Shown: positions 1 to 64,000 of the stretch, piece by piece | How the letters are laid out: the number at the start of each line of letters is the position of its first letter | Position numbering within the stretch: the first letter of the stretch is position 1 | NCBI RefSeq assembly: GCF_000517265.1 | Contig: NZ_AYSJ01000004.1 | Location: 62,001-126,000, forward strand | Direction: 5' to 3' | Length of the DNA: 64,000 bases | From: Photorhabdus khanii NC19 | Lineage (GTDB): Bacteria; Pseudomonadota; Gammaproteobacteria; Enterobacterales; Enterobacteriaceae | The notes under the pieces: generated by a model | What the model was told of the DNA's origin: nothing | The model's database searches: none | Seen by the model: only the letters and a program-made list of their open reading frames with translations | Made by a program: the position numbers and the translations under genes

Positions 1-1
1 T

Positions 2-481
2 GGTACTCAAATAGTCATGGAGAGCGCGGAACAAATACGCAGAGCGAATATTAATGACATCGGCGGTATTCTCGAACTTATTCGTCCGTTGGAACAGCAA
101 GGCATTTTGGTTCGCCGTTCAAGAGAACAACTTGAGAGAGAAATAGATCAATTCATCATTATTGAACGCGACAACCTGACTATCGCCTGTGCTGCCCTTT
201 ACCCCTATCCTGGTGAGAAAATTGGGGAGATGGCTTGTTTAGCGGTTCATCCTAAATACCGGAGTTCTTTAAGAGGTGAAGAACTTATGAACCGCATTAC
301 AGATCACGCGAAACAGCTCGGACTGGAAAAACTTTTCGTCCTGACTACCCGCAGCATTCACTGGTTCCAGGAACGGGGTTTTGAACCGGCGGAAATCTCA
401 ATGCTGCCAATTCAGAAACAAGTGCTATACAACTACCAACGCCGCTCTAAGATTCTTATGTTGAATTTGGAACCTCAGTAA
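2..481 (+). CDS. argA: N-acetylglutamate synthase, C-terminal part (cut by window edge)
   Basis: This is the C-terminal GNAT acetyltransferase domain of ArgA, which makes N-acetylglutamate from acetyl-CoA and glutamate, the first step of arginine synthesis. The frame is open to the left edge, so about 159 residues of a protein usually near 440 residues are seen; the amino-acid-kinase-like N-terminal regulatory domain lies outside. Blocks such as [20 protein letters not shown] and [16 protein letters not shown] match the E. coli protein closely. The ATG at 17 is internal. In E. coli the next gene is recD on the opposite strand; here about 35 kb of accessory DNA follows. Confidence 0.95.
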
Positions 482-756
482 TGAGCTGATTAATGTTGAA
501 AAATAACTCATTACCATTGGGAAAACGTCCTGTCTGGCGATCGATCAGATCGCCTAAACCGGGCTCGATTTTATCTGATTAAAATATAGATCCCAGGGAA
601 CACCGATAATGCCCTCAGCGATACCCTGAGCCAGCATTTCCATCAGCTTGGCAAATCGGAAAAAAACCGCGTACTGCTGGCAGATGTAATTCATTTGGAC
701 AAGTGATAAAAAAGGCTTCGCCATCAACGGTGTTACCTACTCACCCTAGACCCCTA
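482..756. other. argA downstream region with an unidentified ORF remnant
   Basis: No gene is recognised. One open stretch on the plus strand, 590-706, reads IPGNTDNALSDTLSQHFHQL and ends LLADVIHLDK before a TGA at 704. It has no start codon or ribosome binding site and begins directly after a stop, so it looks like the tail of a broken gene of unknown family. This is the left junction of the accessory island. Confidence 0.3.
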
Positions 757-1050
757 TTACAGATGTTTATGTGGATCTTGCGCCTGATGCAACACCCCCA
801 ACACTTCGATACCAGTCGGAACTTCCCGATAGTAAATAATGTGGCTCTCAACGGGAAAACTCAGCACACCATAGTGAAGATCTTCACTACGATCACGACC
901 GGGGGATGGGTGACGATCAAGAATTTACGTCATAGTCACACGCAATGAAGTTGCATAAGCCTCCGCGATATTCGCCCCCCACCGGCGCATGGAATAGAGT
1001 TTCATTGCACGAATATGCTCTCTGGCCTTCTTAGTAAACCGAACACTCAT
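757..1050 (-). pseudogene. ParE/RelE-family toxin with in-frame stop
   Basis: Reading from ATG 1050, the frame gives MSVRFTKKAREHIRAMKLYS and continues through RRWGANIAEAYATSLRVTMT to a TAA at 927-925. The same frame then runs on as ILDRHPSPGRDRSEDLHYGV, through ESHIIYYREVPTGIEVLGVL, to a stop at 759-757. Read through, the product is about 97 residues, the usual ParE/RelE length, with the typical order basic N-terminus, then YYRE and VLGVLH strands. A single nonsense codon therefore splits an otherwise complete toxin. It lies two bases after the antitoxin stop, so the two formed one operon. A 41-residue N-terminal peptide could still be made; toxicity is unlikely. Confidence 0.8.
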
Positions 1051-1052
1051 CC

Positions 1053-1322
1053 TTAAGCCTTACCCTCAAGCTCATCAGCCGTCAACGGTGCAAACACATC
1101 ATCAATACTATGCAATTCGCCACAGTCAGCTTGTGCAATAGATTCAGCCAGAACGGCTTTTAAACTCTGTAGCTTGAGCTGCACGAACTGGTCATACTCT
1201 TCAGGAGAAATGACCACGGCCACACGCTTACCATGCTTACTAATTTCCACAGGCTCACGCTGCACCTTCATAAGCAGATCACCAAATTGGTTCTTAGCTA
1301 ATTGTGCGGGAATAACTTCCAT
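1053..1322 (-). CDS. Phd/YefM-family antitoxin
   Basis: The 89-residue protein opens MEVIPAQLAKNQFGDLLMKV and continues with EPVEISKHGKRVAVVISPEE, the DNA-binding Phd/YefM fold pattern (residues 1-55). A more acidic C-terminal tail (about 60-89) would wrap the toxin. The ATG at 1322 is preceded by TAGGTGATGT as a weak ribosome site. The cognate ParE-like toxin follows directly but carries a stop codon, so this antitoxin is probably now an orphan repressor. A promoter/operator-like palindrome lies about 35 bases upstream. Family assignment is firm; partner state is read from the sequence. Confidence 0.85.
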   Translation of the reverse strand: MEVIPAQLAKNQFGDLLMKVQREPVEISKHGKRVAVVISPEEYDQFVQLKLQSLKAVLAESIAQADCGELHSIDDVFAPLTADELEGKA

Positions 1323-1351
1323 ACATCACCTACCGTCTAAAATGGCTTGAA

Positions 1352-1366
1352 TAGCTATTATAGCTA
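1352..1366 (-). promoter_or_regulatory. Promoter/operator of the first toxin-antitoxin pair
   Basis: The palindrome TAGCTATTATAGCTA contains a perfect -10 hexamer TATAAT on the minus strand (1362-1357), about 35 bases before the antitoxin ATG. Phd/YefM antitoxins usually repress their own promoter by binding a palindrome over the -10. The -35 is weak. The operator role is inferred. Confidence 0.5.
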
Positions 1367-1450
1367 AACGTGCAAAAAATCACCAGCAATCAAAAACAGC
1401 CAAGCTAACAGATCCTCAACGAAATAGATGTGGGGACACGGATCTGTCGG

Positions 1451-1522
1451 GAGCCAGATGCGGTAATTCTGCAAGTCCGGTTCTGAGGAGGGGCCTACCT
1501 GGGTGACCGGGTAGGTCTACTC
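1451..1522 (+). mobile_element. Group II intron 3' end (domains V and VI), truncated
   Basis: The stretch 1451-1483 folds as a group II intron domain V. GAGCC pairs with GGTTC, an AG two-base bulge sits on the 3' side, and TGCGG pairs with TCTGCA around a small loop; the AGC catalytic triad is at the 5' foot. It is followed by a domain VI-like hairpin at 1494-1516 (CCTACCT with GGGTAGG) and a terminal CTACTCAT. No reverse transcriptase or upstream intron domains are visible, so only the last roughly 70 bases of a former intron remain. Identification is from base pairing seen by eye. Confidence 0.6.
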
Positions 1523-1552
1523 ATCCCAGGACCCCTAAGACATTCCTGCAAA

Positions 1553-1628
1553 AGTTAAAATAACACTTTTCCTTATTTTATTTTCAGCCTTAAGTTAAAA
1601 TAACGCGCAGTCTTATTTTAACTTTAAG
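1553..1628. promoter_or_regulatory. AT-rich repeat cluster upstream of the Fic gene
   Basis: The element AGTTAAAATAA occurs at 1553-1563 and 1593-1603 and inverted at 1613-1623. The second and third copies form a long inverted repeat (CTTAAGTTAAAATAA / TTATTTTAACTTTAAG) ending 25 bases before the Fic start. This is what an operator for a small repressor, possibly the Fic protein's own C-terminal winged helix, would look like. The function is inferred. Confidence 0.45.
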
Positions 1629-1653
1629 CTATGTAAATAAGGAGTAAAAAACC

Positions 1654-2814
1654 TTGCAACGCGGATCTACAGGTCACTATGTCCCAAGTATTGCTGGCGG
1701 TGTCGCCTGCCAGGCTTTTGTGCCTCATCCCCTACCACCGATACCGCCACTTGATATTAATAGCAAATTGCAACGACGGATCAATGAGGCCATGTTAGCA
1801 CTGGGTCGATTAGATGCGATCAGTACGTTTTTACCAGACGAGCATCTGTTTCTTTACAGTTACGTCCGTAAAGAAGCCGTTATGTCCTCTCAAATTGAAG
1901 GTACTCAATCGTCCCTCAGCGATATAATGTTGTTTGAAATGGAAGGGATGCCTGGTGTGCCAATGGATGATGTACAAGAGGTATCTTGTTACGTTAATGC
2001 TTTATCATTAGGTGTACAACGTATTCAAGAGTCCTATCCCATCACTTTTCGTTTAATCAAAGAACTACATACCGCTTTGATGACATCAAGGAGAGGTATA
2101 AGCCGTGGACCTGGAGAGTTCCGTCAAAACCAAGTGTGGATCGGTGGTCATCGTGCTGATGAAGCTACTTTTATCCCGCCTCCGGCTAATGAATTGGCTG
2201 ATTGTTGGGCCGCATTGGAGAAGTTTATTAACGATGTTCCTGAGCCGACAGATCCATTGATAAAAGCAGCTTTAGCTCATGTTCAGTTTGAAACTATCCA
2301 TCCATTTATGGATGGTAATGGTCGGTTAGGACGCTTATTAATTCCCTTAATTTTAGTGGAAGCAAAGGTTCTGAGTCAGCCTCTTCTGTATCTATCCGTC
2401 TTTTTTAAAAAACATAGACAAACCTACTATGAACGTCTGCAACAAGTCCGCATAACTGGTGATTGGGAAGCGTGGTTACTATTTTTTGTTGATGCGGTTA
2501 CGGCTACAGCGACACAAGCAGTCAATATCGCCCAACAACTTTATCAGTTACACCGTGAGCACAAAAAACTGTTGCAGCCATTAGGGCGTATAGAGAACTC
2601 AGCGAGCCAGATATTGGATGCGTTATTTGAGCATCCTATCGTCAACATTAATAAATTGGTGCAACTTACAGGGCTGACACCGGCAACAATTGGCAAGGTG
2701 ATGGAACGCTTATCTCAGGCTGATCTCGTATTGGTCTCTGAACTTACCGGCCAAAAACGCAATCGCGTGTATGCTTATAACCGCTATATAGAAATTTTAA
2801 ACCAAGATTTCTAA
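1654..2814 (+). CDS. Fic/DOC-family protein with C-terminal winged helix
   Basis: Fic proteins transfer AMP, or more rarely another nucleotide group, to a hydroxyl side chain of a target protein. The catalytic motif HPFMDGNGRLGR is complete at residues about 214-225. The N-terminal part has the inhibitory-helix motif SSQIEGT (about residue 79), so this is a self-inhibited class II Fic protein with a built-in antitoxin segment. The last 70 residues resemble a winged helix (NKLVQLTGLTPATIGKVMER). The 386-residue length is normal for this type. The TTG start is chosen because AAGGAG lies nine bases upstream at 1639-1644. It is a single gene with its own terminator; the repeats before it suggest self-regulation. 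Confidence 0.88.
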   Translation: MQRGSTGHYVPSIAGGVACQAFVPHPLPPIPPLDINSKLQRRINEAMLALGRLDAISTFLPDEHLFLYSYVRKEAVMSSQIEGTQSSLSDIMLFEMEGMPGVPMDDVQEVSCYVNALSLGVQRIQESYPITFRLIKELHTALMTSRRGISRGPGEFRQNQVWIGGHRADEATFIPPPANELADCWAALEKFINDVPEPTDPLIKAALAHVQFETIHPFMDGNGRLGRLLIPLILVEAKVLSQPLLYLSVFFKKHRQTYYERLQQVRITGDWEAWLLFFVDAVTATATQAVNIAQQLYQLHREHKKLLQPLGRIENSASQILDALFEHPIVNINKLVQLTGLTPATIGKVMERLSQADLVLVSELTGQKRNRVYAYNRYIEILNQDF

Positions 2815-2833
2815 CAAAACCATATTAATATCA

Positions 2834-2870
2834 CATGGCAGGATTCCACTTTGTTTATCCTGCCATGTTT
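2834..2870 (+). terminator. Terminator after the Fic gene
   Basis: CATGGCAGGAT and its perfect complement ATCCTGCCATG flank a 12-base loop, followed by TTTAATT. It lies 20 bases after the Fic stop. Confidence 0.7.
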
Positions 2871-2878
2871 AATTCATT

Positions 2879-2966
2879 TATCAGCGATTCTATACTGCGC
2901 TTATTTTACATTTACCTAACTTGCCATAATCATTTAAAATCACGAATACAGAGGTATTAAATCTTT
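2879..2966. repeat. Imperfect direct repeat, copy 1 (partner at 7846-7940)
   Basis: The strings GCTTATTTTACATTTACCT, TGCCATAA, CATTTAAAA and GTATTAAA recur in the same order and orientation near 7858-7935. The right part overlaps the 3' end of the IS30-type transposase remnant. The repeat therefore represents the same transposase tail plus flank present twice, on either side of the DUF4123 module. Confidence 0.65.
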
Positions 2967-3333
2967 TATATCAAATTTATCTTGATAAATCAGTCTATAA
3001 ATCGTCTCATGATGCAAAGATATCCCTTTATGTTGCTTCAAATAATCAGCCACTTGTTCAGGACTTAAGTCTTTCCAAATTAACCGTTTTATCCATCTTT
3101 TGACTTCCGGCGTTATTTTCACCGCTTTCTTAGCAAAATGACGACGAGCCAGTCCCTTCAAAATGAGCCTGTTCAGGGCAGTATGTCTGGACTTCTTGGT
3201 TTCTCTTCAATTCTCTGCTGATAGTCGACGGGCTTCGCTTAAGTAACTGAGCAATGAAACACTGTGAAAAACCCGCTTCTTTTAAACTGGAAATCGGGTA
3301 TCTTTCTGTTTCGGTTAGTTGTGTACAGGTCAT
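2940..3333 (-). pseudogene. IS30-family transposase, frameshifted and 3'-truncated
   Basis: Two overlapping minus-strand frames give one IS30 transposase N-terminus. The first (start 3333) reads MTCTQLTETERYPISSLKEA then SPSTISRELKRN, the IS30 helix-turn-helix region. The second (to 2940) reads DLSPEQVADYLKQHKGISLH then HETIYRLIYQDK. They are joined by a frameshift near 3130-3160. The DDE catalytic domain after IYQDK is missing; IS30 transposases are usually 320-380 residues and only about 130 remain. A likely element end (AAGTGCAATTTTTC on the minus strand) is at about 3390-3405. The element is dead. Confidence 0.85.
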
Positions 3334-3692
3334 AGTGCGTTTTCATGTGGTGGGAAAGATACCTACTCTAGCAACTGGCCCCTTTCTGAAAAATTGCACT
3401 TATTAGTCTAATCAGAAAAATATATCGTTGATTTCACTTTCACTATTATTTTACGCCAATTAATCGCGAATTCAAGTCAGTGATTCTGTTTAATCACATT
3501 GAGGCAGTTAATTCTAACCCATTAAATTTCTCATCGTTATTTATTATATCCCGCAAAAAATCTTCAATTTGACCAAAATAAAATTTCGTTATTAAAAGAA
3601 AATAAGTGCATTCTTCCTTCCCTTTTCCATTCTCCCATTCGTATGGTAATTAACCAAATTGTTGCACATTGCCCAAAGGAGGATAACGACTG
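3334..3692. other. Gene-free stretch between IS30 remnant and DUF4123 gene
   Basis: AT-rich DNA without a supported ORF. It holds the presumed IS30 end near 3390-3405 and a strong ribosome site AAAGGAGG at 3675-3682, 10 bases before the DUF4123 start. No vgrG, which often precedes such genes, is present. Confidence 0.5.
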
Positions 3693-4619
3693 ATGGCCGC
3701 TGAAAAACACTATGCCGTCATTGACGGTGCCAGCGAACCCCGATTGTTCTTTGTTCTGGAACATTTTAATCCCCCGGTGACCTGTCTTTATAATGAGTCT
3801 TTACAACCTGAACTGCTTAAAGTCGCGCCTTATTTAGTGGAAGTCACAGAAAAAGTCGGACTTTATTTGGCGGAATGGCAAACCCCCTGGGGAATTTGTC
3901 TTCATTCACAGGCGGACATGCGAACATTGCGTCAACATCTGCGTAAATCTCTTCAGGTATTATTACCGGATCAAGATAAACCGGTCTTTTTCCGGTTTTA
4001 TGATCCGCGCAATATCTGGGAATTTCTCAGTGTTCTGAGTGACTGGGAAATTCACTGCTTTCTGGGGCCGATAAATAAAATTACCACCTCCCTGATGGGG
4101 ATTAAACAGGAAGATAATTTTCACGCTGTCAGAAAACAATTTCCTGCAGAAGCGCGCTCCAGGCAAAAGATGTTGCAAATTGCCCCCGAGCAATATGCTC
4201 AGTTAAATAACCTGTTCGAGCAAAGATTTATTAATAAACTGACGCGACTCATTAATGAAATCAATTACCATAATGGAGCCGGCACCATAGCGCTGCCACA
4301 TTCAACCCTGTCGGCAATTGCAGATAAAATATTGCAAGATCCCCTCCCGAATCCGCATTATTTCCCCACTTATCTGGATGAAGAGACCTTTATTCAGCAT
4401 AAAAACCTGGCGGAGGATTGTTTTTATTTTTGTCAGGAGAACGAAATCACCGATGAGCGTTCCATCGGGGGATTCCTCTACCTGCTGCTGGAGAGAAATA
4501 TGGGTCAGTTTCAGCAAATTCCACCGACCTGGTTAACCGGACTCCGGGACACTCAATGGCCGGGCTATTATCGGATGGAAACATTATTAAAAAGCGAATT
4601 AGGTTTTATCCCCAACTAA
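3693..4619 (+). CDS. DUF4123 protein, probable T6SS effector adaptor/chaperone
   Basis: DUF4123 proteins (such as VasW or Tap-1) escort a T6SS effector encoded next door to its VgrG spike. The first 150 residues show the family pattern: MAAEKHYAVIDGASEPRLFF, then VGLYLAEWQTPWGICLHSQA, then PVFFRFYDPRNIWEFL and WEIHCFLGPI. The C-terminal half has no motif I recognise. At 308 residues it is typical in length. The ATG has a strong AAAGGAGG site. It is followed 21 bases later by a large unknown ORF and then an exported protein, the usual adaptor-effector-immunity order. No vgrG, hcp or T6SS structural gene is nearby on this side, so it would depend on apparatus encoded elsewhere. Confidence 0.75.
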   Translation: MAAEKHYAVIDGASEPRLFFVLEHFNPPVTCLYNESLQPELLKVAPYLVEVTEKVGLYLAEWQTPWGICLHSQADMRTLRQHLRKSLQVLLPDQDKPVFFRFYDPRNIWEFLSVLSDWEIHCFLGPINKITTSLMGIKQEDNFHAVRKQFPAEARSRQKMLQIAPEQYAQLNNLFEQRFINKLTRLINEINYHNGAGTIALPHSTLSAIADKILQDPLPNPHYFPTYLDEETFIQHKNLAEDCFYFCQENEITDERSIGGFLYLLLERNMGQFQQIPPTWLTGLRDTQWPGYYRMETLLKSELGFIPN

Positions 4620-4640
4620 ACGGCCAATAAGATAATTAAT

Positions 4641-6251
4641 ATGACTGAACACACTATTTCACCCCGTGCCGGCGTTGCCTGCATGACCTGTAACAACCCG
4701 GATCCCTGCATCTACAAAATAAGCGTCACTTTTGGTCAACATACTCAAGTCTGGCCTGAAAAGCCGGCAATTAAAATGGACCTGATTGATCATGGGAAAG
4801 GACAAAAAGGCACAATACACATTGAAGATAAATGTCATAACGCCCCTAAACATCATGCTGTGCTGACCGGGGGACAAAAAGAGGCAACCATAGCGTTTAA
4901 TACGCCTCAAGCGGTCACGTTATTCTATAAAGATAAGTCAGAAGACACGGAGATTGAAAATGGTTTGCAAAGTGTCTGGTCGTATCTGTCTAATCTTGCC
5001 AACCCGACGGATATGTACAGCGATCCCCGTTATTATCAGTTAATAGCGCAAGGATGTATCAGTGCTCAAAAATACGCGACGATGGCAGTTTACCCCTCAG
5101 TCAGTTTTATGGTTTCTGTCGGATTCAGCTTTGATTTTTCTCATGGTCAACGGTCAATGAAGGAACGGCGTGATGAACAGGCAAAAGCGCGTAATACCAT
5201 GGAAAATGTTAAACCTAAAAACGGCAATAAGCTGCGTGCAGGGTGGACAGTTAATACGGATGAATTTTATATTTCCAGAGAGACGGCACTTCATGTTGAG
5301 TATGCGTTAACGGTTCAGGATATAGATTATTCAGCCAAATTTGCCGAGGTTAACAAGGTCAGGAAAACCCGGCAGAGTTTAGACGCCATCAAGCGGGTGG
5401 AAAAACTGTTAGGTTATACCCAAAAATACCTGGTGCCTGCTCCTGACTCAAACGGTAAAGGGACCCGTAATTACCTGCTGTTTGACCTGAATATAACCCC
5501 CATCAATATTGGTCTGGCTTATGCTTATGACCGCACCACCTCAGTCGATGACAGTAGCCATTTTTTGGGTTTCAGTGCCGCCCCTTTTATGGGCATGAGC
5601 GCAAAACTGGATCTCATTCAACTGGGTGCGGCGTATTGCAAGATAGAGAGTATTGCTGCCAAATTCAGGAAAGCCCTGGCGCGCAGAAATGCGAAGGATG
5701 AAAACTATTTAGAGCTTGAATGTTGCATTATTTTAACCTGTAACCTGTCCTTTCAGCTCGGGGCGGCCTATAAACAAAAACAATGGACGTTCGATGTCGG
5801 TGATAAGAATGATCTGAAATTGGGTCTGGCAGGGAAAATAAACGCGGCCTTTAAAACCCATATTATGATCATGGAAATTGCGATGAGTGCTGGCGGGGTT
5901 ATAAAAACGGCGGCGGGTTTTAAACTCGATCAACATGATGGGGGGATTGATCTCGCCGGGTATCATGATGGGATTGTTGCTGAGATTGAGGTAGCTGCGG
6001 ATATGAAGGCAGATAGACAGAAAAAATCCATGGTTAAAATCAAAAAGAAGTGGAAATGGATTATTGCCGATCCGTTAAAAGTCAGTGAATCCCCATTAAG
6101 AATTAATTTGATAGGAGAAAAACGGCCTGTTGTTCAGCCGGAAATAGTCCCGGGTGCTGAAACTGCATCGTGGGAAATGAATTATGACCCTAACTCTAAA
6201 CCTAAGCTGGATAAAATCCCATTTATCAATGCGGGATTCCCAAGAATGTAA
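4641..6251 (+). CDS. Unknown 536-residue protein, candidate T6SS effector
   Basis: I do not recognise a family. The N-terminus carries a CMTCNNPDPC cysteine cluster (residues about 14-23) followed by strand-rich sequence. Residues 150-185 hold a hydrophobic stretch SVSFMVSVGFSFDFS and then a charged segment; 185-290 is basic and probably helical. The 290-470 region alternates short hydrophobic stretches rich in Gly, Ala and Leu with charged ones, and could be a membrane-active or beta-rich domain. No catalytic motif was found. Its place between a DUF4123 adaptor and an exported protein supports an effector role. It has no signal peptide, as expected for T6SS cargo. A degenerate copy of its 3' end lies at 7424. 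Function is inferred from context only. Confidence 0.55.
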   Translation: MTEHTISPRAGVACMTCNNPDPCIYKISVTFGQHTQVWPEKPAIKMDLIDHGKGQKGTIHIEDKCHNAPKHHAVLTGGQKEATIAFNTPQAVTLFYKDKSEDTEIENGLQSVWSYLSNLANPTDMYSDPRYYQLIAQGCISAQKYATMAVYPSVSFMVSVGFSFDFSHGQRSMKERRDEQAKARNTMENVKPKNGNKLRAGWTVNTDEFYISRETALHVEYALTVQDIDYSAKFAEVNKVRKTRQSLDAIKRVEKLLGYTQKYLVPAPDSNGKGTRNYLLFDLNITPINIGLAYAYDRTTSVDDSSHFLGFSAAPFMGMSAKLDLIQLGAAYCKIESIAAKFRKALARRNAKDENYLELECCIILTCNLSFQLGAAYKQKQWTFDVGDKNDLKLGLAGKINAAFKTHIMIMEIAMSAGGVIKTAAGFKLDQHDGGIDLAGYHDGIVAEIEVAADMKADRQKKSMVKIKKKWKWIIADPLKVSESPLRINLIGEKRPVVQPEIVPGAETASWEMNYDPNSKPKLDKIPFINAGFPRM

Positions 6252-6272
6252 GCAAGAGTAAAAGGATAAAAA

Positions 6273-7292
6273 ATGAAATTAAAACTGTTATTACTGTTAT
6301 CAGGAGTGATTTTTATGTTAAGTGCTCAAGCAAATGAACCGAGGCTATACATTCGCAGTTTATTCGATATTCAGTATGCCTTTTGTGCCATTAAAACTAA
6401 TGATGTACTGGGAATGGATAATCGAGATTCGGCCCGGGAAGGTCGGGGATTTGGTAGCGCCAGCACAGCTTCCATGTTGTTAATGGCTAATGGCGAAAAC
6501 GAAATCAGTTTGGAATTCGGGGCATTGGACTGGTTTGCATCAGATGAAGTGTCAGATAAAGCCCGCGCTCACTTTAATCCTGAAGCGAAATGCAAGCTGG
6601 AACTGACCGCTATGCGAGGTAAAAAGAGTGAAGTGCTGACGGCAATTGAAGTGGCAATGGATAAAAACGGCCAACCGGTGGCAACCACACCAATGAATGA
6701 AACTAAATATGCCGCTATCAGCACGCCGGTTGTGCGCCATGTGATACAGGCAGACAATGTAGAAGCTGGGCATATAGAGAAAAAATACTTTGATCCCAAA
6801 GAATTTCCACCCAATATGACTTTATACCGGTTTAGCCGTAGCGTAAAAATCAGCGGCTTGCCTGATTGGGAATGGGTGAAGGCAACGCCCTACACGGATA
6901 CGTCTGAACAACGTCAGCAACTGCAACGGGCTTATATGGCGGTCTGGAAAACCTATAATACCAAAGATATAAATACCATCCGGGAACAACAAAAAACGGC
7001 GCTCAAAGCCTGGGCTTGGGCCACTGGTGAAAGTGAAGAGAGTATTTTCACTAGTAAACCAATTTACAGTAATATCAAAGCAAAAAACTTCAAAATGATA
7101 CCGATTAATTGGGATGACTACCGAGTTAAAATAATGAATCAGGGCAGGATGGTTAAATTGGTGAATAAATCAGATCCTGAGAGTTCCCCACTATCTTATT
7201 ATTACATTGATGATGAAGATGGGGAAACAGTTCTGGCTACTACCACACCAATCTTCTCATTAATTAACGGTCGTTTTGTCCAGGTGATTTAA
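6273..7292 (+). CDS. Exported unknown protein, candidate immunity protein
   Basis: The N-terminus MKLKLLLLLSGVIFMLSAQA is a clear Sec signal peptide with likely cleavage after AQA near residue 21, so the mature protein of about 318 residues should be periplasmic. The rest has no motif I recognise; it is mixed alpha/beta in appearance, with two cysteines early in the mature part. It follows the candidate effector by 21 bases with AAAGGATAAAAA as ribosome site, and a terminator closes the unit. A periplasmic partner suggests the effector acts in the periplasm or on the membrane. A truncated paralogue of its first 29 codons lies downstream at 7477. Confidence 0.55.
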   Translation: MKLKLLLLLSGVIFMLSAQANEPRLYIRSLFDIQYAFCAIKTNDVLGMDNRDSAREGRGFGSASTASMLLMANGENEISLEFGALDWFASDEVSDKARAHFNPEAKCKLELTAMRGKKSEVLTAIEVAMDKNGQPVATTPMNETKYAAISTPVVRHVIQADNVEAGHIEKKYFDPKEFPPNMTLYRFSRSVKISGLPDWEWVKATPYTDTSEQRQQLQRAYMAVWKTYNTKDINTIREQQKTALKAWAWATGESEESIFTSKPIYSNIKAKNFKMIPINWDDYRVKIMNQGRMVKLVNKSDPESSPLSYYYIDDEDGETVLATTTPIFSLINGRFVQVI

Positions 7293-7299
7293 TGGATGT

Positions 7300-7332
7300 A
7301 ATATCGGGTTATTTAGCCCGATATTCTTTCTT
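7300..7332 (+). terminator. Terminator of the DUF4123 module
   Basis: AATATCGGG and CCCGATATT form a 9-bp stem around an 8-base loop, followed by CTTTCTT. It begins eight bases after the stop of the exported protein gene. Confidence 0.8.
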
Positions 7333-7423
7333 AATGGATAATGCAGTAAAAATTGGTAACATCGGCACAGCGTATATAGCGAAAGTGAGGCGACACCGAT
7401 GATTGTGGATTTTTACAGTATTA

Positions 7424-7563
7424 AAGTTGGATAATATCCCATTTATCACCCTCCCCCAGGAATGTAAGAATAAAAAATGCGATTAAAATTGTTATTACTA
7501 TTATTAGGATTAATTATTATGTCCGGCGATAACTCACATGAACCAACTATTAGTAATAGGTGA
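7424..7563 (+). pseudogene. Degenerate copy of the effector/immunity junction
   Basis: The DNA from 7424 repeats, with changes, the sequence from 6204: AAGTTGGATAATATCCCATT against AAGCTGGATAAAATCCCATT, then the spacer ending TAAAAAATG, then a signal-peptide start. The small ORF 7477-7563 reads MRLKLLLLLLGLIIMSGDNS then HEPTISNR and stops, matching the start of the exported protein at 6273. A second effector-immunity unit therefore once stood here and was reduced to its junction. Confidence 0.7.
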
Positions 7564-7845
7564 ATTCACATAATAAATGCAACATCGTTAATCTGGAAAT
7601 AAACATGTTCGTATTCCTTTAAATAATTCATTCGGTGTTTTCCCTCCCCGTGTTTTTCAGGGGGTTATTAAATGAGTTTACTGATTTATTTAAACACCAT
7701 TTGAATAGATGTCGATCGGTAAACTGTTTTTTTCGGTGATTCGTTAACAACTGAGGATAAAAAACAGATATCCATTAATGCCAGATTTTGAAAAGGTACA
7801 GAGTAACTAAAAACGGCTGATTCCCTATCATGTTTAATGTATTTA

Positions 7846-8130
7846 TAAACGACGTTATCCTTCGCTTATTTTACATTTACCTGTCCTGCCATAACCATTT
7901 AAAAGTATGAAAACAGATGTATTAAAGCTTTTATATAAAAGACGGATTTAACTATAAGTGCAGTTTTTTAAATGACATTAACCATGAACAGAAAACTTAA
8001 AATAAATCAGCGAGAAAAAGAATATTATCCGAAAAAATATAACGGGGTATCTTTATACCACCAAGCTATTTACGGATTGATTTATGAAGATAAAAGACTT
8101 ATAAAAACTGTTCATAATTGCCAGTAAAAC
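7846..8130. mobile_element. IS30-family remnants and direct repeat copy 2
   Basis: The segment 7846-7940 matches 2879-2966, including the antisense codons of the transposase tail (KDLIPLYS-like). At about 7951 a putative element end ATAAGTGCAGTTTTTT begins on the plus strand. After it, the plus frame from 7985 contains NGVSLYHQAIYGLIYEDKRL (8040-8099), a decayed version of the IS30 motif GISLHHETIYRLIYQDK. The two pieces point in opposite directions, so at least two events are recorded. No functional transposase remains. Confidence 0.6.
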
Positions 8131-8388
8131 AACGCCAGTAAAGATAAAATCGAATATGATTAACATTGATTAAATATCAGCATTTATATACCGATATAAT
8201 CTTTGATTATCTGATTCGAGCTTATAGTGAAATAATTAAGAATGTTGCGCTTGTATCATAGTAATTATGGTGGTTAGCTACCATCATATGAGATTTTCAC
8301 AGATATGAAAGGTATGTATTTATTTGTAATTTTTATTCCGTGGAATTACTGATTTATCTCTCGAAAATAACAGTACACCGACAAGAAC

Positions 8389-8430
8389 AATATTCTGTGG
8401 GCCATTTATTATCAGCCCACAGGAAATATT
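8389..8430 (-). terminator. Hairpin at the 3' end of the siderophore operon
   Basis: CTGTGGGC and GCCCACAG pair around a 12-base loop, with outer AATATT/AATATT extending the stem. It lies 15 bases after the stop of the last ABC gene; the U-run on the minus strand is weak. Confidence 0.55.
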
Positions 8431-8444
8431 AACTATTCACTATT

Positions 8445-10190
8445 TCAAGCTAACCGCCAGTTTTGCGCAGATTGCTGTAATGTCCAAAGATCGTGGTAAA
8501 TCCCTCGATTTGCCAATAATTGCTGGTGCTGTCCTTGCTCTGCAATTTCACCATTATTCATCACCACAATTTTGTCTGCATATTCAATGGATGACAATTT
8601 ATGTGCAATAACCAACACGGTTTTATTGGCTATCAATGACTGCATCGCTAATTGGATGTCTCTTTCATTTTCCGGATCAAGCGAAGCCGTTGCTTCATCC
8701 AAAATAATCAGAGGCGCATTTTTGAGTAATGCCCTTGCGATAGAAAGCCGTTGCAATTCTCCGCCAGAAAGGTGTATCCCATCGGCACCGATTTTCGTAT
8801 TCAACCCATCAGGCAATTTATTCAGTAAACTATCCAATCTTGCCAAACAACAGACTCGCAATAATTCTTCATCACTGGCATCAGGACAGGCAATTCGCAG
8901 GTTATTACCAATCGTATCATTTAGCATGTAATGACTCTGGAATACCACACTGATATATTGCTGCCAATATTCCACCTCCATCGAAGCAATATCGACTTTC
9001 TGGTTGTAGCCGCCTACCCAAATACGTCCTTCAGAAAGTTGCCAAAAACGGGCTATTAGTGCAGCCAGCGTTGATTTTCCTGAGCCAGATGCCCCAACCA
9101 AAGCGGTCACTTTATTCGCTTCAATAGTTAGATTTATTCCTCGAAAAATTTCTGGTTTATCGGGATAAGCAAAATACACATTATCTAATTCAAGCGTCAT
9201 ATTATTGAGCTGCGGCCGGGTATTTCCCTGCGATAATTCAGGCAATTCAAATACTTTTTTAACCCGTTCTGTTGCCAGACTAAAATAATTCAACTCAGCC
9301 AGAAACATTGACATATTCAATAATGGCCGGAAAAAACGTACCGCCGCAATAAGAAATACCAGTACCTCCGCTAATGACAAGGTGTGCCCCAACCACCCCC
9401 AAGTCAGTGCGATCAATAATACGATAAATCCGCATTCCACCAACAAATTAAAACTGTATATCGGCCAGACGCCCGCTTTTTCAGCCGTTAGCGATTGCTG
9501 ATAAGTCGTCGTAAGTACATTATTCAAACGGCCAAAAGCCTGACCAAGCATCCGATAAGATTTCAACACTTTCAGGCCATCAATATACTCCATCAAAGCA
9601 TCATTAAGTTTGAATAGTAATTGCTGCATCCGACTTTGCCAGCGGCGCGCATATTGTCGCATCAGTAAATAAGCACACACCGCCAAAGGTAAAGTTGAAA
9701 GCATAGCCAGTGCCATACGCCAATCTTTTAATAATAATCCGATAGAAAAAAAACAGAGTACGGAAGCCGTTGCAATTATTGGTGCATACAAGTGCGTGAA
9801 GATATGTTCGATCATATCGATATCTTTCAGCAATGTATTATTAACGCCACTCATATCCGTCCGCTGAAAAAACCCCATCGGCATACGGCGTAAATGTTCT
9901 CCCAGATTTTTACGTAATGTACGCCCGGCATCGAAACCAATCTGTGCAATATTGAAATAAAGTGTACGAGCCAGTAATACCCGAACCAACATCAGAGCCG
10001 CACAACCGCCTACCAGTTTAAACTGATACATCATATCGGGCATATCAGAGAGCATGTCGAGAATGATGTAGTAAAGAAATGCGTAAGGCGCTGATGCCAG
10101 AAAAGCATCCAATATGGAGAGGGCCACCATACCTGAAAGCCCTTTCAGTGGTTTTCCAACCAGACGGGAAAGATTAAACGCCTTAAACAT
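8445..10190 (-). CDS. ABC transporter, fused membrane-ATPase half-transporter (YbtQ-like)
   Basis: A six-segment membrane domain (residues about 15-310) is fused to an ATPase with Walker A GASGSGKST, signature LSGGELQRLSIARAL and Walker B LIILDEATASLD. YbtP and YbtQ form the inner-membrane pair that takes up ferric yersiniabactin, and this gene with its neighbour has the same order. The start is placed at ATG 10190: it has AGGAGG upstream and overlaps the stop of the previous gene by 8 bases (ATGTTTAA). The frame is open further upstream to 10319, but that part lies inside the neighbour. At 581 residues the length fits. Direction of transport, ferric siderophore import or export, cannot be told from sequence. 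Confidence 0.85.
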   Translation of the reverse strand: MFKAFNLSRLVGKPLKGLSGMVALSILDAFLASAPYAFLYYIILDMLSDMPDMMYQFKLVGGCAALMLVRVLLARTLYFNIAQIGFDAGRTLRKNLGEHLRRMPMGFFQRTDMSGVNNTLLKDIDMIEHIFTHLYAPIIATASVLCFFSIGLLLKDWRMALAMLSTLPLAVCAYLLMRQYARRWQSRMQQLLFKLNDALMEYIDGLKVLKSYRMLGQAFGRLNNVLTTTYQQSLTAEKAGVWPIYSFNLLVECGFIVLLIALTWGWLGHTLSLAEVLVFLIAAVRFFRPLLNMSMFLAELNYFSLATERVKKVFELPELSQGNTRPQLNNMTLELDNVYFAYPDKPEIFRGINLTIEANKVTALVGASGSGKSTLAALIARFWQLSEGRIWVGGYNQKVDIASMEVEYWQQYISVVFQSHYMLNDTIGNNLRIACPDASDEELLRVCCLARLDSLLNKLPDGLNTKIGADGIHLSGGELQRLSIARALLKNAPLIILDEATASLDPENERDIQLAMQSLIANKTVLVIAHKLSSIEYADKIVVMNNGEIAEQGQHQQLLANRGIYHDLWTLQQSAQNWRLA

Positions 10191-11955
10191 GTGAAACCTC
10201 CTGGTTACGCATAGCCACATGCCAGCTTTTTGCCGCCTGATGAGCATCCCACATATTTTGATAAAGTCGGCACTCCTGCAAAAGTTGCTGATGCGTTCCT
10301 TCCGCCACTTTACCTCCATTATCCATCACAATGATTTTATTAACATTGACCAAAGTATTCAGCCGATGAGCAATCACCAGCACCGTGCGCCCTTTCATCA
10401 AATGGGACAGTGCCTGCTGGATTTTCACTTCATTTTTCGCATCCGCATAAGCGGTGGCTTCATCCAAAATTAAAACCGGAGAATCTTTTGCTATCGCTCT
10501 GGCAATAGAGATCCGTTGAGCCTGCCCGCCACTGAGCGAGCCTTGCTGAACCACGGTTTGATATCCTTGCGGTAATTCACGAACAAATTCATCAACGCAA
10601 GCCGCTTTAGCCGCAGCAATAATCTGCGATTCCGTAATATCCTGATTCCCCATCCTGATGTTATTCATAATGGTGTCTTCAAAGATAAATACATCCTGAA
10701 AGACAAAACTAACCAGCGACATTAATTGATCCAAAGGCATCGCGGTAATATCGCTTCCCCCAATCAAAATACAGCCTTGCTGATACTCATATAACCGGGG
10801 AATAAGTTGAGCCGCGGTTGTTTTCCCGGCCCCAGAAGGGCCGACAAACGCGGTAATTTCCCCTTGCCGCGCGGTGAAAGAGAGAGCATCTACCGTAGGA
10901 ATAACCGCATTATTATGGCTGAATGTGACATGTTCAAAACAGATGTCACTACCATCAATTGGCTGTGGAGCACCGCCCTCCCGTTGCCGGGGCTGCTCAG
11001 AAAAATCACGGATATTTTCCACACCTTTTAGCATTTGGCTGAACATACCCGCAAATTGCAGCAGGTTGTAGAGTGGCTCCATCAAGCCAATTCCCAACAG
11101 CATGAAGATAAATAATGTCGCCAGCGCCACATCCCCTTGGGCATACAGCCAGATACCAACGGGCATAATACATAACAATCCCAAATCCAACGCCAGCTTA
11201 AACAATGCCGCAGGCGTTCGGGTATCGACAAGCCATCCTGTGACTAATCGATGATGTTGTTCCACGGCATTGGCATACCGCTGATGGGAGTCGACTGTCA
11301 TATTGAAAGCTTTGACCAGTGGCATACTTTTCACAAAATCCACCACGCTGGTATGCAAATCTGCTACAACCTGATGATAAGCTCTGATACGCGAATCAAA
11401 CCCCTTGAAAATCCAGCACTGCATGGCAATGGCTACCGGCAAAGGGATCAACGCCAATAACGCCAACCTCCAGTCAAAGAAAAACAGCAATGTGGCCGCT
11501 GCCAGCGGTGAGACAATAGCAGCAGCAATATCCGGTAAGTGGTGAGCAATGAATGTTTCGATTCTACCAATATCGTCTGAGATGATTTTCTTCATTGTTG
11601 CAGAGGTATGACGATTAGATGTCCCCAACGGTAAATCACCCACTCGTGCAATCACTTTACGGCGTAATTCAAACAGAAGCTGGAAAGCCGCTTTATGCGA
11701 TAACAAACCGGAAAATAGTTGCAATATGATCTTACCCGCCAACGCCATGACTGCCAGACCGACCAACCACCATACCTGTGATGCAGCCGCATCCGGCTGA
11801 TGCAGAAAAGTATCTATCAGGCGATAGATCAACACATAAGGCACCAACGCCAACAAAGAGTAGATAACGGCTAAGGTCATGGAAGCGATCACGCTTTTCT
11901 TTTGAGTCCCGATCAGTTTCATCAACCAAGAAAAAGCGCTGTCATCTGATTTCAT
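10183..11955 (-). CDS. ABC transporter, fused membrane-ATPase half-transporter (YbtP-like)
   Basis: This 590-residue protein has a six-segment membrane domain (about 20-310) and an ATPase with Walker A GPSGAGKTT, signature LSGGQAQRISIARAI and Walker B LILDEATAYAD. It probably pairs with the following half-transporter at the inner membrane for ferric siderophore handling, like YbtP/YbtQ. Its ATG overlaps the stop of the MFS gene by four bases (ATGA), and its own stop overlaps the next ATG, so translation is likely coupled. The Walker B aspartate is followed by an ATA-Y-AD variant of the usual ATSALD. It is otherwise intact. Confidence 0.85.
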   Translation of the reverse strand: MKSDDSAFSWLMKLIGTQKKSVIASMTLAVIYSLLALVPYVLIYRLIDTFLHQPDAAASQVWWLVGLAVMALAGKIILQLFSGLLSHKAAFQLLFELRRKVIARVGDLPLGTSNRHTSATMKKIISDDIGRIETFIAHHLPDIAAAIVSPLAAATLLFFFDWRLALLALIPLPVAIAMQCWIFKGFDSRIRAYHQVVADLHTSVVDFVKSMPLVKAFNMTVDSHQRYANAVEQHHRLVTGWLVDTRTPAALFKLALDLGLLCIMPVGIWLYAQGDVALATLFIFMLLGIGLMEPLYNLLQFAGMFSQMLKGVENIRDFSEQPRQREGGAPQPIDGSDICFEHVTFSHNNAVIPTVDALSFTARQGEITAFVGPSGAGKTTAAQLIPRLYEYQQGCILIGGSDITAMPLDQLMSLVSFVFQDVFIFEDTIMNNIRMGNQDITESQIIAAAKAACVDEFVRELPQGYQTVVQQGSLSGGQAQRISIARAIAKDSPVLILDEATAYADAKNEVKIQQALSHLMKGRTVLVIAHRLNTLVNVNKIIVMDNGGKVAEGTHQQLLQECRLYQNMWDAHQAAKSWHVAMRNQEVSHV

Positions 11956-13223
11956 TGTGGTACCTCAACTCGCTGAGGTTGAACCGACGGGCGGTTAATG
12001 ATCGACGAAACCAGACGGAAACAAACTGCCACAATAACAATTGTGGTCACACTTCCTACCACCGCCGCATAGAAAGCATGGGTGAATCCCCAATAGTGTG
12101 CCAACGTTCCGGCAATGACCATTGCCGCACTACTACCAAGCACTTCACAACATTGCAGCAAGGTAAAATTGGTTCCTGGCTGAATAACATCCTGTTTGCT
12201 ATCACCTTCACTCCAGCACATGAAACAAGAGAAGAAAGAGACGCAGCTCAGATTGAAAAAGAAACCTTCCAACATAAAGAAGATAAAGACCATAGTGGGA
12301 TCTGTTGATGAGACAGTGAGTGAAATCGCCAGCCCTAACCAACATAACGCACTGGCAATCAGCCCACTTAATGCCAAAGTCGGGCTGGAAAACCAGCGAT
12401 GAAGAAAACCCGCCGCCAACGCGCCAGTGATATAACTGATAATTAACACACTGCCGGAAATCAGAGCAATAAATTCCAGATTAACGCCCATATCTACGAG
12501 CAGAGGTGATATCAACCCAGCACCAAGTGTGCTAGCGAACTTAAACAACAATGCCATCAAAATAACCGGCAAACTTCCCTGACGGCGGAATATTTTCCAG
12601 ACGGAAGCACTACCCGGTTTAACAGGAAGCTGCTGATCGATATTGAATTTGTCCTTATTAAGCATAAATGGAATATGGCAAACAATCTGAACCAGTAAAA
12701 AGAACAGCACCATGTTGTGCCAACCCACAGAGCTGAAAACATAAAGGCTGAGAATACCACCAACCAGCATTCCCAAACTAAACCCGGCAACCTGACCGAC
12801 ATTCACTTTGACATGACGACTGCCGGCAAAAGTGCGCACTGCCAGAGCATCAACCGCCACATCCTGGCTGGCATAAAGAAGATTAATGAATGTGAGTATG
12901 ATCAGCAAACCGATGACATCAGTTTGTGGGCTGAAAAACCACAGAGAAGCGACAGCAAGCAATGAAAGTATTTTAAATAGTTGAATCCAGGCTAATCCGG
13001 CAGAAAGTTTGCCAAATCCCCACGGTTTATGGTTTTCAATGAAAGAAGCCCAGATAAATTTGAATGCCCAAGGTAACATGCATAAACCAATAAGACCGAT
13101 AAACTGCATATCAGCCCCTTGCTGCCGTAAAATCCCCGGCAAAGCAAAAATTGCCAACCCCAGAGGAGCACCTTGCGCGCAATAAAGGCCAAATAAACCA
13201 ACAAGGTTATAATTATATTTCAT
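11952..13223 (-). CDS. MFS transporter (YbtX-like)
   Basis: This is a hydrophobic protein of 423 residues with about 12 membrane segments, starting MKYNYNLVGLFGLYCAQGAP. The family is the major facilitator superfamily, AmpG/YbtX type. In yersiniabactin loci YbtX sits beside the ABC pair; export of siderophore or related zinc handling has been proposed there. The start is put at ATG 13223 (AGGAA six to ten bases upstream) rather than the longer frame from 13337, which would add a hydrophobic extension lying inside the thioesterase gene. A 34-base gap separates it from the thioesterase gene, the only gap in this part of the operon. Confidence 0.8.
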   Translation of the reverse strand: MKYNYNLVGLFGLYCAQGAPLGLAIFALPGILRQQGADMQFIGLIGLCMLPWAFKFIWASFIENHKPWGFGKLSAGLAWIQLFKILSLLAVASLWFFSPQTDVIGLLIILTFINLLYASQDVAVDALAVRTFAGSRHVKVNVGQVAGFSLGMLVGGILSLYVFSSVGWHNMVLFFLLVQIVCHIPFMLNKDKFNIDQQLPVKPGSASVWKIFRRQGSLPVILMALLFKFASTLGAGLISPLLVDMGVNLEFIALISGSVLIISYITGALAAGFLHRWFSSPTLALSGLIASALCWLGLAISLTVSSTDPTMVFIFFMLEGFFFNLSCVSFFSCFMCWSEGDSKQDVIQPGTNFTLLQCCEVLGSSAAMVIAGTLAHYWGFTHAFYAAVVGSVTTIVIVAVCFRLVSSIINRPSVQPQRVEVPQ

Positions 13224-13257
13224 GATATTTCCTAAATTTATTGATTGCGCAATGATA

Positions 13258-14001
13258 CTATGAAGCAGCAATATTACTATTGATATAGTCAAATAAAACT
13301 GAAGATTGATCATTGAGGTAAAAATGCCCGCCATCAAATACTTTCAGTTCAAATTTATCGTTAGTTATCCACTGCCACTGCGCCATCTCTTCCGGAGAAA
13401 CTTCCGTATCGCGTTCCCCAGCGCAAGCAAATACCGGGCAATCAAGTTGTTGTTGGCAACGGCGTTGATATGTTTCAATAGCCTGAAAATCCGCACGGAA
13501 AATGGGCATTAACAATGCCTTTAATTCAGGCATGGTCTGATAATCAATCGCAGAACCACCCAGAGAAGTAATTTTGTTCAGCAGTTGCTGCTCATCCCGA
13601 CGGTGATAATCATTACCACTATTTTTGTGTGGCGGCAGACGGGCAGAAACAAATAATGCGCGAATTTTTCTACCCTGCTGTTGCATACGCAATGCCACCT
13701 CAAACGCCAGCGCAGCGCCCATGCTGTGCCCGAAAAAATAAGTCGGACGTAAAGGCAAAATATTCAAGACCTCAACCAAGCTGTCTGCTAACTGATGAAT
13801 ACAGGTTTGCAACGGCTCGCTAATCCGCGAGCCATGTCCAGGTAATTGAACGGCATAAACCGCAGTATCTTTTGAAATTCCGTCACGCCAGGGGATAAAG
13901 TATTCTGCTCTGCCCCCGGCATAATGAAAACAGATCAGTTGGCTACCGGTTCCCGGTTTTATCAGTCGCACTGCTCTATCAAGCGATACGTTATCAAACA
14001 T
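13258..14001 (-). CDS. Type II thioesterase (YbtT-like)
   Basis: An alpha/beta hydrolase of 247 residues. It shows LICFHYAGGRAEYFIPW near the N-terminus, the nucleophile elbow FGHSMGAALAFEVAL with serine, and a C-terminal His in FDGGHFYLNDQ. Such enzymes remove wrongly loaded or stalled groups from carrier proteins. The start at 14001 is preferred over upstream ATG codons because AGGGGG lies nine bases before it; the ATG overlaps the stop of the reductase gene by 8 bases. Its normal Ser nucleophile contrasts with the Cys in the terminal thioesterase of the NRPS. Confidence 0.88.
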   Translation of the reverse strand: MFDNVSLDRAVRLIKPGTGSQLICFHYAGGRAEYFIPWRDGISKDTAVYAVQLPGHGSRISEPLQTCIHQLADSLVEVLNILPLRPTYFFGHSMGAALAFEVALRMQQQGRKIRALFVSARLPPHKNSGNDYHRRDEQQLLNKITSLGGSAIDYQTMPELKALLMPIFRADFQAIETYQRRCQQQLDCPVFACAGERDTEVSPEEMAQWQWITNDKFELKVFDGGHFYLNDQSSVLFDYINSNIAAS

Positions 14002-15121
14002 AGTGAACATCCCCCTGTTGTTGCAGAAATTCGCTGATCTCCGGTTGAGGTGGAACAGGATCAGGCACATGCAAACTTTCTGGGTTACCAACCTTACTCA
14101 TTAAGGTTTTCCAAACAGAGGCCATTGTCAGTAAATATTGCGCCATGCGGGGATCAGGCCGTTCAATCTGTATGGCAAATTGCCGCAAAGCATGACGAAT
14201 AGCCTCGGGCCAGTGCTGATTCGTGATCTGTTCCAGACTTGGACAACAGTCATACAACGAAACAGAAGTTGGCGGTTTAAAGTAATGGGCAGCCTGTTGT
14301 GGTAATAGAGGCTCCCTTACCCCACTGGTTGTACGCTGACGTGGTATATGGAAGCGTGAATTCCACAACACCGGACCATGTGTATTCACCAACAGCAAAT
14401 TACCACTGGGCAGACCGACGCAAATACGTTGCATAATGTGGAAATGGTTATCAGGATCGCCGGGATCAAGCTGATTCTGCAAATTCAGGATTAATGGGAT
14501 CCCCATAATAACCCCTTGAATAGTGGTATAAGGCGGATAACTGGTGGCCTGAGTCAGCAATTGTTTATCCCAGTGATGTGCGTCGCCAAAAGCAAAAGGG
14601 GTGAATTTTCCTAATGCACGTCCCAGAATATCCAGTAAACCGCAAATCACTTGAACGCCACAGGTAGCTTCAATAAATAAAGGTTGCTGATGCTGCATAG
14701 CCTGTTGCAAATAATCAGTAAATTGCCGTACTGCCGGAACATTCGGATAGTGCGTATTGACGGAGTAACAGCAATTATTCTGGCGAGCCAGTTTCAAACA
14801 TTCCGCCACATCACGCTGATAAACCGGATGTTCCTGTAAAACATGAATTCCTCTGCTCAACAATTGTTTTGTCAGTTCACTGCCCGCGCCACCGACAATG
14901 GCAGAACGTACCACGACACAGGCAATATCAATATCATCCGGCAACTGGGAAACGTGTTCATACAAAGGTACCTGATATTCAGCCGCCAGCCGCTGCGAGC
15001 GCTCACTGCCACGGGCAATAATGCCCGCCAATTCAAAACCAGGAAAATGGGTTTTAAACGCTGACAAATAAACCTGACCGAACAACGTACCACAGACGAC
15101 GACACGTAATGGACGACTCAT
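13994..15121 (-). CDS. Thiazolinyl imine reductase (YbtU/PchG-like)
   Basis: This Gfo/Idh-type NAD(P)H enzyme reduces a carrier-bound thiazoline to a thiazolidine in yersiniabactin and pyochelin synthesis. The N-terminal fold begins RPLRVVVCGTLFGQVYLSAF, and GIHVLQEHPVYQRDVAECL is typical of the family. The length, 375 residues, matches YbtU (about 366). Its ATG overlaps the preceding stop by four bases. It implies that one of the three heterocycles in the product is a thiazolidine. Confidence 0.88.
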   Translation of the reverse strand: MSRPLRVVVCGTLFGQVYLSAFKTHFPGFELAGIIARGSERSQRLAAEYQVPLYEHVSQLPDDIDIACVVVRSAIVGGAGSELTKQLLSRGIHVLQEHPVYQRDVAECLKLARQNNCCYSVNTHYPNVPAVRQFTDYLQQAMQHQQPLFIEATCGVQVICGLLDILGRALGKFTPFAFGDAHHWDKQLLTQATSYPPYTTIQGVIMGIPLILNLQNQLDPGDPDNHFHIMQRICVGLPSGNLLLVNTHGPVLWNSRFHIPRQRTTSGVREPLLPQQAAHYFKPPTSVSLYDCCPSLEQITNQHWPEAIRHALRQFAIQIERPDPRMAQYLLTMASVWKTLMSKVGNPESLHVPDPVPPQPEISEFLQQQGDVHYV

Positions 15122-16191
15122 AGTTCCCCCTCAACATAATCTGCACTTTGACGCGGTTTTATTTCTATCTGCCAGTATTCAAAGGCCCCCATGTGCTCAA
15201 GCCCTGACAATAACTGCTCTGCATCAGCTAAATCAGACAGCCATTTCAACCCTGATTGTGGTGTTTTGAGCATCATATCCGCCGCCAATGCAGCAACGAT
15301 CCCGGTAAAACGGTAACTATCAGTAAAACGCCCTCTGGCAATGAGAGTCACGGGTTGCCCCACCAATACACCTTCTGCTTCCAGCAAAATATGTTGCTGT
15401 TGACCATAATGATGCGTTAGTTCTTCACTCTGGCTGATCAGCTGTTTAATTCCCTGCTCACCATTAAATTGATCCGTCAGCAATAGCTGACGATCTGCAA
15501 GTAAATTAAATGCAGCGAAATCAACCAGATTGAGTTGCCGGGCAACTCTTTCCAACTCAAAACTGAGATATGGCAGGGCATCAAATGCCCTGTTAGCAGT
15601 TTCAGGCTGAACATTTTTTTCTATGGCTGCCCGTTGTAACGCTCCTCCAGATAAGATATGACCTGCTTTACCATTCTGCTCATTCAAGCTATCAATAAAG
15701 TCAATGGCGGAAGTCACCGTAAAAGGTTCTATTCCGCCAAGATATGACCGCACTTTACCCATTGTTTTCAGCCGGTTCGCGGCTAAAAAAGGTAAGATCG
15801 AGGCAAATCCCGGCACATATCCCGCGCCCAAGACACAAGCGGATTTCTGTAATAAAGGGGCTAATTTTTCATCTGCGGCTAATTGCTGCCAGACAACAGG
15901 CTCTCCTGCAACATCCAAATAGTGCGTTGCCGAAGCCAATGCTGCTCTGGCAATTCTGTCCTGAATTTGCGAAGCAGGGCCTGCGGCATTAATGATCAAA
16001 GAAAACGGCTGACAAAGTTCAGCCAGTGCTTTTTCATCAAATAAATCTATCTGATGATAATCAGCTAATTCAGCACAGGGGCGACGCCCTGCACCTGACA
16101 CCTGATAACCCAATTGATTCAATGCAGCAACAACAGAGCTTCCAACTGCTCCCGTAGCGCCTATTACCAGAATTTTCCTATCCCGATTCAT
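15118..16191 (-). CDS. Saccharopine-dehydrogenase-like NAD(P)-dependent oxidoreductase
   Basis: The N-terminus KILVIGATGAVGSSVVAAL is a Rossmann dinucleotide-binding motif, followed by INAAGPASQIQDRIARAAL and THYLDVAGEP, which belong to the saccharopine dehydrogenase NAD-binding family. Length is 357 residues. The gene starts directly after the stop of the NRPS gene (no spacer) and its own stop overlaps the next ATG, so it is embedded in the operon. Yersiniabactin and pyochelin loci lack such a gene as far as I recall. It may act on a carrier-bound intermediate or on a released aldehyde or thioacid; the substrate is unknown. Confidence 0.75.
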   Translation of the reverse strand: MNRDRKILVIGATGAVGSSVVAALNQLGYQVSGAGRRPCAELADYHQIDLFDEKALAELCQPFSLIINAAGPASQIQDRIARAALASATHYLDVAGEPVVWQQLAADEKLAPLLQKSACVLGAGYVPGFASILPFLAANRLKTMGKVRSYLGGIEPFTVTSAIDFIDSLNEQNGKAGHILSGGALQRAAIEKNVQPETANRAFDALPYLSFELERVARQLNLVDFAAFNLLADRQLLLTDQFNGEQGIKQLISQSEELTHHYGQQQHILLEAEGVLVGQPVTLIARGRFTDSYRFTGIVAALAADMMLKTPQSGLKWLSDLADAEQLLSGLEHMGAFEYWQIEIKPRQSADYVEGEL

Positions 16192-19100
16192 TTAGTTCAC
16201 CTGTGCTTTGCACTGTTCAAGATGGTTTACCAGTGGCATCACATTATCTGATTTAATACAGTCAAAATGGTCGCCATTCAGTGAAAGATAATTTACGTTT
16301 CCAAGACAATATTGCTGCCAAAATTCTTTCATGTCCTGCTGGAGCGCAGGCAGCAAATAAGTATCACTATTTTGGCAGGCAAACGTCAGATCACCGGCAA
16401 AATAATCTGGCTGATAACGGCAAACACCCCGAATGCTGTGACGGAAAACAGAACACATCCGGATCCACTCTTTCTCAGCAATCTCATTTTTACGGATAGC
16501 GCTAACCAATTGCTGTAAACGCTGATCTTCCGGGATATCCACCACCGCCATATAAGCATCGGCAAAGGCATCCATTCCGCGGGCACGGGCATATTCAGCG
16601 ACGGAATGACGATCAATGACCTCTGGCTTTTCCGCCAGCAAAGCTTCATAAACGGTTTCCAGTTGTTCCTGAGGCAACGTCCATGGACATTCCACTGACA
16701 ATCCCCAGATAATCGCCATATCTATCATCAACGGATCATCAATCAGGTAAGGGATCTGATAACTGCTGGCAATCGTTACTGAAGCAACAGGTGTCTGATT
16801 TTCCATCGCCTGACGCGCCATTTCAAAGGCCAATAACCCACCCATGCAGTAACCAAATAAATGGCAATGACCAGGCAAAGATTGAATATCACGCAGATAA
16901 TGTCGTGCCAATTGAGAGATTAATTGCTCAGACGGAATTTGCAGGAAAGCGTCTGTATCGACCACACTCAGCGCATAAACCGGGCCAGAAAGTTTTTCAG
17001 TCAAAGGCAGGCAAGGCAATACCGTACCACTGCCTTCATGCAGAATAACGACCGGATCACCATGACCTTCCTTCAATAACGTCAAACAAGAATGGTTATC
17101 TGATGATCTCTTACCCTGCTCTGACTGCGTACGCAAAAATGCCGCCAGTGCACGAACGGTTGGCTGCTGTAGCACCTGACGCAAGCTGCCTTCCCACGGA
17201 ACGTTACCTTCCCCAAGCTCCTGACGAATCCGGCTTACCCACTGCGTTATTAATAATGAGTCACCACCGCTGGCGAAAAAATCATCATCAAGACCAATAT
17301 TATTATGCCCAAGCAGTTCCCGGCACAGCGTCAGTAAGGTCTGTTCCAGTTCGTCACTGCTGTTGCTTTCTGCTACTGGCTCATTCCCGCTATGCTCCGG
17401 TAAATCCGGCATACCTTTACGATCAACTTTGCCATTAGCTGTCACAGGCAAACGATCAAGTACGGTAAGGCGAGCAGGCACCATATAAGCAGGCAGTTGT
17501 TGTTTTAATGACGCCAACAATTCTGTGCTGTTGCATGGTCTACGGTTGAGATTAAATTGCGCCAAAATAAAACTCTGCCCCAGTTGATAAAGCGCATCTT
17601 CTGCTGGCGGATAAGCCCATAACGTCTCCGCACCCACATCGTTCATGGCATTAAGCCAGTTTTTCTGCGGCATAAACGGCGAATCCAGTTCCAGCCGTTC
17701 ATCGGCAAAATCACTCAGGCCATGCTTAAATTCCATCGAAGTCATCAACTGGTAATTATCCCGTGTTGCTTCAATCACCAGCAGCCATCCATCCGGTGCC
17801 AGTAACTGGCGCAGATGTTCTAATCCCTGACGGGCAATAACCGCATTGTGCAGAACATTAGAAGAGACAATCATGTCAAACTGCCCACAATCCAACCCTT
17901 GTTCTACCGGTGTACGATTGAAATCAAACAACCGGTAACGAACAAAATCAAACTGCTGATAACGTAATCTGGCCTCATTCAGGAAGAAGGGTGAAATATC
18001 GGTAAAGGTATATTCGACGTTCCAGTCTGCCAGTTTCGGGATCAACACGTTACTGGTGCCGCCCACACCAGCCCCAATTTCCAATACCCGCAGGCAACGC
18101 CCTTCTTCATGGTTAATCTGAGCCGCTTTTTGTTCAGCCGCAGCCAGCAACAAGCGATTCATCATTTTACTGATCAGATTGTTTTGGTAAGTTTTGATCG
18201 CCACATCCAGCTTGCCATCAGGGAACAGCAAATTTAGCGGATCTTCTTTGCCCTGCAACAATTCCGGCAGACACTGGCTACTGCGTTCCAGATAGGTAAG
18301 CAAGCCTTGGTCATCATCCAATGCTGACATCAAGTCATAACATTGTTGCCAACACTGCTTGATTTCATACTCTGAAACATCAGCATTGAGCTGGTAATAC
18401 TCTCCTTGTTGCTGAATTAACTGATGCTGAACCAACGCTCTCAACCACCGGCGTGTTAATTGCCGGTTTTCTGCCGCAATACTGCCGTTTTCCATCACAG
18501 AAGCGAGGGTAGCGGGCTTTCCTGCCTGTAAAGCGCCGACATCCACCAACGCACCAACCATATGCAACAGGGCCACACGATCAAGGAACCAAACCAGCTT
18601 TTCTACCTTTTGCTTATCTATCGTTGCTTCAATATCGCTGGCAACTGAGCGTACTTTTTGTAATGCCATCTCATAGCGCTGATACAGCTTTTCTGCCCGT
18701 TCCAAAGAATTTTCTGTCGCCGCTTCAACAAAAGCGTGTAATCCTTGATTATGCTTATCCCCTTTTACGACAACCGCAGCCTGAGCCACACTATTATGTC
18801 GCTCCAACACGGCTTCTATCTCACCTGTTTCCACCCGATAACCACGAATTTTTACCTGATTATCACAGCGCCCAAGAAACTCAATCACGCCATTGACGGT
18901 ATAACGCCCCCGGTCTCCCGTGCGATACCAGCGTTGTCCCTGGCTGTCAGTGATAAAGTGATGGCGAGTTTTTTCTTCATCCTGCCAATAGCCCTGAGCA
19001 ACACCACGGCCGCCAATCCAAAGTTCTCCCGCAACCCAATCAGGGCAAGGTTCTCCACGGAGATCCAAAATACGGAACTGCTGATTAGCCAATGGCGTGC

Positions 19101-21651
19101 CATAAGGAATGCTGTTGTGATAGGTTTTTGCCGGTTCTATCGGCCAGATATTTGACCAAATAGCAGCTTCCGTCGCCCCACCCAGGCTGAATTGATAAGC
19201 ATTTGGCGCATGTTGATAAATAGCGGTTGGCAAATTAAGCGGGATCCAGTCACCAGACATCATCACACAGCGCAAGCGACCAATGGATTCCTTCCCTCCT
19301 TCAGACAGGTAACGGGTCAGCATCGTCATTTGCGCCGGGACAGAGTTCCACAACGTAACCTGATGTTTATCAATTAGCCGCGCCCATTGTGCAGGGTTTT
19401 GTAAATCCTGTTCCTGCGGCAATATCAACGCGCCACCTGCGCTAAGTACACCAAAAATATCATAGACAGAAAGGTCAAAACTCAGCCTCGCCAGTGCCAG
19501 CATGCGATCAGTCGATGTGACATTCATACGGCGATTGATATCGCTGATGGTATTCAGCGCCGCATCATGGCTTATCATCACGCCTTTCGGTTGCCCGGTA
19601 CTGCCGGAGGTATAGATAATATAAGCCAGATTATGCGGGTCATTTTGCTTCACTGACACAGCGGAAGTAATTGCCAGTTCTGACACATTCTCGGTGCTGG
19701 CAGCATTAAACCCCTGTTCCCGTAACTGTTGAGCCAAAACCTCATTATCTGTCAATACTGCACTAACCTGTGCATCAGTAAGAATTTGCAATATCCGTGG
19801 CAACGGCTGTGAAATATCAAGTGGCAGATAAGCACCACCAGCGATTAAAATCGCCAGGGTTGTAATAACCTGCTCCGCACTTTTTTCCATCAATATCGCG
19901 CTATGTCCACCTTGGGGTAAAAACGCGGCCAGTTTTGTTGCACGTGTTACCATTTGTTGATAGGTCATCGGCCCACATGCATCAATCAGCGCCAATGCAT
20001 CAGGCGTTTTACCGGCCTGTTCCAAAACACCCTGATGTAATAGCGCCGATTTAATCATTTCCTCAGTCGCATTAACCTGTTGCCGTGTTTTTTGCTGGTA
20101 TTCCGGCAGATTAATGACGAGTACCTGATCCCACACATCAACCTGTTCCAATACCTGATATATCGCGCCAGTAAAGCAACTGAACATATCGCGGATCAAA
20201 TCCACCGGGAATACACCCTCCATGATATCCCAGTTGATCAATAACCCTCCATTACGGGCCATCACCTGGCAATCAATCCATACCTGTGGGGTCTGGCTGA
20301 TACCATAGCCAATCTCAATATCCATCGGTAATTGGCTGATAATATCCTGCGCCTGCTCTTTACCCTCGCCAACTAATGCACTGGTAAATACTATCGGCAT
20401 TCTCGCAGCTTCTGCTCCCCTCTGTCGTGCCAGCTCACGCATCACCTCAATACCACTGAATGCGTTATGCTCCAAATCCTGCCACAGTTGCGCCTGTAGA
20501 TTTTTCACCCGCTCCAGCAATGAGAGGGGCTGACTGATATCCGCCTGCAATAGGCTAACGCTGGTAAAATCCCCAACCATCCGGTGAATATCTTCATGAA
20601 GATCACGGCGGTTCATTACTGTCAGATTGAGACAAAAAGATTTCGTTTCTGACCAGCGGACCAGTGTTTCACTAAAGAGCGCCAAAAGCAGTGCAGAAGG
20701 AGAGACGCCTTGTAAACGACAATGTTGCTGCAATTGCTCCCACTGTTTAGCAGTGAGTTGCAAATCGTAACGGCTGAAACGGGGAACAACGCCACTTTGT
20801 ACCGGAAGGTGAGGTAATTGTGGGCTTGCAGGCAACTCAGGCAGACGTTGCAACCAATATTCACGCGCGCCGGCATAGCTGCGCTGACGGTGGCGGTGTT
20901 GCTCAAACTCCATCACATCACGGAAACTGGCCTGTAATGGCGCAAATTCTGTCTGCGGCTGTTGATAACCTTTTAATAGTTCTGCCAGCAAAATTTGTAC
21001 ACTGAGAAAATCCGCAATCAGCAAATCAATACTGAAATGAAGGCAAGATTTCCCTGCTGCCTGGCTGACTTTCAGATCAAACAGCGGCCAACAATCTGTC
21101 TGATAAACCCGGTGAGACAGGGTTTGCCGAAGTTCTTCCGGCGAAGAAGAGTGGCAATCAATGGTGAAATGATGCACTTCCGGCAAAATCTGTTGCTGCC
21201 CCTGAACAGTAAATACCGCCCGCAACATATCATGGCGTTGGATCAGTTGATTCCATACCTGCTCAAGACGTTTAACATCCCAATGTTCAGTCAGAATTTC
21301 AAAATAACCATGACAACCCACACCACCATAATCGAACATTGAATGACGCCCGACAAAATAAGCTGACTGCACATCACTTAGAGCGAAAGGCAAATGCTTC
21401 TGTGCCGGGTTTACCACAAAATTCTGTGGTTCCTGCCACTCCTGTATTAACGCAACAATTTGTGGTTTCAAATTCTTCAACTGAGCAATAACGTGATGAC
21501 TCATCACTCCCTCAGGCGCACGAAACTTCAACGCCTCACCTTCCAGCCAGAATTTAGCCTGTTGTTGTTCAAGTTGCAGTAAAAGCTGAACCGCTTGTTG
21601 TGAAGCTGATAGCTGTACTGTTTTTTTCTGTATAGTTTCCTGGCTATTCAT
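16192..21651 (-). CDS. NRPS: docking-Cy-A(MT)-PCP-TE
   Basis: This 1819-residue terminal module resembles the NRPS part of HMWP1/PchF. Order: TubC-like docking domain (13-75); heterocyclisation domain with DLLIAD (209-214) in place of the condensation HHxxxD; adenylation domain (TSGSTGQPKG at 681) whose pocket residues FDLSVYDIFG, WNSVP, SGDW and ATEAAIWSN match Cys-activating domains; embedded C-methyltransferase with intact LEIGAGVGG (1190-1198); A10 VTANGKVDRK (1403-1412); PCP with GGDSL, Ser1465; thioesterase (1520-1819) with GYCMGG, Cys1602 at the nucleophile position, and His1795. It should add, cyclise and methylate a third cysteine and release the product. Its ATG overlaps the previous stop by four bases. 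Confidence 0.92.
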   Translation of the reverse strand: MNSQETIQKKTVQLSASQQAVQLLLQLEQQQAKFWLEGEALKFRAPEGVMSHHVIAQLKNLKPQIVALIQEWQEPQNFVVNPAQKHLPFALSDVQSAYFVGRHSMFDYGGVGCHGYFEILTEHWDVKRLEQVWNQLIQRHDMLRAVFTVQGQQQILPEVHHFTIDCHSSSPEELRQTLSHRVYQTDCWPLFDLKVSQAAGKSCLHFSIDLLIADFLSVQILLAELLKGYQQPQTEFAPLQASFRDVMEFEQHRHRQRSYAGAREYWLQRLPELPASPQLPHLPVQSGVVPRFSRYDLQLTAKQWEQLQQHCRLQGVSPSALLLALFSETLVRWSETKSFCLNLTVMNRRDLHEDIHRMVGDFTSVSLLQADISQPLSLLERVKNLQAQLWQDLEHNAFSGIEVMRELARQRGAEAARMPIVFTSALVGEGKEQAQDIISQLPMDIEIGYGISQTPQVWIDCQVMARNGGLLINWDIMEGVFPVDLIRDMFSCFTGAIYQVLEQVDVWDQVLVINLPEYQQKTRQQVNATEEMIKSALLHQGVLEQAGKTPDALALIDACGPMTYQQMVTRATKLAAFLPQGGHSAILMEKSAEQVITTLAILIAGGAYLPLDISQPLPRILQILTDAQVSAVLTDNEVLAQQLREQGFNAASTENVSELAITSAVSVKQNDPHNLAYIIYTSGSTGQPKGVMISHDAALNTISDINRRMNVTSTDRMLALARLSFDLSVYDIFGVLSAGGALILPQEQDLQNPAQWARLIDKHQVTLWNSVPAQMTMLTRYLSEGGKESIGRLRCVMMSGDWIPLNLPTAIYQHAPNAYQFSLGGATEAAIWSNIWPIEPAKTYHNSIPYGTPLANQQFRILDLRGEPCPDWVAGELWIGGRGVAQGYWQDEEKTRHHFITDSQGQRWYRTGDRGRYTVNGVIEFLGRCDNQVKIRGYRVETGEIEAVLERHNSVAQAAVVVKGDKHNQGLHAFVEAATENSLERAEKLYQRYEMALQKVRSVASDIEATIDKQKVEKLVWFLDRVALLHMVGALVDVGALQAGKPATLASVMENGSIAAENRQLTRRWLRALVQHQLIQQQGEYYQLNADVSEYEIKQCWQQCYDLMSALDDDQGLLTYLERSSQCLPELLQGKEDPLNLLFPDGKLDVAIKTYQNNLISKMMNRLLLAAAEQKAAQINHEEGRCLRVLEIGAGVGGTSNVLIPKLADWNVEYTFTDISPFFLNEARLRYQQFDFVRYRLFDFNRTPVEQGLDCGQFDMIVSSNVLHNAVIARQGLEHLRQLLAPDGWLLVIEATRDNYQLMTSMEFKHGLSDFADERLELDSPFMPQKNWLNAMNDVGAETLWAYPPAEDALYQLGQSFILAQFNLNRRPCNSTELLASLKQQLPAYMVPARLTVLDRLPVTANGKVDRKGMPDLPEHSGNEPVAESNSSDELEQTLLTLCRELLGHNNIGLDDDFFASGGDSLLITQWVSRIRQELGEGNVPWEGSLRQVLQQPTVRALAAFLRTQSEQGKRSSDNHSCLTLLKEGHGDPVVILHEGSGTVLPCLPLTEKLSGPVYALSVVDTDAFLQIPSEQLISQLARHYLRDIQSLPGHCHLFGYCMGGLLAFEMARQAMENQTPVASVTIASSYQIPYLIDDPLMIDMAIIWGLSVECPWTLPQEQLETVYEALLAEKPEVIDRHSVAEYARARGMDAFADAYMAVVDIPEDQRLQQLVSAIRKNEIAEKEWIRMCSVFRHSIRGVCRYQPDYFAGDLTFACQNSDTYLLPALQQDMKEFWQQYCLGNVNYLSLNGDHFDCIKSDNVMPLVNHLEQCKAQVN

Positions 21652-24600
21652 AGAGAACCTTCCTCAAAAATCATTTCCGCTTCCTCTGCGGGGGCGGATT
21701 GTAGTTGTTGCGCCATACGTGCAATGGTTTGCAGGTTGAAAACCTGCCAGAGTGGCAAATCAATGTTATGACACCGCCTCAGTTCAGAAGTGAAACGGGT
21801 TGCAATAAAGGAGTCGCCGCCGAGGGCAAAGAAATTGTCATGAACGCTGAGTTGCGTCAGATTAAGCAATGGCAACAGCACATCTGCCAGTTGTTTTTCC
21901 AATGGGCTTTCCGGCAACGTGTCCATAGCCTGACTGACAACATTCCGTGGTTGTTGCTCAATTATTTTGCGATCCAGCTTGCCGTTGTCTGTCAACGGCC
22001 AGCAAGATAGCCAACCAAACTCAACCGGAACCGTATATTCTGGTAATTGTGCTGACAGTTGTTGCCGCAACAGCGACCAATCCGGCTCTTGCGATGCCAA
22101 GACGCAAGCTGAGAGGGATGGACGCTTGCCACGTTGATTAACAAATACCAACGCGTCTTCAATACCGTCACAACCTTTCAAAGCCTGTACGATCTCACCC
22201 AGCTCAATACGGTAGCCGGAAATTTTAACCTGCTGATCACGCCGTCCCAGGAATTCCAGTACGCCTGTTGGGTGATAACGCCCCATATCGCCAGTGCGAT
22301 ACCAACGCTCCCCTTGCCAGGAAATAAACTGATTGGCAGTACGCTCATCATCACCGAAGTAACCCAGCGCCACACCATGACCACCAATCCACAGCTCACC
22401 GGCAACCCAATCAGGGCAATCCTCTTTTAGTTCACTGACTACACGGAACTGCTGGTTCGGCAACGGTAATCCATAAGGAATAGATTTCCATTCAGGATCA
22501 AGCTCGTCCACTAACCAGTAATTCGACCAAATGGCCGCTTCGGTCGCGCCCCCCATAGAAACCAGTTGTACCTGTGGTATCCAGCGCTTCAAACGCTCAG
22601 GCAATGCAAGGTTAATCCAGTCACCGGAGAGCATGACCAGACGCAAACTGGTAAGCGCATCGGTCTGTTCATCGTTTTCACACAGTAACAGGGCCATTTC
22701 CAGTAGGGCTGGTACGCTGTTCCATAACGTTATCTGGTGCTGTTTTATCAGAGTCAACCAATGTGTAGCATCCTTAGAATAGGTTTCAGGTACCGTGACC
22801 AAAGTCCCGCCCGCTGACAGCACACCAAAAATATCCCACACAGAAAGGTCGAAATGCAGCGCAGACAGCGCCAGAACTTTGTCCTGTTTATCAACACAAT
22901 GCTGCCGATTGATCGCTTCAATAGTATTAACCGCAGCACCGTGACTTATCGCTACGCCTTTAGGTACGCCTGTGCTACCAGAAGTGAAAATAATGTAAGC
23001 CAGATCCTGAGCTTGTGAATGCCAGGGTTGAATCGCCGTTGTTGTCAGCGGTGACTGGTTAATATCAACAATTGCGACCGATCCCGTCCATTGCAAGTGG
23101 CTATCTGCCACAACACGAATCAACCCCGCCTGCTGGGCAACCTGTTCCCGGCGCAGCACAGGCCATTCGACAGAGATGGGAACATAAGCCGCTCCCAACC
23201 ACTGAACAGCCAGTACCGCGACGATTTGTTGATAACCCCTTGGTAACGCAACACCAACACAATCACCTGCACAAACGCCTTGTTCAACCAAAACCTGAGC
23301 CAATCGTTGCACATGTTGTTCTAACTGTTGATAACTGACCTGCTGCCCACCATCAATAATCGCTGTTCGATCCGCAAACTGTGTCATCGCTTGCCCAACA
23401 CGTTGATGCATTGGTGTAAAACGCAGTTCCTGATGCGTATCATTAACCCGTTGACGACACTGCTGCTGTTGTATCGGCAGTGCTACATTCACCTGGGTAT
23501 GCCAGTCCGGAATCACACTTAACTGTGTCAGCAAATCACAATATGCACTGAACATCGCATCGATCATGCCTTGTGGGAACAGACCATCAACCACATCCCA
23601 GTTGAAATGTAATTCTCCATCCTGCTCATAGACTTGATGATCGATCCAAACCTGAGGAGTCTGAGAAATTCCCCAGATAGCCGGCGGGAACGGTTGTGCA
23701 CTCTCTTGATAAGGCATGACTTCTGCCCCTAACGCACTGGTAAACACGACGGGCATAGCCAAATCGGTAACTTGCCGTTGTTTATTCAATTCACGGATAA
23801 CCCATACCGCCGAAACATCAGTATGAGCCAGATCTTGCCAAAGCTGTTGCTGTAATCGCTGTGCTCTATTGAGCCAGTTTTCATCGGCTAAATGGTGACA
23901 TTCCAGTAACAGAAGCGAAGTGAAATCCCCCAGAATATGGTTGATATCAGGATGTAATGGCTGACGATCAAACAACGTCACATTGATACTCAATGAAGCC
24001 GATTCTGACCATTTCGCCAGCACCTGTGCATAACAAGTCAGCAACAAACAAGAAGGCGTCACTTGATAATGCCGGGCTTTTTCTGTCAAAGTTTGCCACT
24101 GCTGCCGTGGCAAAACAGATTGCCAACGTTTAAACCGGGGAGTCCCCAATGACTGCGGATCACAAATCAGTGGCAGCTTTGGCGCTTCAGGTAATTCTGC
24201 CAGCCGCTCCTGCCAGTAATTTGCCGATTTACGGCTCTTCTCTTCATCAGAAATCACCGTGGTGAGATAATCTCGGAAACCAATCCCAACGGATGGCAAT
24301 CCCCCTTCCGGTTGCTGATAAAGCTGCTCAAGTTCGGTGAAGAAAATGCGCATACTCAAGCCGTCAAGGATCAAATTATCCAACCCGATATACAGGCGAT
24401 TGCGCCCATTATCTGACTGAATCAGCGTCACATGGAACAACGGCCATTGTGTCGGATCAAGTACCCGGTGGGATAAGCTTTCCCGCAATTTACTGGTTTC
24501 TTCTGACCATTGCTGCTCAGAACAGTGGATCACGTCTAGCGCAGGTTTTGGCTGCTGTGGCAACACCCGTTGCATTCCTTGCTCATCGAATACAATTCTC

Positions 24601-27600
24601 AATGCATCATGACGGGCAATCAATGCGGATAAAGCCTGTTCTAACCGCGTTGCATCAAAAGGCTGGCCTTCGTATTCGTTATAATAATGAGTGGCAACCC
24701 CACCGAGACGGAAACCAGCCTGACGCCCCATCAGATAGGCGCGTTGTACATCTGTAGGCGGGAATGGCTGATAACGTTCACTTTCCTGATGTTGCAGTTG
24801 CATCACTTTTGTTGTTGGCAGTTCAGCAAAAGTCATCAATCGAGCAAAGTCACGCAATACCGGGGAGGAGAACACCTGAGCCAGTGAGACATCTACAGCC
24901 CCTTCTGATTCCAACGCCACAACAATCCGGGTGGCATGTAAACTATCACCACCAAGCAGGAAGAAATTGCTGTCAGCCATTGGCTCTGTACCCAATACCT
25001 GTTGCCAGACTTTAGCCACCAGATATTCGGCTTTTCCTGACAATTCGACGCCCTGTGCAGATTGCAGAATTTCCTGCTCTGCCCCGTCTACAGCTAATTG
25101 TTCAAGTGCTTTGCGATCTATTTTTCCATTAGCACTCAATGGGAGTTTATCTAAAACATGCAAATACTGCGGCAACATATAAGCTGGAAGATAATTTGTC
25201 AGATGCTGCGTCAATTCGTGGCGATTAACCATAACGTTGCTACTACGGTTTTTGCACATCAACAGTACGGAGTTTTCCCCCATTACAGTGACAGACTGCA
25301 CGGGTAAATCACTTTGCAACAACTGCTGTTGCCAACGTTTCTTATCCAGTAACGGATCTCGCTGGCCTTGTCGCAGATCAGTAAAACCATTTTCATCTTG
25401 CAGCAGTAACACCGTTAATTGTGCCAGCGGGCTGAGATATTGGCTTTCAAACACCAATACGCCACTGCCGGAAGATGCCAATACTTGCAGATCAGAGATT
25501 CCCCGACGGATATCGGCATAACGATGCAGTGCATTATTACTGATGACCAGATCGGCACTATAATCTACCGCTTCCTGCACTGTGCAAACCTGGCTCTGAT
25601 GCGGATAACCTGACAGACGATATTTCGCCAATTCACGCAATGAACCGGCCTGCTCAACTAAGCAATATTCAATCTCCAAATCAGATAATAGACCGAGTAA
25701 CTTGCCTGCAAACAGACCACTGCGGCCATTCAGCTCTGCAACTCTGACAGGCCGCTGCAATATCGTGGATAACCGGCGGATTTGATCCGCAATAAGGGTA
25801 ATGAACACTTCAGTTTCCGGTGAACCAACAACCAGAACTTCCGGTGACAATACAGGATCGTCGATAAGCATTAGTGGGTTCTGTTTCCCCTGAATCACCT
25901 GAGCAATCCAGTCACAACACCCATCAAGCGCCCGATAAATTCCGCCCATTCGTGATGCCAGAACCGGCTTGTTATCTGGTTGCCACCCTTGATTCAATTG
26001 CCAGCCTTTTTCACTTTCAGATAACCATCCCTGATGAGTCAACCACTCCAACCACTGAATAAACAGTGGTTGATAACGGGGTATCACCCCTGCCTGTTGA
26101 TAAAGTATTTCTGCACTCTGTGGCTGAGTAAGTGTCAGTTGCAAAGAATCAATCAATATCTTTTGCAACAGCGATAACGCGATACGCTGTTCATCATCCT
26201 GACTGCTTTCCGCCTGAATAAATGATGGCATTTCAGGTAATACATTATCGGCTAATGTTGAAGAATCACCCGCTGTCACCTGACCTTCAACAAACAATCT
26301 CAGATGTTTCTGTGGTTCAGATAAACACAATGCAACGGCTTTGCTGATTGCAGGGTGACGTAAAACCACCGTTTCAATTTCACCCAGTTCAATCCTGTAA
26401 CCATTCAGTTTAATCTGGCTATCTTTGCGGCCAAGAAACTCAAGGCATCCCCCCTGCCAAAAGCGCCCATAATCTCCCGTCCGGTAATAACGCTGCCCTT
26501 GATACAGAACAAACTGAGTGTCTGTTTTTTCCCGGTCGCCGTAATAGCCCAGCGCTACGCCTTTCCCGCCAATCCACAACTCTCCGGCGACCCAATCAGG
26601 GCAATCCCGTTGTTGTGAATCCATGACTCGGTAATGCTGATTAGAGAGCGGATAACCGTAAGGAATTGAGCGCCATTCTGACGGGATAACATCGATATCA
26701 ATCGCGTTAGACCAAATTGCTGCTTCCGTTGCTCCCCCCATTGCCGTTAATTGAGCCTGACTTCCAACTTCACGCAAACGGGGAAGCAGATCCAAGCCAA
26801 CCCAGTCACCGGATAACAATACCTGTTGCAATGAATCAGGCAAACCACGGGGATCACTTTCAGCCGCCACCAGCAACATATCAAACAGCGCCGGGACACT
26901 GTTCCAGACTGTCACCTGTTCCTGATGCAGCTGTTCCAGCCATTGCTTTGCTTCCCGCTCATGGCCCACCTCAGGCATAACCAAGGAACCCCCTGACGCA
27001 AGAGGGCCAAAAATGTCATACACCGACAAATCAAAATTCAGTGCCGACAGGGCATATACCCGTGTTTTTTCCCGCTGACCATAACGGCGATTAATATCAT
27101 CAATTGTATTAGCGGCGGCCTGATGAGATACCACAACACCTTTAGGTGTACCGGTAGAGCCAGAAGTGAAGATGATATAAGCAGAAAGTTCCGGTTCCCC
27201 ATAAACCACCTGCGATAATGGCAGTTGTGAGTCACCGGTCTGCTCAATATTCAGAACCGCATCAAACCAACGACTAACCGGCTCCTGATATTCATTGTTT
27301 GTAATAATCAACGAAATATCCGCCTGACTGATGATGGTCTGTAAACGGGCTGATTGCTGCGCGACATCCAACGGAACATATACAGCACCAACACTCAAGC
27401 AAGCCAAAACAGCAACAACTTGCTCTGTACCTTTTGGCAACAATAATGCCAGGTTATCTCCAGCTTTTACTTTTTGCTCTTTCAACCTGTAAGCCAGCTC
27501 CAGTACATCCTGCTCAAGTTCACCATAACTGAGTCGTTGATGAGGCGTGATAACTGCGGGTGAATTTGCCCACAATGCCGCAATCTCATAAAAACGACGA

Positions 27601-30600
27601 TGCAGTAAACGTGGCGTAAAAAGCATACCATCACGATCTTTAGGCTCTGTGCGCTGTTCAATAATTTCCGGCGTGACATAATGCGAAACCGGCTTTAAGA
27701 GGCGTTGAGGGTCATCTGTAATTGCGCTGATCAGATGCGTCATAAAACTAAACATTTGATCAAGCATGCCTTGAGGGAATAACCCATCTACGCAATCCCA
27801 GCTGACTAATAATTCCCCTTGATGTTCCATCACCTGGCAGTCAATCCAGACTTGTGGCGTCTGGGATACCAGATAATTCAGCTCTCCCAGTTCATTACCA
27901 CTAAGCAGATCACGGCCAAGATTACTGGTGAATACCACCGGCATGAGAACTTGATGCCCGCATATCTGCGACCAGTCCCGCATAACCTGTATTGCGCTGT
28001 AATCCACATGATCCAGATCTGACATAAACTGGCGATTGAGAGCCCGGCAGTTTTCTAAAATGCTGTTCCCTGCCTGCGAATGACAAGCCAGTAACAGTAA
28101 TGTTGTGAAATCCGCGACTAAATCAGGCAGTTGAGGATGTTCTCCGCGGCGGTTGAAAATCGTCAGATTCAACGTGAAATCCGGCGATTCAGTCCAGCCA
28201 CGCAATGTTTCAGCAAAGCAATTCGCCAGCAACATGGAAGGGGTTATACCATTGCTGCGGGCAATTTCCTTCAATGATAACCAACGCTGTTGCTCCAGAC
28301 TCCACTGACGATGATGGAAATCAGGCTTATCAATATGTTCCGGTTTAACTGCCAGTGGTAACTGAGGCGCAAAAGGCAATTGCTCAGCCAATCTTTTTTG
28401 CCAGTATTGACGACTGTCGATTAGCTGACTATCAGCGGCCTGTTCACACAAATATTGCGGGAAGCTGTAATTTAATTGAGGAAGAAGCGCACCCGGCATC
28501 AAAATAAACTGGCTTAGCTCTTTCAACAAAATCTGAAGGCTCATCGCATCCGCCATCACCATATCGATATTAATATGTAAGCGACTGCTATTGACGGTAT
28601 GGCTTACCACCACGCCAAATCCGCTTTCAATTGTCAGATCTGCAACTTTAGTTTCCAGATGTTTCCTGAGAGCGAATCGCTTCTCTTCCAATAAATTCAG
28701 TGAAAGTTGTTGCCAGTCATAAGATTCAATGGATACCGGCTGGTAAGCGGTAATTTCCCCTTTACCATCACCGGTAATACGCATCCGCAACATATCATGG
28801 CGTTGATGTAATTGATTAACTGCCCATTCAATATCACGGTTCTTCAATAGCGGACAATCCAGTTCCAGATAGACCTGACAAGCGATTCCGCCCAGCGTCT
28901 GCTCTTTTTGCCGCCCCGTCCAGTAGGCTTGCTGAACTGAAGTGAGTTCAAAAGGTTCGCCATCCCATTTTATAACCGGCTGTGCTGACGCTTTTGAGAC
29001 ATTTTCAGGTTGAGCAGCAGAAAACCAACACTGTTGCCATGCGGCTAATGTTGGCTGTTCGAATAAAGAAGATAATGACAGCATGACATGCTGTTTTTTG
29101 CACTCATCCACCAGATCCAACATCTGCAATGAATCAATGCCCAAATTGAGCAAATTATCATCCATTGCTAATGCCTTAGACTCAGTTCCCAGCACGTCTG
29201 CTACCCAATTGATAACGAAATCAAAGCCAGTATGACCTGAGAAAGTCTCGGATTGATCCTGTGTTCCCTGTTCAACTAAGCGAAGTTCTTCTGGCCAGTA
29301 ACTCTGACGATTAAATGGATAGAGAGGAAGTTGTGCTAGTGCAAATCGGCTAACTGGCATGTTCCCAGCATATTTAACCCAGTTATAGGATTGCCCTTGT
29401 AGCCAATCGTAAGGATCACTGCCCTTTTCTAGCATTTTTATACGATCAACTTGAATTGGCTCAACATGGCGTAAATACGCAATCAAAGTGGCTAAATTCT
29501 GATAGCTGATTAGCACCCGCCAACCAAAATGATGATGACGTTTCTTCAACCAACCATTGAGCAGTTCACCAGCTTGTTGCTGATGATTTTCCAGCAAATC
29601 CGCCAGTTGATTAGCCATCTGTTGCAATGCTGATGCACTACAGGCTGAAAGCGGTAATAAACCATTTTCAACACATGGCGCAGGAATAGTGGGGTCAGAT
29701 AAGTTTGCTTTACTCAGCACTAAACCCGCCATCGTGCCGGTAAAACTGAATGAACTGATTGCAACTCGTTCTATTCGGTGAGATTCAGTCTGTTTACTGT
29801 AACGATAACGTGGCATTAACGCTGACAATTTAGTGCTGAACGAGGCCAGAGTTGGATGACCAAACCGTTGTTGTTGTTGTATCTGTGCCACAGCCCGAAC
29901 CACAGAGGCCACACCCGCAGCGGCTTCCAAATGACCAATCTGTGCTTTACAGGCGGCTAACGGCAATGGTTGGTGTCGTTTACCATAAACACGGTCAATA
30001 GCTTGTAACTCAATCGGATCACCTAAAGCTGTACCTGTGCCATGCATCTCCAGCAAATCAATATCATCAGGCGCAATATCAGCCTGTTCCAACAATCGCT
30101 TAAGCATGGCTGACTGGGCTTGTGGATTCGGAGCCGTCAAGCTGCTACTTTCACCATCCTGAGCGACACAACTGGATTCAATCACGGCCAACACCGGATC
30201 ACCATCATCCAAAGCCTGTTGGTAAGGTTTTAGTAATAGTAATGCCGCACCTTCACCTCTGACATAGCCATCCGCATCTTCACTCAGTGTAGCGCACCGA
30301 CCCTTAGGCGATAACATGCCCGCGTTTATCAATGTCTGTTCAATCTGCGGTGACAGTAAAATATTCACTCCACCCACAACAGCCGCATGGCATTGCCCTT
30401 GCTGTAAACTGTGTATCGCCGTATCCAATGCCACCAGAGAAGAAGAGCAAGCCGTATCAATAGTGAGTGCCGGGCCTGTTGTTCCATAGAACTTCGCTAA
30501 TCGGCCAGAACTTGCACTCGTATTAATCCCAGTAGCCAAATAACTTTTGGCATATTCAGGATTATTCAGTTTCAATAATTGCTGACCAAACTCACTACCG

Positions 30601-32936
30601 CTCTGACCGATAAAGAAACCCGTATCTGATTGTTTCAGTTGCTCCGGCAACCATCCTGCCTGTTCGAACAGATGCCAGCTTAATTCAAGCAATAACCTCT
30701 GCTGAGGATCAAGTAATACGGCTTCCCGGCCTGAAATGTTGAAGAAACGGGCATCAAATTGATCAATATCTTCCAGAGCGCCAATAGGAAGCGCAAACTG
30801 GCGAAGTTCCGAATTGCTGGGCCTGACAGCTAGTGATCCTTTTGCCAACCATTGCCCATATTGTTGCCATGTGTTACTTGTTTGCCCCGGCAAGCGACAA
30901 CTTATCGCAATAATTGCAATCTGTTCATTTTTGGTTGATTCAGATTTTGTAGCAGATACCGTGATTTTTTCATCTGATAATTTATCAATATATTTAGCCA
31001 ACTGAGTAATAGTTGGGTAAGCAAATAAATCAGCAGGGGTTAGATTACAACGCCAGATTTTATTTATTTGCTGGCAATAGCGGACAGCTAACAGACTGGT
31101 TAACCCCAATTCAGCAAAACCACAGGCAGGATCTGGATTATCTACATGAAGCAAACCGCAAAGAAGCTGATAAAGCCAACCGGGCAGGGAAGAAGATTCT
31201 TTTTTGTCAATATCACACGGCAAAGCAAAGAGCACTTTGAGTTGGTTATTCTCAAAATCAGCCAACATTTGTTTGCGCCGGATTTTTCCACTGGAAGTTT
31301 TCTTCAATGTTCCATGGGGCAATAACACCACATTCGCCAGCGAAAGCTGAAAATCCGATGCGACTCTGGCAGCAATCTGCCGGGCAATGGCCTGTAATTT
31401 AGTCCCTTCAAGGTGGCGATAAACTTCGGCAAAGACAAACAACTCACCGCTTTCTACCTGCTGGCAAGCACAAGCTCCACCGATTTTTACGTCTTCACAT
31501 CCCATTTCAATACTGGCTTCAATATCATTTGGCATGTAATTTTCGCCGGCGACAATAATAAGATCTTTATGTCGCCCACAGATATAAAGTTCTCCCTGCC
31601 AGATAAAGGCTAAATCACCCGTCCGCAAATAATAGCTTTTATCTATAGACTGATTAAGGCAAGCCATAAAAGTCTGTCGGCTAAGTTCGGGGTCCTGCCA
31701 ATAACCAGGCGCTTTGGAATCGCCATCAACCCAAATTTCACCAACCCGCCCTTCCGGTAATATTTCACCGGTTTCAGGATCAACAATCCGCAGTTTCCAT
31801 CCACTGACAACCTGCCCTGAACTCACCAGCTCACGACCATTTTCCGCAGGAACAGCGTAACCAGCAACAAGTCTATCTGCATCAAAACGCTGGCTAATGA
31901 ATGGCATCCCGGCGGGTTTGCGGCTGATGACGAGTGTTGCTTCCGCCATACCATAGGCGGGCACAAAGCTCAAAGGGGTAAAACCTGAGACAGAAAAGTG
32001 GCGGGCAAACCGCGGCATAGTTTCAGCCCGGATAGGTTCTGCGGCATTCAGTACCATTTTAAGCGAAGAGAGATCAAATTCTGCTGCCTGCTCTTGAGTG
32101 ATACTATCAACGCACAGTTGCCAAGCGAAATCTGGTGCGGCTGTGGAATTTGCAGAATAATCAGTAATCAGCTTTAACCAACGGGCAGGATCAGCCGCGA
32201 AATGGCTGGGAGAAATAAAGTTGCAACAACCGCCAGATAATAGTGGCGTCAATAATCCGCAAAACATGCCCATATCATGATAAAACGGTATCCAATTGGC
32301 GGTAATAATACGTGGCTGGCAATCGCGATGTAATTCAAGCAATATCTCATGTTGGGCCTGCATATTTGCATCAAAATTGCAGACAGCTTTCGGCTTACCG
32401 GTAGAACCAGAAGAATATTGAAGAAATACTGGGCCATCATTCGGACACATTAGCTCTTTATATTCATTAGCTGATGGTATTTCTGATATATCATTCTCCG
32501 TAAGAATATCATCTAGCACAATAACCTGACGACCTACATGCCATTGCCGTTTCTCAATTTCATCAACCGAGCTTTTTAAAGTAATAATATATTCTGGCTG
32601 ACAATCTTCAAAGATATGATTAACTATATCCGCTACTCGTCCAAGACGATGGCTAGCAGGTAAGTTAACCGGAACAGCCGTAACACCACGGATGATACAA
32701 GCTAAAAATCCCAAAATAAACTGAGTATTACCCGGTATCAGAATAATCGCTTTAGCATTTTCGCGGTAACTTATATGGCGTGCAATATAGCTACTGAGAC
32801 AGATAATATCTTTATAGTTAAATTCTTGTGTATTATCCTTAAGGCAATATCTTAAAACCGTTTCGTCAGGTTGTTTATTTGCATATAAATAAAGAGTATC
32901 TCTTACCCACCCTGATAAATTATTTTTATCATTCAT
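21648..32936 (-). CDS. Hybrid synthetase: FAAL-ACP-KS-(no AT)-ACP-Cy-A(pseudoMT)-PCP-Cy-A-PCP
   Basis: The 3762-residue first synthetase. Residues 10-570: fatty acyl-AMP ligase (YSSGSTGKPKAV 174-185, RTGD 438-441). ACP1: GLTSL, Ser614. KS 671-1075: DTACSSS (Cys830), HGTGT (His965), IGHLEAAAG (His1002). No acyltransferase follows; the KS-side linker (1092-1160) runs straight into the post-AT motif YPFNRQSYW (1206-1214). ACP2: Ser1269. Cy1: DMVMAD 1458-1463. A1: about 1780-2610, interrupted at 2195-2570 by a methyltransferase-like domain lacking the SAM motif. PCP1: Ser2665. Cy2: DNLILD 2853-2858. A2: 3170-3660. PCP2: Ser3709. The acidic tail probably docks to the next protein. Starter is an acyl chain, not salicylate. 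ATG with AAGG upstream; 174 bp after the receptor gene. Confidence 0.92.
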   Translation of the reverse strand: MNDKNNLSGWVRDTLYLYANKQPDETVLRYCLKDNTQEFNYKDIICLSSYIARHISYRENAKAIILIPGNTQFILGFLACIIRGVTAVPVNLPASHRLGRVADIVNHIFEDCQPEYIITLKSSVDEIEKRQWHVGRQVIVLDDILTENDISEIPSANEYKELMCPNDGPVFLQYSSGSTGKPKAVCNFDANMQAQHEILLELHRDCQPRIITANWIPFYHDMGMFCGLLTPLLSGGCCNFISPSHFAADPARWLKLITDYSANSTAAPDFAWQLCVDSITQEQAAEFDLSSLKMVLNAAEPIRAETMPRFARHFSVSGFTPLSFVPAYGMAEATLVISRKPAGMPFISQRFDADRLVAGYAVPAENGRELVSSGQVVSGWKLRIVDPETGEILPEGRVGEIWVDGDSKAPGYWQDPELSRQTFMACLNQSIDKSYYLRTGDLAFIWQGELYICGRHKDLIIVAGENYMPNDIEASIEMGCEDVKIGGACACQQVESGELFVFAEVYRHLEGTKLQAIARQIAARVASDFQLSLANVVLLPHGTLKKTSSGKIRRKQMLADFENNQLKVLFALPCDIDKKESSSLPGWLYQLLCGLLHVDNPDPACGFAELGLTSLLAVRYCQQINKIWRCNLTPADLFAYPTITQLAKYIDKLSDEKITVSATKSESTKNEQIAIIAISCRLPGQTSNTWQQYGQWLAKGSLAVRPSNSELRQFALPIGALEDIDQFDARFFNISGREAVLLDPQQRLLLELSWHLFEQAGWLPEQLKQSDTGFFIGQSGSEFGQQLLKLNNPEYAKSYLATGINTSASSGRLAKFYGTTGPALTIDTACSSSLVALDTAIHSLQQGQCHAAVVGGVNILLSPQIEQTLINAGMLSPKGRCATLSEDADGYVRGEGAALLLLKPYQQALDDGDPVLAVIESSCVAQDGESSSLTAPNPQAQSAMLKRLLEQADIAPDDIDLLEMHGTGTALGDPIELQAIDRVYGKRHQPLPLAACKAQIGHLEAAAGVASVVRAVAQIQQQQRFGHPTLASFSTKLSALMPRYRYSKQTESHRIERVAISSFSFTGTMAGLVLSKANLSDPTIPAPCVENGLLPLSACSASALQQMANQLADLLENHQQQAGELLNGWLKKRHHHFGWRVLISYQNLATLIAYLRHVEPIQVDRIKMLEKGSDPYDWLQGQSYNWVKYAGNMPVSRFALAQLPLYPFNRQSYWPEELRLVEQGTQDQSETFSGHTGFDFVINWVADVLGTESKALAMDDNLLNLGIDSLQMLDLVDECKKQHVMLSLSSLFEQPTLAAWQQCWFSAAQPENVSKASAQPVIKWDGEPFELTSVQQAYWTGRQKEQTLGGIACQVYLELDCPLLKNRDIEWAVNQLHQRHDMLRMRITGDGKGEITAYQPVSIESYDWQQLSLNLLEEKRFALRKHLETKVADLTIESGFGVVVSHTVNSSRLHINIDMVMADAMSLQILLKELSQFILMPGALLPQLNYSFPQYLCEQAADSQLIDSRQYWQKRLAEQLPFAPQLPLAVKPEHIDKPDFHHRQWSLEQQRWLSLKEIARSNGITPSMLLANCFAETLRGWTESPDFTLNLTIFNRRGEHPQLPDLVADFTTLLLLACHSQAGNSILENCRALNRQFMSDLDHVDYSAIQVMRDWSQICGHQVLMPVVFTSNLGRDLLSGNELGELNYLVSQTPQVWIDCQVMEHQGELLVSWDCVDGLFPQGMLDQMFSFMTHLISAITDDPQRLLKPVSHYVTPEIIEQRTEPKDRDGMLFTPRLLHRRFYEIAALWANSPAVITPHQRLSYGELEQDVLELAYRLKEQKVKAGDNLALLLPKGTEQVVAVLACLSVGAVYVPLDVAQQSARLQTIISQADISLIITNNEYQEPVSRWFDAVLNIEQTGDSQLPLSQVVYGEPELSAYIIFTSGSTGTPKGVVVSHQAAANTIDDINRRYGQREKTRVYALSALNFDLSVYDIFGPLASGGSLVMPEVGHEREAKQWLEQLHQEQVTVWNSVPALFDMLLVAAESDPRGLPDSLQQVLLSGDWVGLDLLPRLREVGSQAQLTAMGGATEAAIWSNAIDIDVIPSEWRSIPYGYPLSNQHYRVMDSQQRDCPDWVAGELWIGGKGVALGYYGDREKTDTQFVLYQGQRYYRTGDYGRFWQGGCLEFLGRKDSQIKLNGYRIELGEIETVVLRHPAISKAVALCLSEPQKHLRLFVEGQVTAGDSSTLADNVLPEMPSFIQAESSQDDEQRIALSLLQKILIDSLQLTLTQPQSAEILYQQAGVIPRYQPLFIQWLEWLTHQGWLSESEKGWQLNQGWQPDNKPVLASRMGGIYRALDGCCDWIAQVIQGKQNPLMLIDDPVLSPEVLVVGSPETEVFITLIADQIRRLSTILQRPVRVAELNGRSGLFAGKLLGLLSDLEIEYCLVEQAGSLRELAKYRLSGYPHQSQVCTVQEAVDYSADLVISNNALHRYADIRRGISDLQVLASSGSGVLVFESQYLSPLAQLTVLLLQDENGFTDLRQGQRDPLLDKKRWQQQLLQSDLPVQSVTVMGENSVLLMCKNRSSNVMVNRHELTQHLTNYLPAYMLPQYLHVLDKLPLSANGKIDRKALEQLAVDGAEQEILQSAQGVELSGKAEYLVAKVWQQVLGTEPMADSNFFLLGGDSLHATRIVVALESEGAVDVSLAQVFSSPVLRDFARLMTFAELPTTKVMQLQHQESERYQPFPPTDVQRAYLMGRQAGFRLGGVATHYYNEYEGQPFDATRLEQALSALIARHDALRIVFDEQGMQRVLPQQPKPALDVIHCSEQQWSEETSKLRESLSHRVLDPTQWPLFHVTLIQSDNGRNRLYIGLDNLILDGLSMRIFFTELEQLYQQPEGGLPSVGIGFRDYLTTVISDEEKSRKSANYWQERLAELPEAPKLPLICDPQSLGTPRFKRWQSVLPRQQWQTLTEKARHYQVTPSCLLLTCYAQVLAKWSESASLSINVTLFDRQPLHPDINHILGDFTSLLLLECHHLADENWLNRAQRLQQQLWQDLAHTDVSAVWVIRELNKQRQVTDLAMPVVFTSALGAEVMPYQESAQPFPPAIWGISQTPQVWIDHQVYEQDGELHFNWDVVDGLFPQGMIDAMFSAYCDLLTQLSVIPDWHTQVNVALPIQQQQCRQRVNDTHQELRFTPMHQRVGQAMTQFADRTAIIDGGQQVSYQQLEQHVQRLAQVLVEQGVCAGDCVGVALPRGYQQIVAVLAVQWLGAAYVPISVEWPVLRREQVAQQAGLIRVVADSHLQWTGSVAIVDINQSPLTTTAIQPWHSQAQDLAYIIFTSGSTGVPKGVAISHGAAVNTIEAINRQHCVDKQDKVLALSALHFDLSVWDIFGVLSAGGTLVTVPETYSKDATHWLTLIKQHQITLWNSVPALLEMALLLCENDEQTDALTSLRLVMLSGDWINLALPERLKRWIPQVQLVSMGGATEAAIWSNYWLVDELDPEWKSIPYGLPLPNQQFRVVSELKEDCPDWVAGELWIGGHGVALGYFGDDERTANQFISWQGERWYRTGDMGRYHPTGVLEFLGRRDQQVKISGYRIELGEIVQALKGCDGIEDALVFVNQRGKRPSLSACVLASQEPDWSLLRQQLSAQLPEYTVPVEFGWLSCWPLTDNGKLDRKIIEQQPRNVVSQAMDTLPESPLEKQLADVLLPLLNLTQLSVHDNFFALGGDSFIATRFTSELRRCHNIDLPLWQVFNLQTIARMAQQLQSAPAEEAEMIFEEGSL

Positions 32937-32950
32937 ACCTTAATTCCTTA

Positions 32951-32971
32951 CAATTATTACTATCATTTAAA
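32951..32971 (-). promoter_or_regulatory. Weak Fur-like element before the synthetase genes
   Basis: On the minus strand TTAAATGATAGTAATAATTG agrees with the 19-base Fur consensus at about 12 positions. It ends 14 bases before the ATG at 32936, over the ribosome-site region. It might allow iron control of a second promoter, but the match is modest. Confidence 0.3.
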
Positions 32972-33020
32972 ATGGTCGTAATAGCAGGCAGTGAAAAATT
33001 TATAAATAATGCATAGCATA

Positions 33021-33083
33021 TAAGAGCAGTTAATAAATTTAACTACTCTTATACACCACCACAACAGGGATTGTTGTGGTGGT
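33021..33083. other. Two adjacent hairpins between receptor and synthetase genes
   Basis: Arms TAAGAGCAGTTAA and TTAACTACTCTTA (33021-33033 and 33039-33051, one mismatch) are followed at once by ACCACCACAACA and TGTTGTGGTGGT (33055-33066 and 33072-33083, perfect 12 bp). Neither has a U-run downstream on the minus strand, so simple termination is doubtful. They may stabilise or process the transcript between the abundant receptor message and the long synthetase message. Confidence 0.55.
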
Positions 33084-33110
33084 TTGTGTAATCATTCAGT
33101 TTACTATTTA

Positions 33111-35192
33111 TCAGAACTTAATATTGACTGTCGCACCATAAGTTAGAGGTTCTCCTGCACGACCATACCAACCGTTCTCTCCAGTCATTGGGTCACCCAT
33201 TGGGAATGCACGAGTAACATAAGTCTTATTTAACAAATTCTTCGCCCAGAATGTAATATCGTAATCTGGTGTTTCATATCCAGCCCGAAGATTCAACAAG
33301 CCATAATTAGACTGCTTCTGAGAATTAGCATTATCAAAATAAACTTTACCAGCAACATTATAATCCGCACGGATAAAGTATCCGTTCAAGAAACTATAAT
33401 CGACACCGACACCATAGGTGTAGTTTGGTGTATTTGCCGGGCGTTTATCTTTATAATCAGTAACACCTACAATTTTTCCACTTTTGTCATAAATATTGTC
33501 TTTAAACTCAGTAAAGTGAGCATCATTGAAACCTGCATTAGCAGATAATGTCAGCCCCTTAATCACTCTCCAGGAAATTTCCGATTCAAGCCCTCTACTG
33601 ATTGATTTCCCTGCATTCTGGGTAACGGATTCTGGATAAAACTGCTTTTCAACCTGCTGATCGGTAAAGTCAATCCAAAATAATGCGGTATTCCAGCGCA
33701 CTGTCTTATCCAACCATTCTGATTTCAGACCAATTTCATAGTTGGTTGTGTATTCAGCATCAAAACGGCGCTGATCCTTAGGTGCCAAACTGTTAAACCC
33801 TCCACTTTTATAACCACGGGCAATACTGGCATATAACATAGCGTTATCCGTAGCATAATAATTGACCCCAGCTTTCGGTAACCAGGCATCAAAAGAGAGT
33901 TTATCCGTCAAATTTTCTCTGGTTATTCCTGAGAAATTTTCTGTCTTGCCGAATTTCAGATTCTTTTTCTCATAGTCATAACGCAGCCCAGCAACCAGCT
34001 CTACATTATCCATAAGATAATAACTGGTATTACCAAACAGAGCATAATTATTGGTCTTAACGTTGGTATTCTTAACCTGATATCCGAACTGTAACATCCT
34101 GTAATCAATATCTAATTTATCATCCTGATTGAAATAATACATACCAATCAACCAGTTAAATGGCCCGGTATTTTTAGAATTAAGACGTAATTCCTGAGAG
34201 AAGTAATCTTGTTTACGGTCAATTAGCAATTTTGAATGTGATTTACGGGTAAAATCGAGATCCTGGTAATCTTTTTTATCTTCTGAAGTATATGCACTAA
34301 TTGAAGTCAGATCCATGCGATCCCATTGATAAACCGCTTTAATAGATCCTTTATAAATATTAGCATCTGATTTACCTGCATAATCAGAATCTATCGATTT
34401 TGTCCCTCTCTTTATTTTATCGAGCGGTGAAAATGAAGCGTTTCCATTTCTGCGGTTTTGTGCATCAAACGTAGTAATAATATCCCACGGCCCATCTGAT
34501 GGCTGCCAGCGCAGCTTAAATCTGCCGTTAAAATCATTAATATCATTTATATTCTTTTTATTATCATAATCCCGTTTAAAATAACCGTCGCTATTCAAAT
34601 AACGTAATGCTGTACGGTAAGACCAATCGCCATATTCATCAATGCCACCACCTAAAATAGCTGTAGTCTGCAAACGATTATAATTACCATATGAAAAGCC
34701 AAGTTTCCGTTCGGTTACCGGATCGGGATCTTTGGTAATGATATTAATGACCCCCGCTTCAGTATTGCGGCCATATAATGTTGCCTGTGGGCCACGTAAT
34801 ACTTCAATACGTTCAATATCCAGTAATTCGGTATCAAATGAATGGCTATATACACCATCGGTAAAGAAACCGACCGCTTGTTCCCCTTCCATTCCGGGCG
34901 TCACACCACGTAATGAAATAAACCCAGCATCAGATGGGTTACCTGCTTTTATCATATATAAATTGGGAACTTCTGAAACGACTTCGTAAAAGTTTTCAAT
35001 CCCTTTCCGTTCAATATCAAAATCAGATAATGCCGTCATACTTATTGCTGTTTTTTGCTGATCCGCAGAAACTTTCTCCGCAGTTACAACAATGGTATCC
35101 AACGAATCTGTTTTGCTATTTTTATTTGCCAAACTCTGATGAGAATAAAAAACAGATAACACAGCAATAGTGGTTACGCTATGCTTTAACAT
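33111..35192 (-). CDS. TonB-dependent siderophore receptor (FyuA-like)
   Basis: Outer-membrane receptor of 693 residues, probably importing the ferric siderophore made by this locus. It has a signal peptide (about 1-22), a TonB box DTIVVTAEK (32-40), a plug domain with VLRGPQATLYGRNTEAGVIN (about 133-152), and a beta-barrel ending in phenylalanine (TVNIKF), the outer-membrane sorting signal. ATG at 35192 has TTGGAGAT upstream. FyuA of yersiniabactin is about 673 residues. It precedes the synthetase genes on the same strand with a 174-bp gap holding two hairpins. It is likely iron-regulated: a good promoter and Fur-like element lie 90-155 bases upstream. Confidence 0.9.
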   Translation of the reverse strand: MLKHSVTTIAVLSVFYSHQSLANKNSKTDSLDTIVVTAEKVSADQQKTAISMTALSDFDIERKGIENFYEVVSEVPNLYMIKAGNPSDAGFISLRGVTPGMEGEQAVGFFTDGVYSHSFDTELLDIERIEVLRGPQATLYGRNTEAGVINIITKDPDPVTERKLGFSYGNYNRLQTTAILGGGIDEYGDWSYRTALRYLNSDGYFKRDYDNKKNINDINDFNGRFKLRWQPSDGPWDIITTFDAQNRRNGNASFSPLDKIKRGTKSIDSDYAGKSDANIYKGSIKAVYQWDRMDLTSISAYTSEDKKDYQDLDFTRKSHSKLLIDRKQDYFSQELRLNSKNTGPFNWLIGMYYFNQDDKLDIDYRMLQFGYQVKNTNVKTNNYALFGNTSYYLMDNVELVAGLRYDYEKKNLKFGKTENFSGITRENLTDKLSFDAWLPKAGVNYYATDNAMLYASIARGYKSGGFNSLAPKDQRRFDAEYTTNYEIGLKSEWLDKTVRWNTALFWIDFTDQQVEKQFYPESVTQNAGKSISRGLESEISWRVIKGLTLSANAGFNDAHFTEFKDNIYDKSGKIVGVTDYKDKRPANTPNYTYGVGVDYSFLNGYFIRADYNVAGKVYFDNANSQKQSNYGLLNLRAGYETPDYDITFWAKNLLNKTYVTRAFPMGDPMTGENGWYGRAGEPLTYGATVNIKF

Positions 35193-35282
35193 AGATAGCT
35201 AATCTCCAAGAAGAAGCGGGTATAGGCATTCAATAATACCGGCAAAAACGCTTTTACCATCCATTAGTAAAAAACTTGAGGA

Positions 35283-35347
35283 ATTATATAAACAACTAAA
35301 AAAAAATGCAAATGCAAATGATAACCACTTGCATTATTATCATTGTG
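35283..35347 (-). promoter_or_regulatory. Promoter and Fur-like element of the receptor operon
   Basis: On the minus strand TTGCAT (35311-35306) and TATAAT (35288-35283) are separated by 17 bases, a near-consensus sigma-70 promoter. Immediately upstream, 35313-35347 contains CAATGATAATAATGCAA and TTATCATTTG, an inverted AATGATAA pair resembling Fur sites. The position just upstream of and abutting the -35 would fit repression by iron-loaded Fur. Confidence 0.65.
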
Positions 35348-35834
35348 AAGAAAATAACACACCTCAATTTTCAATTCAACTTATTGTTTTAATTAAGATT
35401 AATTATTATCCAAATTTGTTAAGGCGGTTAAATTATTCAGATCTGAGACACAAACTGAGTCCTTGCCAAAACACAGAACATAGCTCAAATACTTAAGTCC
35501 CTATTTCATTAGGCTATTTTATTTACTGTTTTTATAGTAAAGAGTAAGCCCAAGCAATACAAAATAATTATTTATCCACTCAATGCATTTTAAATATTTC
35601 ATTATTATCTAATATAAATATGCCGAAATGATGAAAAAATTTAAATATATAGATACAGTGTATTATTAATATCATCAGCCTGACGCTATTATATCCAATA
35701 AACCAAACTCAAATTTACTGATAATAAATTTACCGCTATCACCTCGACTCATTTTTTCTAACAATAGGAAACATTGACTGCCCTCCCTCTGATCCGAGGC
35801 TGTCAACAAAGACCGGCGTTTCTTACTAATCCAC
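35348..35834. other. Intergenic region between recD and the receptor promoter
   Basis: AT-rich DNA without a supported gene. It is the right junction of the island; I see no tRNA, integrase or clear attachment repeat here. Confidence 0.4.
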
Positions 35835-37679
35835 CTACTGACTCAGCCGTTCAGCCAGCCCGCTTCGCCTTTGTGTCGGCGTCTGAATAGCCTGACGCAA
35901 TACCGCCTCATGTGCATAAAGAGTCAACTTTTCTCTGGCACGGGTCATCGCTGTATAGACCAGTTCGCGGCTGACAACCGGTACAAACTGTGTTGGCAAT
36001 ACCAGAGCCGTATGCTCAAATTCTGAACCCTGGGATTTATGTACTGTCATCACATACGCGGTTTCATGCTGTGGCAAACGACTCGGCTGAATCCCTTTAA
36101 TCTGTCCATCGGACAGTTGAAAATACGCACGCAGCTCATTATTTTCGTCCCTGAGCATAATACCGATATCGCCATTAAACAGGCCGAGTGTACTGTCATT
36201 ACGGGCAATCATGACTGGCCGGCCAGCATAACCACGGCTGAAAATCCCAGCGGGGCGACGGATCAGCCCCTGAAGATGCAATAGCTGTTCTATTCGCTCG
36301 TTAAGCCCACTAACACCAAATGGCCCCTCTCTGAGTGCACACAACAAGCGATAGCGGTTAAATTCAGCCAGAATTTCTTTTGCAGGCGCCTGCTTTGCCA
36401 CCAGTTGCAAATAAGAGTGATAACCCGATACCGTTTCTGTCAGCAACCGCTGATAATCTTCGTCCCCAAACAACGGGTAGAAACAGATATCATTCAATGG
36501 CTGTTGCAGAATAGCCAGAGCTTCCCGGCTCTTTCCCTGATTAACTGCCGCAGCAAGTTGCCCAATTCCTGAATTTGCATCAAAGCGGTAGCTTTTGCGC
36601 AACAGACACAGACGATCACGAACCTCTGGAGCGTTTTCCTGATCGCCTGCAACCAAATGGCATCCCGTCAACCAACTTAGTTGTTCCGCTCTTACAGCGC
36701 TGTATCCCAACTCAGCAAAACGGCAAATATCCCCCAACACTGCTCCAGCTTCCACTGACGCCAATTGATCACGGTCACCGAGCAGAACGATTTTCGCCTT
36801 GGGTGGCAATGCATCAATCAACCTGGCTATCATGGGTAAATCCACCATTGAAGCTTCATCCACCACCAGCACATCCAGATTCAGTGGGTTATCCCGGTCA
36901 TAACGCAACCGCTGGCTATCAGGTTGAGCGCCCAACAATCGATGAATCGTCTGTGCCTGATCTGGCATAGATTCAAACTGTTTCTCTGTCAGAGGCAATT
37001 TTCTAACTACGCTGTTAAGAGATTCGGTCAATCTGGCGGCCGCTTTTCCTGTCGGAGCCGCCAGTTGGATAACCTGCTTTTTATCCGGACTAAGTTTGAT
37101 TAAGGCAGCCAACAACTTAGCAACCGTTGTCGTTTTACCGGTTCCCGGCCCGCCAGAGATAACCGAAACTCTGCTAGTCACTGCTACAGCGGCAGCCACC
37201 CTTTGCCAGTCCGCGGTTTCATCAGACAGAATGAATAATTCATCCAGAATAGTTCTCAGCTGCTCTTCCTGAATACTATCGGCTGATTGATTAGCAGAGA
37301 AAAAAGCAGCCACCTGGCATTCACTTTGCCACATCCTCTGTAAATAAAGTCGGCCATACGAGAGCACAACAGGCGTTGGTTGAAAACCATCACTGACGGC
37401 GGCACAGTTTTCCAGTGCCGCCAGTAAACTCTGCTCATCAGGTTTTCCCGCAATTTGCCATAGTTGCTCCGCAAATTCACGATGTCGCCCATCAAAAAAA
37501 TGTTCAGGTGTTATCCGGTTAACCGGCAGGCAAACGTGGCCGGTACCGGTTTCAGCACTCAACAACGCCATTACCAGCAACAGAACAGGATCTTCATCCT
37601 CAATCAACGTATGAGCAAACTGTAAATCCAATGAACGCAGGAGCCTGAGGTCTACGGCCTGTCGTAATAACGAAATCAT
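35835..37679 (-). CDS. recD: Exonuclease V alpha subunit, 5'-3' helicase
   Basis: RecD is the fast 5'-3' helicase of RecBCD, which processes double-strand breaks and degrades foreign linear DNA. Walker A GGPGTGKTTT lies near residues 176-185, DVLVVDEASMVD is the Walker B region, and the C-terminus has MTVHKSQGSEF and VYTAMTRAREKL (UvrD-like motifs). It is 614 residues, as expected. The ATG at 37679 overlaps the recB stop by one base (TGATG); a TTG just upstream is not needed. It closes the ptrA-recB-recD operon, and the island begins beyond it. Confidence 0.95.
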   Translation of the reverse strand: MISLLRQAVDLRLLRSLDLQFAHTLIEDEDPVLLLVMALLSAETGTGHVCLPVNRITPEHFFDGRHREFAEQLWQIAGKPDEQSLLAALENCAAVSDGFQPTPVVLSYGRLYLQRMWQSECQVAAFFSANQSADSIQEEQLRTILDELFILSDETADWQRVAAAVAVTSRVSVISGGPGTGKTTTVAKLLAALIKLSPDKKQVIQLAAPTGKAAARLTESLNSVVRKLPLTEKQFESMPDQAQTIHRLLGAQPDSQRLRYDRDNPLNLDVLVVDEASMVDLPMIARLIDALPPKAKIVLLGDRDQLASVEAGAVLGDICRFAELGYSAVRAEQLSWLTGCHLVAGDQENAPEVRDRLCLLRKSYRFDANSGIGQLAAAVNQGKSREALAILQQPLNDICFYPLFGDEDYQRLLTETVSGYHSYLQLVAKQAPAKEILAEFNRYRLLCALREGPFGVSGLNERIEQLLHLQGLIRRPAGIFSRGYAGRPVMIARNDSTLGLFNGDIGIMLRDENNELRAYFQLSDGQIKGIQPSRLPQHETAYVMTVHKSQGSEFEHTALVLPTQFVPVVSRELVYTAMTRAREKLTLYAHEAVLRQAIQTPTQRRSGLAERLSQ

Positions 37680-40600
37680 CAATTTTTCTCTTTATCAGGC
37701 TGTTCATTACCACGGAAAAGCAGATCCAAAGCATCGACAAATTCAGCCGCAGCGCGACAACTGAAAATACCATTTCCCGGCTGTTGTTTATCGATTCCCC
37801 TCAGGAACAGATAAATCACACCGCCAAAATGTTGTTGGTAATCATAATTAACCAGTCTGTGACGCAAGTAACGATGCAATGCCAGTGTATAAAGCTGGTA
37901 TTGCAGATCATAACGATGCTCAATCATGGCTGTTTCCATCGCTTCTCGGGTATAAGCCTGACTCCCCTCGCCCAACCAGTTTGATTTGTAATCCAATACA
38001 TAAAACCGGCCTTGCCAACAGAAGACCAAATCAATAAACCCTTTCAGCATCCCTTTCACCTGCTGAAACTCCAGTTGAGGGCAGCGGGCAGAAACAGGGT
38101 CGTAACGACGCATCACCGCATCCAGCTCCTGAGATAGCAAAAGTTGTTCGACCGGCAGATAAAACTGCATTTCATCCTGTTGGTGATGAAGCGGAATTTC
38201 TGCAAGCTGTATACCGTCATCACTCAATGGAGTCGTAAAAATATCTGCCATCCACTGTTGTAATACCCCACTCCAGTGTTCATCAAACCCGGCCGATTTC
38301 AGTTGTTCTGCCAACCATTTCTCATCAGGCAATTGGCTGAAATCAAGCTCTTCCAGAATAGAGTGCAAAAAAGTCCCCGCAGAGGCTCCCCGTGGAAACG
38401 TATGTGGTGTCATTTCAGGTTGTTCTGCTATTTGTTTTTCACCACTGGCATCAACATCCAACTTTGGCGCGATAGACTGAACAATAACCTCAATAGACTC
38501 TTCTCCAACAATACGGGGGGAAGTATTACCATAATGAACAGCAGAGTTTTGTAAACCAGAATAACTGGTGATCCGCCAATCATCCTGAATCCTGCGATTA
38601 AACTGCCTTGCCGACAGCAATAAATCATTTTGGCTTTGTGATTGCCATGGACGATCATCAGTATCACCGATTGAGGAGACAACAATTCCATCCCCACTTA
38701 ATTCTTTAAGACATTTCGCCAGAAAATCAGCATCACCTTTAACTCCTTTTTGGAGCAGGTAACCCAGAGCACACTGATGCAGATCGGTATCTCCGGCCTT
38801 TTTCTTATTACCTTTTATCAGCGGAGCCACACCGACACTGCAATGGTAAACAGAGCGCGTCAATGCGACATAAAGCAAACGCAAATCTTCTGCCAGCCGC
38901 TCTTGTTCCGCCAGTTTGATCGTTTCCTCATCAGGAAAAATATCAAGGCAAGTAGCAAAACTTGTACGATCATGATATATCGCCCGTTTCTGCGCCCTGA
39001 AATTACAAACAAATGGCAACCATACCAGCGGATATTCCAATCCTTTAGATTTATGGATAGTACATATTTGTACCAAATGGCGATCACTTTCCAGCCGCAT
39101 TTGCTGGCTTTCCGACTGCGGATCAGGATGAGATATTTGTTGAGCCAGCCAACGAATAACCGCATGTTCACTGTCGAGTTGTAAAGATATCTCCTGCAAC
39201 AACTCACCAATATGCATCACATCCATCAAACGCCGTTCACCCTCATAACTCACCAGCAAATTTTCGGCAATATGATGGTTTGTTATTACTGCCCGTAACA
39301 TCGGTAATACACCACGGCGTTGCCACAGGCGGAAATAACCATCAAACTCATCAACTAACTGATCCCACGCCTTTTCATCATGATTCAGCTTGTCTATCTG
39401 ACGAGCAGTCAAACCAAACAAACCACTGGCAAGTGCACTTCTCAGAACACGTTCCTTCTCTGGCGACAATACCGCTTGCAGTAACCAAAGAACATCCTTT
39501 GCTTCCGCGGTCTCAAATACGCTTTCCCGGTTAGAAAGAAATACGGAAGGAATAGATAACAAGTTAAGTGCATTACGGATCAGTATGGCTTCCTTTCTGC
39601 TACGCACCAAAACAGTCATGTCGGCAGCCGTCACAGGCCGGGGATCATCTCCTTTATGTAACAGCGCACGTCCTTCACTGCCAGCCTGCAACCAATCACG
39701 AATTTGCGCGGCACAAAGCCGTGACATTGTTTGTTCATAATCTCCGGTAGAAATCCCTTCTCCTGGCTGTAACCAGAAATTCAACGCTGCCTGCTCTTGA
39801 CCATCATAGCTAAAAGAGAGTCCCCGGTTTTTCTCTGCCGCAGAAACTTCAATAAAGGGGATCTGTTCAAACAAAAATGGATTTTCTGAACGCATAAACA
39901 ACTTGTTTATTGCCTGTACCATTGAGCAGGCAGAACGCCAGTTTGTCTCCAGAGTATAGTGAGCACTTACCTGAGAGCGGGCACGAATATAAGTGAAAAT
40001 ATCTGCACCACGAAATGCATAAATAGCCTGCTTAGGGTCGCCGATAAATAGCAACCCATTTTCAGGCTGATCGCCATAGATGGTATGGAAAATTCGGTAT
40101 TGCTGTGGATCGGTATCCTGAAACTCATCAATCAACGCAACCGGATAGCGCTGACGGATAGTTTGAGCAAGCAAATCACTGCCCGGGCCTTTCAAAGCAT
40201 CATCAAGACGGGTTAATAAATCATCAAACCCCATCTGGCCACGTATCAATTTTTCCCGGCGGATTGATTGGCGAATTTCAACAATCGCTCTGGAGATAAT
40301 CAAATCACGTAAGGTCAGTGGTTGCTGATATAAATCATCGATAGCAACAAAAAGTGAATGCTTAGGTACATCACCTTTCTTTGTCTTTTCTGCTAATACC
40401 GACTGCCGGAATTTCTCCAGCTCTTTTGGCAACTGATAATCCTCTGTAGGTTCCTGAACCCAATCAGTGACTCTGTTCAGCCAATTTGGTAAGTGCTTAC
40501 TACTATAACTTCTCTTGTCTACACCGGAACCCGCAATTAAATCATGCAATTTTCCAGCCACTTCATTCCATTGGCATTTAACACCGCTGATCAACTGGAT

Positions 40601-41287
40601 AATTTTCTCATGACGGCTTAACAGCGTTTCATCACTGTCTGGCGCATCAACAATATGTGGCATATCCCCTTGTAAATAAGGGTGTAATTCAGCTAACAGT
40701 GCTTCCGGCCCACTCCATTCCTGACTGATGACCATTGCCATTGACAACGGCAATGGATAGCAGTAACGGCGCCAGAAATCAGCACACCCTTGTTTTTCCA
40801 ATGGATGTTGATCCTGAATTAATGTCTGTTCAAACAAAATCCCAGATTCAAAAGCATTATGCGCCAACATTCTCTGACAAAAACCATGAATGGTATAAAT
40901 CGCGGCTTCATCCATCTGCCGCTCGGCTGCCAGCAACCAGATAGCCGCTTGTTCTTTATCCGGGATTTCATCCAATAGCTGTTGATAGTCGGATCCTGCA
41001 CTTTCTACTTCGCTTCGAATACAAGCCAGGCGAAGTTTATGAATATTTTCACGGATTCGGCCACGCAGCTCATCTGTTGCGGCTTCAGTAAACGTCACCA
41101 CCAGAATTTCTTCCACGCTTAAAGGCCGTGGAAAAGCGGCATCTTTCCCCAATCCAAGTAGCAAACGGAGATATAAAATGCCAATGGTGTAGGTTTTACC
41201 CGTCCCAGCAGAAGCTTCGATCAGCCGCTGACCATTCAGCGGCAGAGTTAATGCATTAAGCCTATGGACAGATATCTCTGTACTCAC
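37679..41287 (-). CDS. recB: Exonuclease V beta subunit, helicase-nuclease
   Basis: This 1202-residue protein carries the 3'-5' helicase and the only nuclease site of RecBCD. Walker A EASAGTGKTYT is at residues 24-34, LIDEFQDTDPQQYRIF is motif II, and VALTRSVYHCSVG is motif VI. The nuclease domain is intact near the C-terminus: GFIDLVFCWQGRFYVLDYKS contains the metal-binding Asp residues and the Lys of DYK. GTG start at 41287 overlaps the ptrA stop (GTGA). E. coli RecB is 1180 residues. Confidence 0.95.
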   Translation of the reverse strand: MSTEISVHRLNALTLPLNGQRLIEASAGTGKTYTIGILYLRLLLGLGKDAAFPRPLSVEEILVVTFTEAATDELRGRIRENIHKLRLACIRSEVESAGSDYQQLLDEIPDKEQAAIWLLAAERQMDEAAIYTIHGFCQRMLAHNAFESGILFEQTLIQDQHPLEKQGCADFWRRYCYPLPLSMAMVISQEWSGPEALLAELHPYLQGDMPHIVDAPDSDETLLSRHEKIIQLISGVKCQWNEVAGKLHDLIAGSGVDKRSYSSKHLPNWLNRVTDWVQEPTEDYQLPKELEKFRQSVLAEKTKKGDVPKHSLFVAIDDLYQQPLTLRDLIISRAIVEIRQSIRREKLIRGQMGFDDLLTRLDDALKGPGSDLLAQTIRQRYPVALIDEFQDTDPQQYRIFHTIYGDQPENGLLFIGDPKQAIYAFRGADIFTYIRARSQVSAHYTLETNWRSACSMVQAINKLFMRSENPFLFEQIPFIEVSAAEKNRGLSFSYDGQEQAALNFWLQPGEGISTGDYEQTMSRLCAAQIRDWLQAGSEGRALLHKGDDPRPVTAADMTVLVRSRKEAILIRNALNLLSIPSVFLSNRESVFETAEAKDVLWLLQAVLSPEKERVLRSALASGLFGLTARQIDKLNHDEKAWDQLVDEFDGYFRLWQRRGVLPMLRAVITNHHIAENLLVSYEGERRLMDVMHIGELLQEISLQLDSEHAVIRWLAQQISHPDPQSESQQMRLESDRHLVQICTIHKSKGLEYPLVWLPFVCNFRAQKRAIYHDRTSFATCLDIFPDEETIKLAEQERLAEDLRLLYVALTRSVYHCSVGVAPLIKGNKKKAGDTDLHQCALGYLLQKGVKGDADFLAKCLKELSGDGIVVSSIGDTDDRPWQSQSQNDLLLSARQFNRRIQDDWRITSYSGLQNSAVHYGNTSPRIVGEESIEVIVQSIAPKLDVDASGEKQIAEQPEMTPHTFPRGASAGTFLHSILEELDFSQLPDEKWLAEQLKSAGFDEHWSGVLQQWMADIFTTPLSDDGIQLAEIPLHHQQDEMQFYLPVEQLLLSQELDAVMRRYDPVSARCPQLEFQQVKGMLKGFIDLVFCWQGRFYVLDYKSNWLGEGSQAYTREAMETAMIEHRYDLQYQLYTLALHRYLRHRLVNYDYQQHFGGVIYLFLRGIDKQQPGNGIFSCRAAAEFVDALDLLFRGNEQPDKEKN

Positions 41288-44172
41288 TGAGTTCTTACCT
41301 CAACAGGTAACTGTTTCTGAAGTTCAGTGACATTATGATAAGTTTTCCAACCTTTCAATTTCGCATATCCATCCGGGTTTGCTGATTTGCCAATCACTTG
41401 GGAAATAAATGACAGTCCGCGATGTTTGACTACCGCATCCTGATAGAAATGAATCAGTTGCTTCTGTGTGGTTTTCTTTAGTGCCTCCAGCATCTTATCT
41501 CGGCTATCAAAACTAAAGTTATTGCGACTAAAATCACCGGAGAAACGGGCAACTTCGGAATAGAAAGTTTGTGGCGGCTGCTGCCTTTCATTAATCAGCG
41601 CATTTTTGTACTGCTCAAAATCAGTTTGAGACATCGCTTCCAGTTTACCCGCGGCTTTCTGATAGAAATCCAGATAACGCTGATTCAAGTATTTTGGTTG
41701 TTTACTGTTACTTTGCAGCAGGAAACCCAACCCCCACTGTTCCCCGACACTGGTATTGAAAGCAAACACCGCATACCCCAATTGTTCCGTCGTTCTTAGC
41801 TGCTCATAGAACCAAGGCTGAAGCATATTGCTCAACAAACTGGAATAAACATAACCTTCTATGCGGTCATACCCCGTCGGGATATAAACTTCAGCTAAAG
41901 CACCGTCGGTACTGCTGCCAGCACGCTGGAAATTAACCGGGTAATTTTTATCAATCACCACCTTGTTCCCACTCCACCAGTGACTTCCTTGATTCGCCAG
42001 TTGATGATGGGCAGATTCAGCAATAACTTTGCTCTGCTGTTCGGTCAGGTTTCCCATGATCATCATCTGCAAAGCAGCGTTTTTAATCATCTCATGACGA
42101 TACTCAACAATATCCTGAACGGTGATGGTTTCCAGCTCTTTCAATCGAACAGATTGTTCAGTGTAAGGCACCCCAGAAAGGCGCTTCAATGGCTGCATAG
42201 CCATTTCATAAGCTTTACCGTTATGAGAAACCTCGATCTGTTCACGATACCAGGATTTAGCTTGTTCCAGTTGACTCTCAGTTGGTGTAAACGCCATATA
42301 ATTACTGATTAAAGAGGTTAAGAGTTGCGGCAAATTCTGAGTGTAGCCACTGACGCCTAATTGCAGTCCCTGCGATGCGCCACTGGAGATATTCATTCCT
42401 GCAACGGAAGCCTGATAACCCAACTGGTCAAGGGAAAGCCCTGCCAAATAATCAAGCAAAGAGGAAGTTACCTGCTTACGGGCACTATTCAGACTTTCCG
42501 CATGGCGCAAATCAAGAACGATGCTGGCTTTAGGCTCATTAGCAAAATATTGGCTCGGCATATAGAACAAACGGAGATTCTGCTGTTCAAGAATCATCTC
42601 AGGATGCTTCTGACTTTTACCTGCTTTTATCAGTTTCAAGTCGTCAGGAATATAAGGATTTGGCACCGGCAGAGAAAAGTTCATTTGTTCCTCTAACTGC
42701 TGCCATTTTGTCCGCTGCTGCGATGTGATTCGATCAACCTGATAAGGCGCCTGGACAAAATAAGCCTGTTTATTGTGCGGCTCTTTTGGGCTGATATACC
42801 AGATACGCGCATTTTCAGGCGTTAATTCAGCAAGCCGACTGGCAATTGCTTTCGGATTATAATCATCAGCCACATAGCCGGAATTCAATACATTAGAAAC
42901 AGGAACTCGCAGCATTGCATCCGATAACCATTCGATATAATGCATATCACGAACGATAGAAGCATATTGGAAAGAGAGCTTCAAAACCTTAGCGATCTCA
43001 TCAAAATAGCTTTTCTGAATGCCTTTTTGTTTTAACAAATTAATATAGGCAAAAATAGCCGCAACAACCTGATCCCGCTGTTCAAGCCCTTTGTCTGTCA
43101 ACGTCACATAGATAAAAAAGATGCCTTTATTGCGGTCAATCATCGGTGCCGCACCTGCGTTGATACTTTCAGCCAACCCTTGAGATTGCAGCCAGTCTGA
43201 TAACGTATTCAAACTGCGGTTACCTATCATATAACCGAGATATTCATCCGTTTTACTGCGAAAATCAGCACTGTTATTGTCAATACTGAACTCCAGTTGC
43301 AACGCTTTTTGCGGTTGAGCAGGAACATAATGGATAATAATTCCTTTCTCTTTTTCCGTTACTGCCGGGACGGTAATCGCCGGCACGCTCGCTTTTCTGT
43401 CCGGTATCCGGCCAAAAGTATCAACAGCAATTTGAGCCAGTTTATCAATAGGCTGATTACCGTAAATGACACCTTTCATCAGATTGGCTGAATAATAGTG
43501 CTGATAGAAATCCACCAGTTCTGTTTGTAATTGACTCCCCGGTTTATCTTTCAGCGTTTCCAGATTACCACCAGAAAAACGGGCATTGGGATGCTTAGGG
43601 TTCAGGGTTTCTGATCGTATTTGGGCAACCCGCATCCCATCGCGAGAACGCGCCATTGTCAGTTCCGCATTGACTGCGTTTCGCTCCCGATCTGCGTTTA
43701 CCGGGTCAAGCAGAGGTTCAGCCAGTGCATCAGCCAGACGATCTGTGGCATCAGCTAACGCTTCATTTTCTACTTCAAGGTAGAAAGCCGTACGGTAAGA
43801 GGCGGTGCTGGCATTATAACTACCGCCGTGTTTTTGCAAAAACTCAGATAAACTACCCGACTGTGGGTAGCGCGCAGATCCCATCAGAACCATATGTTCC
43901 AGATAATGTGCAAGCCCAAGCTGGCTGTCAGGGTTTTCCATACTCCCAACCGGAATCGATACCGCTGCCAGTGATTTTGTCGCCTTCTCATCAGACACCA
44001 GCAAAACCGTCATATTGTTTGCCAATTTGATTCCCTGATACTGACGGTGATCATTTTCGCTTTTATAAATTGTCTCTTGCAGTGGCTGCCACTGTTGTGT
44101 TTGCGCATAACCTGCCGTTTCCCAGAAAAGCAGGAACATCACAGCAATCATGCGGACAAGATGTTTATGCAT
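41284..44172 (-). CDS. ptrA: Pitrilysin (protease III)
   Basis: Periplasmic zinc protease of the M16 insulinase family that degrades small proteins. A signal peptide (MHKHLVRMIAVMFLLFWETA then GYAQ) precedes the inverted zinc motif HYLEH (His89, Glu92, His93), with the distal Glu170 in NAELTMARS. The length of 962 residues matches E. coli. It lies between recC and recB, as in other Enterobacterales, and is probably cotranscribed with recB. Confidence 0.95.
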   Translation of the reverse strand: MHKHLVRMIAVMFLLFWETAGYAQTQQWQPLQETIYKSENDHRQYQGIKLANNMTVLLVSDEKATKSLAAVSIPVGSMENPDSQLGLAHYLEHMVLMGSARYPQSGSLSEFLQKHGGSYNASTASYRTAFYLEVENEALADATDRLADALAEPLLDPVNADRERNAVNAELTMARSRDGMRVAQIRSETLNPKHPNARFSGGNLETLKDKPGSQLQTELVDFYQHYYSANLMKGVIYGNQPIDKLAQIAVDTFGRIPDRKASVPAITVPAVTEKEKGIIIHYVPAQPQKALQLEFSIDNNSADFRSKTDEYLGYMIGNRSLNTLSDWLQSQGLAESINAGAAPMIDRNKGIFFIYVTLTDKGLEQRDQVVAAIFAYINLLKQKGIQKSYFDEIAKVLKLSFQYASIVRDMHYIEWLSDAMLRVPVSNVLNSGYVADDYNPKAIASRLAELTPENARIWYISPKEPHNKQAYFVQAPYQVDRITSQQRTKWQQLEEQMNFSLPVPNPYIPDDLKLIKAGKSQKHPEMILEQQNLRLFYMPSQYFANEPKASIVLDLRHAESLNSARKQVTSSLLDYLAGLSLDQLGYQASVAGMNISSGASQGLQLGVSGYTQNLPQLLTSLISNYMAFTPTESQLEQAKSWYREQIEVSHNGKAYEMAMQPLKRLSGVPYTEQSVRLKELETITVQDIVEYRHEMIKNAALQMMIMGNLTEQQSKVIAESAHHQLANQGSHWWSGNKVVIDKNYPVNFQRAGSSTDGALAEVYIPTGYDRIEGYVYSSLLSNMLQPWFYEQLRTTEQLGYAVFAFNTSVGEQWGLGFLLQSNSKQPKYLNQRYLDFYQKAAGKLEAMSQTDFEQYKNALINERQQPPQTFYSEVARFSGDFSRNNFSFDSRDKMLEALKKTTQKQLIHFYQDAVVKHRGLSFISQVIGKSANPDGYAKLKGWKTYHNVTELQKQLPVEVRTQ

Positions 44173-44187
44173 TATCGGATATTCTCC

Positions 44188-47100
44188 CTATGTATTCTGA
44201 TATCGCGCTATCGGTAACAAATAACTGAGCGCTTCTTGTTTAAGTTTTGCTAAAAATAATTTATCAGCTTGCCTGAAAGCCCGCTGAACATAAGGATCAT
44301 CACCTTCCCCTCTGCGCCCTTGCTCCCCAAGCCAGGCTTTCAGTAGCTGGCTTTCAGCTTTTGATTGGATTTCATCACTGCTGTCAATCTCACCCGTTTC
44401 TTTATTCATGCATGTTGAAAGCCACACCCAACCACTTTTACAAAATAAGGGCAAAGGAATTGTTCTTCCGCGTTGATAACCTTCAACCAATTGATTCAAA
44501 TAATCTTTCGCTTGTTCTGACGGCACAGGGGCAAAGCGCCATTCACTGTTATCTCGCCCATAACTGCGGCTTTCCCCCTGACCACCAGCAAGACAGTAAG
44601 CCAGATGTTCAATCCACAGCTGCATACCATCATTTGCTGTCAGACTAGCCGGCCGCCAACGTAGTAAACCATCCGGCTGTACCTTATTAATTCGTCCTGT
44701 CAGAATGACTTGCCCTAAATCATGATGTAAATCGACAGAGAAAGTCTCTATTCGTTGTTCACGAATTTTATCCGCCAGCGGTTGCATCTCTTTTTGCTGC
44801 TTCAACCAATAAACTTCACCAAAAGCACCAAAAGGCAGCCCTCCAGCCGCACGAAGTCGGTTGAAGAGCGGCTCAGGCGATTGTTGTTCAATGAGTGTAT
44901 TCAACAATAGCTGATTAAATTGATAACGTTGAAGATTATCCAAAACAAAAGGTTCTTCCTCAGGTAACTCCGTTTCTTCAATGACAAAGTTTATTTTCAG
45001 ACAACGCTGGAAAAAAAACCGAACGGGATGACGGTAAAAGCGGATTAAATCATCAAGTGTAATTTCCCGAATGTGTTCCGTTTCGACAGGCTGACAAAAT
45101 TCAGAATATGCAGCACCTTGCTCAGTCGCTGCCGGTAGCCACTCTCCGGCATAACTTTGCTGATAACTGCCCGGTATAAAGTTTGCCGGCGCAAATGGAA
45201 CCCGGGTATGAAGAGACAACAGATGTTTTCTGATATTAGCGGCGCTTTCATCAACGTTCAGTTTTTCATTGCCTGGCAAGCAGAAACTCTGGCAAACATA
45301 ATCCAGCAATTCATTAACCAGCACTGAAGGGTTGCATTCCGTATCATCACGAATGGATTTACCGATGTAACTAATATAAAGAAACTGTTCAGCGGATATC
45401 AGCGCTTCAAGGAATAAATAACGATCATCATCCCGCCGTTTTCTGTCTCCCCTTTGACTTTTTTCTGCCATCAGGTCAAACCCAAGCGGTGGAATTGAAC
45501 GGGGATAAATACCGTCATTCATTCCCAATAAACAGACAACCTTAAAGGGGATAGAACGCATTGGCATTAGGGTGCAAAAGTTGACAGACCCTGCGAGAAA
45601 ACGCTGACTTATTTTTTCATCATCAAACCGGAGAGCCAATTCATCCCGCAACAGAACCAGTGGCACGATTTCCTGATAGCGGGCATTCAAGCCATTACCT
45701 ATCACTTTCTGCCACTGCTGCTCTATCATTGCCAGTACTAATTCAGTTTCACTGTCTGCGACGAAAAATGCTTCCAGCAATTGCTGACAGACAGGTAACC
45801 AACCCATTAGCGTCTGATTCTCACCCAAAATTTTGCGCCAGTAGCTCAATTGCATTAAAAACTCAGCTAATTGCCCGGCAAGCTCCGCCGCTAAACCGCT
45901 GGATTCATCATAAGGCAATACCTCTTTCCAAGGGCCTGACCGGCTATCCATGGCATAACCCAACAACATTCTGGTCAGCCCAAAACGCCATGTATGCTGG
46001 CCTGTCACCGGCAAGGACAGCTCTTCCACATTGTCGTCATCCAGCCCCCAGCGAACACCAGATTCTTCAACCCAACGCCTTAATAAACGTAAACCCTCTT
46101 CATGAATTTCAAATTTATTCGCCAACGCCGGAACTTCCAGCAATGCTAAAACCTGCTCAGTGGTAAAACGGCTTTGAGGTAAATCAAGCAGTGTAATAAA
46201 TACCTGTAAAATTGAATGCGCTTGACGGGCTTTGCGATCAGAAATTGCGAATGGAATATAACGTTCAGCAGAGACATTACCAAATACCGCCTGAACATAG
46301 GGCGTATAATTGTCGATATCCGCGACCATCACAATAATATCCCTTGGCGTCAGTGATGGATTATCTTCCAGTAACCTTAAAAGCTGATCCTGTAAAATTT
46401 CCACTTCCCGTTGAGGGCTATGGCAAACATGGAAAGACAAAGAACGATCCGAAGGAGCAAGCAGCCGTTTTTGCAGGCTATTTTCAAATGTTTCTTTTGT
46501 TGAACCAATCTGGGCATGATCCTCCAGATAGAGAATATCCCTTTGGAGCTGATGTAACACGTTATCTTGTTCTAATTCGACAAAAGCGTGAACATCCGAA
46601 CTTTGCTCAAGCTGCGACAGTAAATAAAGATTATCACGCCCTAATCGCCCCCATGACGCCAACAAGGGGTTACTGATATCCTGTTCACCTTCATCGTTAA
46701 ACAGTGATTGAGCATTGCTAGGATCTTTAAAATATTCCAATTCCTGCTTATTTTTATAGTGACGCGGTTTACGGCTGCTCAGTTTTGCCAGAAAAGCATA
46801 ATTCTGAATATCTCCCCAATAGTATTTACATGGGTTGGTAAACATCAGGTGAATATCAATATGCTGTCCCAATGCCTGTAAGGCTTGTAAATACACAGGC
46901 GGCAAAGCCGAAATACCACAGATAAATACCCGTTTCGGTAAGCAAGCTGAAAGTTCAGCACTGTTTTCCAATATCGAAATAAAACGGCGATACAAGTTAG
47001 CACGATGCCATTGAGGTTGTTGTAGCTGGTGGGTATATTCCGTTAATTCTAGCCACAATCTTTTCTGCCATAACTGATTATCACTCAAACCATCAATAAG

Positions 47101-47559
47101 CTGCCCTTGCTGCCAGCTTTCCAGCCATTGCGGGCGATAAACAAGATATTGGTCAAACAGGTCAGCAACCCGCCCGGCCAATTGATGAATTTTCCGTTTA
47201 TCAAAATCCTGATCAAGATAGTGCCTAAGTGGGACAAATTCTGCTTCTGGCAATAATTGAGGCAATAACGCCATCAGTTTCCATGTCATGGCATCTTTAC
47301 TAAAAGCGCTTTCTTTCGGGATATCAGGCAATACTTTGGTAAACATATCCCAGATAAAAGTAGCCGGAAGTGGAAACGAAATATTGGCTGATATCCCTAT
47401 TCTTTCAGCCAGTTGGATTTGCAGCCACTGTGACATTCCTGGGCTTTGTACCAGAATGACTTCCTGCTCAAACGGATCAGTCAGTGGGTTATCTCCGATA
47501 AGTATGGTTATCAGCTCTTTAAGAAGATCCAACTGATTAGAATGATAAACCTTGAACAT
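44188..47559 (-). CDS. recC: Exonuclease V gamma subunit
   Basis: RecC scans for Chi and holds RecB and RecD together. The 1123-residue length equals the E. coli protein (1122), and the start MFKVYHSNQLDLLKELITIL is characteristic. The helicase-like folds lack Walker residues, as is normal. It follows ppdC, overlapping its 3' end by 23 bases, and precedes ptrA by 15 bases. Confidence 0.95.
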   Translation of the reverse strand: MFKVYHSNQLDLLKELITILIGDNPLTDPFEQEVILVQSPGMSQWLQIQLAERIGISANISFPLPATFIWDMFTKVLPDIPKESAFSKDAMTWKLMALLPQLLPEAEFVPLRHYLDQDFDKRKIHQLAGRVADLFDQYLVYRPQWLESWQQGQLIDGLSDNQLWQKRLWLELTEYTHQLQQPQWHRANLYRRFISILENSAELSACLPKRVFICGISALPPVYLQALQALGQHIDIHLMFTNPCKYYWGDIQNYAFLAKLSSRKPRHYKNKQELEYFKDPSNAQSLFNDEGEQDISNPLLASWGRLGRDNLYLLSQLEQSSDVHAFVELEQDNVLHQLQRDILYLEDHAQIGSTKETFENSLQKRLLAPSDRSLSFHVCHSPQREVEILQDQLLRLLEDNPSLTPRDIIVMVADIDNYTPYVQAVFGNVSAERYIPFAISDRKARQAHSILQVFITLLDLPQSRFTTEQVLALLEVPALANKFEIHEEGLRLLRRWVEESGVRWGLDDDNVEELSLPVTGQHTWRFGLTRMLLGYAMDSRSGPWKEVLPYDESSGLAAELAGQLAEFLMQLSYWRKILGENQTLMGWLPVCQQLLEAFFVADSETELVLAMIEQQWQKVIGNGLNARYQEIVPLVLLRDELALRFDDEKISQRFLAGSVNFCTLMPMRSIPFKVVCLLGMNDGIYPRSIPPLGFDLMAEKSQRGDRKRRDDDRYLFLEALISAEQFLYISYIGKSIRDDTECNPSVLVNELLDYVCQSFCLPGNEKLNVDESAANIRKHLLSLHTRVPFAPANFIPGSYQQSYAGEWLPAATEQGAAYSEFCQPVETEHIREITLDDLIRFYRHPVRFFFQRCLKINFVIEETELPEEEPFVLDNLQRYQFNQLLLNTLIEQQSPEPLFNRLRAAGGLPFGAFGEVYWLKQQKEMQPLADKIREQRIETFSVDLHHDLGQVILTGRINKVQPDGLLRWRPASLTANDGMQLWIEHLAYCLAGGQGESRSYGRDNSEWRFAPVPSEQAKDYLNQLVEGYQRGRTIPLPLFCKSGWVWLSTCMNKETGEIDSSDEIQSKAESQLLKAWLGEQGRRGEGDDPYVQRAFRQADKLFLAKLKQEALSYLLPIARYQNT

Positions 47560-47923
47560 CAGGACTCCCGTTTGAACAAATCCACCGGCTTGCTTTACTT
47601 TGCTGATTATAAGACGTTGTTACTATAACTGTAAGCTGATAGCAATCAGATAACTGATATGTCGTCTGAAATTCAGCATGCCATCCCGGTGGCGGTGTTA
47701 ATTCTGATAAAGCACTTTGACCTGCAATTAATTCATATTGTTCCAGGTATCCATAAGATAATTTATCCGCCTTTGATTGTTGCCAATGTTGCTGAAATCC
47801 AAATAATAGTGCCTGATGATAACGCATTAATCCCAGTAAAGAGACAGAAAAGACCATAACGGCAACCATAACTTCGGGCAAACTCATCCCTAATTGATGA
47901 GCATGAAAAAGATTTGGTTTCAT
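47537..47923 (-). CDS. ppdC: Type IV pilin-like protein PpdC
   Basis: Minor pseudopilin-like protein with a prepilin leader: basic residues then HQLGMSLPEVMVAVMVFSVSLL, a type III signal cleaved after Gly with Glu near +5. At 128 residues it is a little longer than E. coli PpdC (107). Start ATG 47923 overlaps the ygdB stop by four bases; the longer frame to 47965 is not needed. Part of the ppdA-ppdB-ygdB-ppdC-recC order of E. coli. Confidence 0.88.
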   Translation of the reverse strand: MKPNLFHAHQLGMSLPEVMVAVMVFSVSLLGLMRYHQALLFGFQQHWQQSKADKLSYGYLEQYELIAGQSALSELTPPPGWHAEFQTTYQLSDCYQLTVIVTTSYNQQSKASRWICSNGSPDVQGLSF

Positions 47924-48387
47924 AAACAAAACCCCGTATCTGCCTCGGGACAGAAATCCAGCCAACCGCTTTCTACCGGAATAAGAGAATCACTTCCACC
48001 AGAAGAGATTAATTTCATCCATTGATACAATCCGACAGATTGCCCGGATGCCACTTCTGCCACACCTTTCAGCAGAAAAAAATTACTTGAGTACCTTTTT
48101 AAACAGCTTGTTAAATGGAACTCCTGCTGTTGCAGGCAATACCACTCTTCTGTTTTATCACGATAAAGTAGCCATGACTGAGCCATTCCCCATGACAATG
48201 CAGATTCTGCTTGCTGAAAAGCTTTTAAATATCTGCGTTCATCAACCATCATGATTAATGCGTTATCCAGATGATGATGTAAAGCTTTCAGCATCATAAG
48301 GCTCACAGCCAGCAACATCAGCACTGAAATTAACAATACATTTCCTTGCTGAAATTGCAGGCAAACATTTGGAGAATGCTCAGTCAC
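47920..48387 (-). CDS. ygdB: Pilin-cluster protein YgdB (DUF2509)
   Basis: A 155-residue protein with one N-terminal membrane segment (GNVLLISVLMLLAVSLMMLK) followed by a periplasmic part with three or four cysteines. It occupies the position of ygdB between ppdB and ppdC. Such proteins act as minor pilins (PilX/GspK-like). Assigned mainly by synteny and topology. Confidence 0.82.
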   Translation of the reverse strand: MTEHSPNVCLQFQQGNVLLISVLMLLAVSLMMLKALHHHLDNALIMMVDERRYLKAFQQAESALSWGMAQSWLLYRDKTEEWYCLQQQEFHLTSCLKRYSSNFFLLKGVAEVASGQSVGLYQWMKLISSGGSDSLIPVESGWLDFCPEADTGFCL

Positions 48388-48392
48388 GGTAC

Positions 48393-48983
48393 TTATCCCC
48401 TGATATTGCGCAAACGTATTACTGCCTGATATTGGTAGTTTATTGATGGATGTTTAAACCAATGTGCAATAAGCGTCAATTTGATAAAAACTAAACCATC
48501 TTTTGTTGGTAATTTTTCTGCTTTAAATGAATCTACCACTATCTCATTTGGGTCAAATAGCCTTTCCCAGCCATTTTCCTGACAGTTACCCGCACCTCTT
48601 TTCCATTCCACTGATTTATTACTAAGACGATAGCCAAAGAATTCTGATTCACTGTGTTCTGGTGGCTCCCATTGGTTATTTATATTAAGATCGTATGCAA
48701 TAATCAGGCATGAACCCTCACTTTCATCATTTCTATTATTGATTAATATTGGCTTTCCATCGCAATAATGCTGGCAATATCCTGCACGACGAATGTCTTT
48801 TTCTATAATATACAATGTTTGTTTAACAAAATATCCTAAACGATATCGCTGATATAACTCCATTACTTGTCTGGTTAAAACCGGGTAACTTTTGGCAATC
48901 GCCAGTAAAATAATAGTACCAATAGCCATTGCTACAATCACTTCTAACAATGTCATTCCAGATTGGTTTTTATGTTTTATCAT
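48393..48983 (-). CDS. ppdB: Type IV pilin-like protein PpdB
   Basis: A 196-residue pseudopilin (E. coli PpdB 187). The leader HKNQSGMTLLEVIVAMAIGT has the prepilin cleavage site Gly-Met and Glu at +5. The pair CQHYCDGKP and later cysteines suggest disulfides. Next to ygdB with five bases between. Confidence 0.88.
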   Translation of the reverse strand: MIKHKNQSGMTLLEVIVAMAIGTIILLAIAKSYPVLTRQVMELYQRYRLGYFVKQTLYIIEKDIRRAGYCQHYCDGKPILINNRNDESEGSCLIIAYDLNINNQWEPPEHSESEFFGYRLSNKSVEWKRGAGNCQENGWERLFDPNEIVVDSFKAEKLPTKDGLVFIKLTLIAHWFKHPSINYQYQAVIRLRNIRG

Positions 48984-49022
48984 TACAATAGAGTATCACT
49001 TATTTTATAAGAAAAAGCATAA

Positions 49023-49538
49023 TTAACCACAAGCCGGAATACTATTAAACTTATTATTACTACATGATCTTACTCTTCCTCGTGAAGAAAAAATAACTGA
49101 TATTTCACCTGCGGAATTAGCCAAGATAAAACTCGCGGGCATCATCGTATTTCTTATTCCATGAAACTCTATCTGCTCCTTAGTTGCTGAGCTTATAACA
49201 ACATCCTGATAGGATGATTTTATACCCTCAACATTCTCTAAATCACAATCAGCAAGTGCAGATCTAGAAAGCGCTATACACCACTCTTTTCCCGTTTTCA
49301 GCCACAATATCACCTCTTTATTCAGATAATTCGCCATAGATTGCTGCCTGGCGATAAATGTCAATACTTTCTGTACTGATTCCTGTAACCTGACTCTTTC
49401 CTGATGATCACCCCATTCTTGTATCCCCCATAAAGAAAATATTGAAACCAGAACAATAACAATCATCAATTCCAATAAGGAAAAACCTAATTGATTATCA
49501 ATATTATCACTACCAATTATATTAATGTTATCTTCCAT
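49023..49538 (-). CDS. ppdA: Type IV pilin-like protein PpdA
   Basis: A prepilin with leader ending NQLGFSLLELMIVIVLVSIF, cleaved after Gly with Glu at +5. The start is set at ATG 49538, which has AAGGAA six bases upstream; an open extension to 49628 has no such site. That gives 171 residues (E. coli 156). First gene of the ppdA-ppdB-ygdB-ppdC-recC string. Divergence from E. coli is considerable, so assignment rests on position and leader. Confidence 0.82.
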   Translation of the reverse strand: MEDNINIIGSDNIDNQLGFSLLELMIVIVLVSIFSLWGIQEWGDHQERVRLQESVQKVLTFIARQQSMANYLNKEVILWLKTGKEWCIALSRSALADCDLENVEGIKSSYQDVVISSATKEQIEFHGIRNTMMPASFILANSAGEISVIFSSRGRVRSCSNNKFNSIPACG

Positions 49539-49986
49539 TAACAATTCCTTACATCCTTTCGCAAAACATTCTATTTGTTTTAAAAACAGAATAAACACAT
49601 AATTGAATTTTATGCGAGAGTGCATCAATAAAAAAATAACAACATATTATTGTTACATTTAAATTGCGTAGAGCCTCGCAAAAATCAATAAGGATAGACG
49701 TTTTTGTTTCTTATTATTATCATGCATTGTAAGCTTATATGGCTATAAGGAAGAAGTTTCATAAATATAATCAAAAAAAACTCTTCATATATCGTATCCC
49801 ACGCAGAATACGACAGACTAACCGACGACTTACTGGAGAAACAAAGCATGATCAATCTTGCAGTCGTTCAGGAACGGGCTAACGCTCTGTTTTCAGAGAT
49901 CCCTTGGCTGACCTACATCGGCTTTGTGTCGGATTCCCGCTAATTCCTGCAATGATACTTGTCCTTTCAACAAAATCTTTTCGTTA
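49539..49986. other. Intergenic region between ppdA and the second toxin-antitoxin pair
   Basis: AT-rich, presumably holding the ppdA promoter. One short plus-strand ORF (49848-49943) is listed separately; nothing else is recognised. Confidence 0.4.
49848..49943 (+). CDS. Short unknown ORF or gene fragment
   Basis: ATG after TGGAGAAACAAAGC starts a 31-residue frame MINLAVVQERANALFSEIPW then LTYIGFVSDSR. The frame is open upstream of the ATG (DRLTDDLLEKQS), so it may be the tail of a decayed gene rather than a peptide gene. Not recognised. Confidence 0.25.
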   Translation: MINLAVVQERANALFSEIPWLTYIGFVSDSR

Positions 49987-50328
49987 TCAGTGTATGATCA
50001 GTAGTTGATACAAGAGGGTAATTAAATCTTGGTTTGTGCTTGCGTATGCCAATATCTGAATTTCACCCCCGACTACATCATAAATGGCACGGAATTGCCG
50101 ATCTTTGGAAAACCACTGGTGAAATTGAATTCCTTTATCCAGTAACATTGAGGAATAGCCGTATGCTAACGGGTTTTCCCCAATCAATCTCGATGATTCA
50201 ATCAGTAAATCATCTACCAAATTTTGAGCCGCTTCCAACCCCATTGTGTAAACCTTGTAGTCTTCAATAATAGAAAGTGTCTGGTAGGCTGTTTCAGCAA
50301 CTTGAACTTTATATATCACGTCCGACAT
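49987..50328 (-). CDS. ParE/RelE-family toxin
   Basis: A 113-residue protein, MSDVIYKVQVAETAYQTLSI, with the RelE-like pattern of an N-terminal strand, two helices (to about 65) and C-terminal strands with FSKDRQFRAIYDVVGGEIQI. RelE enzymes cut ribosomal mRNA and ParE proteins poison gyrase; which applies is not clear. It overlaps the antitoxin gene by 13 bases. Intact, unlike the toxin at 757. It lies between ppdA and thyA, where E. coli has no gene. Confidence 0.75.
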   Translation of the reverse strand: MSDVIYKVQVAETAYQTLSIIEDYKVYTMGLEAAQNLVDDLLIESSRLIGENPLAYGYSSMLLDKGIQFHQWFSKDRQFRAIYDVVGGEIQILAYASTNQDLITLLYQLLIIH

Positions 50329-50582
50329 TCCCTGCGTCTACGAAGTGCTTCTTCAGGGGTCATTTTTCTACCATCCATGATATCTTTCTTAGACAGCATA
50401 GCGATTTTAAGCAACGCCATCGCCTGTCTTTCTGCGTTTCTATCGGCTTGCTCCCTCTCACGTTCTGCTACCGGTTGAATAAACAATTCAGATATTCCGT
50501 TTTTGGTAATAAACAAGCCGCCCTCGAAATTCTCTGGGTTACTGAGTAGATCCCTAGCTTTTTTTTGAGAAATGGTATTCAT
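50316..50582 (-). CDS. Antitoxin, Phd/YefM-like
   Basis: An 88-residue protein starting MNTISQKKARDLLSNPENFE, with GGLFITKNGISELFIQPVAE matching the beta-strand region of Phd/YefM antitoxins and a long charged C-terminal helix (REREQADRNAERQAMALLKI). ATG 50582 has GGAGG 10 bases upstream; the longer frame to 50645 is not used. A palindromic operator over the -10 lies 30 bases upstream. Partner of the ParE/RelE-like toxin. Confidence 0.75.
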   Translation of the reverse strand: MNTISQKKARDLLSNPENFEGGLFITKNGISELFIQPVAEREREQADRNAERQAMALLKIAMLSKKDIMDGRKMTPEEALRRRRECRT

Positions 50583-50611
50583 GGTCTTTTTCCTCCTACT
50601 TCTGTGTATCT

Positions 50612-50622
50612 GTATATTATAC
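50612..50622 (-). promoter_or_regulatory. Promoter/operator of the second toxin-antitoxin pair
   Basis: GTATATTATAC is an 11-base palindrome containing TATAAT on the minus strand (50621-50616), 34-39 bases before the antitoxin ATG. This is the same geometry as at the first pair (1352-1366). Confidence 0.5.
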
Positions 50623-50636
50623 CACCAAAATGAAAA

Positions 50637-50665
50637 GGGGAACAATTTATAATAAATTGTTCCCC
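50637..50665 (-). terminator. Terminator after thyA
   Basis: GGGGAACAATTTAT and ATAAATTGTTCCCC form a long stem with a tiny loop; on the minus strand TTTTCATTTT follows. It lies about 45 bases beyond the thyA stop and abuts the toxin-antitoxin promoter. Confidence 0.8.
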
Positions 50666-50708
50666 CAGATTATTGACAAACACAGAAGAACTGTTTCAGC
50701 CATAACCT

Positions 50709-51503
50709 CTAAATAGCAACCGGTGCCTTTATTCCTGGATACGGGTCATAATCGACAATTTCAAAATCATCAAATTTATAATCAAAAAGTGATTCTGGTT
50801 TACGCTTTATAACCAGTTTTGGCAGTGAACGCGGCTCACGACTGAGCTGTAATTGTGTCTGTTCCATATGGTTGTTATAAAGATGCGTGTCACCACCCGT
50901 CCAGACAAAATCGCCCACTGCCAGATCACACTGCTGTGCCATCATATGAACCAACAATGCATAGCTAGCAATATTGAACGGCAAGCCAAGGAATACATCA
51001 CAGGAACGCTGGTAAAGCTGGCAGGAAAGTTTGCCATCCGCAACATAAAACTGGAAGAAAGCATGGCATGGCGCTAATGCCATTTTATCCAGTTCACCGA
51101 CGTTCCAGGCCGATACAATGATCCGGCGTGAATCCGGATCGCTTTTAAGCTGTTCCAACACCGTTTTCAGCTGGTCAATCTGGCGGCCATCTGCCGCTCC
51201 CCATGCGCGCCATTGTTTACCATACACAGGCCCCAAATCGCCGTTTTCATCCGCCCATTCATCCCAAATAGTGACACTATTTTCATGCAGGTATTTGATA
51301 TTCGTATCACCATTCAGAAACCAGAGAAGCTCATGAATAATTGAGCGGATATGGCAACGTTTAGTTGTCACCAATGGGAAACCATCCTGCAAATTGAAAC
51401 GCATCTGATGCCCGAAAATGGAGACCGTCCCCGTCCCGGTGCGGTCTGCTTTTGGAGTACCTTCTTCTAGCACTCTTTTCATTAAGTCCAGATACTGTTT
51501 CAT
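50709..51503 (-). CDS. thyA: Thymidylate synthase
   Basis: Converts dUMP to dTMP using methylenetetrahydrofolate. The 264-residue length is that of E. coli Thy[21 protein letters not shown] contains the catalytic Cys146 region (PCH), [20 protein letters not shown] binds substrate and folate, and the C-terminus ends IKAPVAI. Its ATG overlaps the lgt stop by four bases. Confidence 0.97.
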
Positions 51504-52375
51504 TTTACCTCTTGTACCTTATTACCTTGGTGTTTGTATGCCCATATCATCATTAAAACTCCCGCCAGGATCATTGGAACAGAAAGAATCTGTCCCATGC
51601 TGATTCCATCGAATAAACCCAGTTGTGCATCTGGTTGACGGAAGAATTCCACTATTATCCTGAAAACACCGTAGCCAATTAAGAACAGGCCGGAAACACT
51701 GCCCATTGGACGAGGTTTACGGATATATAAATTTAAAATAATAAACAGGACGATCCCCTCTAACGCCATTTCGTAGAGTTGTGAAGGGTGACGGGGAAGA
51801 ACACCATATTGTTCAAGTATTGATAACAGTGAAGGGTCAGTTGCTGCCAGTGCAATATCCTCACTACGGGAGCTTGGAAACAGCATAGCCCACGGTGTAT
51901 CCAATGTGACACGCCCCCACAATTCACCGTTAATAAAGTTACCAATTCTCCCCATTCCTAAGCCAAAAGGGACTAACGGTGCAATGAAATCAGCAACTTG
52001 TAAGAAATGACGTTTAGTTCTGCGACCAAATAACCACATTGCGCAGATAACACCCACCAAGCCACCGTGGAAAGACATTCCTCCATCCCAAACTTTAAAC
52101 AAATAAAGCGGATTATCGAGAAAGGCGGGAAGATTATAAAACAGTACGTAGCCAAGACGGCCACCAACAAAGACGCCAACAAAACCTGCATAGAGCAAGT
52201 TCTCTACTTCGTTTTTTGCCCAACCACTATTAGGTTTCGCGGCTCTGCGTGTCGCCAGCCACATGGCGAATACAAACCCCACCAGGTACATAAAACCATA
52301 CCAATGAAGGGATATGGGGCCTATTGAAAAAATAACCGGGTCAATATTAGGAAATGCCAGGTAGCTGTTACTCAT
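51500..52375 (-). CDS. lgt: Prolipoprotein diacylglyceryl transferase
   Basis: Inner-membrane enzyme that moves diacylglycerol from phosphatidylglycerol to the lipobox cysteine of prolipoproteins. The 291-residue protein starts [20 protein letters not shown], has seven or so membrane segments, and contains the Lgt signature [19 protein letters not shown] 52375 has GGGGAA just upstream; the frame open to 52483 is not used. Confidence 0.95.
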
Positions 52376-52448
52376 CGTTCCCCACTTAATATTTAAAATG
52401 AATCCTAAGGCAAATGATTGCGGATCATAGCACAGGCCGTTAAACGGA

Positions 52449-54695
52449 TTAAATTCCGCCTCTGACCAAACCGCCAATCCCATGCCGCTCCATAAACGTT
52501 GCTGACAGCTCCTTTACTCTTACGCTGGTTTCAGCCTGTAGTACTTCAGTCATCAACTGCTCAACCTGAACCCTCTCCAAATGACGTAATAAATATTTAA
52601 TCCTTGGCACACTACAACCACTCATACTCAGGCTGCGATAGCCAAGACCAATCAATAACAGAGCACCCATCGGAGAACCCGCCATTTCACCACAAATACT
52701 GATAGCAAGACCCGCTTGCCGGCTATTTTCAAATACCAGTTTTAATGCCCGAATCACAGCCGGATGTAGACAATCATAAAGGGAAGCGACCTGGGTGTTG
52801 TTTCTATCCACTGCCAACAGATACTGTGTCAAATCATTGGTGCCAATAGAAACAAAATCGACTCTGCACTTGAGTTGTGGCAAGAGAAAAATGGTCGAAG
52901 GAACTTCAATCATCACGCCGAGCTGCGGCATAGGTATCTGATGCGCCAGAATTTGCTCAACTTCCTCTTTCGCTCTGTCTATCAATCTCTTAGCTTCATC
53001 AATCTCTTCCACGCTAGTAACCATTGGCAGAAGGATTTTCAAATTACCGCTATTAACATTCGCTCTGAGCATAGCCCTAAGCTGAATAAGAAAAATTTCC
53101 GGTTGGTCCAATGTCACCCGTATACCACGCCACCCCAAACAAGGATTTTCTTCGCTGATAGGCATGTAAGGCAGTTGTTTATCCGCACCGATATCAAGTG
53201 TACGCAATACCACCGGTTTATCAGGAAATAATTGCAGCATCTCCTGATAACGGGCTTTTTGTTCATCTTCTGAAGGGAAACCACAGTGCAACATAAAGGG
53301 TATTTCAGTTCGATAGAGACCAACACCATCAATATTATTGCCTATATGTAACTCATATTTCAGACTCAAACCCGCATTAAGTTGAACAAGAACACGCTCA
53401 CCACTTTTGAGCCGCGCTTCCTGATCAACATCCCCTTCAGCCAGTTTACTCAGCGCTTTTTCTTCTTCGATGATCTGTTTATATTCCTGAGAAATCAGCG
53501 GCTCAGGTTCAATAAAAACTTCTCCGCGGAAACCATCAAGAATCAGCATACGATTGTGCAGGAGTTCCGGCAGGATATCAGCTCCCATAATAGCCGGGAT
53601 GCCCATCGCCCGAACCAATATGGCAGAGTGTGAATGCGTCGCGCCATCACGAACAATAACCCCTGCTAATCTTTCCTGCGGCATTTCTGCCAATAGGTTA
53701 GCACTCAGTTCATCAGCAACCAGAATAAACCATTCAGGCCACAGATGACTGACAGTCGGTGAATCATCCAGATGAAACAGTAATCGTTGCCCAAGTGCCC
53801 GCAAATCCGATGCCCTTTCCCGCATATAGGCATCCTGTAAGCTGGCGAATTGCTCTGCGTATTTCTCAATAACTTGTTTAACCGCCCATTGCGCAACAGA
53901 TCCCTGCTCAATACAAGAAAACAGATCTTGTTTCAGTTGAGGATCATTCAAAAGGTAGGAATAGAGATCAAAAATCGCGGCACTCTCTTTTTGAGAGCCG
54001 GTAGTAAAACGCTTACTGAGCCGCCGGCATTCCGCCGTCGCATCTTCAAGTGCCTGAATCAAACGAGAACGTTCTGCTGCATGATCAAGGGTTGATGCTT
54101 CAAAAATTTGTTCAAATGAGGGCTGGGAACAATCCTGCCACCCCTGGGCCATGACGATGCCATTGGAAATTGCCAACGCTTTAATTCGGGTCTGCCGGTA
54201 GTGCCCAAACAAGCCCTTGGTCTGAGCCTGAGCAAGAATCACAGCCAACTGTGTCGCCAGCGTCACCATAAAGGATTCTTCGGTTTCATTAAACAAGCGT
54301 TGTTCCTGCTGCTGAACAACCAGAACGCCTTGCAACTGACGGCGATAAATAACCGGAACCCCTAAAAAAGCGCGGAAGTTATCTTCCTTAACCTGAGGCA
54401 GATATTTAAAACTTGGATGACTGCGTACATCCGCTAAATTAATCAGTTCAGATAATTGACCAACTTGTCCAACCACCCCCTCACCAAATGCCAGGCTGAT
54501 AATTCTTCCACGGGGTTTCCTCAATCCTCGGGTTGCCATCAGGTAATAACACTGCCGTTGATGATCAGCAAGATAGATAGAACACACATCTGTGCTCATC
54601 GCCAGGCAGGTCTCATTCACCAATAGCTCAAGCGCCTCGGCCAAATTGGTTGCCATCGCAACTTTTTCAACAATTTCCCGTAAGCGCATAAGCAT
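52449..54695 (-). CDS. ptsP: Phosphoenolpyruvate-protein phosphotransferase, nitrogen PTS (EI-Ntr)
   Basis: First enzyme of the nitrogen-related PTS, phosphorylating NPr. An N-terminal GAF domain (about 1-165) precedes the enzyme I domains; [19 protein letters not shown] holds the phosphorylated His (356). [20 protein letters not shown] and [18 protein letters not shown] are PEP-binding blocks. It is 748 residues, the same as E. coli PtsP, and follows rppH by nine bases. Confidence 0.96.
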
Positions 54696-54704
54696 GGAGC
54701 TAAC

Positions 54705-55235
54705 CTAACTTCTTTTGCGACGATAAGAATATGAAGAACGTAATAATGATACGTTTTCCTGCATTGGCATCACAACCGAAGCAAATTCTTTCATCACGCG
54801 CCGGTAAACATCACGTTTAAAAGAGACAACCTGCCGGACAGGATACCAATAGCTGACCCAGCGCCAACCGTCAAACTCTGGGGTATTACTGTGCTGCACA
54901 TTAATATCTTCTTCATTACAAAGCAGTTGTAATAAAAACCAACGCTGTTTTTGGCCAATACAGACAGGTCTTGTATCCCAACGCACCAAACGCTTAGGTA
55001 ATTTGTAACGTAACCAATTACGGGTAGAGGCCAAAACGCGTACATCTTTCCGGCCTAAACCCACTTCTTCATACAGTTCCCGGTACATTGCCTGCTCTGG
55101 TGATTCCCCCGGATTAATCCCCCCCTGAGGGAATTGCCAGGAATGTTGCCCATAACGCCGGGCCCACAAAACCTGGCCTTGTCGATTACAAATTACAATT
55201 CCTACATTCGGGCGGTAGCCATCATCATCGATCAC
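54705..55235 (-). CDS. rppH: RNA pyrophosphohydrolase
   Basis: Removes pyrophosphate from the 5' end of mRNA and so starts decay. The Nudix box is complete: [13 protein letters not shown] then [10 protein letters not shown]. Length of 176 residues equals E. coli RppH. First gene of the rppH-ptsP-lgt-thyA string; divergent from thiB. Confidence 0.96.
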
Positions 55236-55349
55236 CAGACTACCTCAATAAACTAAATTTGAAAGATGACTAATTGTTTCACACTACCCTCAAGTGGTAA
55301 ACCTCTATCATTGGACTTTGCAGTCGCTAGCTAAATCTCTACAATAGCA

Positions 55350-55440
55350 CCATCTCAACGGGGTGCTGGCTGTTTAAAACGGTCTTGCTGAGAGTAAACC
55401 CGCCGAACCTGATCCGGCTAATACCGGCGTAGGGATTTGA
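55350..55440 (+). promoter_or_regulatory. TPP riboswitch (THI element)
   Basis: The conserved THI blocks are present in order: GGGGTGC (55360-55366), CTGAGA (55388-55393), ACCC, GAACCTGATCCGG, and TAATACCGGCGTAGGGA up to 55435. It lies about 90 bases before thiB, so thiBPQ should be shut off by thiamine pyrophosphate, as in E. coli. Confidence 0.93.
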
Positions 55441-55524
55441 GCTGCTAATTGTTTCACAGAAATTATCTTTCCGTTTAGCGCGCCCTCAGATCCTTTGCCA
55501 ATCCTCTTAATTAAGGAGAGCAAA

Positions 55525-56538
55525 GTGTTTAAGACGTTATTTTCCAAATTAACCGTACTGACGGTACTGTCAGCCGCTGCTTTGTTATTGAGTCAGGTTG
55601 TACAGGCAAAGCCGGTATTAACCGTCTACACCTATGATTCTTTTGCCACCGAATGGGGACCAGGGCCCGCGATTAAAAAAGCGTTTGAAGCTGAATGTGA
55701 CTGTGAGCTGAAATTTGTTGCACTGGAAGATGGTGTGTCCCTGCTCAACCGCCTCAGAATGGAAGGAAAGCGCACGGCTGCCGATATTATCCTTGGTCTG
55801 GATAACAACTTGATTCAAGCGGCCCAACAGACAGGTCTGTTCACTGAAAGCCAAGTGGATACCCGTAAGCTGAAGCTGCCGATACAATGGAATAACACCG
55901 TATTTATTCCTTATGACTATGGTTACTTTGCCTTCATTTACAACAAAAATACGTTGCCAAATCCACCAAAGAGCATGGATGAACTGATCAACAGTCACAA
56001 TAACTGGAAAGTGATCTATCAAGATCCCCGCACCAGCACACCTGGGCAAGGTTTGCTGTTGTGGATGCAGAAAATTTATGGTGATGATGCCCCACAAGCC
56101 TGGCAAAAACTGGCAAAGAAAACACTCACGGTCACCAAAGGCTGGAGTGAAGCTTATGGTCTGTTCCTGAAAGGCGAAGGCGATTTAGTCCTGAGCTATA
56201 CCTCTTCACCGGGCTATCACATTTTGTCTGAGAAGAAAGACTATTATGCTGCGGCAACGTTTAGTGAAGGTCATTACCTGCAAATCGAAGTTGCCGCCCA
56301 ACTGGCCTCCAGCAAGCAACCGGAACTTGCCCAGAAATTTATGCGCTTTATGCTGACTCCGGCTTTCCAACAGGAAATTCCAACCACTAACTGGATGTAT
56401 CCGGTTATTGATATCCAACTACCAGAAGTTTATTCACAGCTTTCAATACCAGAGAAATCATTACAGTACAACGCAGAAGAAGTCGCAAAACACCGTAACC
56501 AATGGATTCGCACATGGCAAAACGCTGTCAGCCGCTAA
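55525..56538 (+). CDS. thiB: Thiamine-binding periplasmic protein
   Basis: Periplasmic binding protein of the thiamine ABC importer. A signal peptide ends near SQVVQA, followed by KPVLTVYTYDSFATEWGPGP, typical of ThiB. GTG 55525 is chosen as start because GGAGAG lies six bases before it; an in-frame TTG at 55495 has no ribosome site. This gives 337 residues (E. coli 327). Controlled by the riboswitch upstream. Confidence 0.95.
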   Translation: MFKTLFSKLTVLTVLSAAALLLSQVVQAKPVLTVYTYDSFATEWGPGPAIKKAFEAECDCELKFVALEDGVSLLNRLRMEGKRTAADIILGLDNNLIQAAQQTGLFTESQVDTRKLKLPIQWNNTVFIPYDYGYFAFIYNKNTLPNPPKSMDELINSHNNWKVIYQDPRTSTPGQGLLLWMQKIYGDDAPQAWQKLAKKTLTVTKGWSEAYGLFLKGEGDLVLSYTSSPGYHILSEKKDYYAAATFSEGHYLQIEVAAQLASSKQPELAQKFMRFMLTPAFQQEIPTTNWMYPVIDIQLPEVYSQLSIPEKSLQYNAEEVAKHRNQWIRTWQNAVSR

Positions 56539-58118
56539 TAGCCGGATGGCTGCTGCCGGGGGCGATTGCCGCCGGTCTTTTGCTATTGGTCGCTTTACTG
56601 GCATTCGGTACACTTTGGTTTAACGCGCCTGAAGACGACTGGTACTTACTGACAGAAGATCGCTATTTGTGGCATGTGGTGCGTTTTACATTCTGGCAAG
56701 CTTTTTTATCGGCTCTGTTTTCTGTTATGCCCGCTATTTTTCTTTCCCGGGCACTCTACCGCCGCCATTTTCCCGGCCGAACCTTGTTTCTGCGCCTGTG
56801 TGCTATGACGCTGGTTTTGCCGGTACTGGTCGCTCTGTTCGGCATTCTAACTGTCTATGGCAGAGTCGGCTGGCTGGCACAGTTCTGTGAATGGGCCGGT
56901 ATCAATTACCCTTTCACCCCTTATGGTTTACAGGGCATTTTGCTGGCGCATATCTTCTTTAATATGCCACTGGCAACACGGCTGTTACTGCAATCACTGG
57001 AAAACATTGCGGTGGAACAACGGCAATTAGCCTCACAGTTGGGTATGAATGAATGGCAACATTTTCGTTTCGTTGAATGGCCTTACCTGCGCCGCCAAAT
57101 CCTGCCAACCGGCGCGCTGATTTTTATGCTCTGTTTTGCCAGTTTTGCCACCGTGCTGGCTTTAGGTGGCGGGCCTGCGGCAACGACTGTCGAGCTGGCA
57201 ATCTATCAGGCGTTAAGCTATGACTACGATCTCGGCCGTGCCGCGTTACTGGCTTTGATTCAGCTGACTTGCTGTCTTGGCCTGGTTCTTCTTAGTCAGA
57301 AACTTAACAGTGCTCTATCCATCGGCTATAGCAATCAACAGCAGTGGCGTAATCCACAGGATACTTTACTGAGAAAAATCTGTGACAGCGTGTTAATTAC
57401 CGCAGCACTGTTACTGCTGGTGCCTCCATTGTTAGCTGTTGTGGTGGATGGTCTGAACAGCGGGTTATTCAACGTATTACGCCAACCTGCATTGTGGCAG
57501 GCATTTATCACATCCGTTGTGATTGCTTTAGGTGCCGGATTACTGTGTGTTTTATTCACAATGATGCTGCTGTGGAGCAGCCGCGAGTTGTACCTGCGTT
57601 ATTCACCCCGCTGGGGACAAGCGATGGAAATAAGCGGTTTGTTGATCCTGGCGATGCCCGGCATCGTGCTGGCAACCGGTTTTTTTCTCCTCCTTAACGA
57701 CACCATCGGCCTGCCCCGCTCACCCTATGGTCTGGTGATTTTAACCAACGCACTGATGGCAATTCCTTATGCATTGAAAGTTCTGGATAATCCGATGAAA
57801 GATCTGGCAGCCCGCTATAATCCGTTGTGCCGATCCCTGAATATTCAAGGTATTAACCGACTGTGTTGGATTGAGCTAAAAGCACTGAAAATCCCGCTGG
57901 CGCAAGCTTTGGCTTTTGCTTGTGTCCTTTCGATTGGGGATTTTGGTGTGGTCGCGCTGTTTGGTAATGAAGATTTCCGTACACTTCCTTTCTATCTGTA
58001 CCAGCAAATAGGGGCTTACCGTAGTCAAGATGGCGCAGTCACCGCCTTATTGCTGTTATTATTATGTTTTATGCTGTTTAGTTTACTTGAACGCTTACCG
58101 GGGCGACATAATGCTTAA
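56514..58118 (+). CDS. thiP: Thiamine ABC transporter permease
   Basis: A 534-residue permease with two halves of about six membrane segments each; start [16 protein letters not shown] matches E. coli ThiP. EAA-type loops are seen, for example [20 protein letters not shown] and [20 protein letters not shown]. It overlaps thiB by 25 bases, the same arrangement as in E. coli. Confidence 0.95.
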
Positions 58119-58818
58119 ACTTGAGAATCTGACTTACACCTATGAACATCTGGTGATGTTCTTTGACTTGCAGATTCAGGCTGGGGAGCGTATCGCTATT
58201 CTTGGCCCTAGTGGAGCAGGTAAAAGTACATTACTGAACCTGATCGCCGGTTTTCAAACAGCAGAAAAAGGTTCCGTATGGCTGAATGGAAAAAATCACA
58301 CCAATACGCCACCTTCTCAGCGCCCCGTATCCATGTTATTTCAAGAAAATAACCTCTTCTCTCATCTGACGATTGAACAGAATATTGGGTTGGGATTACA
58401 TCCCGGATTACGCCTTAATAGCAAACAGCAACAGACATTACAGCAAATAGTCTCCCAAGTTTCGTTGGAAGATTGCCTTACCCGCCTGCCTGCTCAACTT
58501 TCTGGTGGACAACGACAACGAGCAGCATTAGCGCGTTGTTTAGTGCGCCAGCAGCCAATTCTGTTACTTGATGAGCCCTTTTCTGCTCTTGATCCAGCAC
58601 TGCGTAATGAAATGTTGATATTACTGGAGCAAGTTTGCAATGAACGCCAGCTTACTTTGCTGATGGTTTCGCATAATCTGGATGATGCCGCCCGTATAGC
58701 TGACCGCGCTTTATTAGTTGTTGATGGCAATATTCATTATGACGGTTCAACAAATGCACTGGTTGCCGGTATTGTTCCTGAAGCGGCTATTTTGGGAAGG
58801 AAGGTAGACTCTAATTAG
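58111..58818 (+). CDS. thiQ: Thiamine ABC transporter ATPase
   Basis: A 235-residue ATPase with Walker [10 protein letters not shown], signature [16 protein letters not shown] and Walker [16 protein letters not shown] 58111 overlaps the thiP stop by eight bases. Completes the thiBPQ importer. Confidence 0.95.
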
Positions 58819-58988
58819 GCGTTATTAATTCCATCGCTATCAGAATAAATGGGAATAGGATATGGCTTGGTATTTCGATTATTTTCTTCTGTGACTAAGG
58901 TCTATATTTTAAAAATAAAATTGGATGGTGTAAATCTTTTTTGTTATAAGTATTTTTTATGTATTAATTTTTCATAAAGGATTTAATA

Positions 58989-59440
58989 ATGTCTAATTTG
59001 ATTTATGCGACCATAAAAGGAAAGAACCAAGGGTTAATCTCAGCAGGCTGTTCTACTTTTGATTCTATTGGTAATAAATATCAAGAGAACCACAGGGATC
59101 AAATATTAGTTTACTCCGCTACACATTCTTTAACTCGCGTACAACATGTAAGCCATCATCCTTTTAATATCATAAAACCCATCGATAAATCCTCTCCTTT
59201 ACTTGGACTAGCAATTTCAAACAACGAAGAACTTCATCAGAAGGTGCTCAAGAAAAGTTTTATTCAATAGAATTAACAAAAGCAAAAATAAATGCTTTTA
59301 ATATTAATTACCCTCACTCTTTAACTCATGCAGAGAATCAACCAGAAGAGAGTATCTCTGTCATTTATCAAAATATAATTTGGAGTCACCACATTGCGGG
59401 TACTTCTGCTTATAGTACCAGAGATGATGAGGTTTATTAA
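58989..59440 (+). pseudogene. Hcp (T6SS tube protein), frameshifted
   Basis: The frame from ATG 58989 (AAAGGA upstream) reads MSNLIYATIKGKNQGLISAG and later SHHPFNIIKPIDKSSPLLGL, the N-terminal half of Hcp. After AISNNEE it shifts; in the next frame TSSEGAQEKFYSIELTKAKI runs on through NIIWSHHIAGTSAYSTRDDE to a stop at 59440, the C-terminal half of Hcp. The conserved strand between (about 10 residues around LTCTFNFYR in relatives) is missing, so a small deletion caused the shift near 59225. The 93-residue peptide cannot form a tube ring. It precedes a cargo gene, as in hcp-linked effector cassettes. Confidence 0.8.
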
Positions 59441-59442
59441 AA

Positions 59443-60186
59443 ATGAATAAATTACGTGACAGGGCATTAAGTAATAATTTCTGTACATATGACCCAAGTT
59501 CCAGGCCATCTTTTAGGCGATGAGATGAAATAGATGCTTCGATTTATTTTCTTAATCGATTTATTCCAGGCTCAGTGAATTATCTGGATGGTTATAAAGA
59601 TGCATATGTAAAATATAACAGGAACCTAATTTTAAAATATGCCCATATAGAACAAATCCCGCCAAATCTTTTGGCAGGTGTTGCCAGAATAGAAGCGGAC
59701 GGTAAACCAGATATGTGGAAGTTAAACACTATTGCAATGAGACAATGGCGTGAACAGGCTTTTAACCTTGATAAAACTCGCTCAAAAGGCTCAAATGAAA
59801 CTTCTACGGGTATAGTTGCAATACAGATAAGACATGTAGCAGATATGATGGGTTTCGACTCAAATACATTAACAACAACAGACCAGTTAGAAATTGCAAC
59901 TTGCCTTCAAATTGATGAATTTAATATTAAAATGGTTGCTCGTTATTTAAGAGATTTAATTCTCTATGATTATCCTACTGCAGATACCAAGAAATTAACA
60001 AAAGAACAATATATCATGGCTGGTTCTAGATATAATCGTGGTATAACAAGAGAAAAGGGAGATTTTTCATAAGAATAATGAATACTCCGCCTGAATTAAG
60101 CACTACTGATGAAAAAAAATGGATTTCTTACGGAGTAAGTATATATAAACGGCTGGATTATTTAGATAATTTACTTAAAGGATAAA
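59443..60186 (+). pseudogene. Lytic-transglycosylase-like T6SS cargo, in-frame stop and frameshift
   Basis: ATG 59443 starts three bases after the hcp stop and reads MNKLRDRALSNNFCTYDPSS then RPSFRR before a TGA (59521-59523). The same frame continues DEIDASIYFLNRFIPGSVNY and the long open part to 60072. Motifs of lytic transglycosylases are visible: PPNLLAGVARIEADGKPD with the putative catalytic Glu, and ETSTGIVAIQIRHVADMMG like the S-G-x-x-Q-I motif. After GDFS a one-base shift in a T run (60063-60067) restores a tail containing WISYGVSIYKRLDYLDNLLK. Likely a peptidoglycan-cleaving effector, now broken; translation could restart at GTG 59575. Confidence 0.7.
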
Positions 60187-60188
60187 AA

Positions 60189-60518
60189 ATGAAAATATCA
60201 GATATATTTACATTTTTTATGTTAAGTTTTTTATCCTTTGGATTAATTAACTCATTCGCTTTTCCCAGGGTTACAGACCTTTTTGACTTCAACTCAGTTG
60301 ACTGTGATATATGGCAATATGAAGATGGAGGTATTGATATAATCACTTCCATATTTATCTTAATCCCACTTAGTCCTTTTTATATAGCCTGTTTTTACAA
60401 GTCATATGTTTTATTTAAAAACAATAAAATTAGATCAATAAGCTATTTTGTTTTTACCTCCGTTTTTATTCTTTATTGGTTCTATACTTACTACGCTAGA
60501 TTTATGCTTTATTGCTAG
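60189..60518 (+). CDS. Small membrane protein, candidate immunity protein
   Basis: A 109-residue protein with about three hydrophobic segments: FTFFMLSFLSFGLINSF, a second near IITSIFILIPLSPFYIACFY, and a third FVFTSVFILYWFYTYY. It starts two bases after the cargo stop at 60186, with AAAGGATAAAAA as ribosome site. No family recognised. Position after a periplasm-acting cargo gene suggests immunity; it is the only intact gene of the cassette. Confidence 0.5.
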   Translation: MKISDIFTFFMLSFLSFGLINSFAFPRVTDLFDFNSVDCDIWQYEDGGIDIITSIFILIPLSPFYIACFYKSYVLFKNNKIRSISYFVFTSVFILYWFYTYYARFMLYC

Positions 60519-60939
60519 ACGGGATAAGCGTAATATTGTTCTAATATTTTCCATATAGTTAATTCGCCGCGTGCTTTATAAGGCAACGAAAATTTGGCGA
60601 TTTGATACGAAATCATAATGGTATTTTTATAAAAGAAATCCAGGAATTCGATTTAACAAAATCGTTAACATGTAATCATAACTCCGACACGCCTGCCTGC
60701 CAGACATCACTCTATTTAAATTAACTTTTAGACGTTCAAGTTACCTAAATCACTCTCGATTATAAATATGATTTTCCATCACATCCTAATAGTTCAAAAA
60801 AACAATCAAATACAATCAGTTATTTAAGGTGATTAACATCACACTATTTGTTAATTTTAGTTTTAAAACCGAATAATAAATGTAACATATTCTTGTTTTT
60901 GCGGTTATTAACATTATTATTTTTCAAAGAGAATGATAA
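60519..60939. other. Intergenic region before the oxygenase gene
   Basis: Very AT-rich, no supported ORF. The end (60925-60950) reads GAGAATGATAA then ATTATC around the start codon, loosely like a Fur site; I give this little weight. Confidence 0.3.
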
Positions 60940-61944
60940 ATGGATTATCAGAACTTATTTCAATTAACCAAGCAAGAAAAACATGACCTATTTTTAGCAT
61001 TAAATAAAATTAATTACGATCCTACGGGGAGTGATTTATATATTCACGCAGTAAGATCTGCAATGATGTCTTTTTTACCTGTAAGGATAATATCAGCCCT
61101 GAATAAACAGCGGGCATCTATAGATCCCAGGCCATACATAATTCTAAAGAATACGCCAATAGACTGTGAAATATTCTTCTCTCCATCACCAAACCAATAT
61201 ACTCCCTCAGCAAAATCAGGAAATATTAGTGAAAACCTTTTAACAGGTATAGCTTCACTCATCGGTGAACCCTATTCGATGTTTTTTGAAGGTAAAGAGT
61301 TAATTAATAACCTGATTCCAACTCATGAATCGAAAAATGAATATACAGGTTTAGGATTTGATGTTGAACTTGATTTTCATATTGAAAATGCAGCGTTAAA
61401 ACATTTAGAACAATATAATGTTTCACCACTAGGCTTATTACTTACAGGAGTCAGGAATGATCCCGGTGGTCCTCTGACACATATATCAGACTCACGTATA
61501 TCCATTGCTCAATTAGAGAAAGAAGATATAGAGATATTAGCAGCACCATTGTACAGTATTAAATTACCTTACCGCTGGAGACAATCCACAGTGATTGGGA
61601 AAGAAGAGACCCATCTTGTCCCACTTATATCAGAAAATCATATATTACCCGACATCAGCGCTGTATTTTATCCCGGTATGATAACAGCAAGTACAACTAA
61701 AGCTGAAATTGCTTTGGAAAAATTCTACTGTTTGATTAAAGAAAATTCGGTAGGAATACATATTGAACCAGGAGATTTAGTATATATAGATAACAGATTC
61801 ACTTTGCATTCAAGAGATAAATTCACACCAACATTCGATAATAGAGGAACTCCATTACGTTGGTTGCAACGTGTATTTATCTCACCAAATCTTTGGAATC
61901 ATAGATATTTAAACCAAATCGAAAATAGAATTTTCTCTATTTAG
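60940..61944 (+). CDS. Fe(II)/2-oxoglutarate oxygenase, clavaminate synthase/VioC-like
   Basis: Members of this family hydroxylate free amino acids such as arginine or lysine. The 334-residue protein has the facial triad HIE (His147, Glu149) and distal His290 in NRFTLHSRDKF, plus Arg307 in RWLQRVF for 2-oxoglutarate. GLGFDVELDFHIENAALKHL and HIEPGDLVYIDNRFTLHSRD are typical of the VioC/KDO group. No NRPS gene adjoins it, so it is not an obvious tailoring enzyme of an assembly line. It is followed 12 bases later by a permease gene, suggesting that the product is exported. Substrate cannot be told from sequence. Confidence 0.82.
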   Translation: MDYQNLFQLTKQEKHDLFLALNKINYDPTGSDLYIHAVRSAMMSFLPVRIISALNKQRASIDPRPYIILKNTPIDCEIFFSPSPNQYTPSAKSGNISENLLTGIASLIGEPYSMFFEGKELINNLIPTHESKNEYTGLGFDVELDFHIENAALKHLEQYNVSPLGLLLTGVRNDPGGPLTHISDSRISIAQLEKEDIEILAAPLYSIKLPYRWRQSTVIGKEETHLVPLISENHILPDISAVFYPGMITASTTKAEIALEKFYCLIKENSVGIHIEPGDLVYIDNRFTLHSRDKFTPTFDNRGTPLRWLQRVFISPNLWNHRYLNQIENRIFSI

Positions 61945-61956
61945 AAGGATCTTCAG

Positions 61957-62874
61957 ATGCTAAATGTTTTCTTTTCAATTCTGCCTATATTTCTACTAAT
62001 TATTCTTGGTTTCTTATCTAAAAAATATATAAAAGATGTTTCTAATTTCTGGAACTTTTCAGATAAATTTGTTTACTATCTATTTTTTCCTGCTTTATTA
62101 ATTTTAGATATTAGCGAAGCTAATTTTTCTGGCGCTGACAATTTCTACCCAATAGTATCAACAATAAGTTCCACAATAATAGTCGCTATTATTATTTTCT
62201 TTGGTAGATTTTTATTTAATACTACACCCGCTCTATTTACCTCTATTTTTCAAGGTGGAGTTAGATATAATTCATATGTTTTTATAGCCCTTTCACAATC
62301 ACTATTTGGCAGTGAAGGTGTTGCATTATCCGGATTTTTTGTCGCCTATATGATAATTATCACCAATATTATGAGTGTACTGGTCATGAATCATTATGGT
62401 AGTGGAAGTAAAAAAAGCCTCAGTAGTGCTATCCTTGCTTTAGCTAAAAACCCACTCATCATTGGCGCAATCATTGGTGTGTTACTAAACTTCTTTAACA
62501 TTCATATTACTGGTTCAATTAAGCAACTTTTTATCTATCTATCTAATGCAGCCACACCATTAAGCTTAATGTCTGTAGGCGCTGGATTGATCATCAGCAT
62601 GCATATAAGAAAGCTACTTTCGATCTCCTATGCAACTATACTCAAGCTGGTTGTCATGCCACTTATCACCATCTTGATAATTAAATATTTAGGTGCATCA
62701 GGCGTGCCTGCGAATATTGCTATTCTATATTCCGCCGTGCCTTGTGCCGGTAATGCTTATATATTAGCCAGACAAATGGGAGGTGACCATGAGGCAATGG
62801 CATCTATTATCACATGGACTACGTTATTATCCATCATTACTGTAACTTTAATTCTTGGTAGTATGAAATTATAG
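61957..62874 (+). CDS. AEC-family (auxin efflux carrier type) permease
   Basis: A 305-residue membrane protein with about ten segments, beginning MLNVFFSILPIFLLIILGFL, with the conserved KNPLIIGAIIGVLLNFFNI and AVPCAGNAYILARQMGGD (crossover motif) of the AEC family. Bacterial members move organic acids or amino-acid-like solutes. AAGGATCT precedes the ATG. It forms a two-gene operon with the oxygenase and ends at a terminator. Confidence 0.82.
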   Translation: MLNVFFSILPIFLLIILGFLSKKYIKDVSNFWNFSDKFVYYLFFPALLILDISEANFSGADNFYPIVSTISSTIIVAIIIFFGRFLFNTTPALFTSIFQGGVRYNSYVFIALSQSLFGSEGVALSGFFVAYMIIITNIMSVLVMNHYGSGSKKSLSSAILALAKNPLIIGAIIGVLLNFFNIHITGSIKQLFIYLSNAATPLSLMSVGAGLIISMHIRKLLSISYATILKLVVMPLITILIIKYLGASGVPANIAILYSAVPCAGNAYILARQMGGDHEAMASIITWTTLLSIITVTLILGSMKL

Positions 62875-62907
62875 AAATATATATAAGAATAAAGCCAAAT
62901 AATATTA

Positions 62908-62942
62908 AAAACGTATTACTTATAACAAACGTAATACGTTTT
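62908..62942 (+). terminator. Terminator after the permease gene
   Basis: AAAACGTATTAC and GTAATACGTTTT form a 12-bp stem with an 11-base loop, followed by TCTCTT. The symmetric A and T runs may serve both strands. Confidence 0.8.
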
Positions 62943-63080
62943 CTCTTACTATACTCTCATAGATATATTCAATAATCCCTGCCTATCCCATTAGGGCTAT
63001 TTTACTTTCCGTTCTTTGTAATAAAGCAGTGCTTCGATGATCAGTTATACATCACATCACGATATAGCGAGTTCAAACAA

Positions 63081-63112
63081 CTGTACAAATAACCATTGCC
63101 CAATGCTATAAT
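63081..63112 (+). promoter_or_regulatory. Probable polB promoter with degenerate LexA-like site
   Basis: TATAAT at 63107-63112 lies about 37 bases before the polB ATG. Upstream CTGTACAAATAACCAT (63081-63096) resembles half a LexA box (CTGTA) but lacks the CAG end. E. coli polB is SOS-controlled; whether this site works is uncertain. Confidence 0.4.
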
Positions 63113-63148
63113 TGTGGTTATTTTCAACAAATATAAGCGCCAACCTCT

Positions 63149-64000
63149 ATGATGCAACAGAATCATGCTGAACAAGGTTTTATACTGACACGCCACTGGC
63201 GAGATACTCCCTCGGGTATTGAAGTGGAATACTGGCTGGTGACAGATCAGGGGCCACGTCATATAAAAATTCTTCACCAACAAGCTGTTGCTTTTATCCC
63301 GCAAGCCAATATGCCGCAAGCGGAAAAAATTCTGGCACAAGAGCGCAACTACCATCTTCGCCCACTTTCATTAAAAGATTTCAATCGCCAACCTGTTGCC
63401 GCACTTTATTGCCAGCAATATCGGCAGTTACAACGGATTGAGAAAGTGCTACAGCAACAGGAAATTCAGGTTTATGAAGCAGATATCCGTCCACCAGACA
63501 GATTTATGATGGAACGTTTTATCACTGCTCCCATCTGGTTCAGTCAGGCACCTAATGGCAGCTATCAAATGAAACCCAACCCGGCTTATCGCCCAACATT
63601 GAAATGGGTATCCCTGGATATTGAAACCAGTCAACATGGAGAACTTTATTCCATCGGATTAGCAGGATGTGATCAGCAAAAAGTATTTATGCTTGGCCCT
63701 GCTAACGGTAATGAACACCCGGTAAATTTCGATTTGGAATATGTAGCAAGTCGTCCACAAATGCTGGAAAGACTTAACGAGTGGCTGGAAAAATATGACC
63801 CTGACGCCATTATTGGCTGGAACCTGATTCAGTTCGATCTACGCATTTTACAAAAACATGCTGAACGCTACGGTGTCCCGCTGAAATTTGGACGGGCCGG
63901 AGGGTTACTGGAATGGCGGGAGCACGGCTTTAAATCGGGGCACTTTTTCGCTTCCACCGCCGGCCGGTTGATTATTGATGGTATTGAAGCACTGAAAACC
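63149..64000 (+). CDS. polB: DNA polymerase II, N-terminal part (cut by window edge)
   Basis: The frame from ATG 63149 reads [20 protein letters not shown] and continues open to the window end, about 284 residues of a protein usually near 785. [19 protein letters not shown] is the exonuclease I motif (DIE) and [20 protein letters not shown] the exonuclease II region, both matching E. coli Pol II. It repairs and bypasses damage. The gene starts after a terminator, marking return to backbone. Confidence 0.95.

Follow-up and report, generated by a model that had tools for sequence, protein, structure and literature searches.

A cysteine-type terminal thioesterase with a saccharopine-dehydrogenase-like partner in a putative acyl-primed metallophore cluster of Photorhabdus khanii

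The window, a stretch of 64,000 nucleotides from the genome of Photorhabdus khanii NC19, contains a minus-strand gene cluster at positions 8445-35192 that encodes two assembly-line proteins. The gene of a TonB-dependent receptor-like protein lies upstream of the synthetase genes, which are followed by the gene of a saccharopine-dehydrogenase-like protein (SDH) and then by those of a reductase, a type II thioesterase (TE), an MFS transporter and two ABC transporter halves:

33111..35192, minus strand: TonB-dependent siderophore receptor-like protein (TIGR01783, 200.9 bits, slightly under the cut-off of 223.5)
21648..32936, minus strand: NRPS/PKS 1 (P0002), FAAL - ACP - KS - ACP - Cy - A - PCP - Cy - A - PCP (Pfam, NCBIfam, active-site motifs)
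16192..21651, minus strand: NRPS 2 (P0001), TubC_N docking - Cy - A (Cys-like code) - MT - PCP - TE (Pfam, A-domain motifs)
16195..17094, minus strand: terminal TE domain of NRPS 2, about residues 1520-1819 (Pfam PF00975, AlphaFold2 model, fold matches)
16846..16848, minus strand: Cys1602, codon TGC, in the nucleophile elbow GYCMGG (sequence; conserved in relatives)
16765..16767, minus strand: Ser1629 at position I, the place of the catalytic Asp in Ser-type TEs (alignment of representatives)
16735..16737, minus strand: Asp1639, conserved acidic residue and candidate replacement acid (alignment of representatives)
16267..16269, minus strand: His1795, presumed catalytic His, in GDHF (invariant in representatives)
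15118..16191, minus strand: SDH, saccharopine-dehydrogenase-like NAD(P) enzyme (PF03435, family profile, fold)
13994..15121, minus strand: thiazolinyl imide reductase of the Irp3/YbtU type (TIGR01761, 434.8 bits, cut-off 188.8)
13258..14091, minus strand: type II TE, elbow GHSMGA, true start probably internal (sequence)
11952..13337, minus strand: MFS transporter, nearest to the RhtX/FptX siderophore family (182.8 bits, below the family cut-off of 356.15)
10183..11955, minus strand: ABC transporter half (profile search)
8445..10319, minus strand: ABC transporter half (profile search)

Judging by their position, the two ABC transporter halves are presumably YbtP/Q-like. The KS of NRPS/PKS 1 retains the motifs DTACSSS, HGTGT and IGHLEA, while Pfam detects no AT domain in the KS module (21648-32936) and no AT gene lies among the ORFs of the cluster, so that malonyl would need to be supplied in trans. 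The A-domain codes, read by eye as approximately D-L-Y-N-M/L-S-L/M-I in the third and first modules and D-L-W-N-L-S-M-I in the second, suggest activation of cysteine when compared with the codes tabulated in an excerpt of PMC3672683, with the second module being less sure. The Cy domain of NRPS 2 was distinguished from a plain C domain by a DxxxxDxxS-like motif and the type of the cluster. Among the nine ORFs of at least 150 aa in 8445-35192, there is no salicylate synthase or stand-alone aryl-AMP ligase and no trans-acting methyltransferase, P450 or VOC protein.

The TE of the cluster was found in four of the 12 genomes of the genus searched, the source genome included. A search with the TE matched only the window's own domain among 394 genomes of the order, and across 398 genomes of the phylum the SDH gave two matches and TIGR01761 three, own matches included in both cases. 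Counterparts of the FAAL-KS head (1100 aa) with 50-61% identity are present in X. bovienii, X. lircayensis, V. chagasii and H. colorata, where they sit in single ORFs of 3703-3814 aa; the other four of the eight genomes queried returned nothing or weaker partial matches. These matches suggest that the head recurs in four genera (Photorhabdus, Xenorhabdus, Vibrio and Halomonas), the absence of an AT having been read in the window cluster. A recD-like gene adjoins the cluster (8445-37682) both in the window and in one further genome (G011). In two others (G004 and G009), the recD-like gene and the cluster lie on different contigs, so the site of the cluster may vary.

The terminal domain of NRPS 2 is a type I thioesterase with an alpha/beta hydrolase fold, as indicated by both the match to PF00975 and the structural model. 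A preliminary description of the locus had pointed to the elbow GYCMGG with Cys1602, to His1795 in its GDHF context and to the serine kept by the stand-alone TE, all of which we confirm. It had also raised the possibility that the TGC codon was a sequencing error. This can be dismissed because the cysteine is conserved in the four further Photorhabdus records that contain the cluster as well as in relatives from Xenorhabdus, Halomonas and Vibrio, partly through a synonymous codon, TGT, which the Halomonas and Vibrio relatives use in place of TGC.

The comparison of homologous TE domains proposed at the same time took the form of a survey of reductase loci, in which genome contigs were scanned with four aligned thiazolinyl imide reductases, that of the window at their head, and with two peptide patterns. 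It retained 80 of 81 confirmed loci, many of them near-copies. SDH was scored as absent if a two-seed profile gave no match at E 1e-5 in the locus stretch examined (mostly 21 kb). The profile was positive in 44 of the 80 loci, and a 45th, L042, has its SDH and TE just beyond its stretch. By alignment, the elbow residue of the 45 SDH-positive loci is Cys in 32, Ser in five (four Nocardia, one Aneurinibacillus), Gly in four and His in four; the other 35 loci comprise 33 with Ser, one with Cys (L028, from Saccharopolyspora spinosa) and one without a call (L039), whose stretch ends at a contig edge before any TE and whose genome yields no SDH match. L028, the sole Cys exception to the pairing, has SDH-like genes outside its 21-kb locus. 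The Gly loci (L030-L032 and L054; three Micromonosporaceae, one Azospirillum) read GHGLG or GYGLG and the His loci (L043, L046, L049 and L050; Streptomyces) GAHVG, and both keep the histidine of the C-terminal region. All 25 SDH-less TEs from Photorhabdus and Xenorhabdus have Ser; three contigs of Xenorhabdus hominickii (L075, L076, L079) carry such loci, whose TE domains are identical.

When 79 TEs (with the window, without L042) were grouped by single linkage at 60% identity, 23 groups resulted: 11 with Cys and SDH, one with Cys without SDH, one with Ser and SDH, two with Gly, one with His, one mixed and SDH-positive, and six with Ser without SDH. In a tree of the 79 sequences, the TEs of SDH loci and L028 are separated from the SDH-less Ser TEs by a branch with 99/96 support, with six changes of residue class in all; the root was placed at the midpoint, and the program warned of long branches meeting at this split. 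Phmmer searches with the window TE gave at least 83 bits for the 32 Cys sequences, 73-99 bits for the SDH-positive Ser sequences and at most 45 bits for the SDH-less Ser sequences. The cysteine is thus not obligatory in the family, because 13 of the 45 SDH-positive loci have Ser, Gly or His instead, and the tree suggests that Cys was probably ancestral in the SDH-positive clade and replaced several times, with the SDH/Cys association amounting to about one ancestral event. A Fisher P for the survey counts, which takes no account of relatedness, was set aside as evidence. The window TE belongs to this clade by its elbow Cys, its position in the tree and the accompanying SDH (PF03435) and Irp3-type reductase.

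To view the active site, 21 hand-picked clade representatives (20 SDH-positive loci and L028) were aligned with 12 SDH-less Ser representatives, with positions I and II of the catalytic Asp named after PMC11298585 (in excerpt). Among the clade representatives, the nucleophile column holds 16 Cys, two Ser, two Gly and one His, whereas the His1795 column is invariant in both sets (21/21 and 12/12). Position I is occupied by Ser in 14, Asp in five and Gly in two of the 21, as compared to Asp in 12/12 of the SDH-less set. The window TE thus combines Cys1602 and His1795 with Ser1629 at position I, and a triad of the Ser/Cys-His-Asp type is unproved for this reason. An Asp is found in its position-II region (NSDTY), but close relatives have a different residue there. 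Asp1639, whose column contains 16 Asp and five Glu, is a possible candidate for the acid that replaces the catalytic Asp. Two more Cys positions were seen near the invariant His, one in CLG (17/21) and one in HFxC (16/21).

The model of the adjacent SDH (pLDDT 91.7) has carboxyspermidine dehydrogenase as its closest fold (E 4.6e-20, TM 0.74), and its fold neighbours comprise carboxyspermidine, lysine and saccharopine dehydrogenases. These enzymes act at C-N bonds. In two Corynebacterium loci (L098, 8849-11023; L099, 8141-11053), a single reading frame covers SDH and the thiazolinyl imide reductase, as though the two were fused; in Paenibacillus popilliae (L048, 9989-12220), it is a methyltransferase domain to which the reductase is fused. 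The SDH may play a role in release, but because of the dehydrogenase neighbours and the one-frame reading with the reductase, a function as second reductase of a ring C=N bond appears at least as likely, and for the same reasons we do not claim it as a proven release partner. By Pfam and position, it would be of the SrbE/MchE/EqbM type.

We estimate a probability of roughly 0.5 that the cluster directs the synthesis of an acyl-primed polythiazoline metallophore whose last step involves a Cys TE of the sorangibactin/coelibactin type and capture by a homocysteine- or methionine-derived unit. The survey pairing of Cys TEs with SDH places the window TE in this type. In this proposal, a fatty acid would be loaded by the FAAL and elongated by the KS, which would receive malonyl in trans; thiazoline rings would be added by three Cys-type modules, and the Irp3-type reductase, perhaps together with the SDH, would reduce ring C=N bonds. 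The chain would then pass from the last PCP to Cys1602 as a thioester, to be captured by the amine of the homocysteine- or methionine-derived unit in the manner suggested for sorangibactin, which would yield an amide with a homocysteine thiolactone, intact or ring-opened, at its end. Such a capture is the most likely fate of the thioester by analogy, representing the sole characterised chemistry of the type. The beta-ketoacyl-thiazoline head would offer O and N donors placed much like those of salicyl-thiazoline. According to excerpts of PMC10127202, the terminal TE of sorangibactin uses a Cys whose exchange for Ala or Ser leaves no product, deletion of SrbE/F/G (SrbE being the SDH) abolishes sorangibactin, and labelled Met is incorporated into the C-terminal homocysteine thiolactone amide; coelibactin shares the Cys TE and the SDH, and the workings of this pair are called open. 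Retention of Cys through a synonymous codon change, its presence in 32 of the 45 SDH-positive loci, the 99/96 clade split, the phmmer scores, the gene series of the Pseudomonas locus L033, the need for the SDH EqbM alongside a TE with Ala for Ser in equibactin, and the formula common to mupirochelin and sorangibactin C support the proposal. Against it stand the 13 deviating SDH-positive loci, the origin of the SDH association in about one ancestral event, L028 with its Cys and no SDH in the locus, Ser1629 in place of the catalytic Asp, the lack in the window cluster of the trans-methyltransferases, the P450 and the VOC protein known from sorangibactin, and the loss of CO2 from mupirochelin, taken as a sign of a free carboxyl group (PMC10080011, in excerpt).

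The last point leads to an ordinary hydrolytic TE, in which the Cys1602 thioester would react with water to give a free carboxylic acid and the cysteine would be a neutral, fixed substitution. Apart from mupirochelin, the Ser elbows of the Nocardia and Aneurinibacillus members fit such an enzyme, as does the early hydrolytic shunt product that an excerpt of PMC10127202 describes after deletion of srbI, the reductase gene. We nevertheless regard it as unlikely, given that the Cys to Ser exchange abolishes sorangibactin production and that Cys is retained across large divergence in most SDH-positive loci. A more radical alternative is that the domain survives as a remnant for binding or editing, while a different enzyme, or a non-covalent attack on the PCP thioester with help from His, accounts for release. 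It would account for the Gly (4) and His (4) elbows among the 45 loci and for the Ala of equibactin (PMC3672683, in excerpt), for the histidine kept in 21/21 representatives and for the Ser or Gly at position I in 16 of them. The conservation of Cys in the window's own lineage and its essential role in sorangibactin make this explanation improbable.

The preliminary description had considered release other than plain hydrolysis, with obafluorin as the parallel. The general expectation stands in that Cys1602 is likely the nucleophile and release, by analogy with sorangibactin, is probably not plain hydrolysis, but the coelibactin and sorangibactin TEs replace obafluorin as the closest relatives. 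Direct formation of a beta-lactone, macrothiolactone or thiocarboxylic acid by Cys1602 draws on the Cys TEs of ObiF and SulM, which serve strained rings (PMC11298585). We consider it improbable as well, as the Gln-Cys-Asn motif of SulTE is absent, close relatives do not conserve the Asp of the position-II region, and the predicted pathway includes neither a beta-hydroxy nor a sulfamate nucleophile. A thio-acid in particular is not favoured because the photoxenobactin TE, which belongs to a thio-acid cluster, has Ser (PxbG S3793; PMC9396620, in excerpt), as do the SDH-less Photorhabdus and Xenorhabdus TEs of the survey.

It is tempting to speculate further that the Cys-TE/SDH clade, spread over Pseudomonadota, Actinomycetota and Bacillota, stands for a general release system by amino-acid capture (homocysteine thiolactone), with a branch in Photorhabdus, Xenorhabdus, Vibrio and Halomonas in which a beta-ketoacyl lipid head took the place of salicylate and the lipid metallophore bears a reactive thiolactone cap, with Gly, His and Ala forms that would act without an acyl-enzyme, and with mupirochelin having been misdrawn. 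This wider reading is a tentative one. Mupirochelin (m/z 509.1345, C22H28N4O4S3, five isomers) has one residue beyond the prediction from its three-residue assembly line, and its free-acid structure was drawn solely on MS/MS evidence (PMC10080011). Its published formula is identical to that of sorangibactin C (PMC10127202), with a calculated [M+H]+ of 509.1345, and homocysteine capture would account for the extra residue without iteration. The fragments 233.0403 (about 4 ppm from C8H13N2O2S2+, 233.0413) and 306.1239 (about 10 ppm from C15H20N3O2S+, 306.1271) are not diagnostic between isomers. The CO2 loss speaks against such a capture. The mch cluster also has a P450, which in sorangibactin makes the oxazole, with two hydrogens fewer.

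The pairing of Cys TEs with SDH in clusters of this kind has already been published (PMC10127202). Among the open-access papers listed in our searches, none describes by title or abstract a FAAL/KS-primed member, the Gly/His series, the shared formula or the window's own cluster. Our results direct attention to a metallophore of insect-associated and marine bacteria that is uncharacterised and probably carries a lipid head. They also warn that free-acid C-termini predicted for such clusters may be wrong. The natural series of Cys, Ser, Gly and His, together with Ala in equibactin, at one position and always with SDH, can test the need for an acyl-enzyme.

Among known systems, the Cys TEs of ObiF, SulM and AB3403 differ from the window TE in several respects. 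The Asp sits at position II in ObiF and SulM and at position I in AB3403 (PMC11298585), whereas the window TE has a conserved Asp at neither; the SulTE motif contrasts with Tyr-Cys-Met, and the substrates differ too. Ring closure of the obafluorin/SulM type is not favoured, given these motifs. ObiF was absent from the 50 fold matches listed for the TE model, which excludes nothing. Yersiniabactin, piscibactin and photoxenobactin resemble the window in their Cy-A modules, Irp3-type reductase and type II TE, and pxb is often encountered in the same genera. Unlike the window cluster, pxb has a Ser TE (survey motif GWSFGG), a salicylate start and a PKS module with AT and KR (PMC9396620), and no SDH was found in the SDH-less loci of this type. 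Photoxenobactin identity was rejected on the salicylate start and the Ser TE, and is also disfavoured by separate, apparently pxb-like Ser-TE loci in the same genus. Equibactin of Streptococcus equi is yersiniabactin-like and shares an SDH (EqbM), which is required, and a terminal TE residue other than Ser (PMC3672683); it differs in that this residue is Ala and in its salicylate start and single A domain.

Mupirochelin shares with the window an SDH, reductase and type II TE, with Pseudomonas loci of this series whose TEs read GYCLGG, and departs from the window in its salicylate start, P450, VOC protein, two methyltransferases and product drawn as a free acid. One such locus, L033 of Pseudomonas simiae (GYCLGG), contains by Pfam an SDH (PF03435), two methyltransferases, a P450, an Irp3-like reductase, a glyoxalase/VOC-like protein and an AMP-ligase, a series that equals the order described for srb and mch in excerpts of PMC10127202 and PMC10080011. 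Sorangibactin, whose form A is given as anthrochelin D in a figure legend of PMC11934131, differs in its trans-methyltransferases, P450 and VOC protein and in starting from salicylate, as opposed to the FAAL and AT-less KS of the window. It shares with the window a Cys TE, a last protein of five domains that include MT and TE (SrbD, as published), a PF03435 SDH, an Irp3-type reductase, Cys-like A domains and transport genes.
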